Source: Acidobacteriota bacterium
GTDB lineage: Bacteria; Acidobacteriota; Terriglobia; Bryobacterales; Bryobacteraceae
DNA: 64,000 bases
NCBI GenBank assembly: GCA_016213775.1
Contig: JACQZR010000043.1
Span: forward strand, 1-64,000
Direction: 5' to 3'
The position numbers and the translations under genes are program-made. Every line of letters starts with the position of its first letter. The stretch's first letter is position 1. Shown piece by piece: positions 1 to 64,000 of the stretch. The notes under the pieces were generated by a model, which did not search any database, was not told the origin of the DNA, and worked only from the letters and a program-made list of their open reading frames with translations.

Positions 1-960
1 GACCTTCCTTTGAGCGCGTGTTTCGCGGCGGGGATGTTGTTGGCGGCGGAATGGGCTCATTCCGGGTTGCGACGGCGGCTACCACTGGCAGGCGTTTGCT
101 TTGGACTGGCGCTGCTGGCGAAGGGTCCACTCGCCGGCGTACTGGCATTGCCGCTGGTGTGGACATCGCGGCGGCGTTGGCGCGACTGGTGGCGAGTTGC
201 CTTCCCTGCCCTGCTGGTAGCAGGCCCGTGGTATGTACTGTGCGCGGCGCGAAATGGGACGGCATTCGTCGACGAGTTCTTTCTCAAGCACAATCTGGGA
301 CGCTTTGCGAGCAGCGAGTTGCAGCATGTGCAGCCGTTCTGGTTCTACGTTCCGGTGCTGCTATTGGGACTGTTCCCCTGGACCCCGTTGGTGGCGCTTT
401 TGCGGCGGCCGGCGAATCCATGGGAACGACTGTTGTGGATGTGGCTGGGGTTCGGCTTCGTGTTCTTCTCACTGAGCGTGAACAAACTGCCGGGGTATCT
501 GCTGCCGTTGCTGCCCGCGGCGGCGGCGCTGCTCGGGGTTCATTTGGATCGCGCGGTGGAATCGCGGCGAGTGATGGTTGTGGCGGCGGGGTTGCTGGGG
601 CTGTTGCCTGCGGTTGCGATAATTCTCCCGGACGCGCTGGTGACGGGAGTGCGTAGAGCTTCCGCAGGAGCGCAACTGGCTCCCGCCTTGCCATGGGTGG
701 TTGCCTTTGCCGCTGTGGTCTGGATTGTGCACAGGTGGAAGGGATTGCCGGCTGCGTTCGTGGCCATGGCACTATTGTGCTGCGCGGCGTTGGGGTATTT
801 GCAGCAGGTGGCGGCCCCGGCGTTGGACAAGCGCGTTTCGGCGCGCGGCCTGGGCGTGCAGTCCTGCATCGGCAGTGTCAACCGGAGCATGCGCTACGGG
901 CTGAATCACTATGCGGGCCGCGCGTTGCCGGATTGCGAACCGCCTCGTATGGTACAGTAA
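1..960 (+). CDS. ArnT/GT39-like membrane glycosyltransferase, C-terminal part
   Basis: The reading frame is open from the first base, so the true start lies outside the window; 319 codons precede the stop. The protein is a run of hydrophobic helices with short basic loops (for example SRRRWRDWW and FSLSVNKLPGYLLPLLPA). The FFSLSVNKLPGYLLPL stretch is characteristic of ArnT/PMT-superfamily (GT39/GT83) polyprenyl-phosphate-sugar transferases, which move a sugar from undecaprenyl phosphate to lipid A, protein or glycan on the periplasmic face. The catalytic N-terminal periplasmic loop is missing from the window, so substrate cannot be judged. It stops 82 bp before atpB and is probably a separate transcription unit. 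Confidence 0.7.
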   Translation, partial: DLPLSACFAAGMLLAAEWAHSGLRRRLPLAGVCFGLALLAKGPLAGVLALPLVWTSRRRWRDWWRVAFPALLVAGPWYVLCAARNGTAFVDEFFLKHNLGRFASSELQHVQPFWFYVPVLLLGLFPWTPLVALLRRPANPWERLLWMWLGFGFVFFSLSVNKLPGYLLPLLPAAAALLGVHLDRAVESRRVMVVAAGLLGLLPAVAIILPDALVTGVRRASAGAQLAPALPWVVAFAAVVWIVHRWKGLPAAFVAMALLCCAALGYLQQVAAPALDKRVSARGLGVQSCIGSVNRSMRYGLNHYAGRALPDCEPPRMVQ

Positions 961-1042
961 GACATCAGACTCAATTCGCGACTCACGTTACGGTAATGTG
1001 CCTTCCGGATAGCGCGAGACACAATCCAAATCAAGAGACTGC

Positions 1043-1777
1043 ATGGAACACGAACTCCTCATTACGCGCCTGTTCAACGAGAATCTGGCAGGCGTTGCTA
1101 ATTCCATTTTGACGATGGTGGGTACGCACGCCGAAAACCCCGCCAAGCCCTGGACCAACGCGGTTGCGATGCAGTTGCTGGTGACCGCGATCATCATCGT
1201 TGTGTTCGCCATTCTGCGCCCGCGCCTTTCGATGGAGAATCCCGGGAAACTGCAGCATATCTTCGAATCTATTTACGGCTTTATCAAAACCACCGCGCAC
1301 GACAGCATTGAGCATCACGCCAACCGCTACGTACCGTTCTTCGGGACGCTGTTCATTTTCATTCTGTTCATGAACCTGATCGGCATTGTGCCCGGGTTCG
1401 AGGCGCCGACAATGTCCCCCTCGGTGCCGGTAGGACTGGCCGTATCCTCGTTCCTGTTCTACAACTGGGCAGGTCTGCGGGAGCAGGGTCCGTTCAAGTA
1501 CCTGGCACACTTCGCCGGTCCGATGCCTGTGCTAGCGCCGCTGATGGTTCCGATTGAACTGATCAGCCACTTTGCGCGCCCGCTATCGCTCAGCCTTCGT
1601 CTCTATGCCAACATGTTCGCCGGTGAACAGGTGACGCTGGCCTTTCTCGGTCTGACGTATCTGGTGGTGCCGGCGGTCTTCATGGGGCTGCACGTTTTCG
1701 TATCGTTTCTGCAGGCGTATATATTCACCCTGCTGACGATGATTTATGTGAGCGGCGCGGTCGCTCACGAGCACTAG
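1043..1777 (+). CDS. atpB: F0F1 ATP synthase subunit a
   Basis: This is the membrane stator subunit that forms the proton (or sodium) half-channels against the c-ring. The 244-residue length is normal. The diagnostic helix SLSLRLYANMFAGE carries the essential arginine at R186, the equivalent of E. coli R210, and the last helix has the expected Q224 in FLQAYIFTLL. About five to six hydrophobic helices are visible. It is followed after 91 bp by atpE. No atpI, atpF, atpH or F1 genes follow; a dapA-like gene does. The operon is therefore split, and the remaining subunits must be elsewhere in the genome. Confidence 0.95.
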   Translation: MEHELLITRLFNENLAGVANSILTMVGTHAENPAKPWTNAVAMQLLVTAIIIVVFAILRPRLSMENPGKLQHIFESIYGFIKTTAHDSIEHHANRYVPFFGTLFIFILFMNLIGIVPGFEAPTMSPSVPVGLAVSSFLFYNWAGLREQGPFKYLAHFAGPMPVLAPLMVPIELISHFARPLSLSLRLYANMFAGEQVTLAFLGLTYLVVPAVFMGLHVFVSFLQAYIFTLLTMIYVSGAVAHEH

Positions 1778-1868
1778 TCCGCACTGCCGCGCGCGTGAGC
1801 CCTCCACGTCCCAACGTAGGAATGGAACCACCTCCACGCGGCGAATCATACTTGTTCAGGAGATTGAC

Positions 1869-2159
1869 ATGACAGTTAAGAATGTACTTCTGCTGCTGGC
1901 TCTGATGCTGGTGGCAACCCCGATTTTCGCTCAGACCCCCGGCGGCTCCGACATGCGTCTGCCCGCCGCCTACATCGCAATGGGTATCGCTTCCGGGCTC
2001 TGCGCTCTGGCGCAGGGCAAAGCTGTCGCTTCGGCGGCGGAAGCCATGGCCCGCAACCCAGCCGCGTCGGCCGGTATCCGCTTCGCACTCATTCTCGGAT
2101 TGGTGCTGATCGAATCGCTCGGTTTGTACACGCTCGTCATCACCTACATCGCGAAGTAG
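1869..2159 (+). CDS. atpE: F0F1 ATP synthase subunit c with signal-peptide-like N-terminus
   Basis: Rotor-ring proteolipid with two helices joined by the polar loop ARNP (61-64, the usual RQP). The ion-binding carboxylate is E82 in VLIESLGLY. The N-terminus is extended: residues 1-22 (MTVKNVLLLLALML...FAQ) look like a cleavable signal peptide, making the protein 96 residues instead of about 75-85. Q49, E82, S83 and Y87 fall at the same spacings as Na+-ligand residues in Ilyobacter-type c-rings (Q to E is 33 residues; E-S-x-G-x-Y), but the ligand threonine after the serine is leucine here. Coupling ion is therefore open. A GAG-type ribosome site (caggagattgac) precedes the ATG. Confidence 0.95.
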   Translation: MTVKNVLLLLALMLVATPIFAQTPGGSDMRLPAAYIAMGIASGLCALAQGKAVASAAEAMARNPAASAGIRFALILGLVLIESLGLYTLVITYIAK

Positions 2160-2170
2160 GTTGTCCCCCA

Positions 2171-2194
2171 GGGGGCCGGTTCTCGCCGGTCCCC
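2171..2194 (+). other. Strong stem-loop between atpE and the dapA-like gene
   Basis: GGGGGCCGG (2171-2179) pairs with CCGGTCCCC (2186-2194), nine pairs including one G-T, with a six-base loop. There is no T-run after it, so it is not a classical intrinsic terminator. It may protect the atpBE message 3' end or reduce read-through. The downstream start codon is only 9 bases away, so it could also affect translation of that gene. Confidence 0.45.
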
Positions 2195-2203
2195 TCCACA
2201 TCA

Positions 2204-3088
2204 ATGAAACTGCAAGGCATCTACCCACCCATCACCACGCCGTTCCAGTACGACGGGTCGTTGTACAAGGCGAAAGTGGTCCACAACGTCGAGAAATGGA
2301 ATAAAACAACTCTATCTGGTTATGTTGTGACCGGCTCGACCGGCGAAAGCGTCATGCTCACGCCGGACGAGAAGTTTCAAATGTTCGAGTGGGTGGCGGA
2401 GGCTGCGGATTCTTCCAAACTCCTAGTGGCCGGCACCGGCGTGGAGAGCGTACGCGAGACCGTGTGGCTGACCAATCGCGCGGCCGAGATGGGCTACAAG
2501 CTGGCGATGGTGCGCACGCCGCACTACTACAAGAACCTGCTCAATCGCGATGAAGCGCAGGTGCTCTACTACCGGTCCGTGGCGGATCAGACGAAGATCC
2601 CGCTGATGATCTACAACTGGCCCCAGACCACTGGCGTGGATATTTCTCCAGAAGCTGTGGCGGCGATCAGCGAGCACCCGAACGTCATCGCGATCAAGGA
2701 GAGTTCGGGGAATCTGGAAAAAGTGATGACGCTGCTGCGGGTGGTGAAGCCGGGCTTCCAGGTGCTCGTCGGATCCGCGCCGACGCTGTGGCCGTCGTTC
2801 ACGGTGGGCGCGGTGGGTGCGGTGCTGGCGTTTGCCAACGCTGCTCCGTATGCGTGCATCACGATCTATGAAGCGCACCGGCAGCGCGAGACGGAAGCGG
2901 CGCAGGACTGGCAGGGACGGATCGCGCGGGCGGCGGCGTTGGTGACGACCAAGTACGGCGTGCCGGGGTTGAAGTACGCGATGGATCTCAATGGATATTA
3001 CGGCGGTCCGCCGCGGCTGCCGCTGACGACAATCACGCCGGCGGCGAAGTTGGAGATCGAGGCGGCGTTCGCGGAGATCAAAGGGTAG
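2204..3088 (+). CDS. Dihydrodipicolinate synthase family (DapA-like) lyase/aldolase
   Basis: A 294-residue TIM-barrel class I aldolase. The visible active-site set is complete: G-S-T-G-E-S at 44-49 for the pyruvate carboxylate, Y137 in MIYNWP, and the Schiff-base lysine K165 in VIAIKESSGN. Family members condense or cleave pyruvate with an aldehyde (DapA, N-acetylneuraminate lyase, KDG and 4-hydroxy-2-oxoglutarate aldolases). The TP(HYY) and NWPQTTG segments differ from classical DapA, so a role in sugar-acid or hydroxyproline catabolism is as likely as lysine synthesis. It starts 44 bp after atpE, across the stem-loop. Confidence 0.85.
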   Translation: MKLQGIYPPITTPFQYDGSLYKAKVVHNVEKWNKTTLSGYVVTGSTGESVMLTPDEKFQMFEWVAEAADSSKLLVAGTGVESVRETVWLTNRAAEMGYKLAMVRTPHYYKNLLNRDEAQVLYYRSVADQTKIPLMIYNWPQTTGVDISPEAVAAISEHPNVIAIKESSGNLEKVMTLLRVVKPGFQVLVGSAPTLWPSFTVGAVGAVLAFANAAPYACITIYEAHRQRETEAAQDWQGRIARAAALVTTKYGVPGLKYAMDLNGYYGGPPRLPLTTITPAAKLEIEAAFAEIKG

Positions 3089-3099
3089 TTCGAGCGTCC

Positions 3100-3642
3100 C
3101 TATTTCCGGGCCTTTATCATGGCCGCTCTGCGGGCTTCCGCTTCACGCGTCAGGTGCGGCGTCTGGCCGAGTAGCCGCTGGATCAACATCAACTGGCCGC
3201 GATGATGCATTTCGTGCTCCTTAACACTCATCAGCAGGTCGAACCGTGACCGCGAAGGCGGATCGCCGCCCGGAGGGAATGTGATGTGCTGGTTCAGGAA
3301 TTCGTGCGATAGGCTTTCCAGTTGCGCGGCGAACTTTTCGCCCTCGGCCTTCAGAAGATCCAGCAGTTCAGCCTTGGTGCGCGGCTTGTTGCTTTCCGCC
3401 ATCACTGCACTGATGAACTGCATGTAGTTGAAGCCATCCAGATTGTTCCGGCCCGTCAGCGTCACTTCCTGCTGAAAGCGAGGCGCGTGTGCAATGTGAG
3501 AGAGCATTTCCGCCACCGTGCGCGTGCCTTCCGCGGGACGAAAACTGTACATTTCCTCCGGGATTTCCTCGGCGATCCTGAGTGTGTTCCTGCGGACCGT
3601 GCGGAAAGCCGCCGCCAGTTCGCCTCCACCGTATTGAGTCAT
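3100..3642 (-). CDS. DinB family metal-dependent protein
   Basis: A 180-residue four-helix-bundle protein of the DinB/YfiT superfamily. The metal-binding histidine triad is visible: H49/H52 in LSHIAHAPRF and H143-H147 in KEHEMHHRGQLMLIQRLLG. The family includes thiol-dependent transferases (bacillithiol and mycothiol S-transferases) and many uncharacterised proteins, so the substrate cannot be named. It converges on the DapA-like gene with only 11 bp between stop codons, and is divergent from a second DinB gene 58 bp away, so the two DinB genes may share a bidirectional promoter region. Confidence 0.85.
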   Translation of the reverse strand: MTQYGGGELAAAFRTVRRNTLRIAEEIPEEMYSFRPAEGTRTVAEMLSHIAHAPRFQQEVTLTGRNNLDGFNYMQFISAVMAESNKPRTKAELLDLLKAEGEKFAAQLESLSHEFLNQHITFPPGGDPPSRSRFDLLMSVKEHEMHHRGQLMLIQRLLGQTPHLTREAEARRAAMIKARK

Positions 3643-3700
3643 ATTGAGGACGTTTAGCAGGCAAGTGCAACAGTTGAGAACGGCCTCCTATACTGGGTTG

Positions 3701-4225
3701 ATGGGCACCTTGTTTCTGGATGAATCGTTGGCGATATTGGCGCGAGTTCCGGCTGCGCTCGACGCTCTGCTGCGCGATCTTCCGGAAGCTTGGACGGAAG
3801 CCAACGAAGGGCCGGGAACGTGGAGTCCCCGCGAGGTGATCGGCCACCTGATCCACCTGGAGAAAGTAGATTGGATGCCGCGTCTCGACATCATCCTTCA
3901 GTACGGACCCGGACGGCCATTTGATCCGGTGGATCGCGAGGCGCAACTTCGCGAGCGCGACGGGAAGCCGCTCGCCGTTATGTTGGATGAGCTCAGTACA
4001 CTGCGCGGTGAGAATCTGAAGCGTCTTCGCGCGCTGAACCTGGGCGACGAACAGTTGGATCTCGAAGGCCGGCATCCGGCACTGGGCGTGGTGACCGCGC
4101 GTCAGTTGCTCGCCACCTGGGCGGCGCACGATCTGGCGCATCTCGTACAGATCGGACGCGTGATGGCGAAACGTTACCGGCACGAAACCGGGCCATGGGC
4201 GGAGTATCTGACGGTGATGCACTAG
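3701..4225 (+). CDS. DinB family protein, second copy
   Basis: A 174-residue DinB-fold protein with the metal-site histidines in VIGHLIHLEK and TWAAHDLAHLVQIGRVM. It is only distantly similar to the neighbouring DinB protein on the other strand. The reading frame extends upstream to 3644, but I prefer the ATG at 3701 because the conserved domain begins with MGTLFLDESL and the upstream residues look non-coding. The WSPREVIGHLIHLEKVDW segment is typical of DinB_2-type proteins. Specific function unknown. Confidence 0.8.
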   Translation: MGTLFLDESLAILARVPAALDALLRDLPEAWTEANEGPGTWSPREVIGHLIHLEKVDWMPRLDIILQYGPGRPFDPVDREAQLRERDGKPLAVMLDELSTLRGENLKRLRALNLGDEQLDLEGRHPALGVVTARQLLATWAAHDLAHLVQIGRVMAKRYRHETGPWAEYLTVMH

Positions 4226-4374
4226 CACGGCCTACCAGTGTCGATTGACGGCCGCGCGATTTTCAAGACCGTGACCCGCTTTTCCTTCTGTTGCGCATTC
4301 GAGTACAGAGCGTCGTGTGGTAGGCGAAATACCGGCGACCTCTGAGATTAGCGACGCAAAACAGGAGGACTCAC

Positions 4375-4980
4375 ATGAATTGGAAATTGGGGAGGCTGCT
4401 CTCCATAACTGCTCTGGGGTGCGCCATGGCGCATGGCACAACGGTGGGCGTGCTGGGACTGACTTGAACTTCAGCGTAACGGGACTTAGCGCCGTTGTAC
4501 CGAAGACGCTCCACGGCTCGCCATCGTATGCTTCGGAGGCACCGCTCGATGCCCGCTGGATTACGGGCACGAACGCCGCGGGTGGGCTGGCTACATCGTC
4601 GGGGGTGTACTCGTACAGGATGAACATTGATCTGTCGAATTTCATTGCTTCCACGGTGTCGATCGTGGGCAGTTCGCGGCGGACAACTGCGGCGAGATCT
4701 TCGTTAACGGAGGCTCGACGGGGATCACGACGGGTGTAACGGCGCCAGTGGCAACTTTTTCTTTCTGCATAACTTCTCGCTGACGGCGGCGAGCGGCAAT
4801 GGCTTCAACCAAGCGGCGGCGAACACACTGGAATTCCGCGTCTACAATGAGAGCGGACCGACAGGCCTGCTGGTCAACTTCACGGAAGGGTTCGCGGAAG
4901 CGCAGGTGCCGGAACCGGCTACGTTTGCGACCTTGGGTTTCTCGATGCTGGCGTTGGGATTGATGCGGCGTCGCCGCTAA
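4375..4980 (+). pseudogene. PEP-CTERM secreted protein, frame broken three times
   Basis: A good ribosome site (caggaggactcac) leads to ATG 4375 and a signal peptide (MNWKLGRLLSITALGCAMA), and the far end (4909-4980) encodes a PEP-CTERM sorting tail: PEPATFATLGFSMLALGL then RRRR and stop. The middle reads as a typical extracellular domain (NFSVTGLSAVVP, then DNCGEIFVNGGSTGITTGV) but moves through frames 1, 3, 2 and back to 1, with breaks near 4455, 4668 and 4738. Each break is repaired by adding one G to a G-run, so homopolymer undercalls in the assembly are as likely as true decay. If intact, the product would be sorted by an exosortase; none is in the window. Confidence 0.75.
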
Positions 4981-5107
4981 GGCGACAGAGAAGCCCACAG
5001 GAGGCCGATGACGGCGGTCCGCCGCTCGACAAGACGATGAGCGGGTAGAGCGGACCGCGCGTCCCGGCCGTTGTCCGGGTAAGCAGCATCTGCCATCCTG
5101 AAATAGC

Positions 5108-5551
5108 ATGCTCTCGTGGATCTACTCCAAGCCGCTCGCCGTGGGCACTCCCGCTCCCGACTTCACTCTGCCCGCGGACGAAGGTCCCCCGATTACGCTC
5201 AGCGCGCTGCGCGGCCAGAACGTCGTACTAGTCTGGTATCCCGCCGACGACACCCCCACCTGACGTAAACAGCTTTGCGAACTGCGCGACAACTGGAACG
5301 TCGCCCGTTCGCGCAACGCCGTGGTCTACGGCGTCAATAACTACGCCCACGAAAGTCACCGCAAGTTCCGTGACAAGTTCCAGTTTCCCTTCCCGCTCCT
5401 GGTAGACAAGGGGCAGAAGGTAGGTGCGCTCTATCACACCAGAGGTTTCATCGTGAAACGCACCGTTTATTTGATTGGAAAGGACGGCCTCATCCGCTAC
5501 GCGCAACGCGGAAAACCTCCACTCTTGGAGATACTCGCCGCCGCTCAATAG
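5108..5551 (+). CDS. PrxQ/BCP-type peroxiredoxin, probable selenoprotein (TGA at the peroxidatic position)
   Basis: Thiol peroxidase of the AhpC/TSA-BCP group, expected to reduce hydrogen and organic peroxides. One frame from ATG 5108 to TAG 5549 gives 147 residues, interrupted only by TGA 5261-5263 (residue 52). The surrounding sequence is WYPADDTPT-[52]-RKQLCELRD, which aligns exactly with the BCP/PrxQ active site where the peroxidatic Cys follows the TP motif and the resolving Cys (C57) lies five residues on. Everything after the TGA remains a conserved thioredoxin-fold half ending in GKPPLLEILAAAQ. Selenocysteine at position 52 is the simplest reading; a TGC-to-TGA nonsense change or sequencing error is the alternative. 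No sel genes are in the window. Confidence 0.8.
5264..5312 (+). promoter_or_regulatory. Candidate bacterial SECIS stem-loop after the in-frame TGA
   Basis: Directly downstream of TGA 5261-5263, GCGAAC (5277-5282) pairs with GTTCGC (5307-5312) and GCGAC (5286-5290) pairs with GTCGC (5300-5304), giving 11 pairs around a small internal loop and a nine-base apical loop 5291-5299. The apical loop starts 27 bases after the TGA, inside the spacing usual for bacterial SECIS elements. Against it, the loop begins AACTGG, so the usual G in the first two loop positions is not present. A shorter alternative hairpin is possible at 5270-5284. Confidence 0.4.
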
Positions 5552-5566
5552 CCGCAAGCCGCTTAC

Positions 5567-6175
5567 ATGCACAATTCAGTTGATCAACCACTGCAGGTTT
5601 GGCTCATTCGACATGGCGAAACCGAATGGTCGCGCAGCGGCCAACACAGCGGCCGCACCGATCTGCCCCTCACCGCTGCCGGTGAACAGGAAGCTCTTGT
5701 CGTGGGCCGCATGCTCAACGCGCGACCCTTCGATCATGTGTTCTGCAGTCCTCTTCGGCGTGCCAGCCGCACCTGCGAACTCGCCGGCTATCTCACGGCA
5801 GCCATCATTGATCCCGACATGCAGGAATGGGACTACGGCGATTGCACCGGCTTCACACAGGAACAACTGCGCGAGCGTTACCGCGACTGGACAATCTGGG
5901 AAGGCCCTGTCCCCAACGGTGAATCCATCGCCGAAATCGCCGCCCGCGCGCGCCGGGTGGTGGACCGGTTGCGGAAGTGCACAGGCACGGTCGCCGTTTT
6001 CGCACACGGCCACTTCCTTCGCGTTCTGACGACGCAATGGCTCGGGCTGCCCCCGGAATCAGCCCGCCACTTCGCGCTGGAGACTTCCGCCGTCTGCATC
6101 CTTGGAGAGGATGGTGGTGAGCCCGCTATCCGCGTCTGGAACTGGAAGGATCATCTGCCCACGCCGAGGCATTAA
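5567..6175 (+). CDS. Histidine phosphatase family protein (phosphoglycerate mutase-like)
   Basis: A 202-residue branch-1 histidine phosphatase. The phosphoacceptor motif is LIRHGETEW (H16); the rest of the catalytic pocket is visible as SPLRRASRTCEL (second Arg), E87 in MQEWDYGD, and H147 in FAHGHFLRVL. The short length and the E-W-D-Y-G-D segment resemble phosphatases such as CobC/YtjC or sugar-phosphate phosphatases more than glycolytic mutases. It begins 15 bp after the peroxiredoxin stop, so the two are probably co-transcribed. Substrate not predictable. Confidence 0.88.
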   Translation: MHNSVDQPLQVWLIRHGETEWSRSGQHSGRTDLPLTAAGEQEALVVGRMLNARPFDHVFCSPLRRASRTCELAGYLTAAIIDPDMQEWDYGDCTGFTQEQLRERYRDWTIWEGPVPNGESIAEIAARARRVVDRLRKCTGTVAVFAHGHFLRVLTTQWLGLPPESARHFALETSAVCILGEDGGEPAIRVWNWKDHLPTPRH

Positions 6176-6208
6176 TAGCTCTGTCCTGCTATATTGCCTA
6201 CAACCGAC

Positions 6209-8884
6209 ATGAAGCGCGCCTGTTTCTCTCTTATTCTCCTCTGCGCTGCAACCGCTTACGCGCAGTCGCTGACGCAACTGGAACAGTCTTTCCGTAAACC
6301 GCCCCCCGATGCCCGTATCATGATGCGGTGGTGGTGGTTCGGTCCCGTCGCCGACACTGCGGAGATCGAACGCGAGATGCGCAAAATGAAGGATGGCGGA
6401 ATCGGTGGCTTTGAAGTGCAGCCGGTCTATCCACTGGTGCTCGACAACGGACTTCCCGGTATCACCAACAAGCCGTTTCTCTCGCCCGAACACCTGAAAG
6501 CGCTTCGCTTCACAGCCGACAAGGCGCGCGAACTGGGCCTCCGCATGGACCTTACTCTTGGCTCAGGCTGGCCCTATGGCGGCCCGTCGATCCCCATCAC
6601 GCAAGCTGCCCCGCGACTCCTCTCCCAGTCCGTGCCCGCCACTCCCGGCGCGGAAGCCGCACCCACCCGCCTGCGCGAAAACGACACCGTCATCGCCGCC
6701 TACCTTGCGAACAGCGCGGGCGAGTTCCGCGAACTCCCGGTCAGCAACGGCAAGGCTCGCGTGCCTGCCAACATCACGGGACCACACACTGTTAACTTCT
6801 TCATCAGCAGCCACACACGCCAGATGGTGAAGCGCGCCTCGGCCGGAGCCGAGGGCCTCGTTCTCGATCACTACAATCGCGCCGCCCTCGACAACTTCCT
6901 CACCAACGTCGCCGGACGCGTCCTCAAGCCGCTCGAAGGCCGCATGCCCTACGCCGTTTTCTGCGACAGCCTGGAAGTCTTCGGCTCCGATTGGACCCCG
7001 GACCTGTTCACCGAATTCCAATCCCGCCGCGGTTACGATCTGCGGCCCTACCTGCCCGCGCTCTCTTCCGACATCGGCGAGAAGACCGGCGCCATCCGTA
7101 ACGACTGGCTGCAAACGCTCGCCGAACTCGCCGAAGAGCGCTTTCTGAAACCGCTGCACGACTTCGCCCGCGACCGCGGCGTCAAACTCCGCGTGCAGGA
7201 TTACGGCACTCCGCCGGTGACCCTATCCAGCCAACAATACGTGGACCTCCCCGAAGGCGAAGAGCCTCACTGGAAGCGCTTCACACCCACCAAATGGGCT
7301 TCTTCAGGCAGCCACCTATTCGACCGTCCTGTCACCTCATCGGAAACCTGGACATGGCTCCACTCCCCATCCTTTCGCGCCACGCCGCTCGACATGAAAG
7401 TGGAGGCCGATCGCCACTTCCTCATCGGCATCAACCAACTCATCGGACACGGCTGGCCGTACTCCCCGCCCGAAGCAGGCGAACCTGGTTGGCGCTTTTA
7501 CGCATCGGCTGTATTCAACCATCACAATCCCTGGTGGATCGTCATGCCCGATGTTACCGCCTACTTACAACGAGTAAGTTACTTACTGCGCCAGGGCAAA
7601 CCCGCCAACGACGTTGCCCTCTACTTACCCATCGCCGATGCCCGAGCCAACATCACGCTCGGCCGCGCGACCATCGACCGCAGCATGAACCCCACCCTCG
7701 GTACGGACATCATTCCCCAGATCCTCGAATCCGGCTACCAGTACGATGCCTTTGACGACGGCACCTCAGACCGCGTTGCCGGCCGCTACCCTATCGTCAT
7801 CCTGCCCAACATCCAGCGCATCCCCGTTGCCACCTACCGCCGGCTGGAAGAGTACGTCAGTAACGGCGGGAAACTCATCGCCACCAAACGAACGCCGTCT
7901 TTGAGTCCCGGGCTGACGCTGTCCGCTGAAGAATCGGAAGAGATCAGGAACATCTCCGCGCGGCTCTTCACAGCCGACGGCCACAAAGGCGTGCTCGTGG
8001 CCGACGAAGGTCTGGCCCTCCGCGAGACGCTTCACAAACTGCGTGCCCCTGACGTGGCGCTCGCCCCGCCTCGCGATGACATCGGCTTTCTCCACCGCAC
8101 GCTCCCCGGCGCGGAAATCTATTTCATCGCCAACACGGGCAATCGCCACTATTCCGGCGAGGCAACGTTCCGCGTGAACGGGATGTCCGCCGAAACCTGG
8201 TATCCAATGAGCGGGCAGATCCAATCCGCCGCCGCGCTGCGTGCCCCGGATGGCCGCAGCAAGGTCAAGCTCGACCTCCCCGCCTACGATTCCATTGTCC
8301 TGGTCTTTACCCGCCGCAAACTGCCGCCCGCGCCGCAAACCAGTCGCCTGAATATCCCCGTTGATCTCTCCAAAGATTGGAAGGTGACCATCGCCGGTAA
8401 GCCCGTGCTTATGGCCAAACTCGCTTCCTGGACCGAAATCGAGGGCGCGCGGTTCTTCTCCGGCGTGGCTGTTTACGAGCGCACTTTCCGCATCGGAACA
8501 CCCTTCACCAACGCGGTGCTTTCCATGGGCGAGTCGAAGCTCCTGCGCGACACCCAGCCCGAAGGCCGCCCCGGAATGCGCGCGTGGATCGAAGCCCCGG
8601 TCCGCGACGCCGCTGTCGTATACCTGAACGGCAAACGCGCCGGATCAGTCTGGCGTCCCCCTTACAACCTCGACATCTCCGGCTTCCTCAAAGCCGGCGC
8701 AAACACCATCCGCATTGAAGTCGCCAATACTGCTATCAACAGACTCGCGGAAGGCCCCCTGCCCGACTACAAAGCACTCAAAGCCAAGTACGGCGATCGT
8801 TTCCAACCGCAGGATATGGACAACTTGATGCCCCTGCCCTCCGGACTGCTCGGCCAGATCTCCATTTTAGGCGGCCGCCGGTGA
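6209..8884 (+). CDS. Secreted glycosyl hydrolase, GH106/alpha-L-rhamnosidase-like
   Basis: A large secreted glycosidase of about 891 residues. ATG 6209 is chosen over the upstream TTG 6194 because it begins a clean signal peptide (MKRACFSLILLCAATAYAQ). The opening block RWWWFGPVADTAEIEREMRKMKDGGIGGFEVQPVYPL is the hallmark of the GH106-related family, and the next block LGLRMDLTLGSGWPYGGP is also typical. A central TIM-barrel-like region (DSLEVFGSDWTPDLFTEF; INQLIGHGWPYSPPEAGEPGWRFYASAVFNHHNPWW) is followed by a C-terminal beta-sandwich (VYLNGKRAGSVWRPPYNLDI). It likely removes rhamnose or a related sugar from plant polysaccharides such as pectin. Its stop overlaps the start of the next gene. 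Confidence 0.8.
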   Translation: MKRACFSLILLCAATAYAQSLTQLEQSFRKPPPDARIMMRWWWFGPVADTAEIEREMRKMKDGGIGGFEVQPVYPLVLDNGLPGITNKPFLSPEHLKALRFTADKARELGLRMDLTLGSGWPYGGPSIPITQAAPRLLSQSVPATPGAEAAPTRLRENDTVIAAYLANSAGEFRELPVSNGKARVPANITGPHTVNFFISSHTRQMVKRASAGAEGLVLDHYNRAALDNFLTNVAGRVLKPLEGRMPYAVFCDSLEVFGSDWTPDLFTEFQSRRGYDLRPYLPALSSDIGEKTGAIRNDWLQTLAELAEERFLKPLHDFARDRGVKLRVQDYGTPPVTLSSQQYVDLPEGEEPHWKRFTPTKWASSGSHLFDRPVTSSETWTWLHSPSFRATPLDMKVEADRHFLIGINQLIGHGWPYSPPEAGEPGWRFYASAVFNHHNPWWIVMPDVTAYLQRVSYLLRQGKPANDVALYLPIADARANITLGRATIDRSMNPTLGTDIIPQILESGYQYDAFDDGTSDRVAGRYPIVILPNIQRIPVATYRRLEEYVSNGGKLIATKRTPSLSPGLTLSAEESEEIRNISARLFTADGHKGVLVADEGLALRETLHKLRAPDVALAPPRDDIGFLHRTLPGAEIYFIANTGNRHYSGEATFRVNGMSAETWYPMSGQIQSAAALRAPDGRSKVKLDLPAYDSIVLVFTRRKLPPAPQTSRLNIPVDLSKDWKVTIAGKPVLMAKLASWTEIEGARFFSGVAVYERTFRIGTPFTNAVLSMGESKLLRDTQPEGRPGMRAWIEAPVRDAAVVYLNGKRAGSVWRPPYNLDISGFLKAGANTIRIEVANTAINRLAEGPLPDYKALKAKYGDRFQPQDMDNLMPLPSGLLGQISILGGRR

Positions 8885-10566
8885 GAGCTTGTATCCTCTT
8901 CCTATTCGCCGCTCTTGCGCACGCGCAGCAGACTGTCATCATCGATGCCGAGGATTTCTTTCACGAAATCCCACAGGGCGACCTCATGGCCGACGCCACG
9001 AACCTCCGCGTCGATTGGGTCCATCGCAACACCGCCATCACGTTACGGTCCAAGGAAGACGCCGTTGCGCGCGGCCAGGTACCAGCCGCCGGACTCTATC
9101 ACCTCTACGTACGCAGCCAGGGGCAGGGGAGCTTCCGAATCTCAGTGAATGGCAAGTTGGACGCCGCCACCTACGGCACGGGCGTCATGCAATTCAAACA
9201 GGGAGGCCAGTTCCAACTCGCCAAAGGGCCGGTCGAACTCCGACTTACCGGTGTCACGCCCTCACCCTCTCTAGATGTCATCGTACTCACCACCGACACC
9301 AACTTCCTGGAACCGGCCTTGAAGCGTTACGAACTCCCCGCAAGCGTGAAACTGCTCAAGGAATACAAAATCCCACGTGCCGCCGCTACTAAATTCGGCG
9401 ACGTCACCGGAGACGGCAAGACCGATTATCTCGTCATCGAACGCGATTGGTCGGCCCACATGTTCGATCACGACGGGCGCGAACTCTGGTCCCACCAAGC
9501 GCCGGAACCGAACACCCGCCTCCGGGCCGAATTCGAACCGCCTGGCTCGGTCTGGGACTTCGACCAGGATGGCAAAGCCGAGGTCGTGCATTGGCGCATG
9601 ATCGACGGCAAAGAAGCCCTCGTCATGGTGGACGGAGCAACCGGCGCCATCCGCCGTCAAGTGGATTGGCCCACGCCGGCCCTGCCTCACGTCTACAACA
9701 ATTTCCGCCTCGCCATCGGCCGCATGAAGAAGGGGTACCCCGACAACCTGATCGTCTACACAGACTCCGGCGGGCAGGCATCCATCACCGCCTACACCAA
9801 GGATCTGCAGCAGCTTTGGCAACACATCGAACACCGCCTCAAGGACCACTTAGGACATTACGTTTACCCAGTGGATCTCAACGGCGACGGAGTCGATGAA
9901 GTGGTGGTAAGCCACCTCGCCCTCAACGCTGGCGGCAAGGTCCTATGGAATCGCTTCGAGACCTTTATCGACAACCACGATCACATCGACAACATGCAGT
10001 TCGCCGACATCGATGGCGACGGCAGGCTGGAAATACTGGCCGGAGTCTCCGACCTCGGTGTTATCGCATTCCGCGCGCTCACGGGGGAAACCGTTTGGAC
10101 CAACTACGCCGCCCACTCGCAGCAAATCCAATTCGGTAACTACCTCGCCGGTAAACCCGCACCGCAGATCGCCGTCACGGGCCGCATCTACGGCGACCGG
10201 CGCCGCGGCGAACCCTATCTTTCCGCGCAGGTCCACTGGTTCCAGCCCGACGGCGAACGGATCTCCATCTGGCCGAAAAACCCGCTAAACGGGAATCCCG
10301 ATTTCGTGAAAGGGGACTGGCTTGGGAATGGCCGTCAAGAACTCTTCTGGTTCAAATTTCACATGAAGCCGGATGGCCGCGGCGAAGTCGTTTTCAACGA
10401 GCCCGTCTATCACATGTTCGACTTCATGGGCTGGGGGGCGGAAGAAGCCATCACACAGCAGGGCGGCATTCTCCGCGTCTACGGGGCAGCCAACGCTGTA
10501 CATCGCAAGCTAACTCGCGATGCTGAATACCGTCGAATCAAAGTCGCCAATCACACCCATTACTGA
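8881..10566 (+). CDS. Secreted FG-GAP/VCBS beta-propeller protein with N-terminal CBM-like domain
   Basis: A 561-residue secreted protein starting at a GTG that overlaps the stop of the rhamnosidase-like gene (GTGA), so the pair is translationally coupled. After a signal peptide (ILFLFAALAHAQ), residues 20-140 resemble a beta-sandwich carbohydrate-binding module. The rest carries calcium-type blade motifs: DVTGDGKTDYL, DFDQDGKAEVVH, DLNGDGVDEVVV and DIDGDGRLEIL. This is the propeller architecture seen in rhamnogalacturonan lyases and FG-GAP proteins. Coupling to a rhamnosidase suggests a role in pectin or rhamnogalacturonan use, either as a lyase or as a binding partner; catalytic residues are not identifiable by eye. 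Confidence 0.7.
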   Translation: MRACILFLFAALAHAQQTVIIDAEDFFHEIPQGDLMADATNLRVDWVHRNTAITLRSKEDAVARGQVPAAGLYHLYVRSQGQGSFRISVNGKLDAATYGTGVMQFKQGGQFQLAKGPVELRLTGVTPSPSLDVIVLTTDTNFLEPALKRYELPASVKLLKEYKIPRAAATKFGDVTGDGKTDYLVIERDWSAHMFDHDGRELWSHQAPEPNTRLRAEFEPPGSVWDFDQDGKAEVVHWRMIDGKEALVMVDGATGAIRRQVDWPTPALPHVYNNFRLAIGRMKKGYPDNLIVYTDSGGQASITAYTKDLQQLWQHIEHRLKDHLGHYVYPVDLNGDGVDEVVVSHLALNAGGKVLWNRFETFIDNHDHIDNMQFADIDGDGRLEILAGVSDLGVIAFRALTGETVWTNYAAHSQQIQFGNYLAGKPAPQIAVTGRIYGDRRRGEPYLSAQVHWFQPDGERISIWPKNPLNGNPDFVKGDWLGNGRQELFWFKFHMKPDGRGEVVFNEPVYHMFDFMGWGAEEAITQQGGILRVYGAANAVHRKLTRDAEYRRIKVANHTHY

Positions 10567-10567
10567 T

Positions 10568-11902
10568 TTATAACCCAACCGCGGGCGCTGCCTTCCAATA
10601 TCCCGGCAACCCTGCCTTCGTATCCATGAGAATCTCCAGAATCGCCTTCCGGTCGGCAACCGTCAGCCGTGCAAACTTCTTATTCGTATCCTTGCCGGTA
10701 AGTACATCGAACAGCCGGCGGTAAATGCGCGCCTTCGCCTCTTCCGGCATCCCATCGAAATTATCCGCGTAAATCATATAGGTAAGCGGATACTTGAAGA
10801 TACGCGTCTTCAAATCAAAATCCCGAAGTGACCGTCCCTTGCGATCCCGAGGCCCGCGCCGTGCAAACGTCTGCGCAAACGTCGTCGCGCCTTTCACGGG
10901 CGCCTGCAACTGAATCTCCTCGGCGAACAGCATGTACGTCACCATTTCCTCAACCGCCGAATCAATCCGCCGCTTAGTCGAATCGCTAAATGTTGAATCC
11001 GGCTGGCGGAACGCCTTATTAATTCCCTCTTGGTAATGCAGCGCCATCCGGGTCTCATAATTCACCCGGGTAATCAGGTTAGTCATGTGCGTCTGATGCT
11101 CCAGCGTCAGCAGCGCCACGATGTCGCTATAAGGAGACAGATACGCCCCGGTATCGAACTTACGCCCCAAATCGGTCAGGTTCTGCGTACCATCCGGCTC
11201 CAGTTGGTCCGGCTTATCGCGATCCCGCACCACTGCGTTGCCCATGTGCCTGGCATCACCGTGCGTGCCCGTCACATACCAGCCGCCCCACCGCTCTTTC
11301 AACGGACTCCGGTGATCGGACACATACGTCCCCGCATTAAAGATGGGCATACCGGATGGCTCCGGATACACGCTCCGCACCACGATTCCCGGAACCCCCA
11401 GCGTCCCGCCCGATTGATGGCACTGCAGGCAGGTATCGCGCCGTTCAAACCGCGGCTTATCCACGCGCTCCTGATCGAGCGAGTAGAAAATGACACCCTG
11501 CTTCGGATCCACCGCCGCCAGCTCGAGCACGTCCCCGCCGCGCACAATCCCCAGGCTCATGCTGTCGTTGAAGTATAGAGCCCGCGGCGTGCGCGCTCCA
11601 ATCCGCGGCGCCTGAAAGCTGGTCTTTGAAAACACCAGCACCTGTGAATCCACGTTCAGATCCAGCGCCATCAACATCGAACGCAGATATCCATATCCGT
11701 TGTCCTCAAACTCCAACTTCACTTCCCCGCTCGCCACCTTTTGGGCAAGCCGCGCGATTGGGTCAGTCACCGGGGTCTTCGCGTAGCGGATGGCTTCATG
11801 GTCCAGCGGGACAAGATACGACCCGCTCAATTCGGCATAAGCAAACGTCGCCCCGAACGCAATCGCGGCGCCAGTAAATATGAGATTAGTTCGTTTTTGC
11901 AT
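10568..11902 (-). CDS. Exported monoheme c-type cytochrome-like protein
   Basis: A 444-residue exported protein with an N-terminal hydrophobic helix (LIFTGAAIAFGATFAYAEL) and a single haem-binding motif CLQCH near residue 160, followed by a region that may supply a distal Met (EPSGMPIFNAGTY). It has no other haem motifs and no recognisable enzyme domain. I use ATG 11902 rather than 11923 because it begins directly at the signal sequence. Its start overlaps the end of the Rrf2 regulator gene, so the two form one operon and the regulator probably controls it. Function unknown; a role in periplasmic redox sensing or peroxide chemistry is only a guess. Confidence 0.65.
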   Translation of the reverse strand: MQKRTNLIFTGAAIAFGATFAYAELSGSYLVPLDHEAIRYAKTPVTDPIARLAQKVASGEVKLEFEDNGYGYLRSMLMALDLNVDSQVLVFSKTSFQAPRIGARTPRALYFNDSMSLGIVRGGDVLELAAVDPKQGVIFYSLDQERVDKPRFERRDTCLQCHQSGGTLGVPGIVVRSVYPEPSGMPIFNAGTYVSDHRSPLKERWGGWYVTGTHGDARHMGNAVVRDRDKPDQLEPDGTQNLTDLGRKFDTGAYLSPYSDIVALLTLEHQTHMTNLITRVNYETRMALHYQEGINKAFRQPDSTFSDSTKRRIDSAVEEMVTYMLFAEEIQLQAPVKGATTFAQTFARRGPRDRKGRSLRDFDLKTRIFKYPLTYMIYADNFDGMPEEAKARIYRRLFDVLTGKDTNKKFARLTVADRKAILEILMDTKAGLPGYWKAAPAVGL

Positions 11903-12335
11903 GGACGCTGACAAGGCCCCCACAAAGTGGTTTGTTCCAGGCTGGCTGGTCGATCATCTCCAAAAGGGTGGTGGAGCCAAAGACCTTCTCCACCATTTCC
12001 AAAGCGTTGTCCAACTTGCGATGCAGCGCGCACAACCGCACGCCGTGCTGCGGTATTCCCAGCGGGCATGTCTCGATCCTGCGAATCGGATCCACCGCAT
12101 TGATGATCTGCAGAATGGTCAATTCGCGGGGAGTCTTCAGCAGCGTAAAGCCGCCGTTCTTGCCGCGCTGCGCACTCACCAGACCCGCTCGTCCCAACGA
12201 CTGCATGACCTTCGACAGGTAGTCAGGCGGCACCTGTGACGCGGTCGCGATCTGGTGCGTGGTGCGAGGCTCGCCGTCGGCGTTGGCGAGGACGACCATG
12301 GCGCGCAAAGCATACTCGGCGGTCTGAGAAAACAT
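11886..12335 (-). CDS. Rrf2 family transcriptional regulator
   Basis: A 149-residue winged-helix regulator of the Rrf2 family (IscR/NsrR/RirA group). The N-terminus MFSQTAEYALRAMVVLA and the DNA-reading helix VPPDYLSKVMQSLGRAGLVSAQRGKNGGF are classic. The cluster-binding loop has C90 and C102 with H97 and H105 but lacks the middle cysteine of the usual three-Cys set, so a [2Fe-2S] or altered cluster, or haem binding, is possible. It lies upstream of the monoheme protein gene, which it overlaps, and probably autoregulates the pair. The palindrome CTTGTGGATACAGATGTCCACAAG at 12357-12380 lies just upstream and could be its operator. Confidence 0.85.
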   Translation of the reverse strand: MFSQTAEYALRAMVVLANADGEPRTTHQIATASQVPPDYLSKVMQSLGRAGLVSAQRGKNGGFTLLKTPRELTILQIINAVDPIRRIETCPLGIPQHGVRLCALHRKLDNALEMVEKVFGSTTLLEMIDQPAWNKPLCGGLVSVHAKTN

Positions 12336-12356
12336 CGCGCAACCAGTATATCACGA

Positions 12357-12380
12357 CTTGTGGATACAGATGTCCACAAG
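12357..12380. promoter_or_regulatory. Perfect palindrome upstream of the Rrf2 gene, candidate operator
   Basis: CTTGTGGA (12357-12364) and TCCACAAG (12373-12380) are exact inverted repeats with an eight-base centre (TACAGATG). The element lies 22 bp upstream of the Rrf2 start and just after the 3' end of the TIR-like gene, which is the expected site for an autoregulatory operator. The alternative is a transcription-terminating hairpin for the TIR-like gene (stop at 12388), although it has no T-run. Confidence 0.4.
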
Positions 12381-12387
12381 TGGCCTG

Positions 12388-13044
12388 TCAGCCGCCCACT
12401 CGCCTTCCCAGAACGTAGCTCGTCATCCATTCCCGCATCGTGTAAACCACATCCGAGTAGGGAACGGCCCCGGTTGCCAGCCCTCGCGCCCCCGCCATCG
12501 CCGGATACGCCTGCTCAAAGTACCGATACGAGTCCCGGATGTGGACCGGTCCTGGGAGCTGCTCCTCACAAACCGACTGCAACCACCCACGAACTTTCTC
12601 GATCACCACAGCCGCATCGTTATGATGCGCGTCCGGATCATTCCCGGCAAGATCGGATAGATACTGTTGGTAACGATACGCCTCCGAATCGAGTACCAGC
12701 GCCCTCTTCGACTCGTGATTCCGGCCTCCAAACCGGATGCACCCCAGATACAGACCTAACTCAAACGGCATATTGAATCGCGGCAGCCCCGATTCGCTCA
12801 GTTGCGTTCGGGAAATATCATGAATGCCGAAATCCGACTCCGAAATGAGAGTCACGATCCTGGAGAACCGCGGCTGCTCAGAACCGGAGTATTCCAGCGC
12901 GGAGCGTGGCGCGTAGCCGCAGGCAAGGCAGGTAAAACAAATTGCACGAAACAGCGGCTCGTACTCAGAATCAAAAGGACAATTGATGAAGACGTTGAGG
13001 TTAGGCGCGCGCTTCCGCTTTCTCACGGTCCGTCCGTTCGGCAA
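12388..13044 (-). CDS. TIR/nucleoside deoxyribosyltransferase-like domain protein
   Basis: A 218-residue soluble protein with no signal peptide. The first beta-strand and loop NVFINCPFDSEYEPLFRAICFTCLACGYAPRSALE and the later block FGIHDISRTQLSESGLPRFNMPFELGLYLGC resemble the flavodoxin-like fold of TIR and nucleoside 2-deoxyribosyltransferase domains, in which an acidic residue (here E in MPFELG) would attack the N-glycosidic bond of NAD+ or a nucleoside. Such proteins are often found as effectors in phage-defence loci. There is no obvious sensor partner here apart from a 61-residue ORF overlapping its start. The functional assignment is inference. Confidence 0.5.
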   Translation of the reverse strand: MPNGRTVRKRKRAPNLNVFINCPFDSEYEPLFRAICFTCLACGYAPRSALEYSGSEQPRFSRIVTLISESDFGIHDISRTQLSESGLPRFNMPFELGLYLGCIRFGGRNHESKRALVLDSEAYRYQQYLSDLAGNDPDAHHNDAAVVIEKVRGWLQSVCEEQLPGPVHIRDSYRYFEQAYPAMAGARGLATGAVPYSDVVYTMREWMTSYVLGRRVGG

Positions 13045-13186
13045 TGACTTTCTTCACAATCTTCCGAATCTCGGCAACCGGAATCGTCGGCTTGTAAGGC
13101 AAGCGCCGTGGAACCCGAAAGGGAACGCTTTCCTCCACTGGTGCTAAAGCCTTCTGTACTCCCGTCGCTTTCATCGTCGTATTCAT
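13001..13186 (-). CDS. Small basic protein upstream of the TIR-like gene
   Basis: A 61-residue ORF (MNTTMKATGVQKALAPVEES... ending KVIAERTDREKAEARA) that overlaps the start of the TIR-like gene by 44 bp on the same strand. The C-terminal half is predicted helical and charged (VAEIRKIVKKVIAERTDREKAEA). The position and overlap suggest translational coupling, as in toxin-antitoxin or effector-sensor pairs, but I recognise no family. It could also be an artefact of overlapping high-GC frames. Confidence 0.35.
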   Translation of the reverse strand: MNTTMKATGVQKALAPVEESVPFRVPRRLPYKPTIPVAEIRKIVKKVIAERTDREKAEARA

Positions 13187-13339
13187 TCTACTTCAACATG
13201 TCGCCAAATTCCAACCATTCCTTCACCGCTGCCAAATTCTTCTCACCCCTACTATCGACTCCTCACCTCCAACCCAACAGTCCCAACAGCCGTCAAACAA
13301 TCGGTACCAACGTTGTTTCAGCGCTGGTAACATGAACCT

Positions 13340-14635
13340 ATGTCCCCGGCCAGCGCGCGTGCTGAGAACCTGTTGCTGGTGGTCCTGATCCAACTCATCG
13401 CCATCATCGCCAGCGCCCGGCTCTTCGGCCGGCTCTTTCGACGCATGGGCCAACCCCTGGTCTGTGGCGAAATCGCCGCCGGTCTCATCCTTGGTCCCTC
13501 CCTGTTCGGCGGCCTCTTCCCCGATCTCTTCCAAAATGTCTTCAACCCCGCCGTCGCGCCTACCTTCAGTATCCTCAGCCAGATCGGCCTCATGTTTCTC
13601 ATGTTCCTGATCGGCCTCGAATTCGACTTCGCCCACCTCAAGGACAACCGCGGAGCGGCCCTATCCGTCTCCATTGTCGGCATCGTCTTACCGTTCACTC
13701 TCGGCTTCGCGCTCGGCCACTGGATGCACGGCGCACTCGCCCTCTCCGGCAGTTGGATCAACTTCGCCCTCTTCATGTCGGCCGCGATGTCGATCACCGC
13801 AATCCCTGTGCTCGGGCGCATCATGCTGGAGCTCAACATAACCCGCACCCGCATCGGTTCCATCACCATCTCCGCTGCCGCCGTCGACGACGCCACGGGG
13901 TGGATCCTCCTCGCCGCAATCACCGCCGTGGTGCGCTCCACGCTCGACCCCGTCAAATTTGGCCTCATGGTGGTCGAAACCATTTCCTTCGCCGCGCTCA
14001 TGGTCTGGGTCGTACGGCCGCTGCTCAAGCGCTGGATACGCAAAGTCATGTCCTCGGGTAGAGGCATCTCATTCGACGCGCTTGCCCTGCTTCTGGTCGG
14101 CATCATGCTTGCAGGCATCGCCACCAATGTGATTGGCATCTTCTCCATCTTCGGCGCGTTCTTCCTCGGCGCGATCCTGTACGATGAAACCGAATTCCGC
14201 GAGGCTATCCAGGAGCGCCTCCGCGACTTCGTCACCGTCTTCTTCCTGCCGATTTTTTTCACTTACACCGGCCTGCGCACTGACGTCGGCACCTTGAGCG
14301 GCCGCACCTTGTGGCCGATGTGCGGACTCGTCCTCGCCGCCGCCGTCATCGGCAAGTTCGGCGGCTGCACACTGGCCGCCCGCGGCAACGGCGTCTCATG
14401 GCGCGAATCCGCCATCATCGGAGTCATGATGAACACCCGCGGGCTGATGGAGCTGATCGTCATCAACATGGGTTATGACCTCGGCATACTCCCCAAGAGC
14501 GTTTTCTGCATGCTCGTAATTATGGCGGTCCTCACCACCTATATGACCACGCCTTTGCTTCGCCGCCTCATCCGCTCCACGGAACTCGAACCCTATTACA
14601 TCAAATCCCAGTTCATGCAAGGGCTCCGCCCTTGA
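13340..14635 (+). CDS. CPA2-family cation/proton antiporter
   Basis: A 431-residue membrane protein with about 12 helices, belonging to the KefB/NapA-type monovalent cation:proton antiporters. The motifs GEIAAGLILGPSLFGG (helices 1-2), SAAAVDDATGWILLAAI (the DD ion site of helix 5) and GVMMNTRGLMELIVINMGYDLG (conserved R and E) are intact. It would exchange Na+ or K+ for protons across the inner membrane. The last residues (MQGLRP) are encoded by a palindromic repeat that overlaps the stop codon. Its 3' third is present a second time, in decayed form, at 24878-25334, so this gene marks the left edge of the electron-transfer island. Confidence 0.9.
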   Translation: MSPASARAENLLLVVLIQLIAIIASARLFGRLFRRMGQPLVCGEIAAGLILGPSLFGGLFPDLFQNVFNPAVAPTFSILSQIGLMFLMFLIGLEFDFAHLKDNRGAALSVSIVGIVLPFTLGFALGHWMHGALALSGSWINFALFMSAAMSITAIPVLGRIMLELNITRTRIGSITISAAAVDDATGWILLAAITAVVRSTLDPVKFGLMVVETISFAALMVWVVRPLLKRWIRKVMSSGRGISFDALALLLVGIMLAGIATNVIGIFSIFGAFFLGAILYDETEFREAIQERLRDFVTVFFLPIFFTYTGLRTDVGTLSGRTLWPMCGLVLAAAVIGKFGGCTLAARGNGVSWRESAIIGVMMNTRGLMELIVINMGYDLGILPKSVFCMLVIMAVLTTYMTTPLLRRLIRSTELEPYYIKSQFMQGLRP

Positions 14636-14735
14636 GAGCCCGGCTAGGCTGGCCTGGAAAGGCCAGCCGCGGCCAGGATTGGCCGCCCCACACGACGGCG
14701 AAATGTCCAAACTCCACGCAAGGGCTCCGCCCTTG
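14618..14735. repeat. Composite palindromic repeat (two 17-bp hairpins around a 70-bp REP-like unit)
   Basis: CAAGGGCTCCGCCCTTG, a perfect hairpin, occurs at 14618-14634 and 14719-14735. Between them, 14647-14716 is a 70-bp unit made of two hairpins (GGCTGGCCT/AGGCCAGCC and GCGGCCA/TGGCCGC). The same 70-bp unit recurs at 45526-45595 with only two mismatches, and the 17-bp hairpin recurs at 25318-25334 with one. The left copy overlaps the antiporter stop codon. It probably represents a dispersed REP/BIME-like family. Confidence 0.8.
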
Positions 14736-14769
14736 ACTGGCTGCATCTTTCGCCTCCTCCTCCCACATC

Positions 14770-14837
14770 TCTGAAGATTCCTTCAGAAAGAATTCAGGAA
14801 CTCATCAGGGCAATTTCAGGCTGGCAGGACTGAAAAT
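14770..14837 (+). promoter_or_regulatory. Candidate activator-dependent promoter of the OmcA/MtrC-like gene
   Basis: An inverted repeat TCTGAAG/CTTCAGA (14770-14787) leads into four direct repeats TTCAG, TTCAG, ATCAG, TTCAG starting at 14782, 14793, 14804 and 14815, an exact 11-bp period. A GAAAAT hexamer at 14832-14837 could be the -10 box, 12 bp after the last repeat, as in promoters where an OmpR/PhoB-type activator replaces the -35. Nearly the same element precedes the polyferredoxin-mtrA-mtrB unit (19533-19600). Confidence 0.65.
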
Positions 14838-14917
14838 AGAAAAGGCCCTGACCTTGAGGTTGGTCGTCGGGAACTGGCGCCGCGAGGCCGACAGGCTCGG
14901 GACCACTGGAGGCCGGT

Positions 14918-16954
14918 ATGAGATTTCGGGCATTCACAGCCCTTTTCCTGCTTGTGGCAGCGGTCGCTCTGACCAGCGCCCCATCACCTATTTTTACCGC
15001 TCGCGATAAGACTTTTTACGCGGACCAACGAACGGCCAGCTTCGTCCGGCCGGGTCTGGTGATAACAATTGATTCGGCTACGATTGCGGCCGATGGAACC
15101 GTCAAGGCGCGGGTCAAGTTGACCGATCCCCGCGGGCTTCCGCTGGATCGATTGGGTATCACTACGCCTGGCCCCGTCAATGTAAGCTTCATCGTAGCGA
15201 CAATCCCGCAAGGCCGCACTCAATACGTCGCCTACACCACCCGAGTCCAGACCAGCCCAATCACCAACCAGAGTGAAACGCAGGCGGGCTGCGAGAACAA
15301 CGGCGTCTTCGCACAGGTTGCCGACGGCGTCTACGACTATACATTTCGAACGAAGGCCGCGGCCGGTATCGACCGCGCGGCGACGCACACCATCGGGGCC
15401 TATGGCTCGCGGAACCTGTCTGAATTCGACATGGGCACCAACTATGACGACGATGTCTACAGTTTCGTCCCGGACGGATCGCAAGTCCGCGTAGTCCGCG
15501 ATGTCATCAAGACGGCAAGCTGCAACAAGTGTCACGACACGCTCTCCATGCATGGCGGCTCCCGGCGAAGCATGGAACTCTGCGTCATGTGCCACACACC
15601 GCAGACAATCGACCCGGACACCGGGAACACGCAGGATATGCCGGTGTTGATCCACAAGATCCACATGGGATCGAGCCTACCCAGCGTGAAGGCCGGCCGC
15701 AAGTACGTCGTCATCGGCAACCAACAGTCGGTACACGACTACTCGAAAGTGCTCATGCCGCCCGATGCCAGAAGCTGTATCGTTTGCCACGAACAGGAAG
15801 GACCGAACGCGGCATCTCAGGCTAACCGGCTGCTCGCGGCCAACCGGGCGGCGTGCGGAGCCTGCCACGACGATCTCAACTTCGCAAGCGGCGAGGCCCA
15901 CCCCGGATTGTCGCAGGTGAGCGACAGCCAGTGCACAAACTGCCACATTCCCCGGGGAGAGTTGGAACTGGATGCGTCCATATTTGGCGCCCACACTATT
16001 CCAGTCAACTCCGGATCCCTGCCGGGTGTGGCCTTTACCATCGAGCGAGTCGACGACACGGCCGCCGGCAAGAAGCCGATCGTCACGTTTACAGTGAAAG
16101 ACAAGTCCGGCGCGGCCATCTTAGCATCCAAGATGGACTTGCTGACATTGGTGATGGCAGGCCCGGCGCCCGACTATAAAATGACCACGAATCTCGACGA
16201 GGATGCGCGCTCCGCCGAAGAGATTGGTCCCGGAACCTACAGATACACGTTCAAGACGATGATTCCCGCATCGGCGCGGGGGACATTCGCCCTCGGCATC
16301 CATGGTTTCCGGAATGTGAAGATTCTTGCAGGAACCAAGAAGGAGCAGACGGTCCGTGATGCAGGGTCGAACAAGATCGTCTATTTCGCGGTCGATGATT
16401 CACTGGTGGCCCCGCGCCGTACAGTCGTGTCGATGGAAAAGTGCAACGCCTGCCACGGGCGCCTGCTCAAGCACGCCCGGTTCAAGCCCGCCGACAAGAT
16501 TGAGTACTGCGCCATGTGCCATCTGACCGGCTTCACCGACAAGGATGCTGAATTCCGTCCAAAAGACGCGGCACCGCCTTCGTCGCTCGCGCTGGGATTC
16601 ATGTTGCACAGGGTCCACAGGGGAAGGGACCTGACCCGCACCTACGCAACCTACGGTACCACCAGCGTCCATAATTTCAACATCGTCGGCTTCCCGGGCG
16701 ACCTTCGGAACTGTGGCGCGTGCCACGTGGGTGGCTCCGAACAGCTTCCACTCCCAGAGGGCCTGAGCAGCATCACCACGCCGGCCGAGTTCATGGATCC
16801 GACGCCGCCAACCTCCGCCGCTTGCCTCGGTTGCCATGACACTCAGAGTGCCGCCGCTCATGCCAGGACTCAGACGACTTCGATGGGGGAGAGTTGTTCT
16901 GTCTGCCACGGACCGCAGGCGGAATTCTCGGTCTCGCGCATGCACGCCAGATAG
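14918..16954 (+). CDS. OmcA/MtrC family decaheme c-type cytochrome
   Basis: A 678-residue secreted multihaem cytochrome with exactly ten CXXCH motifs in order: CNKCH, CVMCH, CIVCH, CGACH, CTNCH, CNACH, CAMCH, CGACH, CLGCH, CSVCH, five per half. Each half is preceded by a beta-barrel-like domain, the N-terminal one containing FVRPGLVITIDSATIAADG and LTDPRGLPLDRLGI. This 5+5 layout is that of OmcA/MtrC terminal reductases, which pass electrons to Fe(III)/Mn(IV) minerals or other extracellular acceptors on the cell surface. There is a signal peptide (residues 1-21) but no lipobox cysteine, unlike Shewanella MtrC. A GGAGG-type site precedes the ATG. Confidence 0.93.
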   Translation: MRFRAFTALFLLVAAVALTSAPSPIFTARDKTFYADQRTASFVRPGLVITIDSATIAADGTVKARVKLTDPRGLPLDRLGITTPGPVNVSFIVATIPQGRTQYVAYTTRVQTSPITNQSETQAGCENNGVFAQVADGVYDYTFRTKAAAGIDRAATHTIGAYGSRNLSEFDMGTNYDDDVYSFVPDGSQVRVVRDVIKTASCNKCHDTLSMHGGSRRSMELCVMCHTPQTIDPDTGNTQDMPVLIHKIHMGSSLPSVKAGRKYVVIGNQQSVHDYSKVLMPPDARSCIVCHEQEGPNAASQANRLLAANRAACGACHDDLNFASGEAHPGLSQVSDSQCTNCHIPRGELELDASIFGAHTIPVNSGSLPGVAFTIERVDDTAAGKKPIVTFTVKDKSGAAILASKMDLLTLVMAGPAPDYKMTTNLDEDARSAEEIGPGTYRYTFKTMIPASARGTFALGIHGFRNVKILAGTKKEQTVRDAGSNKIVYFAVDDSLVAPRRTVVSMEKCNACHGRLLKHARFKPADKIEYCAMCHLTGFTDKDAEFRPKDAAPPSSLALGFMLHRVHRGRDLTRTYATYGTTSVHNFNIVGFPGDLRNCGACHVGGSEQLPLPEGLSSITTPAEFMDPTPPTSAACLGCHDTQSAAAHARTQTTSMGESCSVCHGPQAEFSVSRMHAR

Positions 16955-16958
16955 GCCT

Positions 16959-16992
16959 CTCAGGAGGCGGCTGCAACGGGCCGCCTCCTGAG
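16959..16992. terminator. Bidirectional stem-loop between convergent cytochrome and receptor genes
   Basis: CTCAGGAGGCGGC (16959-16971) pairs with GCCGCCTCCTGAG (16980-16992), 13 pairs around an eight-base loop. It lies 5 bp after the decaheme cytochrome stop and 13 bp before the receptor stop, so it can serve both strands. The T-run is weak (ATTTCC) on the forward side. Confidence 0.7.
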
Positions 16993-17004
16993 ATTTCCAG
17001 AGTC

Positions 17005-19395
17005 TTAGAACCCAAACCGAATGCCCACGTTTACCTGCCGGAACAGTCCAGGCTGTATTCCTTGCGGCGCCCTTGAGGCGATGTAGACCCGGTCCGCAAG
17101 GTTCTTCACAGAGAAGTATGGCCGGACCTGCAGGCGTTCGCGCTGCACCGTGTAATCAACATTCAGATTCCATAGCGTATAAGAGGGCACAAGCCCGATC
17201 GTGCCGTCCCCAGTCGGTGTGACCGTCTGGTTGTTGTCGGCGAATTGATTGCCCACGTAAGTAGCGTCGAGTTGTACCCCAAAGCCCTGCCGCTGCCGTA
17301 CCCCGGCAAGGAACGAGAACGTGTTCTCCGGCGCATAGGGCAGCCGGTTGCCACCAAACAGAGCGTTGCGGGTGAACTTTGCCTGCGCCAGGTGCATTTG
17401 ACGAATGTCCGTGTAGAACAAAAGCGGCCAGCGGAACAGGGAACTCCATTCGACACGCAGACTGCTCTCGACTCCCTGGTGCAGCGTTTCACCGCCATTC
17501 ACAAGAGTCGTAGTAGCGCCGCCGGACTGCGCGCCGGGGATGATCTGGTTCGAGAAGTCCATTCGGAAATAAGTGAACTCTCCTCGTATGGCGCGGTTCG
17601 CCTGCGCTCGGATGCCAACCTCATAATTCCAACTCAGCTCCGCGTCCAGGTTTAGGGTCTGGCCGGCGGCCGTGATGGAATCCTTCACCCTCGGAGGCGC
17701 GAAGCCGCGATGCACGCCGGCAAAGATAGAGAGCGGCTGCGCCAGTTGATAAGCGACGCCCAATCCGGGAATGGCCTTGGTGACCCCGTCACCGGCGCGG
17801 CGATCGACATTGGTTGCGGCGTTGGCAACGACGGCTCGCAGAATATGCCGATCGTAATCGTAATGTTCCATCCTCACGCCCGGCGTGAGTGTGAGCCGTG
17901 GGGTAAGGAAGAAGCGATTCTGAAGATATGCCGAAAAGGCGTGGCCGTACCGATCCTCATCGTCGCGTAGGGCGCCCGTGCGCGCATTGAACCTGTTGCC
18001 TTCGAGTTGCTGATCGTCCATGCGCTCACCGATGTAGCGGATACCGGCGTCCAGCGTGTTGCGAATACTGCCTAGCGAGTGCTGCATCGAGACGCCCGTT
18101 TGAGCGCCGAAGACCTGGAACTGACGGTTCCGGTTGAGCGAGCTGTTACGGATGTAAATTGCTCCTCCCGGAACGGACGTGTCGCCAAAAACGCCCCAGT
18201 ACTGCCGGCCGGCGGCGGGCGCACGGTCGAAGTCGGCCCGCGCCCAGTCGCGGACGATCGAATAGCCGAATGCGGTTGAACTCCAGACAAGGTTCGGGCT
18301 GACTGCCATGGTGTGGCTGGCCGAGGCCGACAGACGCTTGATCTTCAAAAAGTCAGACGAAACGGGGTTCTGATTGGGGTCGGCCCGGAACATCGGCGTT
18401 GTGATTCCGAGGTAGGTGGAATTGGAGTTCTCGTCATAATACCCGGTCTTCAACGTGATGGTATGGGCGGGAGCGGGTTTTAGCGTGAATTTCCCTTGCA
18501 CATCGTCGATGTCGAAAAAGAAGTCGCGAAATCCCTCGCCGCGCTTATGCAGCACGTTGAACATCCAGCCGGCCTTCTGGTCTGGGGAACTGCCTCCGAT
18601 CAGGGCGTTGCCGGCGAAGAAGCCACGCTGCCCGCCCTGGATGTCGAAGTCAGCATGAGTGCGCGCGGGAGGGTCGGGGGTGACGAAGTTGATCACGCCG
18701 CCGACTGTTTGCGGACCGTAAAGAATCTGGCCACTGCCCTTCACGACTTCCACGTGACTCATGCGGTCGATCGGGGGTGAATAGTAAGTCTCCGGCTCTC
18801 CGTACGGCGCGAGTGTGATGGGAAGCCCATCCTCCAGCATGAGAACAGCTCGGCTCCGGTCGGGGTTGAGACCCCGAATTCCGATATTGAGACGGGTGGC
18901 GACGGGTCCGGAGTTGTCGTTGATGATAACCCCCGGAATCCGGCGAAGCAACTCATTTGCATCCATCGCATGGGAGTCGCGCACCTCCTGCCGCGTCACA
19001 ACGAAGACGGAGCCCGGAGTTTCGGCCAACGCTTCAGTCGACTCTCCAACTACCTCCACAGAAGCCGTGGTCGACCGAATTCTGGTGAATTGGATCAAAA
19101 TCTCCGCTGAGCCGGACTGGGGCACCTCGACCGCGGCTTGCGCAGGCTCAAAGTTCCGGGAGTCGGCTCGCAGTGTCAGCGCGCCTGCGGGTACCGCGTC
19201 CAGGACGAACTCCCCTTTATCGTTGGTGAAGGTGGTTTGCAACGAGTTCAGCACCTGAATCGCCGCACCACGTACTGGCGCGCCCTGAGGATCGGATACT
19301 GTTCCCCGAACCGACTCGGCCGAGAGCCGGCAATCCCCCGCCAAACAGGCGATTATCGTCCAAACTGCTACGCGGATAACAAAATTCATCGTCAC
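17005..19395 (-). CDS. TonB-dependent receptor, Fe(3+)-dicitrate (FecA)-like
   Basis: A 796-residue outer-membrane receptor: signal peptide, a carboxypeptidase-regulatory-like domain (about 28-105), a plug (about 115-240) and a 22-strand barrel ending in VNVGIRFGF. The plug block IRGLNPDRSRAVLMLEDGLPITLAPYGEPETYYSPPIDRM is nearly the FecA signature, followed by VVKGSGQILYGPQTVGGVINFVT. It should import ferric citrate or a related iron chelate. It sits on the opposite strand between the MtrC-like and polyferredoxin genes, with a Fur-type palindrome upstream of its start. The context suggests that iron mobilised by extracellular reduction or chelation is taken up here. Confidence 0.88.
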   Translation of the reverse strand: MTMNFVIRVAVWTIIACLAGDCRLSAESVRGTVSDPQGAPVRGAAIQVLNSLQTTFTNDKGEFVLDAVPAGALTLRADSRNFEPAQAAVEVPQSGSAEILIQFTRIRSTTASVEVVGESTEALAETPGSVFVVTRQEVRDSHAMDANELLRRIPGVIINDNSGPVATRLNIGIRGLNPDRSRAVLMLEDGLPITLAPYGEPETYYSPPIDRMSHVEVVKGSGQILYGPQTVGGVINFVTPDPPARTHADFDIQGGQRGFFAGNALIGGSSPDQKAGWMFNVLHKRGEGFRDFFFDIDDVQGKFTLKPAPAHTITLKTGYYDENSNSTYLGITTPMFRADPNQNPVSSDFLKIKRLSASASHTMAVSPNLVWSSTAFGYSIVRDWARADFDRAPAAGRQYWGVFGDTSVPGGAIYIRNSSLNRNRQFQVFGAQTGVSMQHSLGSIRNTLDAGIRYIGERMDDQQLEGNRFNARTGALRDDEDRYGHAFSAYLQNRFFLTPRLTLTPGVRMEHYDYDRHILRAVVANAATNVDRRAGDGVTKAIPGLGVAYQLAQPLSIFAGVHRGFAPPRVKDSITAAGQTLNLDAELSWNYEVGIRAQANRAIRGEFTYFRMDFSNQIIPGAQSGGATTTLVNGGETLHQGVESSLRVEWSSLFRWPLLFYTDIRQMHLAQAKFTRNALFGGNRLPYAPENTFSFLAGVRQRQGFGVQLDATYVGNQFADNNQTVTPTGDGTIGLVPSYTLWNLNVDYTVQRERLQVRPYFSVKNLADRVYIASRAPQGIQPGLFRQVNVGIRFGF

Positions 19396-19456
19396 CCTCC
19401 TGTGCTCTGAAGTTGATGAAAGTCTGGGACGCCGAGGACGTCCAATAAATCCTTAT

Positions 19457-19471
19457 TGCAATAGAGTTGCA
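19457..19471. promoter_or_regulatory. Candidate Fur-family operator upstream of the FecA-like receptor
   Basis: TGCAATAGAGTTGCA is a 15-bp palindrome (TGCAA-N5-TTGCA) lying 62-76 bp upstream of the receptor start on the minus strand. Its GCAA/TTGC arms resemble operators of Fur-family repressors, which would fit iron-repressed expression of a ferric-citrate receptor. Acidobacterial Fur sites are poorly known to me, so this is tentative. Confidence 0.4.
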
Positions 19472-19532
19472 TGTGCATCGGGGGTCTGTCAAGCCGAAAA
19501 GCAGCGGCAACTCCGCCTCTGGGCGCACCTCG

Positions 19533-19600
19533 TCTGAAGCACTGTTCAGAAAGACTTCAGGAACTTGTCAGCAGCGATTTCAGACAACCCGGTTTATAAG
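19533..19600 (+). promoter_or_regulatory. Candidate activator-dependent promoter of the polyferredoxin-mtrA-mtrB unit
   Basis: TCTGAAG (19533-19539) is followed by TTCAG-type repeats starting at 19545, 19556, 19567 (GTCAG) and 19579, spacings 11, 11 and 12 bp. About 38 of 50 positions match the element at 14770-14820. TATAAG at 19595-19600 is a good -10 box placed 11 bp after the last repeat. This geometry would put transcription start about 4 bases before the ATG at 19611, so either the message is nearly leaderless or translation starts further in. Confidence 0.6.
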
Positions 19601-19610
19601 TGGAAGTGTG

Positions 19611-21053
19611 ATGCGACTTGCGCACGGGTGCGACCCGGTTGTGGAGCGAGTTCCACCCGGAGGTATCAACGTTCTGGCCTTTGGACCAGTCGGGCGTTTG
19701 GTCGTTTGGCCGGGATTCCCCTACGTATTCCAACTCCTGACACTCTGCGTTCTTCTGTCACTCGCCGTGCTCGGCTGGGGACAACTGACGCCGAAAGGAG
19801 TCCCGGACAAGCTCTATGCAAAAGCGAACCTCGTAAACCTCGTAGTCTGGGGACTGTTCTGGCCGATGATCGTGTGGGCCACAGTTCTCCTGGGACGTGT
19901 GTGGTGCACGGTCTGCCCCTTGGAACTGGTCTCGAACGTTTTCGAGCGGATCGGCCGGCGGCTTGGGGTCAAGCAGGGTTCCATTCCGGCCTGGATGCGC
20001 GCCGGCTGGCTTATGGTAATCCTCTATGCTGTCCTTCAGTTGCTCGTTGCAGGACTCCATTTGCACCGGGTTCCCGGCTACACATCCGTTTTTCTCTGGA
20101 TCATGTTGGCCACGGCGGCGGCTACCGGGCTTCTTTTCAAGGATCGCGCCTATTGCCGCGGCTTCTGCCCTGTCGCGCCGCTGTTGAAGGTGTATGGACG
20201 AGGTGGCCTGATCGCCGCCCGCCCCGGTGGCCCGTCTGCCTGTCACTCCTGCGCCGGCAAAACGTGCGCCGCCACATCGCATCGCGCGAAACTCGATGCG
20301 CGCAGTTGTCCCACCCTGCTGAATCCCGCGACACTCAACAATAGCGAGGATTGTCTTCTTTGCGTCCAGTGCATGAAGAACTGCGAACCCGGAAACATGC
20401 AACTTCTGCTCCGCGGACCATTCGCCGCAGCGGATGCTCGCACTCCGCTCGCCAGTTGGCCGGTCACACTCTTCGTGGTGTTCGTATCCGGGTTTGTCTG
20501 CTCCGAAGTGGCGAGTGAATGGACGGCAGCCAAGTCCGTCTTCCTGGCGCCCGCCGTGTGGGCCACTGCAACTTTCGGAACGTCAGCCCTTGGGGGCTGG
20601 GTGGAAGGAATCTGGACGATTGGGATCTTCCCGTTGCTGCTTTGGTCGGCGATAGGAGGTCTCCTGCTCCTCTTCAGGGGAGCCTCGGGTTTCGGCGAAG
20701 CGTTGCGACGGATCGCATTGCCTCTTGCGGTTGTCATTGCCGCGGGACAGATGGCGAAGGGACTGGCGAAGTTCGTTTCCTGGGCGGGCTTCCTTCCGAT
20801 CGCGTGGAGTGTACCTGACGGAGTCTCCACTTCGCTGGCGATGGCCGCCAAAACGATCAAGCAACCAGCGCCCCTGGTTTCCATCCAGACTGTCTCGGTG
20901 GCGGGTATGGCTTTGGTTGCGGCTGCTCTGTATTGCTCGTTTCGAGAACTCCGGCTGGCCAACGCGACGGTCCGGGTTATTTGGCGCATCCCCACCATTG
21001 CCATGACCTTACTTTTTGGGTTCGTGATCCTCGGTTGGGGTTTTTTGCAATAG
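19611..21053 (+). CDS. Membrane polyferredoxin (NapH/NosR-like 4Fe-4S protein), candidate quinol-oxidising module
   Basis: A 480-residue integral membrane protein with about 9-10 helices and cysteine motifs GRVWCTVCPLELV, RAYCRGFCPVAPLLKVY, CHSCAGKTC...C and CLLCVQCMKNCEPGNM. The last is a classical 4Fe-4S pattern and the CP pairs after the helices resemble NapH/NosR/CcoG membrane ferredoxins, which shuttle electrons between the quinone pool and periplasmic partners. Start 19611 is the first ATG after the promoter; the open frame extends upstream but overlaps the regulatory repeats. Followed 281 bp later by MtrA-like and MtrB-like genes, it is the obvious candidate for the inner-membrane donor, since no CymA-like cytochrome is present. 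Confidence 0.75.
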   Translation: MRLAHGCDPVVERVPPGGINVLAFGPVGRLVVWPGFPYVFQLLTLCVLLSLAVLGWGQLTPKGVPDKLYAKANLVNLVVWGLFWPMIVWATVLLGRVWCTVCPLELVSNVFERIGRRLGVKQGSIPAWMRAGWLMVILYAVLQLLVAGLHLHRVPGYTSVFLWIMLATAAATGLLFKDRAYCRGFCPVAPLLKVYGRGGLIAARPGGPSACHSCAGKTCAATSHRAKLDARSCPTLLNPATLNNSEDCLLCVQCMKNCEPGNMQLLLRGPFAAADARTPLASWPVTLFVVFVSGFVCSEVASEWTAAKSVFLAPAVWATATFGTSALGGWVEGIWTIGIFPLLLWSAIGGLLLLFRGASGFGEALRRIALPLAVVIAAGQMAKGLAKFVSWAGFLPIAWSVPDGVSTSLAMAAKTIKQPAPLVSIQTVSVAGMALVAAALYCSFRELRLANATVRVIWRIPTIAMTLLFGFVILGWGFLQ

Positions 21054-21334
21054 GGGAATTCGGCGCATGTGGAGAGTTACAACAGGCAAGAAGTGGTTAA
21101 AAGCCCCAGTTGACTCTTACTCTCCAATCCTGGAACGCACTTGTAACACCCAAGGATTCAATAAGAAAGACATTTCTAACCTCCCCGCCGACGATCGGTC
21201 CGGAGCATGCATTAGCAAGACATATGATCTTTCGTAACGGGGCCTCCGCAGCCCGATCGGGTGATTGCGTTTGGCTGAGACAGGCCATGTCCTGCCACTG
21301 AATCCAGCCCAAAAACAACTAGGGGAGAAAGTGA

Positions 21335-22246
21335 ATGAAACATTGTCGGCGAATTGGCACAGCTATGCTCATCGCCACGGCGCTTTCAGCCGTGTGGGGC
21401 GCCAGCGGACCGCCACGGAAACCGGTGGACTGGGTGAAGCTCAACCCGGAGTTTGCCGGGGCGACTTTCGTCAACGACCCAACACAGTGCGCCGCCTGCC
21501 ATGAAGACTCCACAAAGACTTTCGAGCACACCATGCACGCCAGGGCGCTTGGGACTGATGGCTCGGGCGCGGACAAATGCGAGAGCTGCCATGGGCCGCG
21601 CAGCAAGCACATCGAGAATCCCACGGCCGCACTGGCTTGGGGGAAACTCGGAGCCGCGCAACAGAGCGCAGTTTGCATGCAATGCCATGAGGGCGGCGCT
21701 CGTTTCGGTTGGAAGTCCGGGGCGCATCGCGCCAACGATGTCAGTTGCACCTCCTGTCACTCGGTGATGAAGAAGAACACGGAGCGTGGGCTGCTTGCCA
21801 AGACTTCGGGGCAGGAAACCTGCTATCAATGCCATCGCGAGGTTCGGGCGCAGACGATGAAGGTGTCGCACCACCCCGTGCGCGAAGGGCGAATGGACTG
21901 TTCGAGTTGCCACAACGTCCACGGTTCGACTCCCGACCTGCTGGTAAAGAACACGCTGAACGAAACCTGCTATAGCTGTCACGCCGACAAGCGCGGGCCC
22001 TTCCTCTGGGAACACGCGCCAGTTCGCGAAAGCTGCGCAAACTGCCACACTGCGCATGGCTCCAACCACCGGAACCTCCTTGTCAAGAAGGATTCCTTCC
22101 TCTGCTTGAGCTGCCATTCCTATGGCGGCCACATCAACCTGCCGCGCTACAACCGCACGAGTAACTCGTATGGACAGGGCTGCATGAACTGCCACATCAC
22201 GCCGCACGGATCGAACCATCCCTCCGGAGTCAAACAGACACGTTAG
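21335..22246 (+). CDS. mtrA: MtrA/DmsE family decaheme periplasmic cytochrome
   Basis: A 303-residue exported cytochrome with ten CXXCH motifs: CAACH, CESCH, CMQCH, CTSCH, CYQCH, CSSCH, CYSCH, CANCH, CLSCH, CMNCH. The repeated HHPVREGRMDCSSCHNVHGS and HAPVRESCANCHTAHGS blocks and the ending MNCHITPHGSNHPSG are typical of the DmsE/MtrA family, the periplasmic wire that sits inside the MtrB barrel. A signal peptide (MKHCRRIGTAMLIATALSAVWGAS) and a strong ribosome site (aggggagaaagtga) support the start. It is directly followed by the barrel gene (8 bp gap). The 281 bp upstream hold no other gene that I can see. Confidence 0.93.
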   Translation: MKHCRRIGTAMLIATALSAVWGASGPPRKPVDWVKLNPEFAGATFVNDPTQCAACHEDSTKTFEHTMHARALGTDGSGADKCESCHGPRSKHIENPTAALAWGKLGAAQQSAVCMQCHEGGARFGWKSGAHRANDVSCTSCHSVMKKNTERGLLAKTSGQETCYQCHREVRAQTMKVSHHPVREGRMDCSSCHNVHGSTPDLLVKNTLNETCYSCHADKRGPFLWEHAPVRESCANCHTAHGSNHRNLLVKKDSFLCLSCHSYGGHINLPRYNRTSNSYGQGCMNCHITPHGSNHPSGVKQTR

Positions 22247-22254
22247 AGGATCAC

Positions 22255-24699
22255 ATGACACAACTTACATTCCTTTCATTCGCGCTGATGTCATTGGCCG
22301 CGCTCCTCAACGGACAGCAGCCGTCCTCCCCCATTACGGTGACCGGTTCAGTGAGCACGGGCACAGCGCAGGTCAGCAACGACACGAATTCCAGCAAGTT
22401 GTCGGAATACCGGGACCCGGAACAGAACCTCTACGTTCCACGAATTGTTCTAAACCTGTTCCGGCCGGGCGCTAACTGGTTTGTAGATTCCAATAGCGCG
22501 AACATTGGCCGTGGCGATCAGAGCTTTTCCACCCGGGGCGGCCGCGCGGGCCGCTGGAGTGTCGGATTCGACTGGTCCGATATCCCCCACAACTTCAGCA
22601 ACAAGGCCCAAACCCCGTACACGCTGAGTGGTAACGGGCTGCTCACCGCTCCCGCTAAAGTACCGATCACTTTCAAGCGGCTGGCTACGGCTGCCGCGGA
22701 TGCACCCGGCGTCCTGGCCAGCGACCTATTGATCGCGGACTACCAAAGGCAATTCCTGCGCCCGACTGAGCTTGCCACAGATACGAGTTTCGGACGACTC
22801 GCGGGCGACTTCACGACGGACCTGCTGCAGGTGGGTCTTGCGTATGACATGCGCAAGCAGGCGGGGCAGAAGTCCTCTTTCGGTCCGATCGGCGACCGCC
22901 CTCCGCGCTCTCTGAACTTGCAGCTTACCGAGCCCGTCGATTACCTGACGCAGGACGTGACGCTTTCGGCCGAGCGGGTCGGCAAGAAGTATCAACTTCA
23001 GTTCAACTACCTGTTCTCCAACTTCTCAAACCGCGTGGATACCCTTGTTTGGGAGAACATCTATACGACAGCGGGAACTGGCTCACCGTTCGATGTCTGG
23101 GACCGTGCCGTTTCTGTATTCGGCCGCCGTCCGCTCAACCCGGATAATGCGTACCATAACCTGTCGCTTTCCCTCGCGCGTGACCTGCCGGCCGACAGCC
23201 GCTTGAGCACCACCGTCGCCGTTGGGCTGATGGGCCAGGACCAGCAACTGCTGCCATATAGCTACTCTTCCGGATCCTCGTTGCCGATTCCGGCGCTGCC
23301 GCGGAACAATGCGGACGCGTCCATGAGAACAACGCAGGCCCTGATGGAATACTCCATCAACCCCCTGCCACGCCTCAGCGTGAGATCCTGGTTACGGCAC
23401 TACGGTCTCGACAACAACACACCCGAAACGCGGTGGCAGTACGTCACGTCGGATACGACGAATCTGAATGGCACAAGCAGCTACAAGAACAAGCGCGTCA
23501 ATCTCGCCTACGCGTCTGACCGAACCAATGCCGGGGCGGACGCAACCTACCGCTTGAAGCCGTGGCGCAGCAGTCTGGCACTCGGCTACGAGCACGAGTG
23601 GATCACGCGTGAATATCGCGAGACCGATACGGGCGAACATCGCCTGACGGCTTTGCTGCGTGCGCGGCCCACGAAATGGTCGAACCTGCGCGCCCGTTAC
23701 TTGCTTGGAGCCCGCAACGGAACGTATGATCCGTTCGTCACCCGCCAGAGCTATTGGTACGCACGCACTGAGGCGAATGATGCCGACAATCCCGCTTTCA
23801 CTTTCAGCAATCATCCGGATATGCGGCGGTTCGACACCGCGGACCGCAGGCGGAACCAGGGAGAGTTCACGTTTACAGTGACACCGCGTGAAGCTTTCTC
23901 CGTGTCGGCGAACGTCTCCTATCGCGCCGACGATTTTGACAGCAAAGTAATCCCCTCGCGTCCGCTTGCCGGCACGGGTTTCGAAGAAGGGGCGCTCACG
24001 CCCGGCGCACAGCTCGGTCTGTTGGTGGACAACCGGCTCCGATACTCGCTGGACGCGTCCTACATGCCGGCCGAGCGGCTTTCAATGAACGCCTTTGTGG
24101 GCTGGGAGAGGGGTTTTAGCCGTCAACGCTCGCTTGAGTTCGATGAAAACAGGAAGCAGGACCCGAGCACAGTGGCCACCGCGGTGTTAGGTCCGTGGAC
24201 CCGCGCCGGCAGCCAGTGGACGGCTGATTCTGACGACCGTGCCTGGACGGCAGGTCTGGGTTTGAGCATTGCGCTTGTTCCCAAGCGCCTCAGCCTCAAC
24301 GCGAATTACACGCTGTCGCTGGGCAACTTTGACATGGTCTACGCGGGTTACGGTGTCACCAGTTTCGACGGTACGCCATTCGCACCGAACTACCAGTTTG
24401 CGTTTCCCTCCAGGCTGCCGCGAGTGAACCAGGATCTGCACATGTTTGACGTAAACCTGGACATTCCGGTCGCGAAGAACGTCTCGTTCGTTGTCGGCTA
24501 CACATATGAGTACTACCGCACGGACGATTGGCAGCAGGGCAGCAGCTATCCATGGGTGGAGCCGGTCGGCAGCGAGTTCCTGCTCCGTGATAGTTCCAGG
24601 TCCCACCAATGGGGGAACCGGCTTTTCAATTTGGGCACATTCCTTGCGCCCGGATATAACGGTCACATCGGCCGGGTGGCATTAGAATACCGCTTCTGA
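22255..24699 (+). CDS. mtrB: MtrB/PioB family decaheme-associated outer-membrane beta-barrel
   Basis: An 814-residue outer-membrane barrel with signal peptide (MTQLTFLSFALMSLAALLNG). SKLSEYRDPEQNLYVPRI near the N-terminus and the ending GHIGRVALEYRF are features of MtrB/PioB porins, as is the dense alternation of aromatic strands. These barrels sheath MtrA and allow it to contact an outer decaheme cytochrome. The N-terminal CXXC found in Shewanella MtrB is absent. The gene starts 8 bp after mtrA, so both are surely co-translated; with the OmcA/MtrC-like gene 5 kb upstream, all three components of an Mtr conduit are present. Confidence 0.87.
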   Translation: MTQLTFLSFALMSLAALLNGQQPSSPITVTGSVSTGTAQVSNDTNSSKLSEYRDPEQNLYVPRIVLNLFRPGANWFVDSNSANIGRGDQSFSTRGGRAGRWSVGFDWSDIPHNFSNKAQTPYTLSGNGLLTAPAKVPITFKRLATAAADAPGVLASDLLIADYQRQFLRPTELATDTSFGRLAGDFTTDLLQVGLAYDMRKQAGQKSSFGPIGDRPPRSLNLQLTEPVDYLTQDVTLSAERVGKKYQLQFNYLFSNFSNRVDTLVWENIYTTAGTGSPFDVWDRAVSVFGRRPLNPDNAYHNLSLSLARDLPADSRLSTTVAVGLMGQDQQLLPYSYSSGSSLPIPALPRNNADASMRTTQALMEYSINPLPRLSVRSWLRHYGLDNNTPETRWQYVTSDTTNLNGTSSYKNKRVNLAYASDRTNAGADATYRLKPWRSSLALGYEHEWITREYRETDTGEHRLTALLRARPTKWSNLRARYLLGARNGTYDPFVTRQSYWYARTEANDADNPAFTFSNHPDMRRFDTADRRRNQGEFTFTVTPREAFSVSANVSYRADDFDSKVIPSRPLAGTGFEEGALTPGAQLGLLVDNRLRYSLDASYMPAERLSMNAFVGWERGFSRQRSLEFDENRKQDPSTVATAVLGPWTRAGSQWTADSDDRAWTAGLGLSIALVPKRLSLNANYTLSLGNFDMVYAGYGVTSFDGTPFAPNYQFAFPSRLPRVNQDLHMFDVNLDIPVAKNVSFVVGYTYEYYRTDDWQQGSSYPWVEPVGSEFLLRDSSRSHQWGNRLFNLGTFLAPGYNGHIGRVALEYRF

Positions 24700-24877
24700 A
24701 CGGCGCAAGCGCACAGGGAAACGCGACACCACGGTGCGCAGCACGCCATGGTAACACTCATTTTCTTGTGCTCCGGGGTAGCGCCGTCGAACCGGACAGG
24801 AAAGGGTCGACAGCCCGTTGTTTTCCACTGCACCGACGCTAAACAGCTCGAATCTGCGCGCTCTCCGGCAACTCGTC

Positions 24878-25334
24878 CATCTTCTTCATCTTCGGCGCTT
24901 TCTTATTCGGGGCGATCCTTTACGATGAAACCGAATTCCGCGAGGCTTGTCCAGGAGCGCCTCCGCGACTTTGTCACCGTCTTCTTCCTGCCGATCTTTT
25001 TCACCTACACCGGCCTGCGCACCGACGTCGGCACCCTGAGCGGCACCTTGTGGCTGATGTGCGGACTCGTCCTCGCCGCCGCTGTCATTGGCAAGTTCGG
25101 GCCGCTGCACCCTGGCGGCTCGCGGCAACGGCGTCTCACTGCGCGAATCCGCCGTCATCGGTGTCATGATGAACACCAACGGGCTGATGGAACTGATCGT
25201 GATCAACATGGGCTACGTAATCATGGCGGTCTTCACCACATACATGACCACGCCGTTGCTCCGCCGCCTCATCCGCTCCACTGGACTCGAACCCTATTTC
25301 CCTAATCCCAGTTCATGCAAGGACTCCGCCCTTG
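24878..25334 (+). pseudogene. Decayed 3' fragment of the CPA2 antiporter gene
   Basis: This stretch is a high-identity (roughly 85-90% by eye) copy of 14137-14634. It begins abruptly at the helix encoding (I)FGAF(L)FGAILYDETEFREA. It carries a one-base insertion near 24945, loss of one codon near 25043, another one-base insertion near 25099, and a 39-bp deletion at about 25216 that removes DLGILPKSVFCML. The conserved arginine of NTRGLMELIV is asparagine here. No start or N-terminal two-thirds is present. With the intact gene at 13340-14635 it forms direct repeats around the electron-transfer genes. The 24700-24877 stretch before it holds nothing recognisable. Confidence 0.85.
25318..25334. 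repeat. 17-bp palindrome, third copy
   Basis: CAAGGACTCCGCCCTTG differs by one base from the hairpins at 14618 and 14719, and is followed by the same ACTGGC as the second of them. It occupies the same place relative to the antiporter fragment as in the intact gene, so the duplication included the hairpin. A further palindrome GGCCCAACGCTGGGCC follows at 25338-25353. Confidence 0.75.
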
Positions 25335-25367
25335 ACTGGCCCAACGCTGGGCCGGCGCCAATGCCGG

Positions 25368-25817
25368 CTACGGAATCCGTAACACCCCGCTCGGATACCT
25401 GGTAACCTCAGCCACCACGGTCGCGGCGATCGGCACGATCAGCTTCCACTGTGGAGCGCCCGCCCCCGGCGGATATTGATCATCGGGGTTGAGAGCGGGA
25501 TTATGTCCCACCACAGCGATGATCTTGACCAGGCTGTCTCCGCCCGTGAGACTCCAACTCTCGCGCGCCAGTTGTTTGATCCGTGCAATGTTCAGGCCCG
25601 CGGGCACCTGATGACGGTGTTCCGCCACCATCGAATAGGACGCCACGTCGAACTCGTGCGCCTCCGGCAGCCGATCCAACCGGATGACCCACATGCCAAG
25701 CTGAAACCGCCCGGCTTGAAACCCGAGGATACGCTCGATCGACTGCAAGTCTCGACCGTTAATGAACTTCAGTTTCGTCACATAGCCTCTGATGCTCAAC
25801 TTGTCGCCAACTTTCAT
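25368..25817 (-). CDS. Hypothetical cytoplasmic protein
   Basis: A 149-residue protein from ATG 25817 (MKVGDKLSIRGYVTKLKFINGRDLQSIERILGFQ); the frame extends further upstream but the added residues look non-coding. It has no signal peptide, helix bundle or catalytic motif that I recognise. The C-terminal half (IKQLARESWSLTGGDSLVKIIAVVGHNPALNPDDQYPPGAGAPQWKLIVPI) is moderately polar with a proline-rich turn. It is the first intact gene to the right of the island, transcribed towards it. Function unknown. Confidence 0.55.
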   Translation of the reverse strand: MKVGDKLSIRGYVTKLKFINGRDLQSIERILGFQAGRFQLGMWVIRLDRLPEAHEFDVASYSMVAEHRHQVPAGLNIARIKQLARESWSLTGGDSLVKIIAVVGHNPALNPDDQYPPGAGAPQWKLIVPIAATVVAEVTRYPSGVLRIP

Positions 25818-25962
25818 TCGTCCTCCAATGGCAGAGTGGCCGCGACTTGGGCGGCCCTCACTCATCAACGCGAGATCTTAAGCGCAAATCCGTCATGTCC
25901 CGAGCAACAACAGACTGGCTCCCCGTTCCGTTTGGTGTTACATTGGCCTTCTAGCTCCCGCA

Positions 25963-26811
25963 ATGCCCAGATCCATTTCCTTAGCCTTGACCCTGCTGCT
26001 CTCCATCCCGGCGGCCGCCGCCGACCCCGCCCCCAATCGCCTCACCGCCCAGGAGAAAACGGACGGCTGGCTCCTCCTCTTCGATGGCAGGACGCTCAAC
26101 GGCTGGCACGATCCGCGGAAGAAGTCACCCCCCGGTGACGGCTGGACCATTGAAGACGGCGCCATCCGGGTCCTCCCGAACCCCCGCATCCGCGAGGACC
26201 TGATCACCACCCGTAAGTTCCGCGACTTCGAGCTCACCTTCGACTGGCGGCTCGAAAAAGGCTCCAACACCGGTCTCAAGTACCGGGTCCAGGGTTCCTT
26301 CTTCCTCGACCGGGGGAAGTACAAACCCGGCGCGAAATCGTTCGAGGAAATCGTCGGCTACGAACTCGCCAACCGGCTCTCCGACCGCAGCCATCCCAGC
26401 GAGAAAGGCGGCGAGGAATACGTCATCGCCATGGAGTACCAGCTTATCGACAACGCTACCCATCGCGACGCACGCCGCGGCCCCCTCTACCAGACCGGCG
26501 CAATTTACAGCATGGTCCCCGCCAGTCGCGACGCCACCAAGCCAGTAGGGGAGTGGAACACCTCCCGCGTCATCCTCCGCGGTGACAAAGTGGAGCACTA
26601 CCTCAACGGCGAGAAAGTCAACGAGGCTATGCTCAACAGTTCCGCTATCCGCGATGCCGTCGCCAAGCGCTGGCAGAAAGACGCTCCCACCCTCTACGAA
26701 CAACTCGCCGGTATGCCGCAAAAGGCCTGCCCCATCGCCCTCCAGCACCACAACGACGCCGCCTGGTTCCGCAACATAAAGATCCGCGAGCTCAAACCGG
26801 CCGTCCGGTAG
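25963..26811 (+). CDS. DUF1080 (3-keto-disaccharide hydrolase-like) secreted protein
   Basis: A 282-residue secreted protein with signal peptide (MPRSISLALTLLLSIPAAAA) and a concanavalin-like jelly-roll of the DUF1080 family. The LTAQEKTDGWLLLFDGRTLNGWHDP opening, RDFELTFDWRLEKGSNTGLKYRVQ, and WNTSRVILRGDKVEHYLNGEKV are diagnostic. Some members hydrolyse 3-keto-glycosides after a dehydrogenase oxidises the sugar; many act in glycan use in Acidobacteria, Bacteroidetes and Planctomycetes. It is followed by the PAP2 gene after 70 bp. A second DUF1080 protein is at 56823-57584. Confidence 0.85.
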   Translation: MPRSISLALTLLLSIPAAAADPAPNRLTAQEKTDGWLLLFDGRTLNGWHDPRKKSPPGDGWTIEDGAIRVLPNPRIREDLITTRKFRDFELTFDWRLEKGSNTGLKYRVQGSFFLDRGKYKPGAKSFEEIVGYELANRLSDRSHPSEKGGEEYVIAMEYQLIDNATHRDARRGPLYQTGAIYSMVPASRDATKPVGEWNTSRVILRGDKVEHYLNGEKVNEAMLNSSAIRDAVAKRWQKDAPTLYEQLAGMPQKACPIALQHHNDAAWFRNIKIRELKPAVR

Positions 26812-26881
26812 TCGCCGGAAGTATCTGCTGATCTCCAGTACCGCGTGCGCCCCCCTTCCCACTCAGGTAACAATATTAGGA

Positions 26882-27721
26882 ATGCAGACTGGTTTCGGAC
26901 ACCCCCGCCTCATTGCCTGTGGTCTGCTTGCGACCCTCTTCGCCGCTTCTCCCTCCTCCGCCCAGACTCCTCCCAACGAACAGGAAGACACAGGCCTGCG
27001 GTCAGTGCCGCTGCACGTTCTCAAGGATGAATACAAGTTCTGGACAAGCCCGCTACGCAGAGGCAGCTACAGCGCGCACACGTTCCAGTTCCTGGTCCCG
27101 TTCCTCGCCATCTCGGGCGCTCTACTCGCCACCGATCGCCGCATCGCCGAGACGCTTCCCAACACCTCCGACCAGACGCGCTGGAGTGGTCGCGTCTCGC
27201 AGGCGGGGGCATCCTACTCAATGGCCGGCATCGCGGCCACCACTTACCTCGTGGGCCGCATCACTGGAAACGAACGCGCGAAGAAGACCGGACTGCTCAG
27301 TATGGAAGCATTCGGACACGCCCACATCGCCACATTCGCTATCAAGCAGATCACCAACCGCGGGCGCCCCGTGGACGGGAATGGCCACGGCGGATTCTGG
27401 CGCGGCGGCAATTCGTTCCCTTCCGGCCATTCGGCTTCCGCCTTCGCCGTCGCCGCGGTGTTCGCCTCCGAGTACCGCGAACACCCCATGGTTGCAATCA
27501 CCTCCTATTCCGCCGCGGCGCTGATCGCCGCATCGCGTTCCGGCGCGCGCCGTCATTGGATGTCCGACATCTTTGTCGGCAGCTCCGCCGGCTTCTTCCT
27601 CGGCCGCTTCATTCATCGCCGCCACTTGCCCGCAACCGCTGCTGGTAACACGATTCAACGGAAGTGGGTCCCGAACATCGGCGTGGCCGGAAGCGGCTTC
27701 GGTGTCGGATGGCATTGGTGA
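26882..27721 (+). CDS. PAP2-family phosphatase
   Basis: A 279-residue membrane-associated PAP2 phosphatase with an N-terminal signal segment (LIACGLLATLFAASPSSAQ). All three catalytic motifs are present: KQITNRGRP (KX6RP), PSGHSASAF, and SRSGARRHWMSD (SRX5HX3D). Such enzymes dephosphorylate undecaprenyl pyrophosphate, phosphatidate or related lipids at the periplasmic face. It is 83 bp ahead of the BamA-like gene on the same strand, so it may belong to the same envelope-related transcription unit. Confidence 0.88.
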   Translation: MQTGFGHPRLIACGLLATLFAASPSSAQTPPNEQEDTGLRSVPLHVLKDEYKFWTSPLRRGSYSAHTFQFLVPFLAISGALLATDRRIAETLPNTSDQTRWSGRVSQAGASYSMAGIAATTYLVGRITGNERAKKTGLLSMEAFGHAHIATFAIKQITNRGRPVDGNGHGGFWRGGNSFPSGHSASAFAVAAVFASEYREHPMVAITSYSAAALIAASRSGARRHWMSDIFVGSSAGFFLGRFIHRRHLPATAAGNTIQRKWVPNIGVAGSGFGVGWHW

Positions 27722-27804
27722 ATCCTCATGACCTGCCTGCACATCCGTACCTGCGTCGGTAAATCTATTCGGATAGAATCATGCGTAACCTCAAGGTGGG
27801 CACT

Positions 27805-29061
27805 ATGATGAAACTCTGGTTTCCGCTGCTCGGGCTGCTTCTCCACGGACTCCCCTCCATGGCACAGCAGCCAACTCGCGCGGCGGAGATCGAAAAAGAG
27901 CGCGATCGCAAGGCCGCTACCTTGGAGCCCGACGAGGTCTCTCCGTTGGAGCGGCGCATGCGCATGATCAAGGACGAGCATTACCTGGAGCGCTTCACCG
28001 CCGGCTTTAACGGGGTCCGCGCCAAACTCGGCGGCATGGTCACAGGCGGCGGCTTCGCTTTCGGTCCGGAGTATTTCCGCGAAGACCTGCTCCGCGGGCA
28101 GCTCACAGCGCGAGCCATGGCCACCTTCTCGCTCCGCGGCTATCAGAAGTACGAAGGCCAGTTGCTGCTTCCCCGCCTGGCCGGCGGCAAACTCGTCGTC
28201 GACAGCCTGGTATCGCACCGTGCCTACCGCTCGCTTCCCTACTACGGCCCGGGCGCCGATAGCACGAAGCATCCCCGCACCAACTACTCCCTCACCGATA
28301 CGTCCATTGATGGCATCGTCGCCGCCGAGCCTTGGAAGTACGTCAAGTTCGGAACCTCGCTCGGCTATCTCACCTCTGACATTGGCACCGGCACTGACAA
28401 GCGCTACGTCTCGACGGAACGGGTTTTCTCGCCTGCCCAGTCGCCCGGCTTGCTCGAACAATCCAGCTTCGTGCGCCCCGGCATCTTCGCCCAATTCGAC
28501 TACCGCGACAACCCGCTCGGCGCGCGCAAGGGCGGCAACTACGTCATGCAGTACAGTTGGTTCAACGACGTCACGCTGGAGCGTTACGGCTTCCGCCGCC
28601 TCGACCTTGAGGTGCAGCAGTTCATCCCGATTCTGAACAAGACCCGGGTCTTCGCTTTCCGCGCCAAAGCATCGCTTACCGACACGGACCGCAACGAACA
28701 GGTGCCCTTCTACCTGCAGCCCGTTCTCGGCGGCTCGGATGATCTCCGCGGCTTCCGTCCCTTCCGCTTCAGTGACCGCAACAGCTTCGTCATGAACGGC
28801 GAGTACCGTTGGGAGATCTTCTCCGGGCTAGATGGCGCGCTCTTCGTCGACGGCGGCAAAGTTTTCCCTCGCCGGGGCATGCTCAACTTCCGTGATCTCG
28901 AAGCTTCCTACGGACTCGGCCTTCGTTTCAACGCCCGCAATTCCACGTTTCTGCGCATCGACGCAGGGTTCAGCCACGAGGGCTTTCAGGTCTGGTTCAA
29001 ATTCAACGACGTGTTCCTTCAGCGGCGGTTCGGAACAACCACAGGACAACCGGTGTACTAA
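27805..29061 (+). CDS. BamA/Omp85 superfamily outer-membrane protein (D15 surface antigen-like)
   Basis: About 418 residues from ATG 27805, placed 6-7 bases after AAGGTGGG; an upstream ATG at 27781 would bury that site. It has a signal peptide (LWFPLLGLLLHGLPSMAQ) and then a 16-strand-type barrel without obvious POTRA repeats. The block PFYLQPVLGGSDDLRGFRPFRFSDRNSFVMNGEYRWEIF is the conserved (V/I)RG(F/Y) substrate-exit loop of Omp85 proteins. The barrel-only form resembles PorV/patatin-associated members. It overlaps the next gene by one base (TAATG), so they are coupled. Confidence 0.75.
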   Translation: MMKLWFPLLGLLLHGLPSMAQQPTRAAEIEKERDRKAATLEPDEVSPLERRMRMIKDEHYLERFTAGFNGVRAKLGGMVTGGGFAFGPEYFREDLLRGQLTARAMATFSLRGYQKYEGQLLLPRLAGGKLVVDSLVSHRAYRSLPYYGPGADSTKHPRTNYSLTDTSIDGIVAAEPWKYVKFGTSLGYLTSDIGTGTDKRYVSTERVFSPAQSPGLLEQSSFVRPGIFAQFDYRDNPLGARKGGNYVMQYSWFNDVTLERYGFRRLDLEVQQFIPILNKTRVFAFRAKASLTDTDRNEQVPFYLQPVLGGSDDLRGFRPFRFSDRNSFVMNGEYRWEIFSGLDGALFVDGGKVFPRRGMLNFRDLEASYGLGLRFNARNSTFLRIDAGFSHEGFQVWFKFNDVFLQRRFGTTTGQPVY

Positions 29062-30638
29062 TGAGACCCATTCTTGCCTTCCTCATACTGTGCGCGCCGG
29101 CTTGGCCCCAGCGCTTTCTCTCCGACGATCCACTCGACCGGGAGCCTCGCCCGCGTCCAGTCGCCAAAGCCCTGAACAGAAAGTTCAGCGACTATTACGA
29201 CTTCATCTCGCTCCAATTCGGCGAACTCGCTCAGAAACAGCCGAAGAAAGGGCCGCCCATTCGCGCCCTCGCTGTCAATACGCTGGGCGAGCCGATGGAT
29301 GGAGCGTGGTACGAGAAGCGCCATTACTCCCGCCGCATGTCGATCGACGAACTGAAGCGCGGCCCCGGACAGGACACGCCCCCGCAGGGCAACGAATGGA
29401 CGGTCATCGGAGCCAAGTCTGAGGGGATCACTCCCGGCTTCGTCATCCTCGATTCCCGCAAGCGCCGCTACTTCATCAAGTTCGATCCGCTGACCAATCC
29501 GGAAATGGCCACCAGCGCGGACTCCATCAGCAGCCGCCTGTTCTACGCCCTCGGCTACCACGTGCCGCAGAACTTCATCGTCTACTTCAACATCGAACAG
29601 CTCAAACTCGGCGAGGACGTGCAGTTGGCCGACAAGACCGGCAAGAAGCGCAGCATGACCAATCGCGATCTCTACGAGATTCTGGTGAAAGTGCCTCGCA
29701 CCAGCGACGGCAAGTACCGCGCCACGGCGAGCACAGCGTTGCCCGGCAAACCCGTGGGCCCGCCGCGCTATTACGGCACCCGCAAAGACGATCCCAACGA
29801 CACCGTGCCGCACGAACACCGCCGCGACCTCCGTGGTCTGCACGTCGTCTCGGCATGGCTCGGCCACGACGATTCACGCGCCATCAACAACCTCGACGCG
29901 CTGGTCACCGAGAACGGCATTCCGCACCTGAAGCACTATCTTCTCGATTTCGGCTCCACGCTGGGCAGCGCCAGTCAGAAGGCCAACAGCATCCGCTCGG
30001 GAGCGTATCTGTTCAGTTGGAAAGAATCCGCTGTCCAGTTGTTCACGCTCGGCCTCGCGCCGCCTTATTACGCCTTCGCCAAGTACCGCTACTTCCCTTC
30101 CATCGGCTACATCGAGGGTGACGTGTTCGATCCCGACAAGTGGGTTCCCGAATATCCCAACCCTGCCTTCCTCAATCGCCTTCCAGACGACGAATTCTGG
30201 GCGGCGAAACAAGTGATGGCCCTTCGCGACGAGGAAATCCGCGCCATCATCACGACCGGGGAATTGAGCGATCCGGAAGCCGCCGATTATCTCGCCCAGG
30301 TCCTCATCAAGCGCCGCGACAGGATAGGCAAAACCTATTTCGCAAAGGTGCTGCCCTTCGATCGCTTCTCCCTCAATGGCGGCTCCCTCGCCTGGGAGGA
30401 TCTCGGCAAAACCTACTCTACCGGCGCGGTGGCCGACGCCAGAATCACATGGCACACCTTCGACAATCAGACCGGCAAGCTGGCTCCGATCCCCGCCGCA
30501 GCATCAGCAAAGGTCCCCGATTCCAACGGCTACATCGCCGCCGAAATCACAGCCCCGTCGCGGCCAAAGCAAAACATTTTCGTCTATCTACGTACTCAGG
30601 GAACTGCTAAGATCGTCGGCATCGACAGAAACTGGTGA
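29061..30638 (+). CDS. Secreted protein with kinase-fold-like signature, unknown function
   Basis: A 525-residue protein with a short signal peptide (MRPILAFLILCAPAWPQ), translationally coupled to the BamA-like gene. It shows an order of motifs reminiscent of protein-kinase-like folds: RRYFIKFDP with K140, then LGHDDSRAINNLDA (269-280), then KHYLLDFGSTLGS (291-303), comparable with the Lys, D..N and DFG elements of HipA- or Fam20-like enzymes. This is my inference from motif order only. A signal peptide would place it in the periplasm or outside, where ATP is scarce, and the next gene is an Npt-type nucleotide carrier. Confidence 0.5.
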   Translation: MRPILAFLILCAPAWPQRFLSDDPLDREPRPRPVAKALNRKFSDYYDFISLQFGELAQKQPKKGPPIRALAVNTLGEPMDGAWYEKRHYSRRMSIDELKRGPGQDTPPQGNEWTVIGAKSEGITPGFVILDSRKRRYFIKFDPLTNPEMATSADSISSRLFYALGYHVPQNFIVYFNIEQLKLGEDVQLADKTGKKRSMTNRDLYEILVKVPRTSDGKYRATASTALPGKPVGPPRYYGTRKDDPNDTVPHEHRRDLRGLHVVSAWLGHDDSRAINNLDALVTENGIPHLKHYLLDFGSTLGSASQKANSIRSGAYLFSWKESAVQLFTLGLAPPYYAFAKYRYFPSIGYIEGDVFDPDKWVPEYPNPAFLNRLPDDEFWAAKQVMALRDEEIRAIITTGELSDPEAADYLAQVLIKRRDRIGKTYFAKVLPFDRFSLNGGSLAWEDLGKTYSTGAVADARITWHTFDNQTGKLAPIPAAASAKVPDSNGYIAAEITAPSRPKQNIFVYLRTQGTAKIVGIDRNW

Positions 30639-30640
30639 TC

Positions 30641-32017
30641 ATGGCAACGCGCCCAGAATATCAATCCAAACCCGAGCTACAAACACGAACCGCATTCCCT
30701 TCCTTCCAGGCACTGGGCGAACTTCCGCGCGGGCCGCTGGAGAAATTCCTCTCGCTGTTCGCCGATGTGCGCGCGGGTGAGGGTCCCGCCGCGCTCATCC
30801 TCATGTGCAACGTCTTTCTGCTGCTCAGCTCCTACTACCTGCTCAAAACCGCCCGCGAACCGCTCATCCTCACTGAAGGCGGGGCGGCAGTCAAATCCTA
30901 CTCCGCCGCCGGTCAGGCTCTGTTGTTGATGGTCTTCGTGCCCTTGTACGGACTGGTGGGCACCAAGGTCAACCGCCTTGTGCTGATAATGGGCCTGCAG
31001 CTCTTCTTCGCCTCGCACCTGATTCTCTTCCAGATCCTCGGCGCTGCCGGCGCACGCATCGGAGTCGCGTATTACATCTGGGTCGGCATCTTCAACACCT
31101 TCGTAGTCTCGCAATTCTGGGCATTCGCCAACGACCTGTACACCGAAGGGCAAGGCAAACGCCTCTTCACGATGATCGGTGTTGGCGCGTCGGTGGGCGC
31201 ATTCGCCGGCTCGCAGGCCGCAACCACACTGTTCGGCACATACAAGTTCCAACCCTATACGATGATGACCATCGCAGCGGGAGTGCTTGTCGTATGTGCC
31301 TCGCTCATCTGGCTAGCCAACCGCGTGGAGACGTCGCGTCCGGGACGCGAAATGACGCGGCATGCCAATGATAAACTCGGCTCAGACGACGGCTTCGCGC
31401 TCATCTTCCGCAGCCGTTATCTGATGCTCATCGCCGGCCTCATCGTTCTTCTCAACGTCGTCAACACCACCGGCGAATTCCTTTTGAGCTCTGTTGTCGA
31501 GGAGGAAGCCAAGCGTCTCTACGCCGGCGACAAAGCCGCAATGCGCTCCTTCATCGGAGCTTTCTACGGGGACTTCTTCCGCTGGGTGAACCTGATGGGA
31601 ATCCTCATCCAGACATTCCTCGTCTCGCGCATCATCAACGGCATCGGTGTTCGCGGCGCGCTGTTCATTCTACCCGGCATCGCGGTGGCGGGCTACTCCG
31701 TACTCGCCGTGGCGCCCATCCTGGCACTGGTGCGCGGAGCAAAAATCCTCGAGAACGCCACCGACTACTCCCTCCAGAACACCATCCGCCAAGCCCTCTT
31801 CCTCCCCACCAGCCGCGAAGAAAAGTACAAAGCAAAGGCGGCCATCGACACTTTCTTCATGCGCTTTGGAGATGTGTTGCAGGCGGGCCTCGTAAAGGTA
31901 GGAAACGAACTGTCCTTAGGCCTTACCGGATTCGCAGTCGTCAACGTGGGACTGACGATGGTGTGGCTGTGGTTGGCGTCCTCGCTCAACCGCGAGCACA
32001 AAAAAATGCGCTTCTAG
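30641..32017 (+). CDS. Npt1/Npt2 family nucleotide (ATP/ADP)-type transporter
   Basis: A 458-residue inner-membrane protein with about 12 helices, of the Npt/Tlc nucleotide carrier family known from Chlamydia, Rickettsia and plastids. ATG 30641 lies 2 bp after the preceding stop. Recognisable segments are SSYYLLKTAREPLIL, QFWAFANDLYTEGQGKRLF and YSLQNTIRQALFLPTSREEKYKAKAAIDTFFMRFGD. In free-living bacteria the substrate is unproven and may be a nucleotide, NAD or another phosphorylated metabolite. It ends the PAP2-BamA-kinase-like run, which together could be an envelope module. A second, fused homologue is at 36442-38706. Confidence 0.8.
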   Translation: MATRPEYQSKPELQTRTAFPSFQALGELPRGPLEKFLSLFADVRAGEGPAALILMCNVFLLLSSYYLLKTAREPLILTEGGAAVKSYSAAGQALLLMVFVPLYGLVGTKVNRLVLIMGLQLFFASHLILFQILGAAGARIGVAYYIWVGIFNTFVVSQFWAFANDLYTEGQGKRLFTMIGVGASVGAFAGSQAATTLFGTYKFQPYTMMTIAAGVLVVCASLIWLANRVETSRPGREMTRHANDKLGSDDGFALIFRSRYLMLIAGLIVLLNVVNTTGEFLLSSVVEEEAKRLYAGDKAAMRSFIGAFYGDFFRWVNLMGILIQTFLVSRIINGIGVRGALFILPGIAVAGYSVLAVAPILALVRGAKILENATDYSLQNTIRQALFLPTSREEKYKAKAAIDTFFMRFGDVLQAGLVKVGNELSLGLTGFAVVNVGLTMVWLWLASSLNREHKKMRF

Positions 32018-32034
32018 AGAGGAGCGCGGCACAT

Positions 32035-32937
32035 CTATCTCCGCGGTTTGAGATTAGAGCCGCCGCCGTATACTCCAATCCAGTGATTCGTAAAGCGCAG
32101 CCCTGTCTGCGGCGAAACTCGAGGCATGTGGCAATCGATGCAATTGGTTTGGCACGACTTCGACGGTGCATGGCACGAGACGCACCTGGTGTTGAAGCTC
32201 GTGGAAGCCTGGACCGTGACGCTCAAGTGCGCCGGATGACAGGTTGTGCAGGACAGTTTTCCCCGGCTCTTTTGGAAGCATGCGCTCCGGTCCAGGTAAA
32301 CCGGCTGGTGGCGAACGTTCCATGCATAACTCCAATCAATCTTCGCTGGATCGCTTGCCGGAGGCCTGTGGCATTTTCCGCAGAAATCGTTCAGCTTGTT
32401 CGCTGAGAGAGCACGCAGCGATGGGAAATGCGTGGGGGACGAGGCATGACACGCCTCGCACTGCACACCTGGCCGGGAATCAGTCGTATGACAATCAAAG
32501 CACGCATCGATTCCTGACGCGGGATCCTTCGCTTTGTAAAGGACGCCAGCAGCCTCAGCGATCGACGCCGGACGCCGCGCCTCATGTCCAGGCGTCCGCG
32601 CGAATCCCCCCAATGCCGTGTAGAAACTGTATGCGTGCTCGATGTAAGTATCCTTATCGACGCGCGAGACGAAGGTCACGGCTTGCTGTCCGGCGCCAAA
32701 AGCCCACTCCACCGGTAGAACCATCAGGTCCCGCCCGTCGTGGATGCGGACCTCCTTCGACGAGAAGTCAAACCGCCAGTCCCCTTGCCGGACGCCGCCC
32801 CGGAAACGCGAAGCGAATGGATGATCGGAGGCCCTGCTGAGCGCGGCGGCGTGCCCCGTACGAGAGTGCGCTTCCACCTGCGCCGGATGGCAGGTCACGC
32901 ACGCGGCCGCCGCAAGCTGGAACGCAAGGTAGATCAA
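32035..32937 (-). CDS. Heptaheme c-type cytochrome
   Basis: A 300-residue protein with seven CXXCH motifs: CVTCH, CFDCH, CEACH, CGKCH, CTTCH, CVSCH and CIDCH. The arrangement (first haem at the very N-terminus, the other six clustered from about residue 145 onward) resembles cytochrome c554-type and acidobacterial multihaem proteins. The only available start is a TTG that overlaps the stop of the TonB-receptor gene (TTGA), giving just 10 residues (IYLAFQLAAA) ahead of the first haem, too short and uncharged for a normal signal peptide. Either export relies on an unusual N-terminus or the start is mis-sequenced. Redox partner unknown. Confidence 0.8.
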   Translation of the reverse strand: MIYLAFQLAAAACVTCHPAQVEAHSRTGHAAALSRASDHPFASRFRGGVRQGDWRFDFSSKEVRIHDGRDLMVLPVEWAFGAGQQAVTFVSRVDKDTYIEHAYSFYTALGGFARTPGHEARRPASIAEAAGVLYKAKDPASGIDACFDCHTTDSRPGVQCEACHASSPTHFPSLRALSANKLNDFCGKCHRPPASDPAKIDWSYAWNVRHQPVYLDRSACFQKSRGKLSCTTCHPAHLSVTVQASTSFNTRCVSCHAPSKSCQTNCIDCHMPRVSPQTGLRFTNHWIGVYGGGSNLKPRR

Positions 32938-35900
32938 AACATGAACCGCAGCGCGAACTGGACCTCGCGCGGCTTTGGAAAGAACGCCGTCGCTGTCACC
33001 GTGCCGAACGTCGCCGCGTTAATCGCACGCCCCGGCGTATCGAACGTCGGCGTGTTGGTCAGGTTGAACGACTCCGCGCGGAACTGAACCTGCATCCTCT
33101 CGCGCACGGGGAAGTTCTTGAAGATCGACAGGTCCAGATTGTAAACCCCGTCGCTCGTGATGTTGGGCAGCGTACGCGAGACGTTGCCGAAGGTATATCC
33201 CGCGGGATTGGAGAAAGCAGCAGTATTGAACCACCGGTCTATTGTCGGGTTGTCGATCCTGGCATCGACACCCGGAACCACGTTGGGCCGGTTGCCACCT
33301 CCTGTGACGGCTGCTGAAAGGGAAATCGGCGTTCCGGCTTCGATCGTCTGGATGGCGTTCAACTGCCAACCTCCGATGAGGTGTCGTGTGATGGGCGCGC
33401 CCGACTTTCCGAATGGCAGCGCCCAAAGAGCGCTCACAACCAGGCGCTGCGGAACGTCCTGGGCGCTCTTGCTGCGCTCGGCTCGCAGATTATTCCAGTT
33501 CTGCGGCGCGGTCACCACGGCCGCGCCCGGCCGCACCTGCGTCAGGTTGCTTCCGTCGTCGATGAGCTTCGAGAGAGTATAGGCCACCAGCGCCGATAGG
33601 CCGTTGGAGAAGCGCTTCTCAACCTTCACGGCAAGGGCGTGATAGATCGAGTTGTTGCGGAACGAGTACCCGCCTGAAACGCCAGTGAACTGCGGGAATG
33701 GAAGCAGGCTTTGTGCGCGCGTGATGGTGGGTCCGGTCAACGTGCCCGTCGTGAGAATCCCGAGAAACGGATTGGGAACCGGCTGCGCCAGCTCGGCGCC
33801 CCGGGCAAAATTCGCATCGGACAGGAAGTTGAGATTGCGGCCGTCCGCGAATAGACGCACGCCGTGATTCCCCACCCAGGCAGCCTCGAAAAGCCAGTTG
33901 TTCCAAGGCTGATGTTGCAGCGTTAAGTTCCACTGTTCCGTATAACCTCGCGCCACGTTGCGAAGCTGGCCGGAGACCGCTGTGCCGACACCAGTGAGCG
34001 CACCAAGAGAGCTTCCCGTCGGTTGAATCAGACCATTCGGAAATGGATTGCTCAGACGATCACGAGGTGTAAGGTTCCCATCGAGGCTTGTCACCATCGG
34101 CGTGTCGTTCGTGTAGCCCGTTCGAGGCAGGGATATGGTCACCGGAATGAACATGATTCCAAAGCCCCCGCGGACCACAAGCTTGGGCCTCGCCTGCCAG
34201 GCGAAGCCGAAACGCGGCCCGAAGTCGTTATAGCTGGCTTCCGCCTGGCTGCGGCTCAAACCACCTACTCCGGGGTAGATGAGGCCGCCCACAAGGTTGT
34301 AGCCAGGCACTCTCAGCGGCGACGGAATCGTCGGGTCGAAATTGCTCAGCACGTTGTAACGGTCGGTTGGGGGAGCCTCCAGCTCCCAGCGCAGACCGAG
34401 ATTCAGCGTAAGAGTGCGCGTCACCTTCCAGTCGTCCTGGATGAAAACGCCCTGATACTTGACGCTCGCGGTCCCATCGGTTTGAAGCCGCGCGTAGGCG
34501 CTCGCGGGAGTTCCGAGAAGGAAAGAGGCGACCCCAAAACCGGCCGTTGCCGCGGCCTGAATCGGGTTTGGACCTTGTGTAAACGCCCGAGTGAACGAAT
34601 AGTTGCCCACCGAATATTCCCGGCCCCAGTCGTTGGCCGCATAGAAACGATACTCATATCCGCTTTTCAGCGTGTGCGCTCCCTTGATCTTCGTCAGATT
34701 GGCGCTGACCTGCGCTGTGTGAGAGGGACCGCCTCGGGAAGCGATTGCGCCAAACAGCGCCGCATCGGCGACGTTGATATAAGGGAACCGGCCCGTGTCG
34801 GCGCCTTTGCCGAAGTAGGTCTGTTGTTTGAACGACTGCGGCATGCCAAGCGAAGTGATGTCGAATCCCTCGCTCGGTGTGAAGAAATGTTCGTGCTCCC
34901 GATTGAAGCCGGCCTTAAGGTCCAGTAGCATGCTGGGCGAGAGGCTGTCCGTGTAGTTCAACGACATGCTGTTGCGCGGGATGAGCACCGCGCGCCCGTC
35001 GGGCTCAGCGGCCGTGCCCCAAACGCGCGGAAACTGCCAGTCGAGATCGTCCCAGGTATAGCGCGAGTTGAGCCGGCGCGACGAGCTGATGTTGTAGTCG
35101 ATCCTGCCCGTGATCGCGTCCCGGTCAATCGGCCCCGGTCCCTGGAGGAACAGATTCTGCGCGCCCGTGAATGCGGCCCCTTGCTGATTGGGTGTCGGGT
35201 AGTAGGTGAGCACGTTCCGGCTGACCGGATCGAGGCGCGCAGCGGGAATGCGGTTCGCCGCAAAGGGTTCGCGTATGAAAGTGCCCGCGGCCGCCGGATT
35301 TGCCCGCGTCGTCGTCGGATCATAAACGACAATCAACGCGCCGGTCTGCGTGCGCGTTTCGGAAAAATCTCCGGCACGTTGTAGCGCCGTCGGCGAAGTG
35401 ATGATGGATTGAGACGCGCGGCGCTCGCGGAACGCTTCGTAGTTGACGAAGAAGAAGAGCCTGTCCTTTCTAATCGGTCCGCCGATCGTTCCGCCGAACT
35501 GGTTATACACCAAAGCTCCACGCTTCCGTCCCGCGCGGTTCGCGAAGAACTCGTTGGCGTTCAGGTTGTCGCTGCGCAGGAACTCGAACAGATTCCCATG
35601 GAATTCATTGGTGCCGCCCTTGCTGACGGTGCTGATGATGCCGCCCGCGGTGCGCCCGAACTCGGCTGACATCGCGTTGCTGAGGACCTTGAACTCCTGC
35701 GTGGAGTCAATGGAAAGAAACGTCTGCGTGCCGGCGATTGTCACCTTCTCGCTGGCGATACCGTCCACCATGAAGCCGTTCGCCAGAGCGGGACCGCCAC
35801 CAATGCTCACCGCGGCAAGCCGCCAGCTCGAAAGCACCTGGCCCCCGAAGTATCCGATACCTCGTACCGTGGGAATCAGGTTCGCAAGTCCGAGTGGATT

Positions 35901-36344
35901 GCGGCCGTTGAGAGGCAGCTCTTCCACTTTGCGCGAATCCATTACCGTGCCCAACGACGAGGTGTTCGGTTCCAGGAGAGTTGCAGCCGACTGAACTTCC
36001 ACTACCTCGGTCACCGCGCCGACTTCGAGCCGCACGGGGACAGCCAGTGAGCGGTCAGCCTCAACCACGATGCCATGCCGCCGGAAGGCTTTGAAACCTG
36101 TGTGCGCCCCATCGATTGCATAAACACCCGGCGGCAGCACGAGGAAGCGGAAGTTTCCGTCCTGATCACTGGTAGCGCTGCGTTGCAGCCCAGTGTCAGG
36201 ATTCATGAGACGAATCTGAACTCCGGGAACTGCTGCCCCGGAAGTGTCGGTGACCGAGCCGGTAATCGTGCCTGTCACCTGCTGCGCCAATAGCCGCAAC
36301 GCCGTTACGGCTATGAGAATCGGAGCGAACGTCCTAGCTTGCAT
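32934..36344 (-). CDS. Oar-like TonB-dependent receptor with carboxypeptidase-regulatory domain
   Basis: An 1136-residue outer-membrane protein: signal peptide, a carboxypeptidase-regulatory-like domain (about 22-110, TGTITGSVTDTSGAAVPGVQIRL), a plug (NGFMVDGIASEKV; FKVLSNAMSAEFGRTAGGIISTVSKGGTNEFHGNLFEFLRS) and a large barrel ending REVQFALRFMF. This Oar-like class is massively expanded in Acidobacteria and probably imports oligosaccharides or other large substrates; the ligand is unknown. The heptaheme cytochrome gene overlaps its stop codon, so the two are co-expressed, which is unusual for this class. Confidence 0.88.
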   Translation of the reverse strand: MQARTFAPILIAVTALRLLAQQVTGTITGSVTDTSGAAVPGVQIRLMNPDTGLQRSATSDQDGNFRFLVLPPGVYAIDGAHTGFKAFRRHGIVVEADRSLAVPVRLEVGAVTEVVEVQSAATLLEPNTSSLGTVMDSRKVEELPLNGRNPLGLANLIPTVRGIGYFGGQVLSSWRLAAVSIGGGPALANGFMVDGIASEKVTIAGTQTFLSIDSTQEFKVLSNAMSAEFGRTAGGIISTVSKGGTNEFHGNLFEFLRSDNLNANEFFANRAGRKRGALVYNQFGGTIGGPIRKDRLFFFVNYEAFRERRASQSIITSPTALQRAGDFSETRTQTGALIVVYDPTTTRANPAAAGTFIREPFAANRIPAARLDPVSRNVLTYYPTPNQQGAAFTGAQNLFLQGPGPIDRDAITGRIDYNISSSRRLNSRYTWDDLDWQFPRVWGTAAEPDGRAVLIPRNSMSLNYTDSLSPSMLLDLKAGFNREHEHFFTPSEGFDITSLGMPQSFKQQTYFGKGADTGRFPYINVADAALFGAIASRGGPSHTAQVSANLTKIKGAHTLKSGYEYRFYAANDWGREYSVGNYSFTRAFTQGPNPIQAAATAGFGVASFLLGTPASAYARLQTDGTASVKYQGVFIQDDWKVTRTLTLNLGLRWELEAPPTDRYNVLSNFDPTIPSPLRVPGYNLVGGLIYPGVGGLSRSQAEASYNDFGPRFGFAWQARPKLVVRGGFGIMFIPVTISLPRTGYTNDTPMVTSLDGNLTPRDRLSNPFPNGLIQPTGSSLGALTGVGTAVSGQLRNVARGYTEQWNLTLQHQPWNNWLFEAAWVGNHGVRLFADGRNLNFLSDANFARGAELAQPVPNPFLGILTTGTLTGPTITRAQSLLPFPQFTGVSGGYSFRNNSIYHALAVKVEKRFSNGLSALVAYTLSKLIDDGSNLTQVRPGAAVVTAPQNWNNLRAERSKSAQDVPQRLVVSALWALPFGKSGAPITRHLIGGWQLNAIQTIEAGTPISLSAAVTGGGNRPNVVPGVDARIDNPTIDRWFNTAAFSNPAGYTFGNVSRTLPNITSDGVYNLDLSIFKNFPVRERMQVQFRAESFNLTNTPTFDTPGRAINAATFGTVTATAFFPKPREVQFALRFMF

Positions 36345-36441
36345 CCATCACCCCAAACATTGAGATACGAGCTAGTATACTCCGTAAGACTTTCTTCGTG
36401 GGGCGAATCTGCGGTTCATAGGGTGTGCGTCAAGGGTGACC

Positions 36442-38706
36442 TCAGGCATCGCCGGAGCCCTTCTCCATCCTTCGCGCCTCGGCCGTTCGCAGCTCCTTCA
36501 GCCGCAGCACCAACTTGGCATCCGTCATCAGCAATTCCTCGAGGACACTCTGATTGGGCCCGGAATCCGCATCCCGCCCCGGCTCTTCTTCCAGAATCGC
36601 CCACAGCCGCCCGCGAATGTGATCGGGAAGGATGTTCTCCAGATACTCCAGCGCGAGCCCGCGGAACATCCGGTCCTCCTGGTGCAGCGCGCGAAACGCC
36701 GCCATCAACGGCTCGCGCGGGAACACCACCGCCAACAGCGAAAACACATGCTCCAGACTATGATCGGCCCGCTCCCGCAGCACCTCATCCAGGAAGTTGT
36801 AATCATCCGTGCTATCACGGCGTTCCATCACCTTCCACGATCGCCAGATCGACTTGCTCACCGATAGCTCCCGGTTCACCGCCTCCAGTACTCCGGACTG
36901 GCGTATCTCCATGTCCGGATACCGGCGGTGAATATATTCCAGCCCGCGGCCGCACTGAAACCGCACCTCGAACCGCTGATCCCCCAGCCCCTGGAGCAAC
37001 CCGTCCACCGCCGCTGGCGTCGCAATGCGTGCCAGCAATCGCGGAATCCGACGCCGAATGCCAAACTCGACATCCGGATCGGTCAACGCATCGGTGAGTT
37101 GTCCGCCAATCCGCGTCCCGCAACGGTCCAGATAGGCGCGGGCCAACGCACTCACTTCATCCCAGGCCAGCAGCCGGATGATCTGCGGCACCAGCATCGG
37201 ATCCACCGGAGCGGTGTCCTTCAACACTTTGGTCACCCGCACTGGATTCTGGCTCCGCAGGTCCGCCAGGCAGGCCAGGCTTGGGTCCTGCGGTTTCAAT
37301 AACGCTACACTCGGCACCACCACGGGCTCCTTCACCTTCTCCCGCGGTACAGTCTCTAGCGCTACAGGGGGCTGCGCCGCCGCCCGCGGCAACCGAAAAC
37401 TGGTGAGCGAAGGCATCCCCTCAAACATCGTGTTCATCATCGAAGGATCCTCGCCCGGCCGGTCCTCCTTGGCTCTTCGCAACAACCCCATCTCAAGAAC
37501 GCTGCGATAGGCGGCGCTCACGCTAAACGCAAGCGTCGTACTCACCACCGATATCCCGATCGCGAGCCCCAGAATCTCCGGACGCGCCAGCGTCGGTCCC
37601 AGCCACACCATCACCTGCACCGCGCCCGCACCCACGGCATCGCCGAACCGGTCGCATCCCACATCCACGATCGTCTTCACTCTGCGCTTGTCCGATGCCG
37701 GAACCGGTGTGTACAGCAGTTCATAGCCGGAGCGAAACAGCGAACCGCGCAGAATCATCTCCATCGCCCGCGCGAACACCACGAACGGGTACGCGGGACT
37801 CAGCAGTGCCGCCGCGGACGCGCCACCTACCGCCAGCGGCAAACTCGCTACGCTTTTCGCCACGCCCAGCTTCTGCAGCAGCCAGGAGCTGCTGAGCACC
37901 TGCACCAGGAACGTCAGTATCTGACAACTCGTATAGTAGACGGCAAAGTAGCGCAGTAGCGCCGGCCCCTTCCCCATCGTCTGCGCAGCCCCCAGCTTGA
38001 AGAGGTAGTCGAGCAGCGCGGCCGTGCACGTCCCTAGAAACACCAGCGCCGCCAGCCGCCACAGCAGCGGGGTCCGCGTAAGGGCCTCGCGCGTGGTCAC
38101 ACGCGATGCCGCCTCTTTTCTTGCCGGCTGCCCCCCAAAGGTGAGTGAAATGGCCGCGCAACCCAGGTGCAACGCCGCCAATAGAAAGAGCAGGGTGTTG
38201 GTCCCAGTCCAGGCCACAAGCCGCTCGGCGAGGATACCGCCCGCAATGCCTCCCGCCGTGCCCGCTCCGGCAATCCTGCCGAATCGCGCCTTCGCCTCCC
38301 GCGGATCAAACACCTCGCTTAGCAAAGACCAGAAGCCGGACAACAGGATCGCCCCGAGCCCCACGATGTGCAGATAGATCAGAATCACCGTGGGCCGCGG
38401 TGCCACGGGCAACAGCAGCCATTCCCCCACATGGAGCATGGCACTCACGGCGAACGTCGACGGTACAAGGTTCGCCGGCCCCTTCCGTTCGAGCACCTTT
38501 GAGAACAGCAACGCCAGCCCGATACTCAGCAGAGCCGCCGTGGCCACGATCTTCGGCAGATCCCACGGCTCAAACTCCAAGAGGAAAAACCCGTCGCGCG
38601 CTACCTTGCCCGCCACCTGATGCGCGAGCATGAGGCACGTGCCCGCCATCGCGAATTGCGTCGGCCGGCGATATACATCCCCTGTTGTAGATGGATTGCG
38701 GTTCAA
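36442..38706 (-). CDS. Npt-like transporter fused to C-terminal HEAT-like repeats
   Basis: A 754-residue protein. Residues 20-415 are about 12 membrane helices similar to Npt1/Npt2 carriers, with FARAMEMILRGSLFRSGYELLYTPVPASDKRRVKTIVDVGCDRFGDAVGAG the clearest block. Residues 455-740 are soluble and alpha-helical, with HEAT-like units (VPQIIRLLAWDEVSALARAYLDRCG; RIATPAAVDGLLQGLGDQRFEVRFQCGRGLEYI). Such fusions occur in several free-living phyla. The gene follows the Ser/Thr kinase gene by 16 bp on the same strand, so the kinase may regulate the transporter. The true substrate and the role of the HEAT domain are unknown. Confidence 0.72.
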   Translation of the reverse strand: MNRNPSTTGDVYRRPTQFAMAGTCLMLAHQVAGKVARDGFFLLEFEPWDLPKIVATAALLSIGLALLFSKVLERKGPANLVPSTFAVSAMLHVGEWLLLPVAPRPTVILIYLHIVGLGAILLSGFWSLLSEVFDPREAKARFGRIAGAGTAGGIAGGILAERLVAWTGTNTLLFLLAALHLGCAAISLTFGGQPARKEAASRVTTREALTRTPLLWRLAALVFLGTCTAALLDYLFKLGAAQTMGKGPALLRYFAVYYTSCQILTFLVQVLSSSWLLQKLGVAKSVASLPLAVGGASAAALLSPAYPFVVFARAMEMILRGSLFRSGYELLYTPVPASDKRRVKTIVDVGCDRFGDAVGAGAVQVMVWLGPTLARPEILGLAIGISVVSTTLAFSVSAAYRSVLEMGLLRRAKEDRPGEDPSMMNTMFEGMPSLTSFRLPRAAAQPPVALETVPREKVKEPVVVPSVALLKPQDPSLACLADLRSQNPVRVTKVLKDTAPVDPMLVPQIIRLLAWDEVSALARAYLDRCGTRIGGQLTDALTDPDVEFGIRRRIPRLLARIATPAAVDGLLQGLGDQRFEVRFQCGRGLEYIHRRYPDMEIRQSGVLEAVNRELSVSKSIWRSWKVMERRDSTDDYNFLDEVLRERADHSLEHVFSLLAVVFPREPLMAAFRALHQEDRMFRGLALEYLENILPDHIRGRLWAILEEEPGRDADSGPNQSVLEELLMTDAKLVLRLKELRTAEARRMEKGSGDA

Positions 38707-38722
38707 CTATAAATCCGGGCTC

Positions 38723-40348
38723 TCAAACCCGGGCGCTCTTCTCTAGAGTATCGCTGGTTTCCACCGCTTCGTCGTGGGCTTGCTCGGCTGCTCGCGAACG
38801 GATCGTGGGAAGATGCGTCCCCCACCAGCGCCGCGCATCGTCCGGGCAGTACTTTGGCCGGATCTCGATCGCTTCCAACTGGCGCGCAAACTCGGCGGCG
38901 CTGTGAATCCGGTCCTGCGGATTCTTCGCCAGCGACTTCAGAATCAAAGCGTCCAGCTCCGGCGGAATCGGCAGTTCCGTTCGCAGCGAAGGCGACACCG
39001 GTTCTTTCTGCACGTGGGCCAGCACCACCGCGGTGGAGCTGCTCTCCTGAAACACCATCTGCCCGGTGAGCAGATAGTAGGCCACGCAGCCCAGCGCATA
39101 GATGTCAGCCCGTCCGTCCACCGTGCCGCCCAAGGCCACTTCGGGAGCCATATACGCCGGGGTCCCCGTTGCCGCGCCATCGGCGGTCATCAACGTGTCT
39201 TCCGGTTGGAGCATGTTCTTCACGAGCCCGAAATCGAGCACCTTGGAAAAGTCATAGCGGCTGCCCAGCTTGCAGAGGAAAATGTTTCGCGGTTTGATAT
39301 CGCGATGGACCATCCCCAGCGTGTGCGCCTCGTCCAGCGATTCGCACACCTGCAGCAGAATGTTCTTCACCCGCGCCGCCGGCAGTGGACCGTAGTTCTC
39401 CACCATCGTCTGCAGATCCAGCCCGTCCAGCAATTCCATCACGTAGTAAAACGTGTGGTCCTTGGTAACGCCGAAATCGAACAGTGCCACCGTGTGCGGC
39501 GAGCGCAGTGAGGCGGTCGACCGCGCCTCCCGCTCAAACCGCTTCCGCAGCAGCGAGACGCTCTTCATGTTCACGCCGGACATCACATCCGTGCGGATCA
39601 GCTTCACCGCCGCGTCCCGCGCCAGCAGCCTGTGCTTGGCACGCCACACTTCGCCCATCCCGCCTTCGCCGATCTTGTAGTCGAGTTGGTAACTACCCAT
39701 GTCCTCGGCGCGCTGCGAGGCCACCGTCATCGCGTACATCCGCCGGTTCAGGAGGTTCGTCCATATCGCTGACATCGCCAGCGGGGACATCCAGATCGCC
39801 ACCCGGTTCCAGCCGATGAACTCGCTGTCGAACAACTGGCGGGCGATCAGATACGCCGACGGCCAGGCAAGCACCGAGAAGAATCCCGCCAGCATGTTCA
39901 CAAGCGGTGTGTTCGGGATCAGCACCCCGCACAGCGTAATCCACAACGCCACCGAAGAGACGCCAATCACCGGCATCTCCGGGCCGCGCGGCATATAGGA
40001 CTCTACCAGCGCGATAGTGAATGCCACCAGCACCTGGAAGACCGCGCCCAGATGCAGAATCGCCTGCTTCGACAGCACTCCCGACCGCTGAAGCACCACA
40101 AACCCAACCGAGAGCAACACCAGCGAAAGATCCGTCAATCGTACAAACGGACTCCTAATCACTTCCTTCGCTTCTGGCTGCAACATCACGTGCAGAAGGA
40201 CAAACAGGATCGTGCTCACCGCCGCAATAACGGACACGTAGCACAGGTTCGTCACTGCCCTGTCCAAAAGTTCGGATGGAAGACTCAGTCCCGGACGCCT
40301 CCGCCTCTCCCCGCTGGAGGTGCCACTCACTGCTCTGACGACCGGCAT
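38723..40348 (-). CDS. Membrane Ser/Thr protein kinase with N-terminal transmembrane domain
   Basis: A 541-residue kinase. Residues 30-205 hold about six helices and residues 220-500 a Hanks-type kinase: YQLDYKIGEGGMGEVW (220-235), K249 in AAVKLI, catalytic HRDIKPRN (348-355), DFG (372-374) and APEV activation-loop end. The membrane part comes first, the reverse of PknB-type kinases, which have a C-terminal extracellular domain. It is the first gene of a two-gene unit with the Npt-HEAT transporter. The start is close to a run of basic residues (ERRRRPG), consistent with an inside N-terminus. Confidence 0.92.
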   Translation of the reverse strand: MPVVRAVSGTSSGERRRRPGLSLPSELLDRAVTNLCYVSVIAAVSTILFVLLHVMLQPEAKEVIRSPFVRLTDLSLVLLSVGFVVLQRSGVLSKQAILHLGAVFQVLVAFTIALVESYMPRGPEMPVIGVSSVALWITLCGVLIPNTPLVNMLAGFFSVLAWPSAYLIARQLFDSEFIGWNRVAIWMSPLAMSAIWTNLLNRRMYAMTVASQRAEDMGSYQLDYKIGEGGMGEVWRAKHRLLARDAAVKLIRTDVMSGVNMKSVSLLRKRFEREARSTASLRSPHTVALFDFGVTKDHTFYYVMELLDGLDLQTMVENYGPLPAARVKNILLQVCESLDEAHTLGMVHRDIKPRNIFLCKLGSRYDFSKVLDFGLVKNMLQPEDTLMTADGAATGTPAYMAPEVALGGTVDGRADIYALGCVAYYLLTGQMVFQESSSTAVVLAHVQKEPVSPSLRTELPIPPELDALILKSLAKNPQDRIHSAAEFARQLEAIEIRPKYCPDDARRWWGTHLPTIRSRAAEQAHDEAVETSDTLEKSARV

Positions 40349-40467
40349 AGTTAGACCCTCTCTTGCAGGATAACCCTTCTGCGCTTGCGATTCACGATTC
40401 CGAAGTCTAAAATGTTACGCGACGCCGCACGTGGGAAAAGCTCACCCCTGCCGAACCAAAAGAAAAT

Positions 40468-40505
40468 CGGCCAGCAACAACGTTCTGCAACGTCACTGCT
40501 GGCCG
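40468..40505 (-). terminator. Intrinsic terminator of the small secreted-protein gene
   Basis: CGGCCAGCA (40468-40476) and TGCTGGCCG (40497-40505) form a nine-pair stem with a 20-base loop. Read on the minus strand the hairpin is followed by ATTTTCTTTTGG, a T-rich tract, which fits rho-independent termination after the gene that stops at 40546. Confidence 0.75.
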
Positions 40506-40545
40506 GAGGGAAGGGTACAACGCTCGAAAGGTTACTGGCGGCCCT

Positions 40546-40887
40546 TTAATGGCCAGCTTCGGACGTATTCTTCTCTTTGAAAAGCAGTTTCTGGTTGGTC
40601 CCGCCGACACGGACTTCCTTCAAATCGTATGTCCCATCGGCTTTCAGGCAACAGGCGGTGGTTTTCGCGAACTTCGTCCCCGATGTCTCAACCGTCACGG
40701 GAGCTTCCACCGAGACCTTCGAGTTCTTCAAAACCGCCTTGCCGCCATCCACATGAATCCTGTAAGCGCCAGCTTTCAATTGCGTCCCTGCGACAACGGC
40801 TGCTTTGTCCAGGTTCAATTGGCTATCAGAAGCGCCCATGCACAATGAAAGGGCGAAAACGGACAGAGTAGCGATGCGTGTCAGCAT
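40546..40887 (-). CDS. Small secreted protein of unknown function
   Basis: A 113-residue exported protein with a signal peptide (MLTRIATLSVFALSLCMGAS) and a compact beta-rich mature part (LKAGAYRIHVDGGKAVLKNSKVSVEAPVTVETSGTKF). Two adjacent cysteines (TTACCLKADGTYDLKEVRVGG) may form a disulfide or a metal site. Similar small proteins are common in Acidobacteria but I know no function. It is monocistronic: it has its own terminator and is 158 bp downstream of the histidine-kinase gene's stop. Confidence 0.7.
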   Translation of the reverse strand: MLTRIATLSVFALSLCMGASDSQLNLDKAAVVAGTQLKAGAYRIHVDGGKAVLKNSKVSVEAPVTVETSGTKFAKTTACCLKADGTYDLKEVRVGGTNQKLLFKEKNTSEAGH

Positions 40888-41045
40888 GTTCCTTATTCTT
40901 TTCCTTCGTGCGGAATCTATGAACAGTGTATATCAACTGATCACTGTTTGTCAACAGATCTTCGTTCCGCACGGAAACTCAGTTCCTTCACTTATCATTG
41001 GATGCCAGTAGATACGCATCCGATGCAGACCAAGTTCGCTCTAAA

Positions 41046-43235
41046 TCACCTTACGCAAAACTCCCCGGACTCTTCGTTCATTCGAGCTGTATTTTCCAGC
41101 AAGGCGCGCAATCTGTCCATGGTAATCGGCTTCGGGAGGTAGTCGTTCATGCCCGAATCCAGGCAACGCTTCCGGTCCTCGGCAAACGCGTTTGCAGTGA
41201 AGGCGATGATCTGCGTGGTGATCCCTTGCTGCCGGATCCGCGCCGTAGCCTCAAACCCATCCATCTCCGGCATTTGACAGTCCATCAGGATCGCATCGTA
41301 GTCGCGGCGCTGCACCGCTTCCAGCGCCTCTTTCCCGTTGTCCACCAGATCCACCGTATGCCCGAGCCGCGTCAGCATGCTCTGCACCACCTTTTGATTG
41401 ACGTGGTTATCCTCCGCTACCAGAAGGTGCATCGGCCGCGTAGAAACAGCCAGCGCAGCCGCTGAAGGCGAAGCCGCCGTTGCCTCCTCCTTCACCAGCG
41501 GCAAAACAACCTTGCACTCAAACCGCGTCCCCACCCCCGGTGTGCTCTCAAACCAGATGTCTCCGCCCATCATCTGAACCAGATGCCGCGAGATCGACAG
41601 CCCCAACCCCGTCCCCCCGTAGCGCCGTGTCGTTGACGTATCGGCTTGCAGGAACGGCACAAAGACTCCCTCCCGCTCCTCCTCCGACATCCCGATTCCC
41701 GTGTCTTCCACGACGAAGTGTACTTCCTCCCCTCGCGACCGCGCCTCCACTGTCACGCTTCCCAGATGGGTGAATTTCACCGCGTTCGACACCAGGTTCA
41801 GCAGCACCTGACGCAGCCGGAATGCATCGCCGGAACGCATCCGGTCACACCCCGGCCAAATGTGAAACAACACTTGCAGTCCGCGCTTTCGCGCCTCCGG
41901 CGCCAGGATGGACTCCACCTCCGCAAGTAGCGCCGTTAGCCGGAAGGGCCGGACATCGAGGTCAATTCTGCCCGCTTCGATCTTGGAGAAATCGAGGACA
42001 TCGTTCACTACATGCAGCAGCGCTTCCCCCGAGGCCAGCATCGTCTCCAGATGCTCCCGCTGCTCCGGCCCCGGATTCACATCCCGCAGGAGACTAATCG
42101 ACCCGATAATCCCATTGAGCGGAGTGCGGATTTCGTGACTCATGTTGGCCAGAAATCGGCTCTTCACCACCGTGGCGTGCTCGGCCGCGGCCTTCGCCTC
42201 CTGCAGGTTCTGTATCATCTCTTTTTCCGCAGTGATATCCTGCGTCGCACCTGTGATGCGCTCCGCAACCCCGCCTGCGCCCTGTTCCACAGTGCCCTTC
42301 ATGCGGTACCAGCGGTAGCGGCCGTCTGCACGCCGTACGGGGAGTTCCAGCATCAGATTCGCCGCCCCGGCCAGACAGTCGGCCAGCCGCCGCGACGCCT
42401 CCGCGCGATGGTCGGGATGCACCAATTCGATCCACGCCTCCACCCGCTCCCTGCCAACCTGCTCCCCCAGTCCCATCAGCGCCAGCAGATTGTCCGACGC
42501 CAGAAGTTGCCTCTTGGCAACGTCAATTTCCCAGACCCCGAACCGCGCCGCGCGCTCCGCCAGATCCATCCTTCTCATGTCCCGCTCCAAGGACGCCTGC
42601 GCCTGCCGGTTCTCGATCGCGATCGCCGCCAGATGCGCGCCAATGCGGCATATCCGCAAATCCCGATCACTCGGACTCGTTGGATGCGTATGGTACTGTG
42701 CAATCGTGCCAACCACGCGTTTGCGGCTGTCCACAATCGGAAACGACCAGCACGCCTCCAGCCCAGCCTTCGCCGCCAACTCCGCAAACCCCTCCCACTT
42801 CGGGTCGGTGGCGATCTCATGCACGATCACGACTTCTCCGGTATAAGCGGCCGTCCCACAGGACCCCACTCCATCGCCAATCGCCACCCCGTCAATCGCC
42901 TTGCAGTAGGACTGGGGCAAATGGGGAGCCGCCCCGTGGAGCAGATGTTTCCCTTCCTCATCCACCAGCAGAATCGAAGACAAGCACCCGCGCACCTGAT
43001 GTTCTATCCCGAGACAGACCCTCTCCAGGATTTCGCTCAACGGCGCGCCCCCGGCCGTCATCTCCAGAATGCGCCGTTCCTCGTCGAGCAAGGTTGCTGC
43101 TTCGAGCAGCCTGCTTCGTTCATCCGCGAGACTCGACGCCTGCCGTAGCGCCCGCCGCGCTGCTGCCGATTCCCGCCACCAGCCGGCAACGGCCACCGCG
43201 ACAACAATACCTGCCAGGATCAAAGAGAGATCCAT
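41046..43235 (-). CDS. Hybrid sensor histidine kinase (GAF-PAS-HisKA-HATPase-REC)
   Basis: A 729-residue sensor. One N-terminal membrane helix (1-18), a GAF domain (about 65-205, [17 protein letters not shown]...[19 protein letters not shown]), a PAS/PAC domain (about 220-335), dimerisation helix with the phospho-histidine in [12 protein letters not shown], a HATPase with [16 protein letters not shown] and GGTGLGLSI, and a C-terminal receiver (LLVAEDN...[12 protein letters not shown]). No DNA-binding output or partner regulator is adjacent, so phosphotransfer to a remote protein is likely. The stimulus is unknown; GAF domains may sense redox or small ligands. An electron-transfer cluster elsewhere in the window needs a regulator, but no link is shown. 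Confidence 0.93.
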
Positions 43236-43354
43236 ATGGCGTACTTATCGGCGTAAATCCCTCGCGTTGCGATAAAGTTCGTGCGATTCTGCCATCTTGT
43301 GGTTATACTGTTGTATTCCGCTACAGCACTCACCAAATCTGGAGGTCTACACCA

Positions 43355-43882
43355 ATGCCCAGACTGGACGTTCGTGTCCCGGCGCTGCGCGCGCGCACCG
43401 TCGCCATCGCCTACACGCCGACCTGCTTTAATCACATGATGCACGGCACAATCGCCGGCGGAACCCACACGGGGCTGCACTCCTTGAACCTCGCCGCCGC
43501 TCTCCCCAACCTGACGCTCGCCGCGCTCAACGTCGCCCACGCCGGCACCCTCAACGGCAGCAACATCACCGTAACCATTCGCGAACGCGACCTCCGTGTC
43601 GCCGGCATCATCGTTGCGGATGTCACCATCGGCGCGAGAAACCCCAAGCGAAGCTGCTTCTTCCCTGACAACCTGAACTGGGCAGGCGTCCAGGCGGTGA
43701 TTGACGAAGCCTACCGCGATTACCAGTTGAACGCGAACAACAACATCTATCAGTCCAAGCGCTCCGGCGCGGGCATCACCTGGGCAGGCATGGCCCGCAT
43801 CGCCGGCCAGGACATCTGGCTCGCCGCCCGAGGCAACCCCGTCGATACAGCCTTCCCCGCCGTCAACAACAAGTTCTTCTAA
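43355..43882 (+). CDS. EndoU-like nuclease domain protein, stand-alone
   Basis: A 175-residue protein starting at ATG 43355, 11 bp after the ribosome site GGAGG; a longer in-frame ORF upstream is only a shadow of the kinase gene. The layout matches bacterial EndoU toxin domains: a histidine cluster HMMHGTIAGGTHTGLHS, then KRSCFFPDNLNWAGVQAVIDEAY, then IYQSKRSGAGITWAGMARI, then NPVDTAFPAV. EndoU enzymes are metal-independent RNases using two His and one Lys, and occur at the C-terminus of polymorphic toxins. Here there is no delivery domain or signal peptide. No clear immunity gene follows; the convergent neighbour is a glycine-zipper protein. Confidence 0.6.
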   Translation: MPRLDVRVPALRARTVAIAYTPTCFNHMMHGTIAGGTHTGLHSLNLAAALPNLTLAALNVAHAGTLNGSNITVTIRERDLRVAGIIVADVTIGARNPKRSCFFPDNLNWAGVQAVIDEAYRDYQLNANNNIYQSKRSGAGITWAGMARIAGQDIWLAARGNPVDTAFPAVNNKFF

Positions 43883-43898
43883 CCGGAGGTGCCACGGG

Positions 43899-44942
43899 TC
43901 ACAACCCCTGCAGAAACTGAATCGACGCCCGCTCCGCCGAATCGGTCCACCCGCTCTCCAGCGTGTCGATCATCAACTGCTTCGCCGTCGGGTGCAGTTT
44001 CAGCGCTTCCTGCACACTGCCATTGTGCTTCTTCACCAGTTGCACATACAGATGCACAACATCGTCGGAATCGGAATTGTAGTATTCCAAAAGGTGCCTG
44101 ATCACCTCGCACACCTGGTCAATGTTGATCCCGCATTCGTCATAGAGCGCGTTCGCCAGCCCCTCCTCATCGCGGGAAAAAAGGTGCGTGAACCGCGGAA
44201 CAATCCGCGCCACGATCCCGGTCACCGGCACTACACCCTCAACATAAGCTTCATCGGCAACAATCGCGCCGAGAATCCCCCCGATAATAGCCCCGATGGC
44301 CGCTCCAATCGGCGCCGCCGGACCCGTCACCACCGCCCCAACGGCCGCACCTCCAGCCATCCCGCCGCCGATCCCGCCCCCGATTCCCGCAAGTTCTCTC
44401 CCCGCCGCCACTGTCTTGTTCTCCGCCGTGCCCACATTGTAGATGGCGATCAGTGCAGTCAGGACCCAGAAGGCCCGTCCAGCCGCGCCCAGACGCCCCA
44501 TCGTGGCATTCACTTTGGGGTTCGACCGTCCGGAGGCAGCCACGATTTCGAGCGCCACGACATCGCGCTCCGCCGTAGTAAGTTGGCTTGGCGCCTTACC
44601 GAACTTATCCTTGGCGTACTTGGCCAGAAGCGCGTCGAGCGTCAGGCCTTCGTCTTTCAGAATGACCGCGATGGCCTTGCCGATTTCCGAGGTCTTCGAC
44701 CGCGACATGTTCATGATCTGGTTGCGCATATCGTGCGCAACCCCCTGAGCCTGTTGCGCCGTCAGTTTTCCTGAACTGTACGCCTCCATCGTTGATTTTG
44801 AGAATTCTTTGATCCGCTCGATATATTCGCTGCGCACCTTGGCGTCATTGATAAAACGATATGCATAACCCAGTGCCTGCGATTCGAAGTCGCGCAGCGC
44901 TTGTGTTAGTTCGGCATTGTCGGCGGTGGTCTTGTTACCCAT
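43899..44942 (-). CDS. Glycine-zipper membrane protein resembling polymorphic-toxin/T6SS effector modules
   Basis: A 347-residue protein with a helical N-terminus (MRNQIMNMSRSKTSEIGKAIAVILKDEGLTLDALLAKYAKDKFG), a conserved block TAERDVVALEIVAASGRSNPKVNATMGRLGAAGRAFWVLTALIAIYNVGTAENK, and then a long glycine-zipper membrane segment (GIGGGIGGGMAGGAAVGAVVTGPAAPIGAAIGAIIGGILGAIVADE). I recognise this architecture from Rhs/VgrG-linked effectors and related toxin proteins of Proteobacteria. The C-terminal 100 residues are soluble and of unknown role. It is overlapped by the gene upstream (44935-45411), and converges on the EndoU-like gene with a 16-bp gap. Toxicity is inferred, not shown. Confidence 0.6.
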   Translation of the reverse strand: MGNKTTADNAELTQALRDFESQALGYAYRFINDAKVRSEYIERIKEFSKSTMEAYSSGKLTAQQAQGVAHDMRNQIMNMSRSKTSEIGKAIAVILKDEGLTLDALLAKYAKDKFGKAPSQLTTAERDVVALEIVAASGRSNPKVNATMGRLGAAGRAFWVLTALIAIYNVGTAENKTVAAGRELAGIGGGIGGGMAGGAAVGAVVTGPAAPIGAAIGAIIGGILGAIVADEAYVEGVVPVTGIVARIVPRFTHLFSRDEEGLANALYDECGINIDQVCEVIRHLLEYYNSDSDDVVHLYVQLVKKHNGSVQEALKLHPTAKQLMIDTLESGWTDSAERASIQFLQGL

Positions 44943-45411
44943 CTTTCTCTCCCCTCCTGATCTCTAACCGGCGTTTTGAGCCGGCGCGCAGCATCTCCCT
45001 CAATCCCGCGCTGGTGTTCAGAATGTGACGAGGCTCCGGATGAACCCTTAGCTCATACGGCGCCCCTGGATGAAACAAAAACCGCATCGTGTCAGGCCCT
45101 GTCACCTGCACTTCCCGCAGCACCCCAGCCGCATACCCCTGACCCACATCCAGCCTGTCGATTGTGTGGAAATCCCGGTCCAGCAGATAAATGTGCAGCG
45201 ATTCCTCGTATGGGCAGTCGTCGGTCAGCAGGAGCAGAAACTCGTCCCCAAAAGCGAACTGCGCTTCCAGCGTCGCGCCCTCCAATGTCAATCCTATGGG
45301 CGATCCCTGGTGAATCAGCAGCGCCCGCGGCGCCTTGGAGTCCCCGCGTTCCACTTCGCCTAACGTGAATGCATTGATCTCGCCTATAGTGCGATCCATG
45401 GCGTTCACCAT
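44935..45411 (-). CDS. Hypothetical protein coupled to the glycine-zipper protein
   Basis: A 158-residue soluble protein with no signal peptide; mostly beta-strand and turn (IGLTLEGATLEAQFAFGDEFLLLLTDDCPYEESLHIYLLDRDFHTIDRLDVGQGY). Its stop overlaps the start of the glycine-zipper gene by 8 bp, so both are translated together. In effector modules this position is typical of an adaptor or immunity protein, but I recognise no family. Upstream of it lies the palindromic repeat region, which may carry the promoter. Confidence 0.5.
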   Translation of the reverse strand: MVNAMDRTIGEINAFTLGEVERGDSKAPRALLIHQGSPIGLTLEGATLEAQFAFGDEFLLLLTDDCPYEESLHIYLLDRDFHTIDRLDVGQGYAAGVLREVQVTGPDTMRFLFHPGAPYELRVHPEPRHILNTSAGLREMLRAGSKRRLEIRRGEKDG

Positions 45412-45477
45412 TAAAGCGTAATATCCCGCCGCGTTCCATCATTCACGCGCAGCCGGGATGTAATCTGGTGCTTCGGG

Positions 45478-45615
45478 AGCCCCCCGGCGGTTGGTAGCCG
45501 GAGGGCCGATTACCAATCGGCCGGGGGCTGGCCTGGAAAGGCCAGCCGCGGCCAGGATTGGCCGCCCCACAGGACGGCTAAATGTCCAAACTCCAGGGGC
45601 CGATTACCAATCGGG
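45478..45615. repeat. Nested palindromic repeat array (second copy of the 70-bp REP-like unit)
   Basis: The stretch contains AGCCCCC/GGGGGCT arms (45478-45484 and 45523-45529), two copies of GGCCGATT-ACC-AATCGG(CC) (45504-45522 and 45598-45614), and between them the 70-bp unit 45526-45595 that matches 14647-14716 at 68 of 70 positions. The 250-bp gap between 45411 and 45664 is thus mostly repeat and holds no gene. It may also terminate transcription of the ADOP gene, whose stop is at 45664. Confidence 0.8.
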
Positions 45616-45663
45616 CGCAGAGTAACAAGCTGCGCCACAGAGGAGCTGAAACATACCTGGGGA

Positions 45664-48264
45664 TCATTCGTGGCGCAGCGCCACAAGCGGGTCCACGCGG
45701 GTGGCGCGGCGGGCAGGAACCCAGCACGCAATCACAGCTCCGGCGGCAAGCAGCAATACCGCCGCGACGTAGGTTACGGGATCCGCCGGGCCAACCCCGT
45801 ACAACAGGCCCCGCACAAGGCGCGATAACGCAAATGCTCCAGCCAGTCCGATGGTGCAACCGGTTGCCGTCAACAACAGACCCTGCCGGAGCATCATGCC
45901 CATGACGTCGCTGCCCTGCGCGCCCAGCGCCATTCGGACGCCGATCTCGTGCGTGCGCCGCGATACGGATTGATACATCAGTCCGAAAATACCCACCGCC
46001 GCCAGCACCAGCGCCAGCATCGCGAACAGCGCGAGCAACAGTGCCTGGAAGCGGCGCGCCGCCATAGTGGTCCCCACCTCTGCCTCAACCGTGCTCACCT
46101 TCGTCACGGTAGCCAGCGAATCGAGTGCACGGATCTCGGAACGAACCGCCGCCGCGAGCGCCATCGGATTTCCATTCACGGCAATCAGCAATTGTGTGCC
46201 CCGCGCGGGTCTTTGAGTCAACGGTGCGAAAACCTCCAGTCGCGCCTCGCGATGCAGGCCACGGCGTCGCATGTCCTCAATGACGCCGACGATCGTGATC
46301 CAGGGATTGCGCTCACGGGGCATTCCGAACACGAAGCGTTTTCCCGTGGGATCCTGCCCCGGCCAGTACTTGGAAGCGAACGTGGCGTTGATGATTGCCG
46401 CGCGCGGTCCGTCCATACGGTCGCGGTCATCAAAGAACCGCCCATACTTCAGACGCACCTGCATCGTCTTGAAAAACTCCGCCGACGCGATGTCCGAAGT
46501 GGCTTCAATCTGTTCCGCCTCCGGAAACGGTGGGCGGTCCTCCAGCGTGAACGTGCCCGAGTTTGGCGTGTCGCTCAACAACAGAGTGGTGATGGACCCC
46601 ATGCCTGTGACGCCCGGCAACCCGCGAATTTTCTCCATCAATCGCTGATGGAACTCCAGTACCTGCGGTGGTTGCGCAACCTTCGTGCGGGAGGCCACCA
46701 CTTGCATCGTCAGAACACTGTTTGTGCGGAACCCCGGATCGACGCCTTGCAGCCGGAATAGCGAACGAAGGAACAAACCGGCGCCCGCCAGCAACATGAT
46801 GGCGAGGCTGCATTCGGCCACCACCAGGATCGCGCGGGTGCGCTGTCCGCCAATCGAGCCGGCCACGCTCCGGCCGCCCTCCCGCAAGGCTTCGTTGAGA
46901 TTGATGCGTGCAATGCGCCAGGCCGGCACCATGCCAAAGAGCAGGGCAGTCAAGACCGTCACTGCCAGTCCAAACAGGAACACCGGAAGGTTGATCCCGA
47001 TCTCGTCCAGCCGCGGCAGATCCGCCGGCGCAAGCATCACCAGGGCCTTGACGCCCCACCATGCGGCCATCAGGCCAACACCCCCTGCGATCAGCGCCAG
47101 GGCTACAGCTTCGCCAAACATCAGAATAGCCAGCCGGGCGCGGCCCGCACCCAGAGCCGCTCGCACCGCAACTTCTCTTCCCCGCGCTTCTGCCCGCGAG
47201 AGCATCAGGCCGGCGACATTGACGCAAGCGATCAGCAGGACGAACCCAACCGCTCCCAACAGCAGCAGCAGCGGTGTTCGCGTGTTCCCCACCACGTGAT
47301 TCACCAGCGGATTGACATAGATTCCGTAGCCTGCGTTCTCCTTCGGGTATTGCAGCTCCAACTGCTTGCCTACCACTTCCATCTCGGTCTGCGCGTTCTG
47401 CATCGTTGCGCCGGGCTTCAGCCGCCCCACCATCTGGAGCCAGTATCCGACCCTGCGTTTTGCCCCATCCGGCACCACCAGCGGCGACCAGAACTCCGTC
47501 TCTTTCGTGGGAAACCGGAAACCTGGCGGCATTACGCCTATGATCGTCGCCTTGCTTCCGTCCATCTCAATCTTCTTGCCGAGCACGTCGGTGCTGCCGC
47601 CAAAGCGCCGTTGCCACAGCCCCCATCCGATTACCCAGACGTCGCCCTTTCCCGCCACATCTTCCTCGCTCGTGAAGAACCTCCCGATGTGGGGGCGAAC
47701 GCCCAACTGGTCAAACAGCGCAGCCTCCGCACGCACTCCAAGTATCGACTCCGGCTCGCCATCGGTAGTCAGGTTCGCGCCGCTATTGGAAAACGCCGTC
47801 ATTGATTCGAACGAAGTCCCCAGCTTCTTGTAATCCTGATAGTTCAACCACGATGCCCAGTCTTCCTTCATCTGCAGCCGCCGGTTGTCCATCCAGACAC
47901 GCGCCAGGCGTTCCGGTTCGCGGTACGGCAGAGGCTTAATCAGGATGGCGTACACCACGCTGAAGAGCGCGGTATTTGCGCCAATGCCCAGCGCCAGCGT
48001 GACAATCGCCAGCGCCGCGTAACTGCGGTTGAGCCGCAACTGGCGAAAGCCGTGCGCCATGTCGGAAATGAAATCGCGAACCATCAGAATCCTCCTCTGT
48101 TCGTAGAACCATTCCTGCCTTCTTGTGACGTTGCCGAACGCGCGCCGGGCGCCATAATAGGCGTCCGCCGGAGCGGCGCCTTCTCTCAGAAGTTGCTGCG
48201 CCTCGAGTTCGAGATGGGCCCGGATCTCGTCGTCAAAGTCCTTTTGCGAGCGCCGCCAAAACAT
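45664..48264 (-). CDS. ADOP-type ABC transporter permease (acidobacterial duplicated orphan permease)
   Basis: An 866-residue MacB/FtsX-type permease without its own ATPase. ATG 48264 gives the usual start MFWRRSQKDFDDEIRAHLELEAQQLLREG, the N-terminal extension typical of this family, after which come two FtsX units. The first ends about residue 430 (LLLGAVGFVLLIACVNVAGLMLSRAEARGREVAVRAALGAGRARL) and the second at the C-terminus (LVLAAVGIFGLMYQSVSRRTHEIGVRMALGAQGSDVMGMMLRQG, ending VDPLVALRHE). The role is probably lipoprotein, peptide or antimicrobial export, but function is unproven. It is always preceded by a PadR gene, as here (2-bp gap). Confidence 0.93.
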   Translation of the reverse strand: MFWRRSQKDFDDEIRAHLELEAQQLLREGAAPADAYYGARRAFGNVTRRQEWFYEQRRILMVRDFISDMAHGFRQLRLNRSYAALAIVTLALGIGANTALFSVVYAILIKPLPYREPERLARVWMDNRRLQMKEDWASWLNYQDYKKLGTSFESMTAFSNSGANLTTDGEPESILGVRAEAALFDQLGVRPHIGRFFTSEEDVAGKGDVWVIGWGLWQRRFGGSTDVLGKKIEMDGSKATIIGVMPPGFRFPTKETEFWSPLVVPDGAKRRVGYWLQMVGRLKPGATMQNAQTEMEVVGKQLELQYPKENAGYGIYVNPLVNHVVGNTRTPLLLLLGAVGFVLLIACVNVAGLMLSRAEARGREVAVRAALGAGRARLAILMFGEAVALALIAGGVGLMAAWWGVKALVMLAPADLPRLDEIGINLPVFLFGLAVTVLTALLFGMVPAWRIARINLNEALREGGRSVAGSIGGQRTRAILVVAECSLAIMLLAGAGLFLRSLFRLQGVDPGFRTNSVLTMQVVASRTKVAQPPQVLEFHQRLMEKIRGLPGVTGMGSITTLLLSDTPNSGTFTLEDRPPFPEAEQIEATSDIASAEFFKTMQVRLKYGRFFDDRDRMDGPRAAIINATFASKYWPGQDPTGKRFVFGMPRERNPWITIVGVIEDMRRRGLHREARLEVFAPLTQRPARGTQLLIAVNGNPMALAAAVRSEIRALDSLATVTKVSTVEAEVGTTMAARRFQALLLALFAMLALVLAAVGIFGLMYQSVSRRTHEIGVRMALGAQGSDVMGMMLRQGLLLTATGCTIGLAGAFALSRLVRGLLYGVGPADPVTYVAAVLLLAAGAVIACWVPARRATRVDPLVALRHE

Positions 48265-48266
48265 CC

Positions 48267-48617
48267 CTACCCCTGTTCGAGGCCGAGAATCCGGCCGATG
48301 GCGCCGGTGAGCCGTTGCCAGTCCGACGTCTGGTGATTCAGTTGCGCCCGGCCCTTCGCGCTTAGCTCGTAGTAGCGGGCCTTGCGATTGTTCTCGGAAA
48401 TTCCCCAGCGCGCCTTGATCCATCCTTGGGATTCCAGCCGCTGCAATGCGGGATAGAGCGAGCCATGGTCAACCAGCAGCACATCCTCGGATTTCTGCTG
48501 AATGGCGCGAGCGATTCCCTGCCCGTGCTGCGGGCCGAACACGAGTGTGCGCAGGATCAGTAGATTCAGAGTGCCCTGCAGTAGGGCGACATGCTCCGGC
48601 TCCCTTCGGGTAGACAT
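48267..48617 (-). CDS. PadR family transcriptional regulator
   Basis: A 116-residue winged-helix repressor. The conserved opening [61 protein letters not shown] is the PadR signature, and the ending [25 protein letters not shown] is typical of the ADOP-linked subgroup. Its stop is 2 bp from the permease start, so the two are an operon and the regulator most likely controls its own promoter. The inducer is unknown. Confidence 0.93.
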
Positions 48618-48686
48618 ACCACAGGAGCCTACACCTCTTCGGGTAGAATGTCAACCCGGGTCGGAGTTTACAAATGGCGTCGTACT

Positions 48687-49688
48687 TCAAACGGGCGTAA
48701 CGCGCGTCAATTCCGCGGGGCCGCTAATTACTCGCAGCGGATTCCGCAATGCGCGTCCGTATCCTTCCCAGGCCACTTCCATGACATCGGCATCTCGCAG
48801 CATCACCTGCTCGCCAAAACTGAATGCGCTCGCCCCGAAGTAGTGTATGTGCACATCACCCGGCCGGCGGTGCAACGGAAACTTGAAGTGATGATGCTCC
48901 ATGTTCTCCAGCGTGTGGCACATGTTGGCTTGGCCGGTCTGGATGTCCTTCGCCCACAAAACCGCGCCGTTTCTCAGCACACTCACCCGTCCCCGCACAT
49001 CGCCAAAATCGGGATCGAGCACAAGCTCCGGCCCCAGTGAGCACTGCCTCAGTTTCGAACTCGCCAAGTACAGGTAGTTCTTCTTTTCGAAAACATGATC
49101 GGAGAATTCGTTGCCCTGCGCCAGACCAATGCGCCGCGGATTGCCCTGCGGATCGATGAGGTAGACGCCGGCGATCTCCGGTTCCTCGCCGCCATCCTCG
49201 GCGAAGGCGGGAACATTCAACGGATGGTTGTGTCCCACCAGAATCGTCCCGTTGCCCTTGTAGAACCATTCGGGCGACGTGCCGATTTGTCCGGGCGCCG
49301 GCCGGCCGCCTTCCACGCCCCATTGATACATCTTCATGCTGTCGGTCAGTTTGTCGCCCGCCGCATGCATTGCATTGCGATTGGCGGCGCTGGCCATGTG
49401 AGTCAGTCCGGTTCCCGTCACCTGGCAACAGGCGGCCTCGACAGGATGATCCATCGCCGGAAGGATCGTCCACTCGGACGCGCCGCTCCATGTCACCGAG
49501 TAAGGAAGTGTCGCAGCCGCCGCGGCATCGGCCACCAGCGTGCGCAGCGGGACACGGCTCGCGATAGCCTGTTGCGCCCAACCATACACAGTGGTCGCGC
49601 CCTGCAATAGCTCCAGCACATCGCCACTGACGCGCGCCACCGCCCGGCCACGGCGTGGATGCCGCAGTTGCACCGTGCGCATGCTCAC
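48687..49688 (-). CDS. AraD1/GguC family protein (fumarylacetoacetate-hydrolase fold)
   Basis: A 333-residue enzyme of the AraD1 (GguC-like) family with an FAH-type beta-roll: residues TGTGLTHMASAANRNAMH, GEEPEIAGVYLIDPQGNPRRIGLAQGNEFSDHVFEKKNYLYLASSKLRQCSLGPEL and LENMEHHHFKFPLHRRPGDVHIHYFGASAFSF are diagnostic. Family members are thought to dehydrate or hydrolyse sugar acids such as arabonate-derived intermediates. The start is a GTG (49688) overlapping the sulfatase stop (GTGA), or ATG 49682. It terminates the long catabolic run that starts at 58634. The gap to the PadR gene is 69 bp. Confidence 0.8.
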   Translation of the reverse strand: MSMRTVQLRHPRRGRAVARVSGDVLELLQGATTVYGWAQQAIASRVPLRTLVADAAAAATLPYSVTWSGASEWTILPAMDHPVEAACCQVTGTGLTHMASAANRNAMHAAGDKLTDSMKMYQWGVEGGRPAPGQIGTSPEWFYKGNGTILVGHNHPLNVPAFAEDGGEEPEIAGVYLIDPQGNPRRIGLAQGNEFSDHVFEKKNYLYLASSKLRQCSLGPELVLDPDFGDVRGRVSVLRNGAVLWAKDIQTGQANMCHTLENMEHHHFKFPLHRRPGDVHIHYFGASAFSFGEQVMLRDADVMEVAWEGYGRALRNPLRVISGPAELTRVTPV

Positions 49689-51010
49689 TGCGCTTTCACC
49701 TCGGTCTTGATCCAGGCATCGGTCTCCGCGCGCAGCCGCTTCATCATTTCCGGATATTCCTGACCTATGGTTCGCCTTTCCTGCGGGTCATCCTTCACGT
49801 TGTAGAGGAAATGATTCGTCCCCACACGCAGGTACTTGAAGTCACCGCGCATGGCGGCATACATGTCCCAGCCTTCCAATTGCAGTTCCCAGAACAACGT
49901 GCGCTCGGGGGCCTTCGCCTTCCCCATCCACACGTCGAGCATGTTCATCCCATCCACCTTCCAGGCCGCATCCGGCTTACTGCCGGCGGCAGCCAGAAAG
50001 CTCGGAAACACATCAGTAGTGTGGAACGGCGTATCGAGTTTCTGACCCGCGGGAATCTTGCCCGTCCATCGCACGCAGGCAGGCATGCGAATGCCGCCCT
50101 CCTCCAGACTACGCTTCTGCCCGCGATAGGGCCGGTTGCTGTCGTGATAGTTCGACGCGCCCTGATTCCCCGTTTCAAACGTCGCGCCGTTGTCGGAGGT
50201 GAACACGACCAACGTGTGCTCGGCGAGCTTCAGATCGTCAAGAGTCTTCAGTACTCGTCCAATCGCCGCATCCAGGCGTTCGATCATGCCCGCGTAATGC
50301 GCGTTGTAGGGCTTGGCCGGATCCTTCTCCTTGAACTTGCCTTTATACCTGGCAACGTTCTCCTCCGGCGATGCGATGTAGAAGTGCGGTTCGATGAACG
50401 GCAGATAGAGGAAGAACGGATTGTTCTGATTCTCCTTCATAAACCGCACTGCCTCATTTACGATCAGATCGCAGCTAAAACCGGACACCGCCACCTTCTC
50501 GCGTCCCCGATACAATTCCTTGGGAAAATGTTCCCACGCGTGGCGCGCGTCCAGGTATCCAAACGTCTCCTCAAAACCCTGATCCAGCGGATGAGTGAAC
50601 CCGCCGCCCGGCAGGTTCCCCTTGTGCCACTTGCCGAACAGCGCGGTCTTGTAGCCCAGCGGCTTCACAGCCTCCGCAATGGTGACCTCGCTCGCGGGCA
50701 AATCCTTGCCGTTGTTGCGCACCGTATTGTGGATGGTGTACTTGCCTGTCATCAGGCACGCCCGCGACGGCGCGCACACAGGAAATCCGGTGTACCAGCG
50801 CGTGCACAATGCGCCCTGCGAAGCCAGACGGTCGAGGTTCGGCGTCTTCCATTCCTTGCGCCCGTTGAAGCCCACATCGGACCACCCCATGTCATCGGCA
50901 AACAGCATCAACAGATTTGGCTTGCGCGTCTGCGACCATGCGGGTAAAGCCAGTGCCGGTGCGGCAGTGAATAAACGGAGCAGGTCCCTGCGGGAAGTGG
51001 TAATCGGCAT
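49685..51010 (-). CDS. Secreted type I sulfatase
   Basis: A 441-residue arylsulfatase-like enzyme. The catalytic signature is CAPSRACLMTGK with the formylglycine-precursor cysteine at C79; metal ligands appear in MLFADDMGWSDVGF (D39-D40) and VVFTSDNGATFE. N-terminus TSRRDLLRLF is a possible Tat signal with hydrophobic helix (LFTAAPALALPAWSQ). It should remove sulfate from a polysaccharide or other ester in the periplasm after activation by a formylglycine-generating enzyme, which is not in the window. It overlaps the AraD1 gene and follows the PSD1 gene by 28 bp. Confidence 0.92.
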   Translation of the reverse strand: MPITTSRRDLLRLFTAAPALALPAWSQTRKPNLLMLFADDMGWSDVGFNGRKEWKTPNLDRLASQGALCTRWYTGFPVCAPSRACLMTGKYTIHNTVRNNGKDLPASEVTIAEAVKPLGYKTALFGKWHKGNLPGGGFTHPLDQGFEETFGYLDARHAWEHFPKELYRGREKVAVSGFSCDLIVNEAVRFMKENQNNPFFLYLPFIEPHFYIASPEENVARYKGKFKEKDPAKPYNAHYAGMIERLDAAIGRVLKTLDDLKLAEHTLVVFTSDNGATFETGNQGASNYHDSNRPYRGQKRSLEEGGIRMPACVRWTGKIPAGQKLDTPFHTTDVFPSFLAAAGSKPDAAWKVDGMNMLDVWMGKAKAPERTLFWELQLEGWDMYAAMRGDFKYLRVGTNHFLYNVKDDPQERRTIGQEYPEMMKRLRAETDAWIKTEVKAQ

Positions 51011-51038
51011 AGACCCGGTATCGTATCAGAATCGGCCG

Positions 51039-53954
51039 CTAGTCGATGTAGAGGAACTCGTTTGAGCTCAGCAGCGCCTGCACAAATTCCTGCCGCGCCC
51101 GCGCCGCCGCTTCCTTCTCCGGCAGATTCGCGTCGCGGTAGATCTTCTCCTGACGCGCCAGGTACTCCTCGCTCATCCGCACGTCGGCGGCCCCGGCTTT
51201 GCGCGCGAACTGCGCCAGATACGCCGTCTCAATAAAACGCTCAGCCCCGCCCAACTCGAGAAACCGCTCGGCCGCCAGACGCGCCGACTCCGTAAGGAAC
51301 GGATCGTTCATCATCGTCAGCGACTGGATCGGCGTCGCCGATGGAATGCGCCGCGTGCAGGTCGTGTCGATCACCGGAAAATCAAACGCCCCGAGAAACG
51401 TCAGCGGATAATTCCGCCGCGCAGTGAGATACACACTCCGGCGCCACGGCGCCTCCGGCGGTTCCTTCCTGGAAACCACCAACAATCCATTCGGTTCCAC
51501 TTCGAGCGCGATCGGCGGGCCGCCCATTGTGCGATCCAGCTTGCCTGTCATGGCAAGAACGCTGTCCCGCAATGCCTCCGCGTCCAACCGCCGCAGGTTC
51601 ATCCGCCACAAAAGCCGGTTCTCAGGATCGACGGTGCGCGCTTTCGACACCCACGATTCTTCGCCTTGCCGCGAGCTCTGCCGGTACACGCTCGACATCA
51701 TGATCAGCTTGTGCAGCCGCTTCTCCTTCCAGCCGTGATCCATAAAATCGACGGCAAGCCAGTCGAGCAACTCCTGGTTGGCGGGCGTCGCGCCCATCTT
51801 GCCGAAGTTGTCCGTGGTGGCCACAAGCCCCGCGCCAAAATGATGCTGCCAGACGCGGTTGACGATCACTCGCGCCGTGAGCGGATGATCGCGATGCGTG
51901 AGCCACTGCGCGAACGCCAGCCGCACCCCCGATGACTTCCCCTGCGTCTGCGGCGGACGCACCGCATCGGTGGACCCGCTGAAGGCAAGCACCCCCGGAA
52001 AACCCGGCGTCACTTTAGGACCCGGCGCATCCGCATTCCCGCGCTGCAACAGGCGGATCAAAGGAGGCTCGCCGACATCCCAAAGCGCCTGGATCTTGTC
52101 CAGCTTGCGCTTGTAGGAAGTGTGCGTCTTGATCTGCTGATCGAGCTTCGCCGCCGCCTCGCCATCGACAGCCTTGTAGAGCTTGGATAGTTCCGCATCG
52201 GTCGCCTTCAATGATGCGCCGAACTTTCTCACCAGGTACTTCTGCACCTCGGTCTGATCCTTCACCGGCGTCGCCACAGCCTTACGCGCGTCCTCTCGAA
52301 TTTCCTCCGGCAGTTTGCTCAGCTTCTGTGTCAACACCTGTTCTTCATAAGGACGGCGCAGCGTGGCCAGTTGCTCTTTCAGCTTCGCCACCGTCCCATC
52401 GATCTCCTTGTTGTACCGCTCTACTTCCTGCTTCTCCTCATCCGGCACGGTGTACAGATGCCGGTTCTTCGGCTGCAGCCAGTCTGACGGATTGAACGCG
52501 GTGGTGAAGAGCGCCAGAAAGCGGTAGTAATCGCGCTGCGGTATGGGATCGAACTTGTGCGTATGGCAGCGCGCGCAATGCATCGTCAGCCCCATCGTGC
52601 TCGCCCCCACCTTCTCCACCACCTTGAACAAGGCCTCGTAGCGTTCCACCGGCAGATTGGTGATGTCCTCATTCGTGATGTCGAGCACATTGCGCAAATA
52701 CCCCGTGGCCGCGAGCAGTTCATTCATCTCCGGCGTGCGTTGTTTCGCACTACGCCAGTCAGTCAATTCATCGCCCGCGAGCTGCTCGGTCAGAAAGCGG
52801 TCCCACGGCTTGTCGCGATTGAGGGACTGAATCACGTAATCGCGATACCGCCACATGCCGTCCGCGTACTCGGCCCTGCCCGGATCAAAGTCTTTCCCCG
52901 TAGTGTCCACGTAGCCCGCCGCATCCAGCCAGTGACGGCCCCAGCGTTCGCCATACTGCGGCGACGCAAGCAAGCGGTCAACAACGCGCTCATAGGCCGT
53001 GGCACTCGGATCGGCGAGAAACGCCTTCACCTCCTCCGGCGAAGGAGGCAGCCCGGTGAGATCAAGAAAAGCTCTCCGCAGAAGGTTGGTTGGCGATGCC
53101 TCCACTGAAAACGAAAGGCCGTTCTGCTCCAGCCTGGCGAGCGCGAAAGCATCCACGGGCGTACGCACCCGCGCCGCCGCGCGCACCTTCGGAACCTTCG
53201 CGGCGATGGGCTTGCGGAACGCCCAGAACTGGCGCTGTTCCGCGGTAATCTCCGGAGCCTCCGCCTTGGTGAACTCGCGGTTCAGCGGGTTCTCCAGATC
53301 GATGCCATCCGTCAGATGCCCGCGATTGATCCACTCCTTCAGCAACTGCACTTCCGCTTCCGAAAGAACTTTCCCTGACCCCGGCGGCGGCATTGCTCCA
53401 CTGGCGACCTTACGCACCAGCACGCTCTTTTCCGATGCGCCCTCCATCACCACAGGCCCGCTGGTGCTGCCCTTCAGCAAGCCGGCGAGATCCCGCAGGT
53501 CAAGCCCGCCCATCGGCTTCCCCGCTCCATGGCATTTCACGCAGCGCTCGTTGAACAGCGGCCGAATCAGCTTTTCATACCGAGCCCGCTGCTCCGACGA
53601 TGCCTGCCCGAGTCCATCCGCGTTGTCGGCAAGCGCGCCCCCGGCAATCCAGCGTTTGATGACCTCGATCTTATCGTCTGGCATCTTTCGCCCGAACGCC
53701 TCATGCGGCATCACCTTGGTGGAGACCTTCTTCCACAGCAAGCTCTTCTCCAGCGAGCCCTTCACCACCACTGGCCCGCTGAAGCTCCCACGCATCGTTG
53801 TCACCGCGGTTCGCAGATCAAGCCCCTGCTTGGGTGAGCTCTGCCCGTGACAGGTAAAGCAATACTCCGTGAAGACCGGAAGCACGTCCTTCTCAAATCG
53901 AGGCGCCTCCTCAGCACGCAGCGCAAAAGCAAACAGCACTAGTGAGAGTCGCAT
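51039..53954 (-). CDS. PSD1/DUF1549-DUF1553 cytochrome c domain protein
   Basis: A 971-residue exported protein with two haem-type motifs near the N-terminus (CFTCHGQ at about 33 and CVKCHGA at about 138) in planctomycete-cytochrome C domains, then the DUF1549 region (DAFALARLEQNGLSFSVEASPTNLLRRAFLDLTGLPPSPEEVKAFL), a long coiled stretch, and the DUF1553 region (LAFAQWLTHRDHPLTARVIVNRVWQHHFGAGLV). These proteins nearly always pair with DUF1501, as here (3-bp gap). The role is unknown but the partner set suggests redox steps in polysaccharide or aromatic breakdown. Confidence 0.9.
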   Translation of the reverse strand: MRLSLVLFAFALRAEEAPRFEKDVLPVFTEYCFTCHGQSSPKQGLDLRTAVTTMRGSFSGPVVVKGSLEKSLLWKKVSTKVMPHEAFGRKMPDDKIEVIKRWIAGGALADNADGLGQASSEQRARYEKLIRPLFNERCVKCHGAGKPMGGLDLRDLAGLLKGSTSGPVVMEGASEKSVLVRKVASGAMPPPGSGKVLSEAEVQLLKEWINRGHLTDGIDLENPLNREFTKAEAPEITAEQRQFWAFRKPIAAKVPKVRAAARVRTPVDAFALARLEQNGLSFSVEASPTNLLRRAFLDLTGLPPSPEEVKAFLADPSATAYERVVDRLLASPQYGERWGRHWLDAAGYVDTTGKDFDPGRAEYADGMWRYRDYVIQSLNRDKPWDRFLTEQLAGDELTDWRSAKQRTPEMNELLAATGYLRNVLDITNEDITNLPVERYEALFKVVEKVGASTMGLTMHCARCHTHKFDPIPQRDYYRFLALFTTAFNPSDWLQPKNRHLYTVPDEEKQEVERYNKEIDGTVAKLKEQLATLRRPYEEQVLTQKLSKLPEEIREDARKAVATPVKDQTEVQKYLVRKFGASLKATDAELSKLYKAVDGEAAAKLDQQIKTHTSYKRKLDKIQALWDVGEPPLIRLLQRGNADAPGPKVTPGFPGVLAFSGSTDAVRPPQTQGKSSGVRLAFAQWLTHRDHPLTARVIVNRVWQHHFGAGLVATTDNFGKMGATPANQELLDWLAVDFMDHGWKEKRLHKLIMMSSVYRQSSRQGEESWVSKARTVDPENRLLWRMNLRRLDAEALRDSVLAMTGKLDRTMGGPPIALEVEPNGLLVVSRKEPPEAPWRRSVYLTARRNYPLTFLGAFDFPVIDTTCTRRIPSATPIQSLTMMNDPFLTESARLAAERFLELGGAERFIETAYLAQFARKAGAADVRMSEEYLARQEKIYRDANLPEKEAAARARQEFVQALLSSNEFLYID

Positions 53955-53957
53955 GTC

Positions 53958-55379
53958 TCAGGCCACCTGCTTCGCGTTGGCGAAGAGATCGCCAACCACC
54001 TTGGCTCCCGTCACCGTGACATCGGACGGCGTTTCCACGCGGCCTCCATACGGATACTGCACCTTGGAATGATCCAGCCCCAACTGATGCAGCACGGTCG
54101 CAATCAGATCCGGCACACCAACGCGATTCACTACGGACTTGTATCCGAAATCGTCGGTCTCGCCATAAACAAAACCCTTCTTGAACCCGCCGCCCGCGAG
54201 CCATATCGTGAACGCGTTCCGGTTGTGATCCCGCCCGTCTCCGTTCTGCGTGGTGGGCAGACGCCCAAACTCACCAGCCCACATGACGATCGTGGAATCG
54301 AGCAGCCCGCGCGATTTCAGATCCTTCACCAGCGCCGCCGAACCCTGATCCACCTCGTTCGCAATCCCCGGCAAACCGGTCTTGATCCGGTTGTGGTGGT
54401 CCCACGGCTGCCCGGGACTCACGGTCACCTGCACAAACCGCACGCCCTTCTCCACCAGCCGCCGCGCCATCAAACAGCGCAGCCCATACGGGCCGCTGAC
54501 AGGATTGTCCAACCCATACAGATCGCGGGTCGCCTTCGATTCCTTCGAGATGTCGAGCACCTCCCCGGCCGCTAGTTGCATGCGAGCGGCAAGCTCGTAA
54601 TTCTGAATGCGCGCATCCAGTTCACTTTCCCCGGGACGCTGCGCCGCGTGAGCCTGATTCACTACGGCAAGAAAATCGAGCGTGCTGCGTTGTGCCCCCG
54701 GCGGCAGCGGCGTCGCTGGATTCAGATGCTGCACTGGCGCGCCCTTCATGCTGAACTCCACACCCTGATACAACGCCGGCAAAAACCCGTTCGCCCAAAG
54801 CTGCCGTCCGCCGATGGTGTAGCCCTTCGGATCGCGCAGCACCACATATGCCGGCAGGCTCTGATTCTCTGTGCCCAGCGCGTAGCTGATCCACGCCCCC
54901 ATTACAGGACGGCCCGGAAAGATCTTGCACGTCAGCAGCATGTTCAACCCTTCCAGGTGGTTGTTGTGCTCCGTGTGCATCGAGCGAATGAAACACAGAT
55001 CATCGACAATGCCAGCCGTGAACGGCAGCGCTTCGCTGACGTCCATTCCGCTATCGCCGTGTTTGCGAAACGCAAACTGGCCCGGTAGCAGAACGTTCGT
55101 ATTGTTCGGCTGATGAATCTCCACCCCATCGGGATGCGGCTGGCCCGCGCGCTTCGTCAGCTCGGCCTTCGGATCGAACAGTTCCATCTGGCTCGGCCCG
55201 CCATTCTGCACCAGTTGAATCACCGCTTTCGCGCGCGGCGCAAAGTGGCCGTGGCGCGACCTGGTGTCGTTGTGCAGCCGCGGTCCGGTATCGGCAAGCA
55301 GGCTCTGCAAGGCGAGCGTTCCGAATCCCAGACAGGTGCGCTCCAGCAGTTGACGTCGCGAAGGGCCAGAATCAGGCAT
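53958..55379 (-). CDS. DUF1501 domain protein
   Basis: A 473-residue secreted protein of the sulfatase/alkaline-phosphatase superfamily relative DUF1501. A Tat-type start (SRRQLLERTCLGFGTLALQSLLA) is followed by the family landmarks AKAVIQLVQNGGPSQMELFDPK, FIRSMHTEHNNHLEGL, WDHHNRIKTGLPGIANEVDQGSAALVKDLKSRGLLDSTIVMWAGEFGRLPTTQNGDGRDHNRNAFTIWLAGGGFKKGFVYGETDD. It is operonic with the PSD1 gene. Metal-binding residues of the superfamily appear conserved, but no substrate is established. Confidence 0.92.
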   Translation of the reverse strand: MPDSGPSRRQLLERTCLGFGTLALQSLLADTGPRLHNDTRSRHGHFAPRAKAVIQLVQNGGPSQMELFDPKAELTKRAGQPHPDGVEIHQPNNTNVLLPGQFAFRKHGDSGMDVSEALPFTAGIVDDLCFIRSMHTEHNNHLEGLNMLLTCKIFPGRPVMGAWISYALGTENQSLPAYVVLRDPKGYTIGGRQLWANGFLPALYQGVEFSMKGAPVQHLNPATPLPPGAQRSTLDFLAVVNQAHAAQRPGESELDARIQNYELAARMQLAAGEVLDISKESKATRDLYGLDNPVSGPYGLRCLMARRLVEKGVRFVQVTVSPGQPWDHHNRIKTGLPGIANEVDQGSAALVKDLKSRGLLDSTIVMWAGEFGRLPTTQNGDGRDHNRNAFTIWLAGGGFKKGFVYGETDDFGYKSVVNRVGVPDLIATVLHQLGLDHSKVQYPYGGRVETPSDVTVTGAKVVGDLFANAKQVA

Positions 55380-55399
55380 GTTTTCACGAAAATATCACA

Positions 55400-56251
55400 T
55401 CAGTGCGTCATTGCGTACAGCAGCCAGTTGACGCCATAGCGGTAAGCCAGCGCCGTCATCGCCTCGGGGTACTCCGGCGCATCGGCATATTCCCACGCAT
55501 CTCCGACATCGGTGTTCAGGTTCACGGCCACCACCATCCGGTCGCGATCGTCAAGGATGGCGCGCCATGCCGGCTCCATCCCCGCGGGCATCTCCACCCC
55601 AACCAGTCCATTGGCGCCGCGCCGCAGATGACGCGTCCCCGGAATGTAGGTGCGGTCCTTGTCCGTGATGTCGTACACCATGTGATTCACTGAATCGGCC
55701 GGCACAATATCCACAATGGACCGGTCCGGAAAAACGCGCGACATCGTGTCGCGGAAAAGCTCCCACTGCTCCTCGCCCCACATGTCATCCACGACGAGAA
55801 ACCCGCCCTTCAGCAGGTAATCGCGCAGTTGCGCAGTCTCGGCTTTGGTCAAATCCCACCAGCCAGTCTGCGTTGCGTAGACCCAGGGATTGTCATATAG
55901 CCGCGGGTCGGTGATGCGAAAGTGAAGCGGCTCGGCCGTGTGGATGCGCGTCAGCCGTTCGATACCTTGCGAGAAATGCTCATCGGCGTCGGGCCAATCC
56001 ACCAGCCACCAGCCCATCCCTGTCCCACTGCGCGAGCCGAATCCGAACCGCCGGCTCACCTGCGGCAGGTCGGTGTATTCCAGCCGCACGAAATGAAACT
56101 CGCCCTGTTTTGGAAACTCGATGCGAGGACCTTCCCCGCGTTCGATGCCGCGCCCGAATCCTCTGTCAAACTGCCCCCCGAACCGTTGCCCGTAGGCAAG
56201 CACCGCAAGCGCCACTATCGCCGCCCCGGAGATTCCGCCACGCAACTTCAT
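55400..56251 (-). CDS. DUF4159 domain protein
   Basis: A 283-residue secreted protein with a signal segment (GISGAAIVALAVLAYGQ). The DUF4159 core is FHFVRLEYTDLPQVSRRFGFGSRSGTGMGWWLVDWPDADEHFSQGIERLTRI and RDYLLKGGFLVVDDMWGEEQWELFRDTMSRVFP; the glutamine-amidotransferase-like fold of the family is seen at FLVVDDMWG. In other bacteria it is linked to MoxR/DUF58/VWA clusters, but here it stands with DUF1501. Its exact job is unknown. It is 20 bp upstream of the DUF1501 gene, so it is probably in the same transcription unit. Confidence 0.85.
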   Translation of the reverse strand: MKLRGGISGAAIVALAVLAYGQRFGGQFDRGFGRGIERGEGPRIEFPKQGEFHFVRLEYTDLPQVSRRFGFGSRSGTGMGWWLVDWPDADEHFSQGIERLTRIHTAEPLHFRITDPRLYDNPWVYATQTGWWDLTKAETAQLRDYLLKGGFLVVDDMWGEEQWELFRDTMSRVFPDRSIVDIVPADSVNHMVYDITDKDRTYIPGTRHLRRGANGLVGVEMPAGMEPAWRAILDDRDRMVVAVNLNTDVGDAWEYADAPEYPEAMTALAYRYGVNWLLYAMTH

Positions 56252-56300
56252 CGGATGGCCAACCCCATTGGCCTCCTATTGTAATCCAGCTACCTCGGCC

Positions 56301-56693
56301 TTACAGCTTGTTCACCAGCTCCTGATAAATCCCGCTGTCCTGAATCGCCCCGCTGAGCCCTTGCCCGTAGGCGCCCTGCATCGACAACACGCCGGCCGAG
56401 AACTCCACCTTCGCTTCCGAAGCATTCGCCACGTTGCGAATCTTCACCAGCTTGAGCCCATCGCGCACAGCGTCCTTCCCCATCGCATCGATGCACAGCG
56501 TGCGCAGCGCCATATTGAGACGGTGGCATGCGATGTTGTCCACGAAGTTCAGCGCCTGCATGTCTTCCGCAAAACTGTTCCAATCCACTTCATACGGAAT
56601 CGCCACTCCGCAAATCTCCGCAATCTCCCTGGTGCGCTCCGGAATCACCCCGTCCTGCAGTTCCTTCATCTTTCGCCGTTCGTTGAGTCCCAT
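56301..56693 (-). CDS. Conserved-looking hypothetical protein
   Basis: A 130-residue soluble alpha-helical protein from ATG 56693 (MGLNERRKMKELQDGVIPERTREIAEICGVAIPYEVDWNSF); an ATG 21 bp upstream is the alternative. It has no signal peptide. Two cysteines (C32-ish in ICGVAIPYEV and ACHRLNMALRTLCIDAM) have no metal-motif spacing. The C-terminal half (VRDGLKLVKIRNVANASEAKVEFSAGVLSMQGAYGQGLSGAIQDSGIYQEL) is amphipathic. I do not recognise a family; proteins of this length are known from Planctomycetes and Acidobacteria only as hypotheticals. Confidence 0.65.
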   Translation of the reverse strand: MGLNERRKMKELQDGVIPERTREIAEICGVAIPYEVDWNSFAEDMQALNFVDNIACHRLNMALRTLCIDAMGKDAVRDGLKLVKIRNVANASEAKVEFSAGVLSMQGAYGQGLSGAIQDSGIYQELVNKL

Positions 56694-56750
56694 TTGTGCT
56701 CCTTCGTCTATCAATGCGCGAACGGCCGGCGAGAATTCTCGCCTCAGGCG

Positions 56751-56800
56751 AAAAAAAAGCCCGCGCGATCGCGGCCCTTGTGAACCGGACGGCGCGGGCT
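56751..56800 (-). terminator. Intrinsic terminator of the DUF1080/isomerase unit
   Basis: AGCCCGCGC (56758-56766) and GCGCGGGCT (56792-56800) form a nine-pair GC-rich stem. On the minus strand it is followed directly by eight T residues (plus-strand A-run 56751-56758), a textbook rho-independent terminator. It lies 23 bp after the DUF1080 stop and separates this unit from the genes further left. Confidence 0.9.
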
Positions 56801-56822
56801 AGTCTCGCTCTCTCGTGGCGGA

Positions 56823-57584
56823 CTACAACTTCTTGATTCTGACGTTACGCAATTCGATCTTCATCGGCGGACCGACATGGCATTGAATCCCAATGAGCCC
56901 GTCCATCTTTCGGCCCTTGGTGTCGTCGTCGATCAACTGGCTCATCAGCCTGCCATTGAGAAACTGGAGAATCGTGTTCCCCCGCGCGACGATGTGTATG
57001 CTGTTCCAATCGCCGGTCTTGATCAGCGCCTTCAATTCATCGCTCTCCCCGAGCGCGCCCACCAGCCCCGGCTTGCCATCCGCGCCGACCCAGGTGAACT
57101 GGCCGCGCATCGCCAGAAACCCGCGTCCGCGCTCTTCGTACCACTGCCCGGTGTAGCGCTGCTCCCCGTCAATATCGGCCTGGTAGCCGATCATGCCGTA
57201 CTTGAAATCCTCGCGCTCACTGCTGCGAATCTGAATACCGCTGTTGTGGCCGCTGAGCTTGTAGTCCAGCTTCAGCTCGAAGTCCGCCGGCTTGCTCGCC
57301 CGGTAGATGAGAAAGGTGTTCTGCTTGAGCGGATTCGCGGCTGTGGTTTCTCCCACGATCACGCCGTTCTCCACGCGCCAGTAGGCGGCATCGCCATCCC
57401 AGCCTTTTAGTGACTTGCCGTCGAACATCGGCTCAAAGCCCGTTTCCGCAATAGGTGCGATGTTCGGCCCGCGAAATCCGCTTTTCTTGCCATCCTTCTT
57501 TGCGCCAGCGGGCGGGCCTTGCTGTGAATACATCGCCGCCGCTATCGCCAGGACGACGGCCGAGGTCGCGAGAATCGTCTTCAT
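56823..57584 (-). CDS. DUF1080 secreted protein, second copy
   Basis: A 253-residue secreted DUF1080 (3-keto-disaccharide hydrolase-like) protein with signal peptide (ILATSAVVLAIAAAMYSQ). Landmarks are ETGFEPMFDGKSLKGWDGDAAYWRVENGVIVGETTAANPLKQNTFLIYRASKPADFELKLDYKLSGHNSGIQIRS and GDWNSIHIVARGNTILQFLNGRLMSQLID. It is only distantly related to the copy at 25963-26811. It follows the sugar isomerase by 3 bp and likely works with it on a glycoside, with the isomerase or an oxidoreductase acting on the keto-sugar. Confidence 0.88.
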   Translation of the reverse strand: MKTILATSAVVLAIAAAMYSQQGPPAGAKKDGKKSGFRGPNIAPIAETGFEPMFDGKSLKGWDGDAAYWRVENGVIVGETTAANPLKQNTFLIYRASKPADFELKLDYKLSGHNSGIQIRSSEREDFKYGMIGYQADIDGEQRYTGQWYEERGRGFLAMRGQFTWVGADGKPGLVGALGESDELKALIKTGDWNSIHIVARGNTILQFLNGRLMSQLIDDDTKGRKMDGLIGIQCHVGPPMKIELRNVRIKKL

Positions 57585-57587
57585 TTC

Positions 57588-58634
57588 TTAATCCCATCCG
57601 TGCGCGTCACGCACCGCAAGCATTGTCTTCAGAATCTTGTTCCACGTCTCCACGTTCATCATTACGGCGTTGGGGAACATGCACCCGTCCCAGCAGATGT
57701 GCTGGAAAGCCCGGGTGGGCTCGCCATCATCGCCGCGCATCCATGCGCCCGCATCGCGCACAATGTCGAGCCGTCCATTGGGATCGTCCGGCTGGCAATG
57801 ATGCCCCGTCTTGTCATGCGAGCCCGAACCCTTCACCGTTCCGTCATTCTGCGCGACGTGGAAATCGAACGTCCAGGGCCGTAGTGCCCGAGCCATCGTC
57901 CGATAGGCTTCCGCCAGCTTCTCGTGATCGTTCCAGTCGAAATCCTCAGGCAGCAGCCGGTCCTCCGGCGCGTTGTATCCCATCGTGAACAACATTGTGT
58001 GCGCCATATCGGCCTGGAATCCCACCGTCTTGGGACGGCCCACCATTTCCAGCAGCTTCACGTTCTGACGCCAGGAATGCATCCCCGCCCAACAGATCTC
58101 GCCTTCCGCCGCAAGCCGCTCGCCGTAGTCTTCCGCGATTGCGCCGGCTTCGCGAAATGTCTGCGCGATCTTCTTCGTGTTGCCCTCCGGATCGGCCACC
58201 CAATCACCGGGCCCCGCGGCGGAATCAATTCGAATGATTCCGTACTTGCGAACGCCAAGCTCGCGCAGCCGCTTGCCGATCCGGCAAGCCTTCTTCACCT
58301 GCCCTAAAAACCTCGCCCGCTCCGTTTCATCCCCCATCGCCGATCCGCCACCCGTGGGCGGCCAGACCGGCGCTACCAGCGATCCCGCAACAAGGCCGCG
58401 CCGCGCAATCCCATCGGCCAGCTTCTTCAGATCGTCATCGGTGGAATCGATGTCCGTGTGCGGCAGCGAGAGAAACAAATCCACGCCATCAAACTTCTTC
58501 CCGTCCACCTCAGCGGCCGACGTGAGATCCAACATCGTATCCAGATCGATGGGCGGTTCCGAATCCGGGCCCTTGCCAACAAGGCCGGGCCACATAGCGT
58601 TATGTACTGCAGGGTATTTATGATGAGTGCTCAT
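57588..58634 (-). CDS. Sugar phosphate isomerase/epimerase-like TIM-barrel protein
   Basis: A 348-residue cytoplasmic protein of the AP-endonuclease-2/xylose-isomerase-like TIM-barrel superfamily. Metal-ligand candidates are E and H in [13 protein letters not shown] in [11 protein letters not shown] and the H-x-A in [10 protein letters not shown]. Related proteins isomerise or dehydrate keto-sugars and inosose-type intermediates. Its ATG (58634) overlaps by two bases the ATG of the divergent membrane-protein gene at 58633 (CATG), so the promoters of the two must lie inside each other's coding sequences or the true starts are further in. Confidence 0.78.
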
Positions 58635-59292
58635 GGGTATTCAACGAGGGAAGAGTATCCCAGCCCTCGGGCTGGTGTCAATGATCGTCATTCTGCTGGC
58701 TATTATCCTGGTCCCCTTCGTCTTGTTTGAGGAGACCTTTCAGAACCTCGTGGATCGGCTGGTGACACCGGATTGGCCAAAACCAGTGGTAGCGATCTCC
58801 ATCGCGTCGCTACTCGCCTTGGACGTATTTCTTCCCCTGCCGTCCAGCATCGTCAGCACTGCGGCCGGAGCGTTGCTCGGCTTTGCGATGGGCGTTGCCG
58901 TGTCCACCGCGGGCATGACCGCAGGCTGTGTCATGGGATATGTGTGCGGCTACAAACTCGGCCCGCCGGCGGTGCGGAGGCTAACCACAAGCCGCCAGCT
59001 TGAACAGGTGTCGGCGCTCTTTCAAAGGCACTCCGATTGGGCGTTGGTGATGATGAGGCCCATTCCTGTGCTGGCTGAGGCGTCCGCAATGGTGGCCGGC
59101 CTCGCAGCGATTTCATTCCCGCGCTTTCTCAGCATCACGTTACTCGCCAACACAGGCATCTCGGTGGTCTACTGCTTTGCCGGCGCCCGCGCCGTCACCT
59201 CCGGATCGTTCCTCTATGCCTTCGGCGGCGCGATTGTCTTCCCCGCATGTATGATGGCGTTGCGCGAAATTTGGAGGCGCCGCCAATCATGA
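58633..59292 (+). CDS. TVP38/TMEM64 (VTT-domain, DedA-like) membrane protein
   Basis: A 219-residue inner-membrane protein with about six helices. The VTT-domain landmarks are [42 protein letters not shown] and [38 protein letters not shown]. Such proteins are implicated in lipid scrambling or undecaprenyl-phosphate flipping. Start uncertain: ATG 58633 (or GTG 58627) overlaps the divergent isomerase start; the internal ATG at 58681 would still retain the first helix. Stop overlaps the next gene (ATGA). Confidence 0.85.
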
Positions 59293-60419
59293 ATCGAAGG
59301 ACGTTACTTGTTTCTCTTCCCGCAGCCTTGACCGCACAGCAACCGCCGCCACCGGAGCGTCTGCTGGCCACAGGCGCGCTCCTCGCGTCCCCAATGCAAT
59401 TAAAGCCCGCGCCCGGCAGAACCAGTACGGTGTACCGCGCCGCGGAAGGCCAGTGGCAGTTCAACCTCCATTCCTACATGGCGTTTCATGAAGGACGCTT
59501 TTGGGCGATGTGGTCGTCCGGCCGCGTCGATGAGGATTCCAGCAATCAGTTCATTCAATACGCCACCAGCCGCGATGGACACACCTGGTCGGAGGCGCGC
59601 TCACTTGCCCCCGATCCCGACGGCGAGGACAAACCGCAGCGGTGGATTGCGCGCGGCATCTACGTGCGCGATGGCAAGCTGACCGCGCTCGGCGCACTCA
59701 TCGAATCGGCCGCCTACGGGCAGCGAGGCAAGGGCGAGGTGTGGAGCAATCTGCAGTTGATGCACTTCATCTGGAACGGCAAGAAGTGGGAAACCGCGGG
59801 AGTGTTCGCGCCTGACTGCATGAACAACTATCCGCCGGTGAAGCTTGGCGGCCGCTCTGCAATGCCGTGCCGCGACAGCCGCATGGACATGCATTTCCTA
59901 CTCAGCGCCGCACCCGGCCAATGGAGCAAAGTCCGCATCCCGTCCGAGCCGCCCAATCATCGCATGGACGAGCCCACATGGTACGAAGCCGCCGACGGAT
60001 CCGTTCATATGATCATCCGTGATGGCACGCGCTCGGGCTACCTGCTGCGCTCGCTCTCGCGCGACAAAGGACAGACATGGTCGTCGCCGGTGCGCACAAA
60101 TTATCCCGACGCCACCAGCAAAAATTGCACCGGCCGTTTGAGCACCGGCGCATACTACCTCATCAACAACCCACATCCCAAACAGCGCGATCCCCTCGCA
60201 ATCTCCTTCAGCCCCGACGGTTGGGTGTTTGATCATCCTCTTTCCCTGCGCACTGGAGCACCTCCACGGCGCTACGGCGGCAAGGCCAAAGGCAGCGGAA
60301 GCATTCAATATCCGCACGCCATCGAGCACAACGGATCGCTGTGGGTGATCTATTCCACCAATAAAGAGGACATCGAAATCGGCGAATACCCGATCGCCGG
60401 TCTCCCCACCGTCAAATGA
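59289..60419 (+). CDS. Secreted sialidase/exo-glycosidase-like beta-propeller protein
   Basis: A 376-residue exported protein with ATG 59289 overlapping the preceding stop. A Tat-like or short signal ([17 protein letters not shown]) is followed by a six-bladed propeller with Asp-box motifs SRDGHTWSEARSL and SRDKGQTWSSPVRT, typical of sialidases and related exo-glycosidases. The full catalytic Arg triad is not obvious, so it may act on a different sugar or be a binding protein. It is coupled by ATGA to the FAD-oxidoreductase gene, so the two probably process the same substrate. Confidence 0.75.
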   Translation: MNRRTLLVSLPAALTAQQPPPPERLLATGALLASPMQLKPAPGRTSTVYRAAEGQWQFNLHSYMAFHEGRFWAMWSSGRVDEDSSNQFIQYATSRDGHTWSEARSLAPDPDGEDKPQRWIARGIYVRDGKLTALGALIESAAYGQRGKGEVWSNLQLMHFIWNGKKWETAGVFAPDCMNNYPPVKLGGRSAMPCRDSRMDMHFLLSAAPGQWSKVRIPSEPPNHRMDEPTWYEAADGSVHMIIRDGTRSGYLLRSLSRDKGQTWSSPVRTNYPDATSKNCTGRLSTGAYYLINNPHPKQRDPLAISFSPDGWVFDHPLSLRTGAPPRRYGGKAKGSGSIQYPHAIEHNGSLWVIYSTNKEDIEIGEYPIAGLPTVK

Positions 60420-62194
60420 TGCTCCTGTTGCTTGTTCTCACATGGCGGCTGAGCGCCGCGCAATCCTTCGATGTCGTGGTGTACGGCGGAACACCGGGCG
60501 GAGTGGCGGCGGCCGTTTCAGCCGCGCGAATGGGCCATTCGGTGGCGCTGCTGGAATACCACAACCACCTCGGCGGCATGTCAGCGAGCGGCCTCGGCAA
60601 ATCCGATATCGAAACGAAAGAAGCGATCGGCGGCCTGTTCCGCGAGTTCGTGGAACGGATGCACCGCTATTACGTCGCGCGATATGGCGCGGGTTCGTCC
60701 AACGCGAAGCTGTCGCGCGAAGGCTATTACTATGAGCCCTCGGTGGCCGGGCATATGTTCGACGTCATGGTCGCGGAGCAGCCGCGCATACAAGTGCTCA
60801 AGCGGCGCTTGCTGGTCTCGGCGGCTCGCCAAGGCAATCGCGTCACCTCAATTCGCGTTCGCAATCGCGACACCTCCATGCCGGAAGACTACAGCGCGCA
60901 AGTCTTCATCGATGCCACCTATGAAGGCGACCTGTACGCTTCGGCTGGAGCTGCTTACCGGTTGGGCCGCGAGAGCCGCGCCGAGTTCAACGAATTGCAC
61001 GCCGGCGTCGTGTATCAGGATCATGAAACGCGCACGTTCCTCGCGGGCACGACCGGTCAGGGCGACAAGCGCATCCAGGCATACACATTCCGCCTCTGCA
61101 TGACCACTAACGCCGCCAACAGCCGTGTGTTGGATGCGCCTCCACCGGATTACGACCGCACCCGCTACCTCGCCTATCTCGACGATTGGAAGGCCGGCCG
61201 CCTGGCTCCACCCAAGGTGATGAAGGAAGGGCTCGGTTACTATGCGCCCACCTTCGGCACCCTCGTGCGCGCGTTGTCGATGGCCGATCTCCCCAACGGC
61301 AAACTCGACATCAACATGAACCCACGTCCGCTGGGCTTCCCTTTCGCCGAACTGAATTACGATTACCCCGAAGCGGATTGGGATCGCCGCGAGCAGATCA
61401 CCACCACCATTCGCAACGTCACCTTGGGACTGATCTATTTCCTGCAAAACGACGCAGCGGTTCCGCCGGACCATCGCAAGCTCGCCCGCCAGTTTCATCT
61501 GGCAAAAGACGAATTCACCGATAACCAGAACTTCCCCTGGCAGTTGTATGTCCGTGAAGCGCGTCGCTTGAAAGGGCTGTACACATTGAGCGAAGCCGAT
61601 GTCACCGCGCCGGAGAACCTCGGCCGCACGCGCGTCCATGCCGATTCCATCGCCGCGGGCGAGTTCCCCATCGACAGCTTCCCCACACGCCGCCGCGAGC
61701 CCGGGCACGATGTTGCGCTCGAAGGGTATCTGCTGATGCTCGACCGGTTCACGCGTCCATACCAGATCCCATACCGCATCATGATCCCGGAGCAAGTGGA
61801 CGGAGTCATCGTGCCGGTAGCCGCATCCACCACGCATGTTGCCTATTCCACGATCCGGTTGGAGCCCACCTGGATGGCGCTGGGGCAGGCCGCGGGTGTC
61901 GCCGCTCACCTGGCAATCACCGCCAAAGTGCAACCCCGCAATGTGGACACAGACCGGCTGCAGCGCGAGTTGCTGCGGCAGGGCCAGGTGATCACCTACT
62001 TCCGCGACATTGACCGCACCGATCCGGCCTATGCGGCGATACAGTATTATGGGACAAAGGGGCTGTTTCCCACGTATGAGTCCCGATCCAGAGCGCTGCT
62101 CGGCAACGAGTGGATGGGCTTGTTGCCGCGAAGCTCCAACGAACGCATCACCCGCGGAGAGTTTCTCCGCCGTGCGTATGAGCGCGGCCGATGA
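60416..62194 (+). CDS. Secreted FAD-dependent oxidoreductase
   Basis: A 592-residue protein with a short N-terminal signal (MMLLLLVLTWRLSAAQ) and a Rossmann-type dinucleotide fold SFDVVVYGGTPGGVAAAVSAARMGHSVALLEYHNHLGGMSASGLGK. Further FAD-family landmarks are VFIDATYEGDLYASAGAAYRLGRES and STIRLEPTWMALGQAAGVAAHLAI. This secreted subgroup (FAD_oxidored) is common in Planctomycetes and Solibacter-like Acidobacteria beside glycosidases and DUF1080, and may oxidise a sugar for the keto-disaccharide route. It overlaps the sialidase-like gene by 4 bp. Confidence 0.87.
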   Translation: MMLLLLVLTWRLSAAQSFDVVVYGGTPGGVAAAVSAARMGHSVALLEYHNHLGGMSASGLGKSDIETKEAIGGLFREFVERMHRYYVARYGAGSSNAKLSREGYYYEPSVAGHMFDVMVAEQPRIQVLKRRLLVSAARQGNRVTSIRVRNRDTSMPEDYSAQVFIDATYEGDLYASAGAAYRLGRESRAEFNELHAGVVYQDHETRTFLAGTTGQGDKRIQAYTFRLCMTTNAANSRVLDAPPPDYDRTRYLAYLDDWKAGRLAPPKVMKEGLGYYAPTFGTLVRALSMADLPNGKLDINMNPRPLGFPFAELNYDYPEADWDRREQITTTIRNVTLGLIYFLQNDAAVPPDHRKLARQFHLAKDEFTDNQNFPWQLYVREARRLKGLYTLSEADVTAPENLGRTRVHADSIAAGEFPIDSFPTRRREPGHDVALEGYLLMLDRFTRPYQIPYRIMIPEQVDGVIVPVAASTTHVAYSTIRLEPTWMALGQAAGVAAHLAITAKVQPRNVDTDRLQRELLRQGQVITYFRDIDRTDPAYAAIQYYGTKGLFPTYESRSRALLGNEWMGLLPRSSNERITRGEFLRRAYERGR

Positions 62195-62210
62195 TTTGCG
62201 TACTGCAAGC

Positions 62211-63590
62211 TCAGTTCCAACCGCCGCCGAGTGCGCGATAGAGCTGCACCACAGCGATCAGTTCCTGCCGCCGCAATTGCGCCAGCACCAGATCAGCCTG
62301 GAAGAGGTTGCGCTGCGCGTCGAGAACCTGCAGATAGCTGTCCAGACCACCACGATAACGAAGGTTGGAGAGCCTGTCCGTTTCGCGTAGCGCGCCGACA
62401 AGGAGTTCCTGTTGCTGTCGCTGTTCGGAAGTTTTCGTGTGACCGATGAGGCTGTCGGAAACCTCGCGAAATCCGTTTTCCACAGCCTGCTTGTAGACAA
62501 AGACCGCTTCTTGTTTGCGGGCCTCACTAATGCGCACACCGGAGCGAATCCGGCCCGCATTGAATAGAGGCGCGGTGGCGGCGGGAACAAAGCTGAACTG
62601 CTGCGCCGGCCCGGAAAACAGATCGAGCAGAGAGCGCGATTGCCCACCGAGAAAACCTGTGAGCGATATCTGCGGGAAGTACTGGGCGCGGGCAGCGCCG
62701 ATTTGCGCATTGGCCGAAATGAGTTCCGCCTCGGCCTGGCGAATGTCAGGACGGCGTTCCAACAACGACGAAGGCAGACCAGCGGGAATTTGCCGCGGCG
62801 AGAGGATCTCTTCTAATTTCCGGCCTCGTGGAACTTCGCCCGGAGACTGCCCGGTGAGAAAACGCAGGAAATTCTCCGTCTGCGCAATCTGCCGCTCGGC
62901 CGATGCGATCTGCGCCGTGGCCGTGTAGAGGAACTGCTCGGCCTGGTGCACATCCAGACCGGTGGCCGCGCCTTGATTGTGGCGCAGTGTCGTCAGCCGC
63001 AGACCGGTCTGCGCAACGTCTCGCGTATTGCGCGCAATCTCGAGTTCCAGGTCGAGTTCGCGCAGCGAGATGTAGGCCGCCGTAACATCGGCTACGACGG
63101 TGGTAATCACGGCGTTTCGGGCATGCTCTGACGCCAGATAGTCCGCCCGGGCCGCCTCGGTGAGTCTGCGCAACCGTCCCCAGAAATCGAGCTCCCAGGA
63201 AAGAGCAAATCCAGCCTGCGTCACGCTGGCGTCCGTGGATGGAAACCGGATAATTCCTTCGCCGGAGTTGCGAACAGCCGACCATTGCGCCGATCCGTTC
63301 AAGGCCGGATAGAGAAACGAGCGTTGAATACCGGACTGATTGCGCGCCGCAATTACTCGCTGTGTAGCAATGCTGAGATCGAAGTTTCCGCTCAGTGCGG
63401 TTTGCACCAGTTGATGCAGCACATCGTCTTGAAACAGACCGGTCCACTTGGTCTCCGCGATGGAAGGCGTGGCCGGATCCTGTGTGTCAAAGCGGTGGCG
63501 CGGTGGTACCGGGACATCGGGCCGCGAATAGTTAGGTCCAACGGCACAGCCCGCGAGAAGAAGAAGGCTGAGAAGGAAGATGTGTTTCAT
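62211..63590 (-). CDS. RND efflux outer-membrane factor (OprM/NodT-type lipoprotein)
   Basis: A 459-residue outer-membrane efflux lipoprotein with lipobox LLAGC ([29 protein letters not shown]). The TolC-fold helices [85 protein letters not shown] and the ending [47 protein letters not shown] are diagnostic. It overlaps the RND pump gene (ATGA), so the pump, this channel and presumably a membrane-fusion protein outside the window form one tripartite exporter. Confidence 0.93.
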
Positions 63591-64000
63591 TGATGACCCT
63601 CCGCGGGAACAGCGGCTGGTAGCGCTTCAGGCGACTTCCGTTCGCTGAACGTCTGTACAAACGCGTATAGGGCGGGAACAAGAAAAACAGCGAGTAGCGT
63701 TGCTGCCAGCATGCCCCCAAACACCGCTGTCCCGAGCGCTCGGCGGGAAGCCGCGCCGGCTCCTTCGGCGATGGTGAGTGGCAGCACCCCGAGAATAAAT
63801 GCGAAAGACGTCATGAGAATCGGCCGCAGCCGTAGCGAGGCCGCGCGCATCGCCGCCTCCATAACGCTGAGTCCTCGCTCACGGCCCAACTTGGCGTACT
63901 CGACGATGAGAATCGCGTTCTTCGAAGCAAGCCCGATCAGCGTCACAATGCCAATCTGCGAATAGACGTCGTATGCCAGCGAACGCGTGTAGATCGCCAG
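63587..64000 (-). CDS. RND efflux pump inner-membrane subunit, C-terminal part
   Basis: The 137 C-terminal residues of an AcrB/MexB-type (HAE1) pump; the gene runs off the right edge. The readable part holds the last helices: [92 protein letters not shown]. The [10 protein letters not shown] and RPILMT motifs place it firmly in the HAE1 group, which expels drugs, detergents and similar hydrophobic compounds using the proton gradient. It overlaps the outer-membrane factor gene. Confidence 0.93.

What the first reader, a model, noticed from the sequence alone, without database searches (positions are those of the whole stretch)
14918..24699. Complete Mtr-type extracellular electron transfer conduit in an acidobacterium-like genome
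Seen directly: a 10-CXXCH protein with OmcA/MtrC architecture (14918-16954), a 10-CXXCH DmsE/MtrA-type protein (21335-22246) and an MtrB/PioB-like barrel 8 bp after it (22255-24699). Known: these three form the trans-outer-membrane wire of Shewanella, and PioAB the equivalent for Fe(II) oxidisers. Inferred: the host reduces (or oxidises) extracellular metal or another insoluble acceptor. The gene order, the absence of a lipobox on the MtrC-like protein, the missing MtrB CXXC and the interleaved iron receptor differ from the Shewanella cluster.
Basis: partly seen in the sequence, partly recalled or inferred. Interest (0 to 1): 0.85.

Follow-up and report, generated by a model that had tools for sequence, protein, structure and literature searches.

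The report
Mixed-ancestry outer-membrane electron wire
A large-genome acidobacterium carries an outer-membrane electron-conducting gene pair (MtrA and MtrB) of a type usually found in distant relatives without an MtrC partner, sitting near an MtrC-like cytochrome of its own family's type, so the apparent three-part wire looks assembled from two different sources.

Summary
14918-16954 is an OmcA/MtrC-family decaheme protein (454 bits, cut-off 209), 21335-22246 a DmsE/MtrA-type decaheme (241, cut-off 192), 22255-24699 an MtrB/PioB barrel (Pfam 305, cut-off 23) whose predicted structure best matches solved MtrB (Z 25.5). 'Complete Mtr conduit' is only partly supported: the parts have different histories. 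The MtrA and MtrB belong to a clade found in Acidobacteriota of other classes, Gemmatimonadota, Ignavibacteriota and others. In 30 named loci of that clade no OmcA/MtrC gene was matched, and 15 of the 17 held with 3 kb on both sides have a two-component system within 4 kb. Of 237 genomes of the host's family only this one has this MtrB type. The MtrC-like gene belongs to the family's own radiation. A second locus (contig C143) encodes a CbcL-like protein, MtrC, an MtrA-like protein and a barrel without a Pfam MtrB match that folds like MtrB. Most likely this is an acquired MtrAB wire able to work alone, possibly capped by the home-lineage MtrC. Direction and pairing are untested. MtrCAB in Bryobacterales, and mixed MtrC/MtrAB ancestry elsewhere, are already published; this is a new variant.

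The parts
14918..16954 (+). OmcA/MtrC-family decaheme c-type cytochrome (mtrC-like), 678 aa, no lipobox
   Evidence: 10 CXXCH; TIGR03507 454 bits over cut-off 209; PF22113 domains II/IV in two stretches; phmmer to MtrF 3pmq 5.8e-22; home-family lineage in tree
17005..19395 (-). TonB-dependent receptor with plug and carboxypeptidase-regulatory domain, FecA/siderophore-like
   Evidence: PF00593, PF07715, PF13620; NF041676 206 bits, below its 1100 cut-off
19611..21053 (+). NapH-like polytopic iron-sulphur membrane protein (start inferred; the ORF opens at 19467); candidate quinol dehydrogenase
   Evidence: PF12801 26.5 bits over cut-off 22; TIGR02163 napH 44.7 bits, below cut-off 213; simple hydropathy scan gives 9 candidate membrane helices; 12 cysteine columns invariant in 4 aligned rows; 57% homolog in G093, 34-35% homolog directly downstream of mtrB in G213
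21335..22246 (+). DmsE/MtrA-type decaheme cytochrome (mtrA), 303 aa
   Evidence: 10 CXXCH; TIGR03508 241 bits over cut-off 192; phmmer to Mtr complex chain 6r2q_A 2e-54; clade of 34 rows at 99%
22255..24699 (+). MtrB/PioB-type outer-membrane barrel (mtrB), 814 aa, 8 bases after mtrA
   Evidence: PF11854 305 bits over cut-off 23; AlphaFold model pLDDT 72.4; best match 6r2q_B: Foldseek 4.6e-37, VIA Z 25.5 over 633 residues
13340..14635 (+). Intact sodium/hydrogen antiporter gene flanking the block on the left (context, not part of the wire)
   Evidence: PF00999 205.8 bits; 63-67% homologs in five genomes of the family
24878..25335 (+). Broken second copy of the 3' part of that antiporter gene, flanking the block on the right
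   Evidence: 416 of 501 aligned positions identical, with gaps; gap-free stretches 89-97%

Best explanation
The locus encodes an outer-membrane electron conduit: MtrB is a barrel that holds the ten-heme rod MtrA and lets electrons cross the outer membrane. This MtrAB pair was acquired horizontally from a cross-phylum lineage whose members normally have no MtrC nearby and often carry an adjacent two-component regulator, which is missing here. In this genome it lies near an MtrC-like decaheme of the home family's lineage. MtrC may serve as an added outer terminal for solid acceptors; MtrAB could also act alone on soluble iron or electrodes. Electrons most likely come from quinol through membrane proteins: the NapH-like protein in the locus is a candidate, and a CbcL-like nine-CXXCH cytochrome b on contig C143 is an alternative encoded elsewhere. 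Shown: families, fold, separate ancestries, sporadic occurrence. Inferred: the acquisition, the electron path, its direction (reduction thought more likely, not tested) and any MtrC-MtrAB contact.
For: Profiles and heme counts. MtrB fold. MtrB tree: 11-row clade at 100% with genomes of other classes; a tree grouping it with its own family's MtrBs is rejected, p-AU 2e-40; MtrA likewise, p 1.5e-57. Clade MtrB in 1 of 237 family genomes; the other matches in the family are 32% identical or less. OmcA/MtrC matched in 0 of 30 named clade loci; two-component pair within 4 kb in 19 of 30, or 15 of the 17 with 3 kb held on both sides. MtrC nested among family MtrCs (97% and 95% branches); grouping with the three MtrCs whose loci also hold mtrAB is rejected, p 1.7e-5. 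OmcA/MtrC over cut-off in 53 of 101 relatives against 13 of 101 for MtrB. By own arithmetic, five MtrC genes in 10.96 Mb put one within 5 kb of a random point about 0.5% of the time, so the closeness is unlikely to be chance.
Against: No expression, localisation or activity data. MtrC and MtrAB are not an operon. At least two other MtrC genes of this genome stand alone, so closeness may be fortuitous. No empty site could be shown. GC3 of mtrA and mtrB (0.74, 0.73) is like the rest of the window, so composition does not mark recent arrival; the codon score per residue is lowest in the window for mtrA and the NapH-like ORF (0.050, 0.069) but ordinary for mtrB (0.195), which is equivocal. Tree supports are SH-aLRT from short searches without bootstrap; the window MtrC has a long end branch (0.67), and no starred set of up to half of the rows holds it. 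The groups for the AU tests were named after the trees had been seen. MtrC rows of the phylum scan are not in the MtrC tree. Many clade loci are short: only 17 of 30 hold 3 kb on both sides.
Confidence: 0.68

Rival explanations
1. MtrAB works alone, like MtoAB or PioAB, and the MtrC-like protein is an unrelated neighbour. Electron flow might then be uptake rather than export.
For: 0 of 30 named clade loci have a matched OmcA/MtrC. Of the 10 genomes with the closest MtrBs, 1 has a full-length OmcA/MtrC on another contig, 1 a fragment, 2 only weak partial matches, 6 no match (only two candidates per genome were scored). MtrC paralogs on C115 and C213 have no decaheme partner or barrel match in at least 8.5 kb on each side. 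Literature passages: MtrAB alone can move electrons across the outer membrane, and some clusters, especially Fe(II)-oxidising ones, lack mtrC (PMC4245776).
Against: The 4.4 kb closeness has roughly 0.5% chance odds for five MtrC genes (own arithmetic). No CymA-like tetraheme gene was called nearby: the only other CXXCH genes called in the window have 1 and 3 motifs.
Confidence: 0.4
2. A vertically inherited MtrCAB cluster of the published Bryobacterales type (Baker group 5).
For: The published group 5 consists of Acidobacteriia that are unclassified or Bryobacterales (PMC8805035 passages); G010 and G014 in the host family have MtrA-MtrB-multiheme-MtrC clusters.
Against: Window MtrB is about 25% and MtrA 39-42% identical to those; joint clades rejected for MtrB, MtrA and MtrC; gene order differs and the intervening multiheme gene is absent.
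Confidence: 0.03
3. An iron-acquisition module: MtrAB, MtrC and the NapH-like protein reduce extracellular Fe(III) so that iron can be taken up, together with the TonB receptor.
For: A FecA/siderophore-like receptor and an iron-sulphur membrane protein lie divergently between mtrC and mtrA; G229 has MtrC, MtrAB, a NapH-like protein and a FeoB-like protein (the last named from recall) in one 18 kb stretch.
Against: In the 30 named clade loci the TonB receptor was matched only in L231, at 28% over 226 residues.
Confidence: 0.15
4. Binning or assembly artefact: the block belongs to another organism of the sample.
For: Bin contamination 4.6% in 314 contigs; MtrAB relatives lie in other classes.
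Against: Single 134.5 kb contig; the MtrC, of home-family type, lies between the antiporter and mtrAB; the two antiporter copies differ at about 17% of aligned positions, gaps included, so they are not one collapsed repeat; GC3 is uniform.
Confidence: 0.07

Closest known systems
Shewanella MtrCAB (solved complex 6r2q; that it is from a Shewanella is recalled)
   Same: MtrA-type decaheme, MtrB fold, OmcA/MtrC-family decaheme
   Different: mtrC is not adjacent and is of separate ancestry; no lipobox; barrel of 814 aa without cysteine
Group 5 MtrCAB of Acidobacteriia/Bryobacterales (Baker et al. 2022, PMC8805035, passages seen)
   Same: Same phylum, possibly same order (inferred)
   Different: Different MtrA/MtrB clade and MtrC branch from the G010 and G014 clusters taken here as group-5-like; no multiheme gene after mtrB; the paper reports for group 5 no adjacent mtrC duplicates and no nearby inner-membrane quinone oxidoreductase, while this genome has five MtrC genes and a NapH-like gene in the locus
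Mosaic mtr clusters, e.g. Niveibacterium with group 4 MtrC and group 3 MtrAB (PMC8805035 passages), and MtoAB with MtrC in Gallionellaceae MAGs (PMC10734462 passages)
   Same: MtrC and MtrAB of different ancestry, or MtrC added to an otherwise MtrC-less pair: a precedent for a hybrid
   Different: Other lineages; there the genes are described as one cluster or simply as encoded together; not the clade found here
MtoAB / PioAB
   Same: An MtrAB pair without MtrC is the usual state in the window's clade
   Different: The Mto cluster carries CymA/ImoA and MtoD (PMC12016527 passages); none was called here; sequence relation to MtoA and PioA was not tested
GSU2203/GSU2204 decaheme-barrel pair (NCBIfam NF041028/NF041027)
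   Same: Decaheme plus barrel; P0002 scores 242 bits and P0003 77 bits
   Different: Both below the curated cut-offs 325 and 350

Membership tests
OmcA/MtrC decaheme cytochromes | TIGR03507 score over curated cut-off and 10 CXXCH | tested here: met
   454.2 bits against 209.3; 10 CXXCH
OmcA/MtrC decaheme cytochromes | MtrC/MtrF domain II/IV architecture | tested here: met
   PF22113 158.9 bits, two stretches
OmcA/MtrC decaheme cytochromes | Lipoprotein signal (lipobox) as in Shewanella MtrC (recalled) | tested here: not met
   No cysteine before residue 125; a lipobox-like pattern was found in 5 of 63 homologous rows scanned, start codons uncertain
OmcA/MtrC decaheme cytochromes | Location on the cell surface | not testable with these tools
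   -
MtrA/DmsE decaheme cytochromes | TIGR03508 over cut-off and 10 CXXCH | tested here: met
   240.7 bits against 192.2; 10 CXXCH
MtrB/PioB barrels | Pfam MtrB_PioB (PF11854) over cut-off | tested here: met
   305.4 bits against 23
MtrB/PioB barrels | NCBIfam TIGR03509 over cut-off | tested here: not met
   208.3 bits against 240.05; so it is filed as MtrB/PioB in the broad Pfam sense only
MtrB/PioB barrels | Fold of solved MtrB | tested here: met
   6r2q_B first in both comparisons, Z 25.5, rmsd 3.2, 633 aligned; next 17.5
MtrB of Shewanella | N-terminal CXXC (recalled) | tested here: not met
   No cysteine in P0003; no CXXC in any of the 14 rows of A1
mtrCAB gene cluster | mtrC, mtrA and mtrB directly clustered (criterion in PMC8805035) | tested here: not met
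   Two genes, one on the other strand, and 4.4 kb between mtrC and mtrA
mtrCAB gene cluster | Common ancestry of the three genes with the mtrCAB clusters of the host family (G010, G014) | tested here: not met
   Joint clades rejected
Working extracellular electron transfer conduit | Measured electron transfer across the outer membrane | not testable with these tools
   -
NapH/MauN ferredoxin-type quinol dehydrogenase | TIGR02163 over cut-off | tested here: not met
   44.7 bits against 213; described only as NapH-like

The most novel reading that the evidence does not exclude
A natural hybrid wire: a foreign MtrC-less MtrAB of a two-component-associated, cross-phylum clade lost its own regulator and was re-plugged into home parts, with a family-native MtrC as outer terminal and a NapH-type iron-sulphur protein as inner-membrane quinol link, in place of CymA, CbcL or ImcH. 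In the same genome a second conduit uses a barrel with MtrB fold that the MtrB sequence profiles do not recognise.
Probability: 0.3. Interest if true: 0.63.

Novelty: new variant of a known kind. Interest (0 to 1): 0.48.

Why it matters
It suggests that MtrAB and MtrC are separable parts that bacteria recombine across lineages. Surveys that require clustered mtrC, mtrA and mtrB, as PMC8805035 says it does (passage), would pass over the MtrC-less clade. A survey of 24 acidobacterial genomes reported mtrA/mtrB homologs in several but no complete mtr/omc operon (PMC5900883, abstract and passages). The C143 barrel, without an MtrB match in Pfam or NCBIfam but MtrB-like in fold, offers a possible reason that can be tested directly.

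Tried and rejected
The genome-contig scan with P0003 alone found no relative; the scan with the MtrA alignment worked (best 80 of 142 kept, 78 distinct loci). Shared descent of window MtrCAB with the mtrCAB clusters of the family was tested and rejected. An empty insertion site was sought at antiporter homologs of G006, G001, G024, G020 and G015: the surroundings differ, and no called gene there matched the window's MtrC, MtrA or MtrB; the caller can miss MtrA genes. Compositional evidence of import was equivocal. The NapH-like protein as a regular partner of the clade was not supported: in L115-L127 and L225-L302 it was matched only in G213 (L123/L241) and, at 26-30%, in G229 (L126); the 46-48 residue matches in L122/L245 and L250 overlap mtrB and come from the G213 query ORF, which starts inside mtrB. 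Its 57% homolog in G093 has no MtrA or MtrB match in the 12.4 kb held. Weaker homologs lie 11 kb from MtrB in G087 (27%) and about 4 kb from MtrC in G093 (32%) by coordinates; these were not studied. PDB chains other than MtrB are generic barrels at Z 17.5 and below.

Full report
OBSERVATION. The three genes are present as described. P0001 and P0002 each hold 10 CXXCH; the most found in 2000 residue shuffles was 1 and 2. TIGR03507 scores 454 (cut-off 209) on P0001, TIGR03508 scores 241 (192) on P0002 and PF11854 scores 305 (23) on P0003; TIGR03509 scores 208 on P0003, below its cut-off of 240. The barrel holds no cysteine. phmmer with P0003 found no PDB chain by sequence, but an AlphaFold model built on 14 sequences (pLDDT 72.4) matches solved MtrB 6r2q_B best: Foldseek 4.6e-37, and Z 25.5 over 633 residues, against 17.5 for the next chain. 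P0002 matches the Mtr complex chain 6r2q_A at 2e-54 (the molecule name listed there is that of another enzyme, apparently a labelling error).

HOST. The window lies on a 134.5 kb contig of a 10.96 Mb genome in 314 contigs, 98.5% complete and 4.6% contaminated. The phylum is inferred to be Acidobacteriota: several 'same phylum' genomes have contigs of the same length as named Acidobacteria records, namely 13622, 36984, 36316, 691058, 38640 and 63548 bases. The order Bryobacterales is only a guess, from similarity of relatives G010 and G014 to the published group 5 layout.

MtrAB ANCESTRY. In a phylum draw of 396 genomes, 54 have a match to P0003; the nearest MtrBs are 52-59% identical and lie in other classes, followed by three at 39-43% (two candidates per genome scored). 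MtrBs of the window's own family are about 25% identical by BLASTP and 26-32% in the family scan. In the MtrB tree (22 rows) the window sits in an 11-row clade at 100%; in the 45-row MtrA tree in a 10-row clade at 99%. Forcing the window to group with its family's copies is rejected, p-AU 2e-40 for MtrB and 1.5e-57 for MtrA (groups named after the trees had been seen). In 237 family genomes, 12 have any match to P0003 and none but the window's own exceeds 32% identity. A scan of named genomes with the MtrA alignment gave 78 loci. In a 96-row tree the clade has 34 rows at 99%, from Acidobacteriota, Gemmatimonadota, Ignavibacteriota, Myxococcota, Thermodesulfobacteriota, Schekmanbacteria and one unplaced deltaproteobacterium, with the window in a 15-row acidobacterial part at 95%. 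That spread suggests horizontal movement; its direction was not worked out. All supports are SH-aLRT from short searches.

THE CLADE IS MtrC-LESS AND OFTEN REGULATED. Many loci are short: 17 of 30 hold at least 3 kb on both sides of the pair. A histidine kinase and a response regulator lie within 4 kb in 19 of 30, and in 15 of those 17. The pair of L119 scores best against the heavy-metal CopR/CopS-type models and the kinase of L116 against ZraS, all below their cut-offs. In the genomes with the 10 nearest MtrBs, OmcA/MtrC is full length in G246 on another contig, a fragment in G193, weak and partial in G422 and G213, and unmatched in the other six (apparently the same 396 genomes; two candidates per genome scored). 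No kinase or regulator was recognised beside the window pair; the nearest window protein with such similarity lies at 41046-43235.

MtrC ANCESTRY. OmcA/MtrC genes over cut-off occur in 53 of 101 relatives, including all 12 genomes of the genus that were searched, against 13 of 101 for MtrB. The window MtrC is 57% identical to one of its own family and at best 49% to those outside the class. In the 61-row tree it is nested among family sequences (46 rows at 97%, 38 rows at 95%), though no starred set of up to half of the rows holds it and its end branch is long. Grouping it with the three MtrCs whose loci also hold mtrAB (L061, L063, L126) is rejected, p 1.7e-5 (named after the tree had been seen). 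This genome has five such genes over cut-off and a sixth partial one; those on C115 and C213 have no decaheme or barrel match in at least 8.5 kb on each side. Closeness of mtrC to mtrAB in the window is therefore either meaningful or a roughly 0.5% accident (own arithmetic: five genes, 5 kb each way, 10.96 Mb).

THE BLOCK BETWEEN. A TonB receptor (minus strand) and a NapH-like iron-sulphur membrane protein (plus strand) lie back to back between mtrC and mtrA. In 101 relatives 11 have any match to the NapH-like protein; apart from the window's own only G093 has a close full-length one (57%), not near MtrAB in the stretch held, and G044 has a 58-residue piece at 67%. A 34-35% homolog lies directly downstream of mtrB in G213, a member of the same MtrAB clade, and a 26-30% one near MtrAB in G229. 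That is suggestive of a quinol link but thin. The block from 14636 to 24877 is bounded by an intact antiporter gene and a broken copy of its last third (416 of 501 aligned positions identical). A palindrome lies at the end of both antiporter copies and once more at 14720. No empty site could be shown.

A SECOND CONDUIT. On contig C143 (L054) lie a nine-CXXCH cytochrome b561-type protein with the layout published for CbcL (PF01292; PMC6295460 passages; homology to CbcL itself not tested), an OmcA/MtrC gene, a 674-residue barrel and a DmsE decaheme. The barrel has no MtrB match in Pfam or NCBIfam, yet its model (pLDDT 67.4, pTM 0.58) matches MtrB 6r2q_B best: Foldseek 4.2e-14, and Z 21.1 over 528 residues against 17.1 for the next. 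Related decahemes or barrels sit beside MtrC in 27 of 50 loci fetched around MtrC genes of relatives (29 with two weak matches; most flanks are short; L150 and L176 share one gene). This looks like a common conduit of the family.

MECHANISM. Most likely the MtrB barrel sheaths the MtrA rod so that electrons cross the outer membrane. Passages in PMC4245776 and PMC10734462 state that MtrAB alone can do this for soluble Fe(III) and electrodes, that MtrC is needed for solid minerals, and that the related complexes can run inwards. Supply from quinol could come from the NapH-like protein, from the CbcL-like protein of C143, or from one of four NapC/NirT-type matches. Direction cannot be read from sequence.

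LITERATURE. MtrCAB in Acidobacteriia, including Bryobacterales, is published, and so is mixed MtrC/MtrAB ancestry in other bacteria (PMC8805035, passages); MtrC with MtoAB in Gallionellaceae MAGs is reported in PMC10734462 (passages). mtrA/mtrB homologs without complete operons were reported in several acidobacterial genomes (PMC5900883, passages). Passages of PMC11475568 name no Acidobacteria. On checking, the published mosaics were given more weight, so interest was lowered slightly (0.50 to 0.48, and 0.68 to 0.63 for the novel case). Eight searches of the open-access library, several with capped lists (for example 12 of 172 and 10 of 200 shown), listed no paper that by title and opening abstract describes an MtrC-less two-component-linked MtrAB clade of this spread; no paper was read whole. 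The verdict is a new variant of a known kind, with pairing and direction open.

Noticed in passing
L054 6573-14366 (own genome, contig C143): A second conduit: CbcL-like nine-CXXCH cytochrome b, OmcA/MtrC, a 674-aa barrel without Pfam/NCBIfam MtrB match but with MtrB as best fold match (Z 21.1), and a DmsE decaheme.
   Followed up: partly
L055 7513-10509 (own genome, contig C230): A third DmsE decaheme next to a 669-aa barrel about 22% identical to the C143 one.
   Followed up: partly
window 24878-25335 against 14137-14635: Broken copy of the antiporter 3' part on the far side of the block, suggesting recombination at its edges.
   Followed up: partly
window 14619-14633, 14720-14734, 25319-25333: Palindrome AAGGGCTCCGCCCTT (one mismatch in the third) at the ends of both antiporter copies; 0 of 100 shuffles had three matches. 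Exact copies in other fetched loci only where these cover the same place.
   Followed up: partly
window 14647-14716 and 45526-45595: 70-base repeat, 97% identical, both copies outside called genes.
   Followed up: no
L061 4599-6059 and L063 11236-12741: In family genomes G010 and G014 a seven-CXXCH protein (PF13447 in L061) lies between mtrB and mtrC, where the published group 5 is said to have a tetraheme.
   Followed up: no
L064 and L065 (G099, G084), L235: mtrAB followed by small redox-like genes and proteins with up to 19 CXXCH, perhaps a cytochrome bc-type membrane link (the bc idea is a guess).
   Followed up: no
N-termini of the OmcA/MtrC rows: 58 of 63 rows lack a lipobox pattern and many share a hydrophobic stretch ending in SAP, so these proteins may be anchored or exported differently from Shewanella MtrC.
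   Followed up: partly
G087:C5 and G093:C40: Weak NapH-like homologs lie 11 kb from an MtrB gene (G087, 27%) and about 4 kb from an MtrC gene (G093, 32%) by coordinates.
   Followed up: no
window 51039-53954: 971-aa minus-strand protein with three CXXCH; the neighbouring gene at 49685-51010 is sulfatase-like.
   Followed up: no
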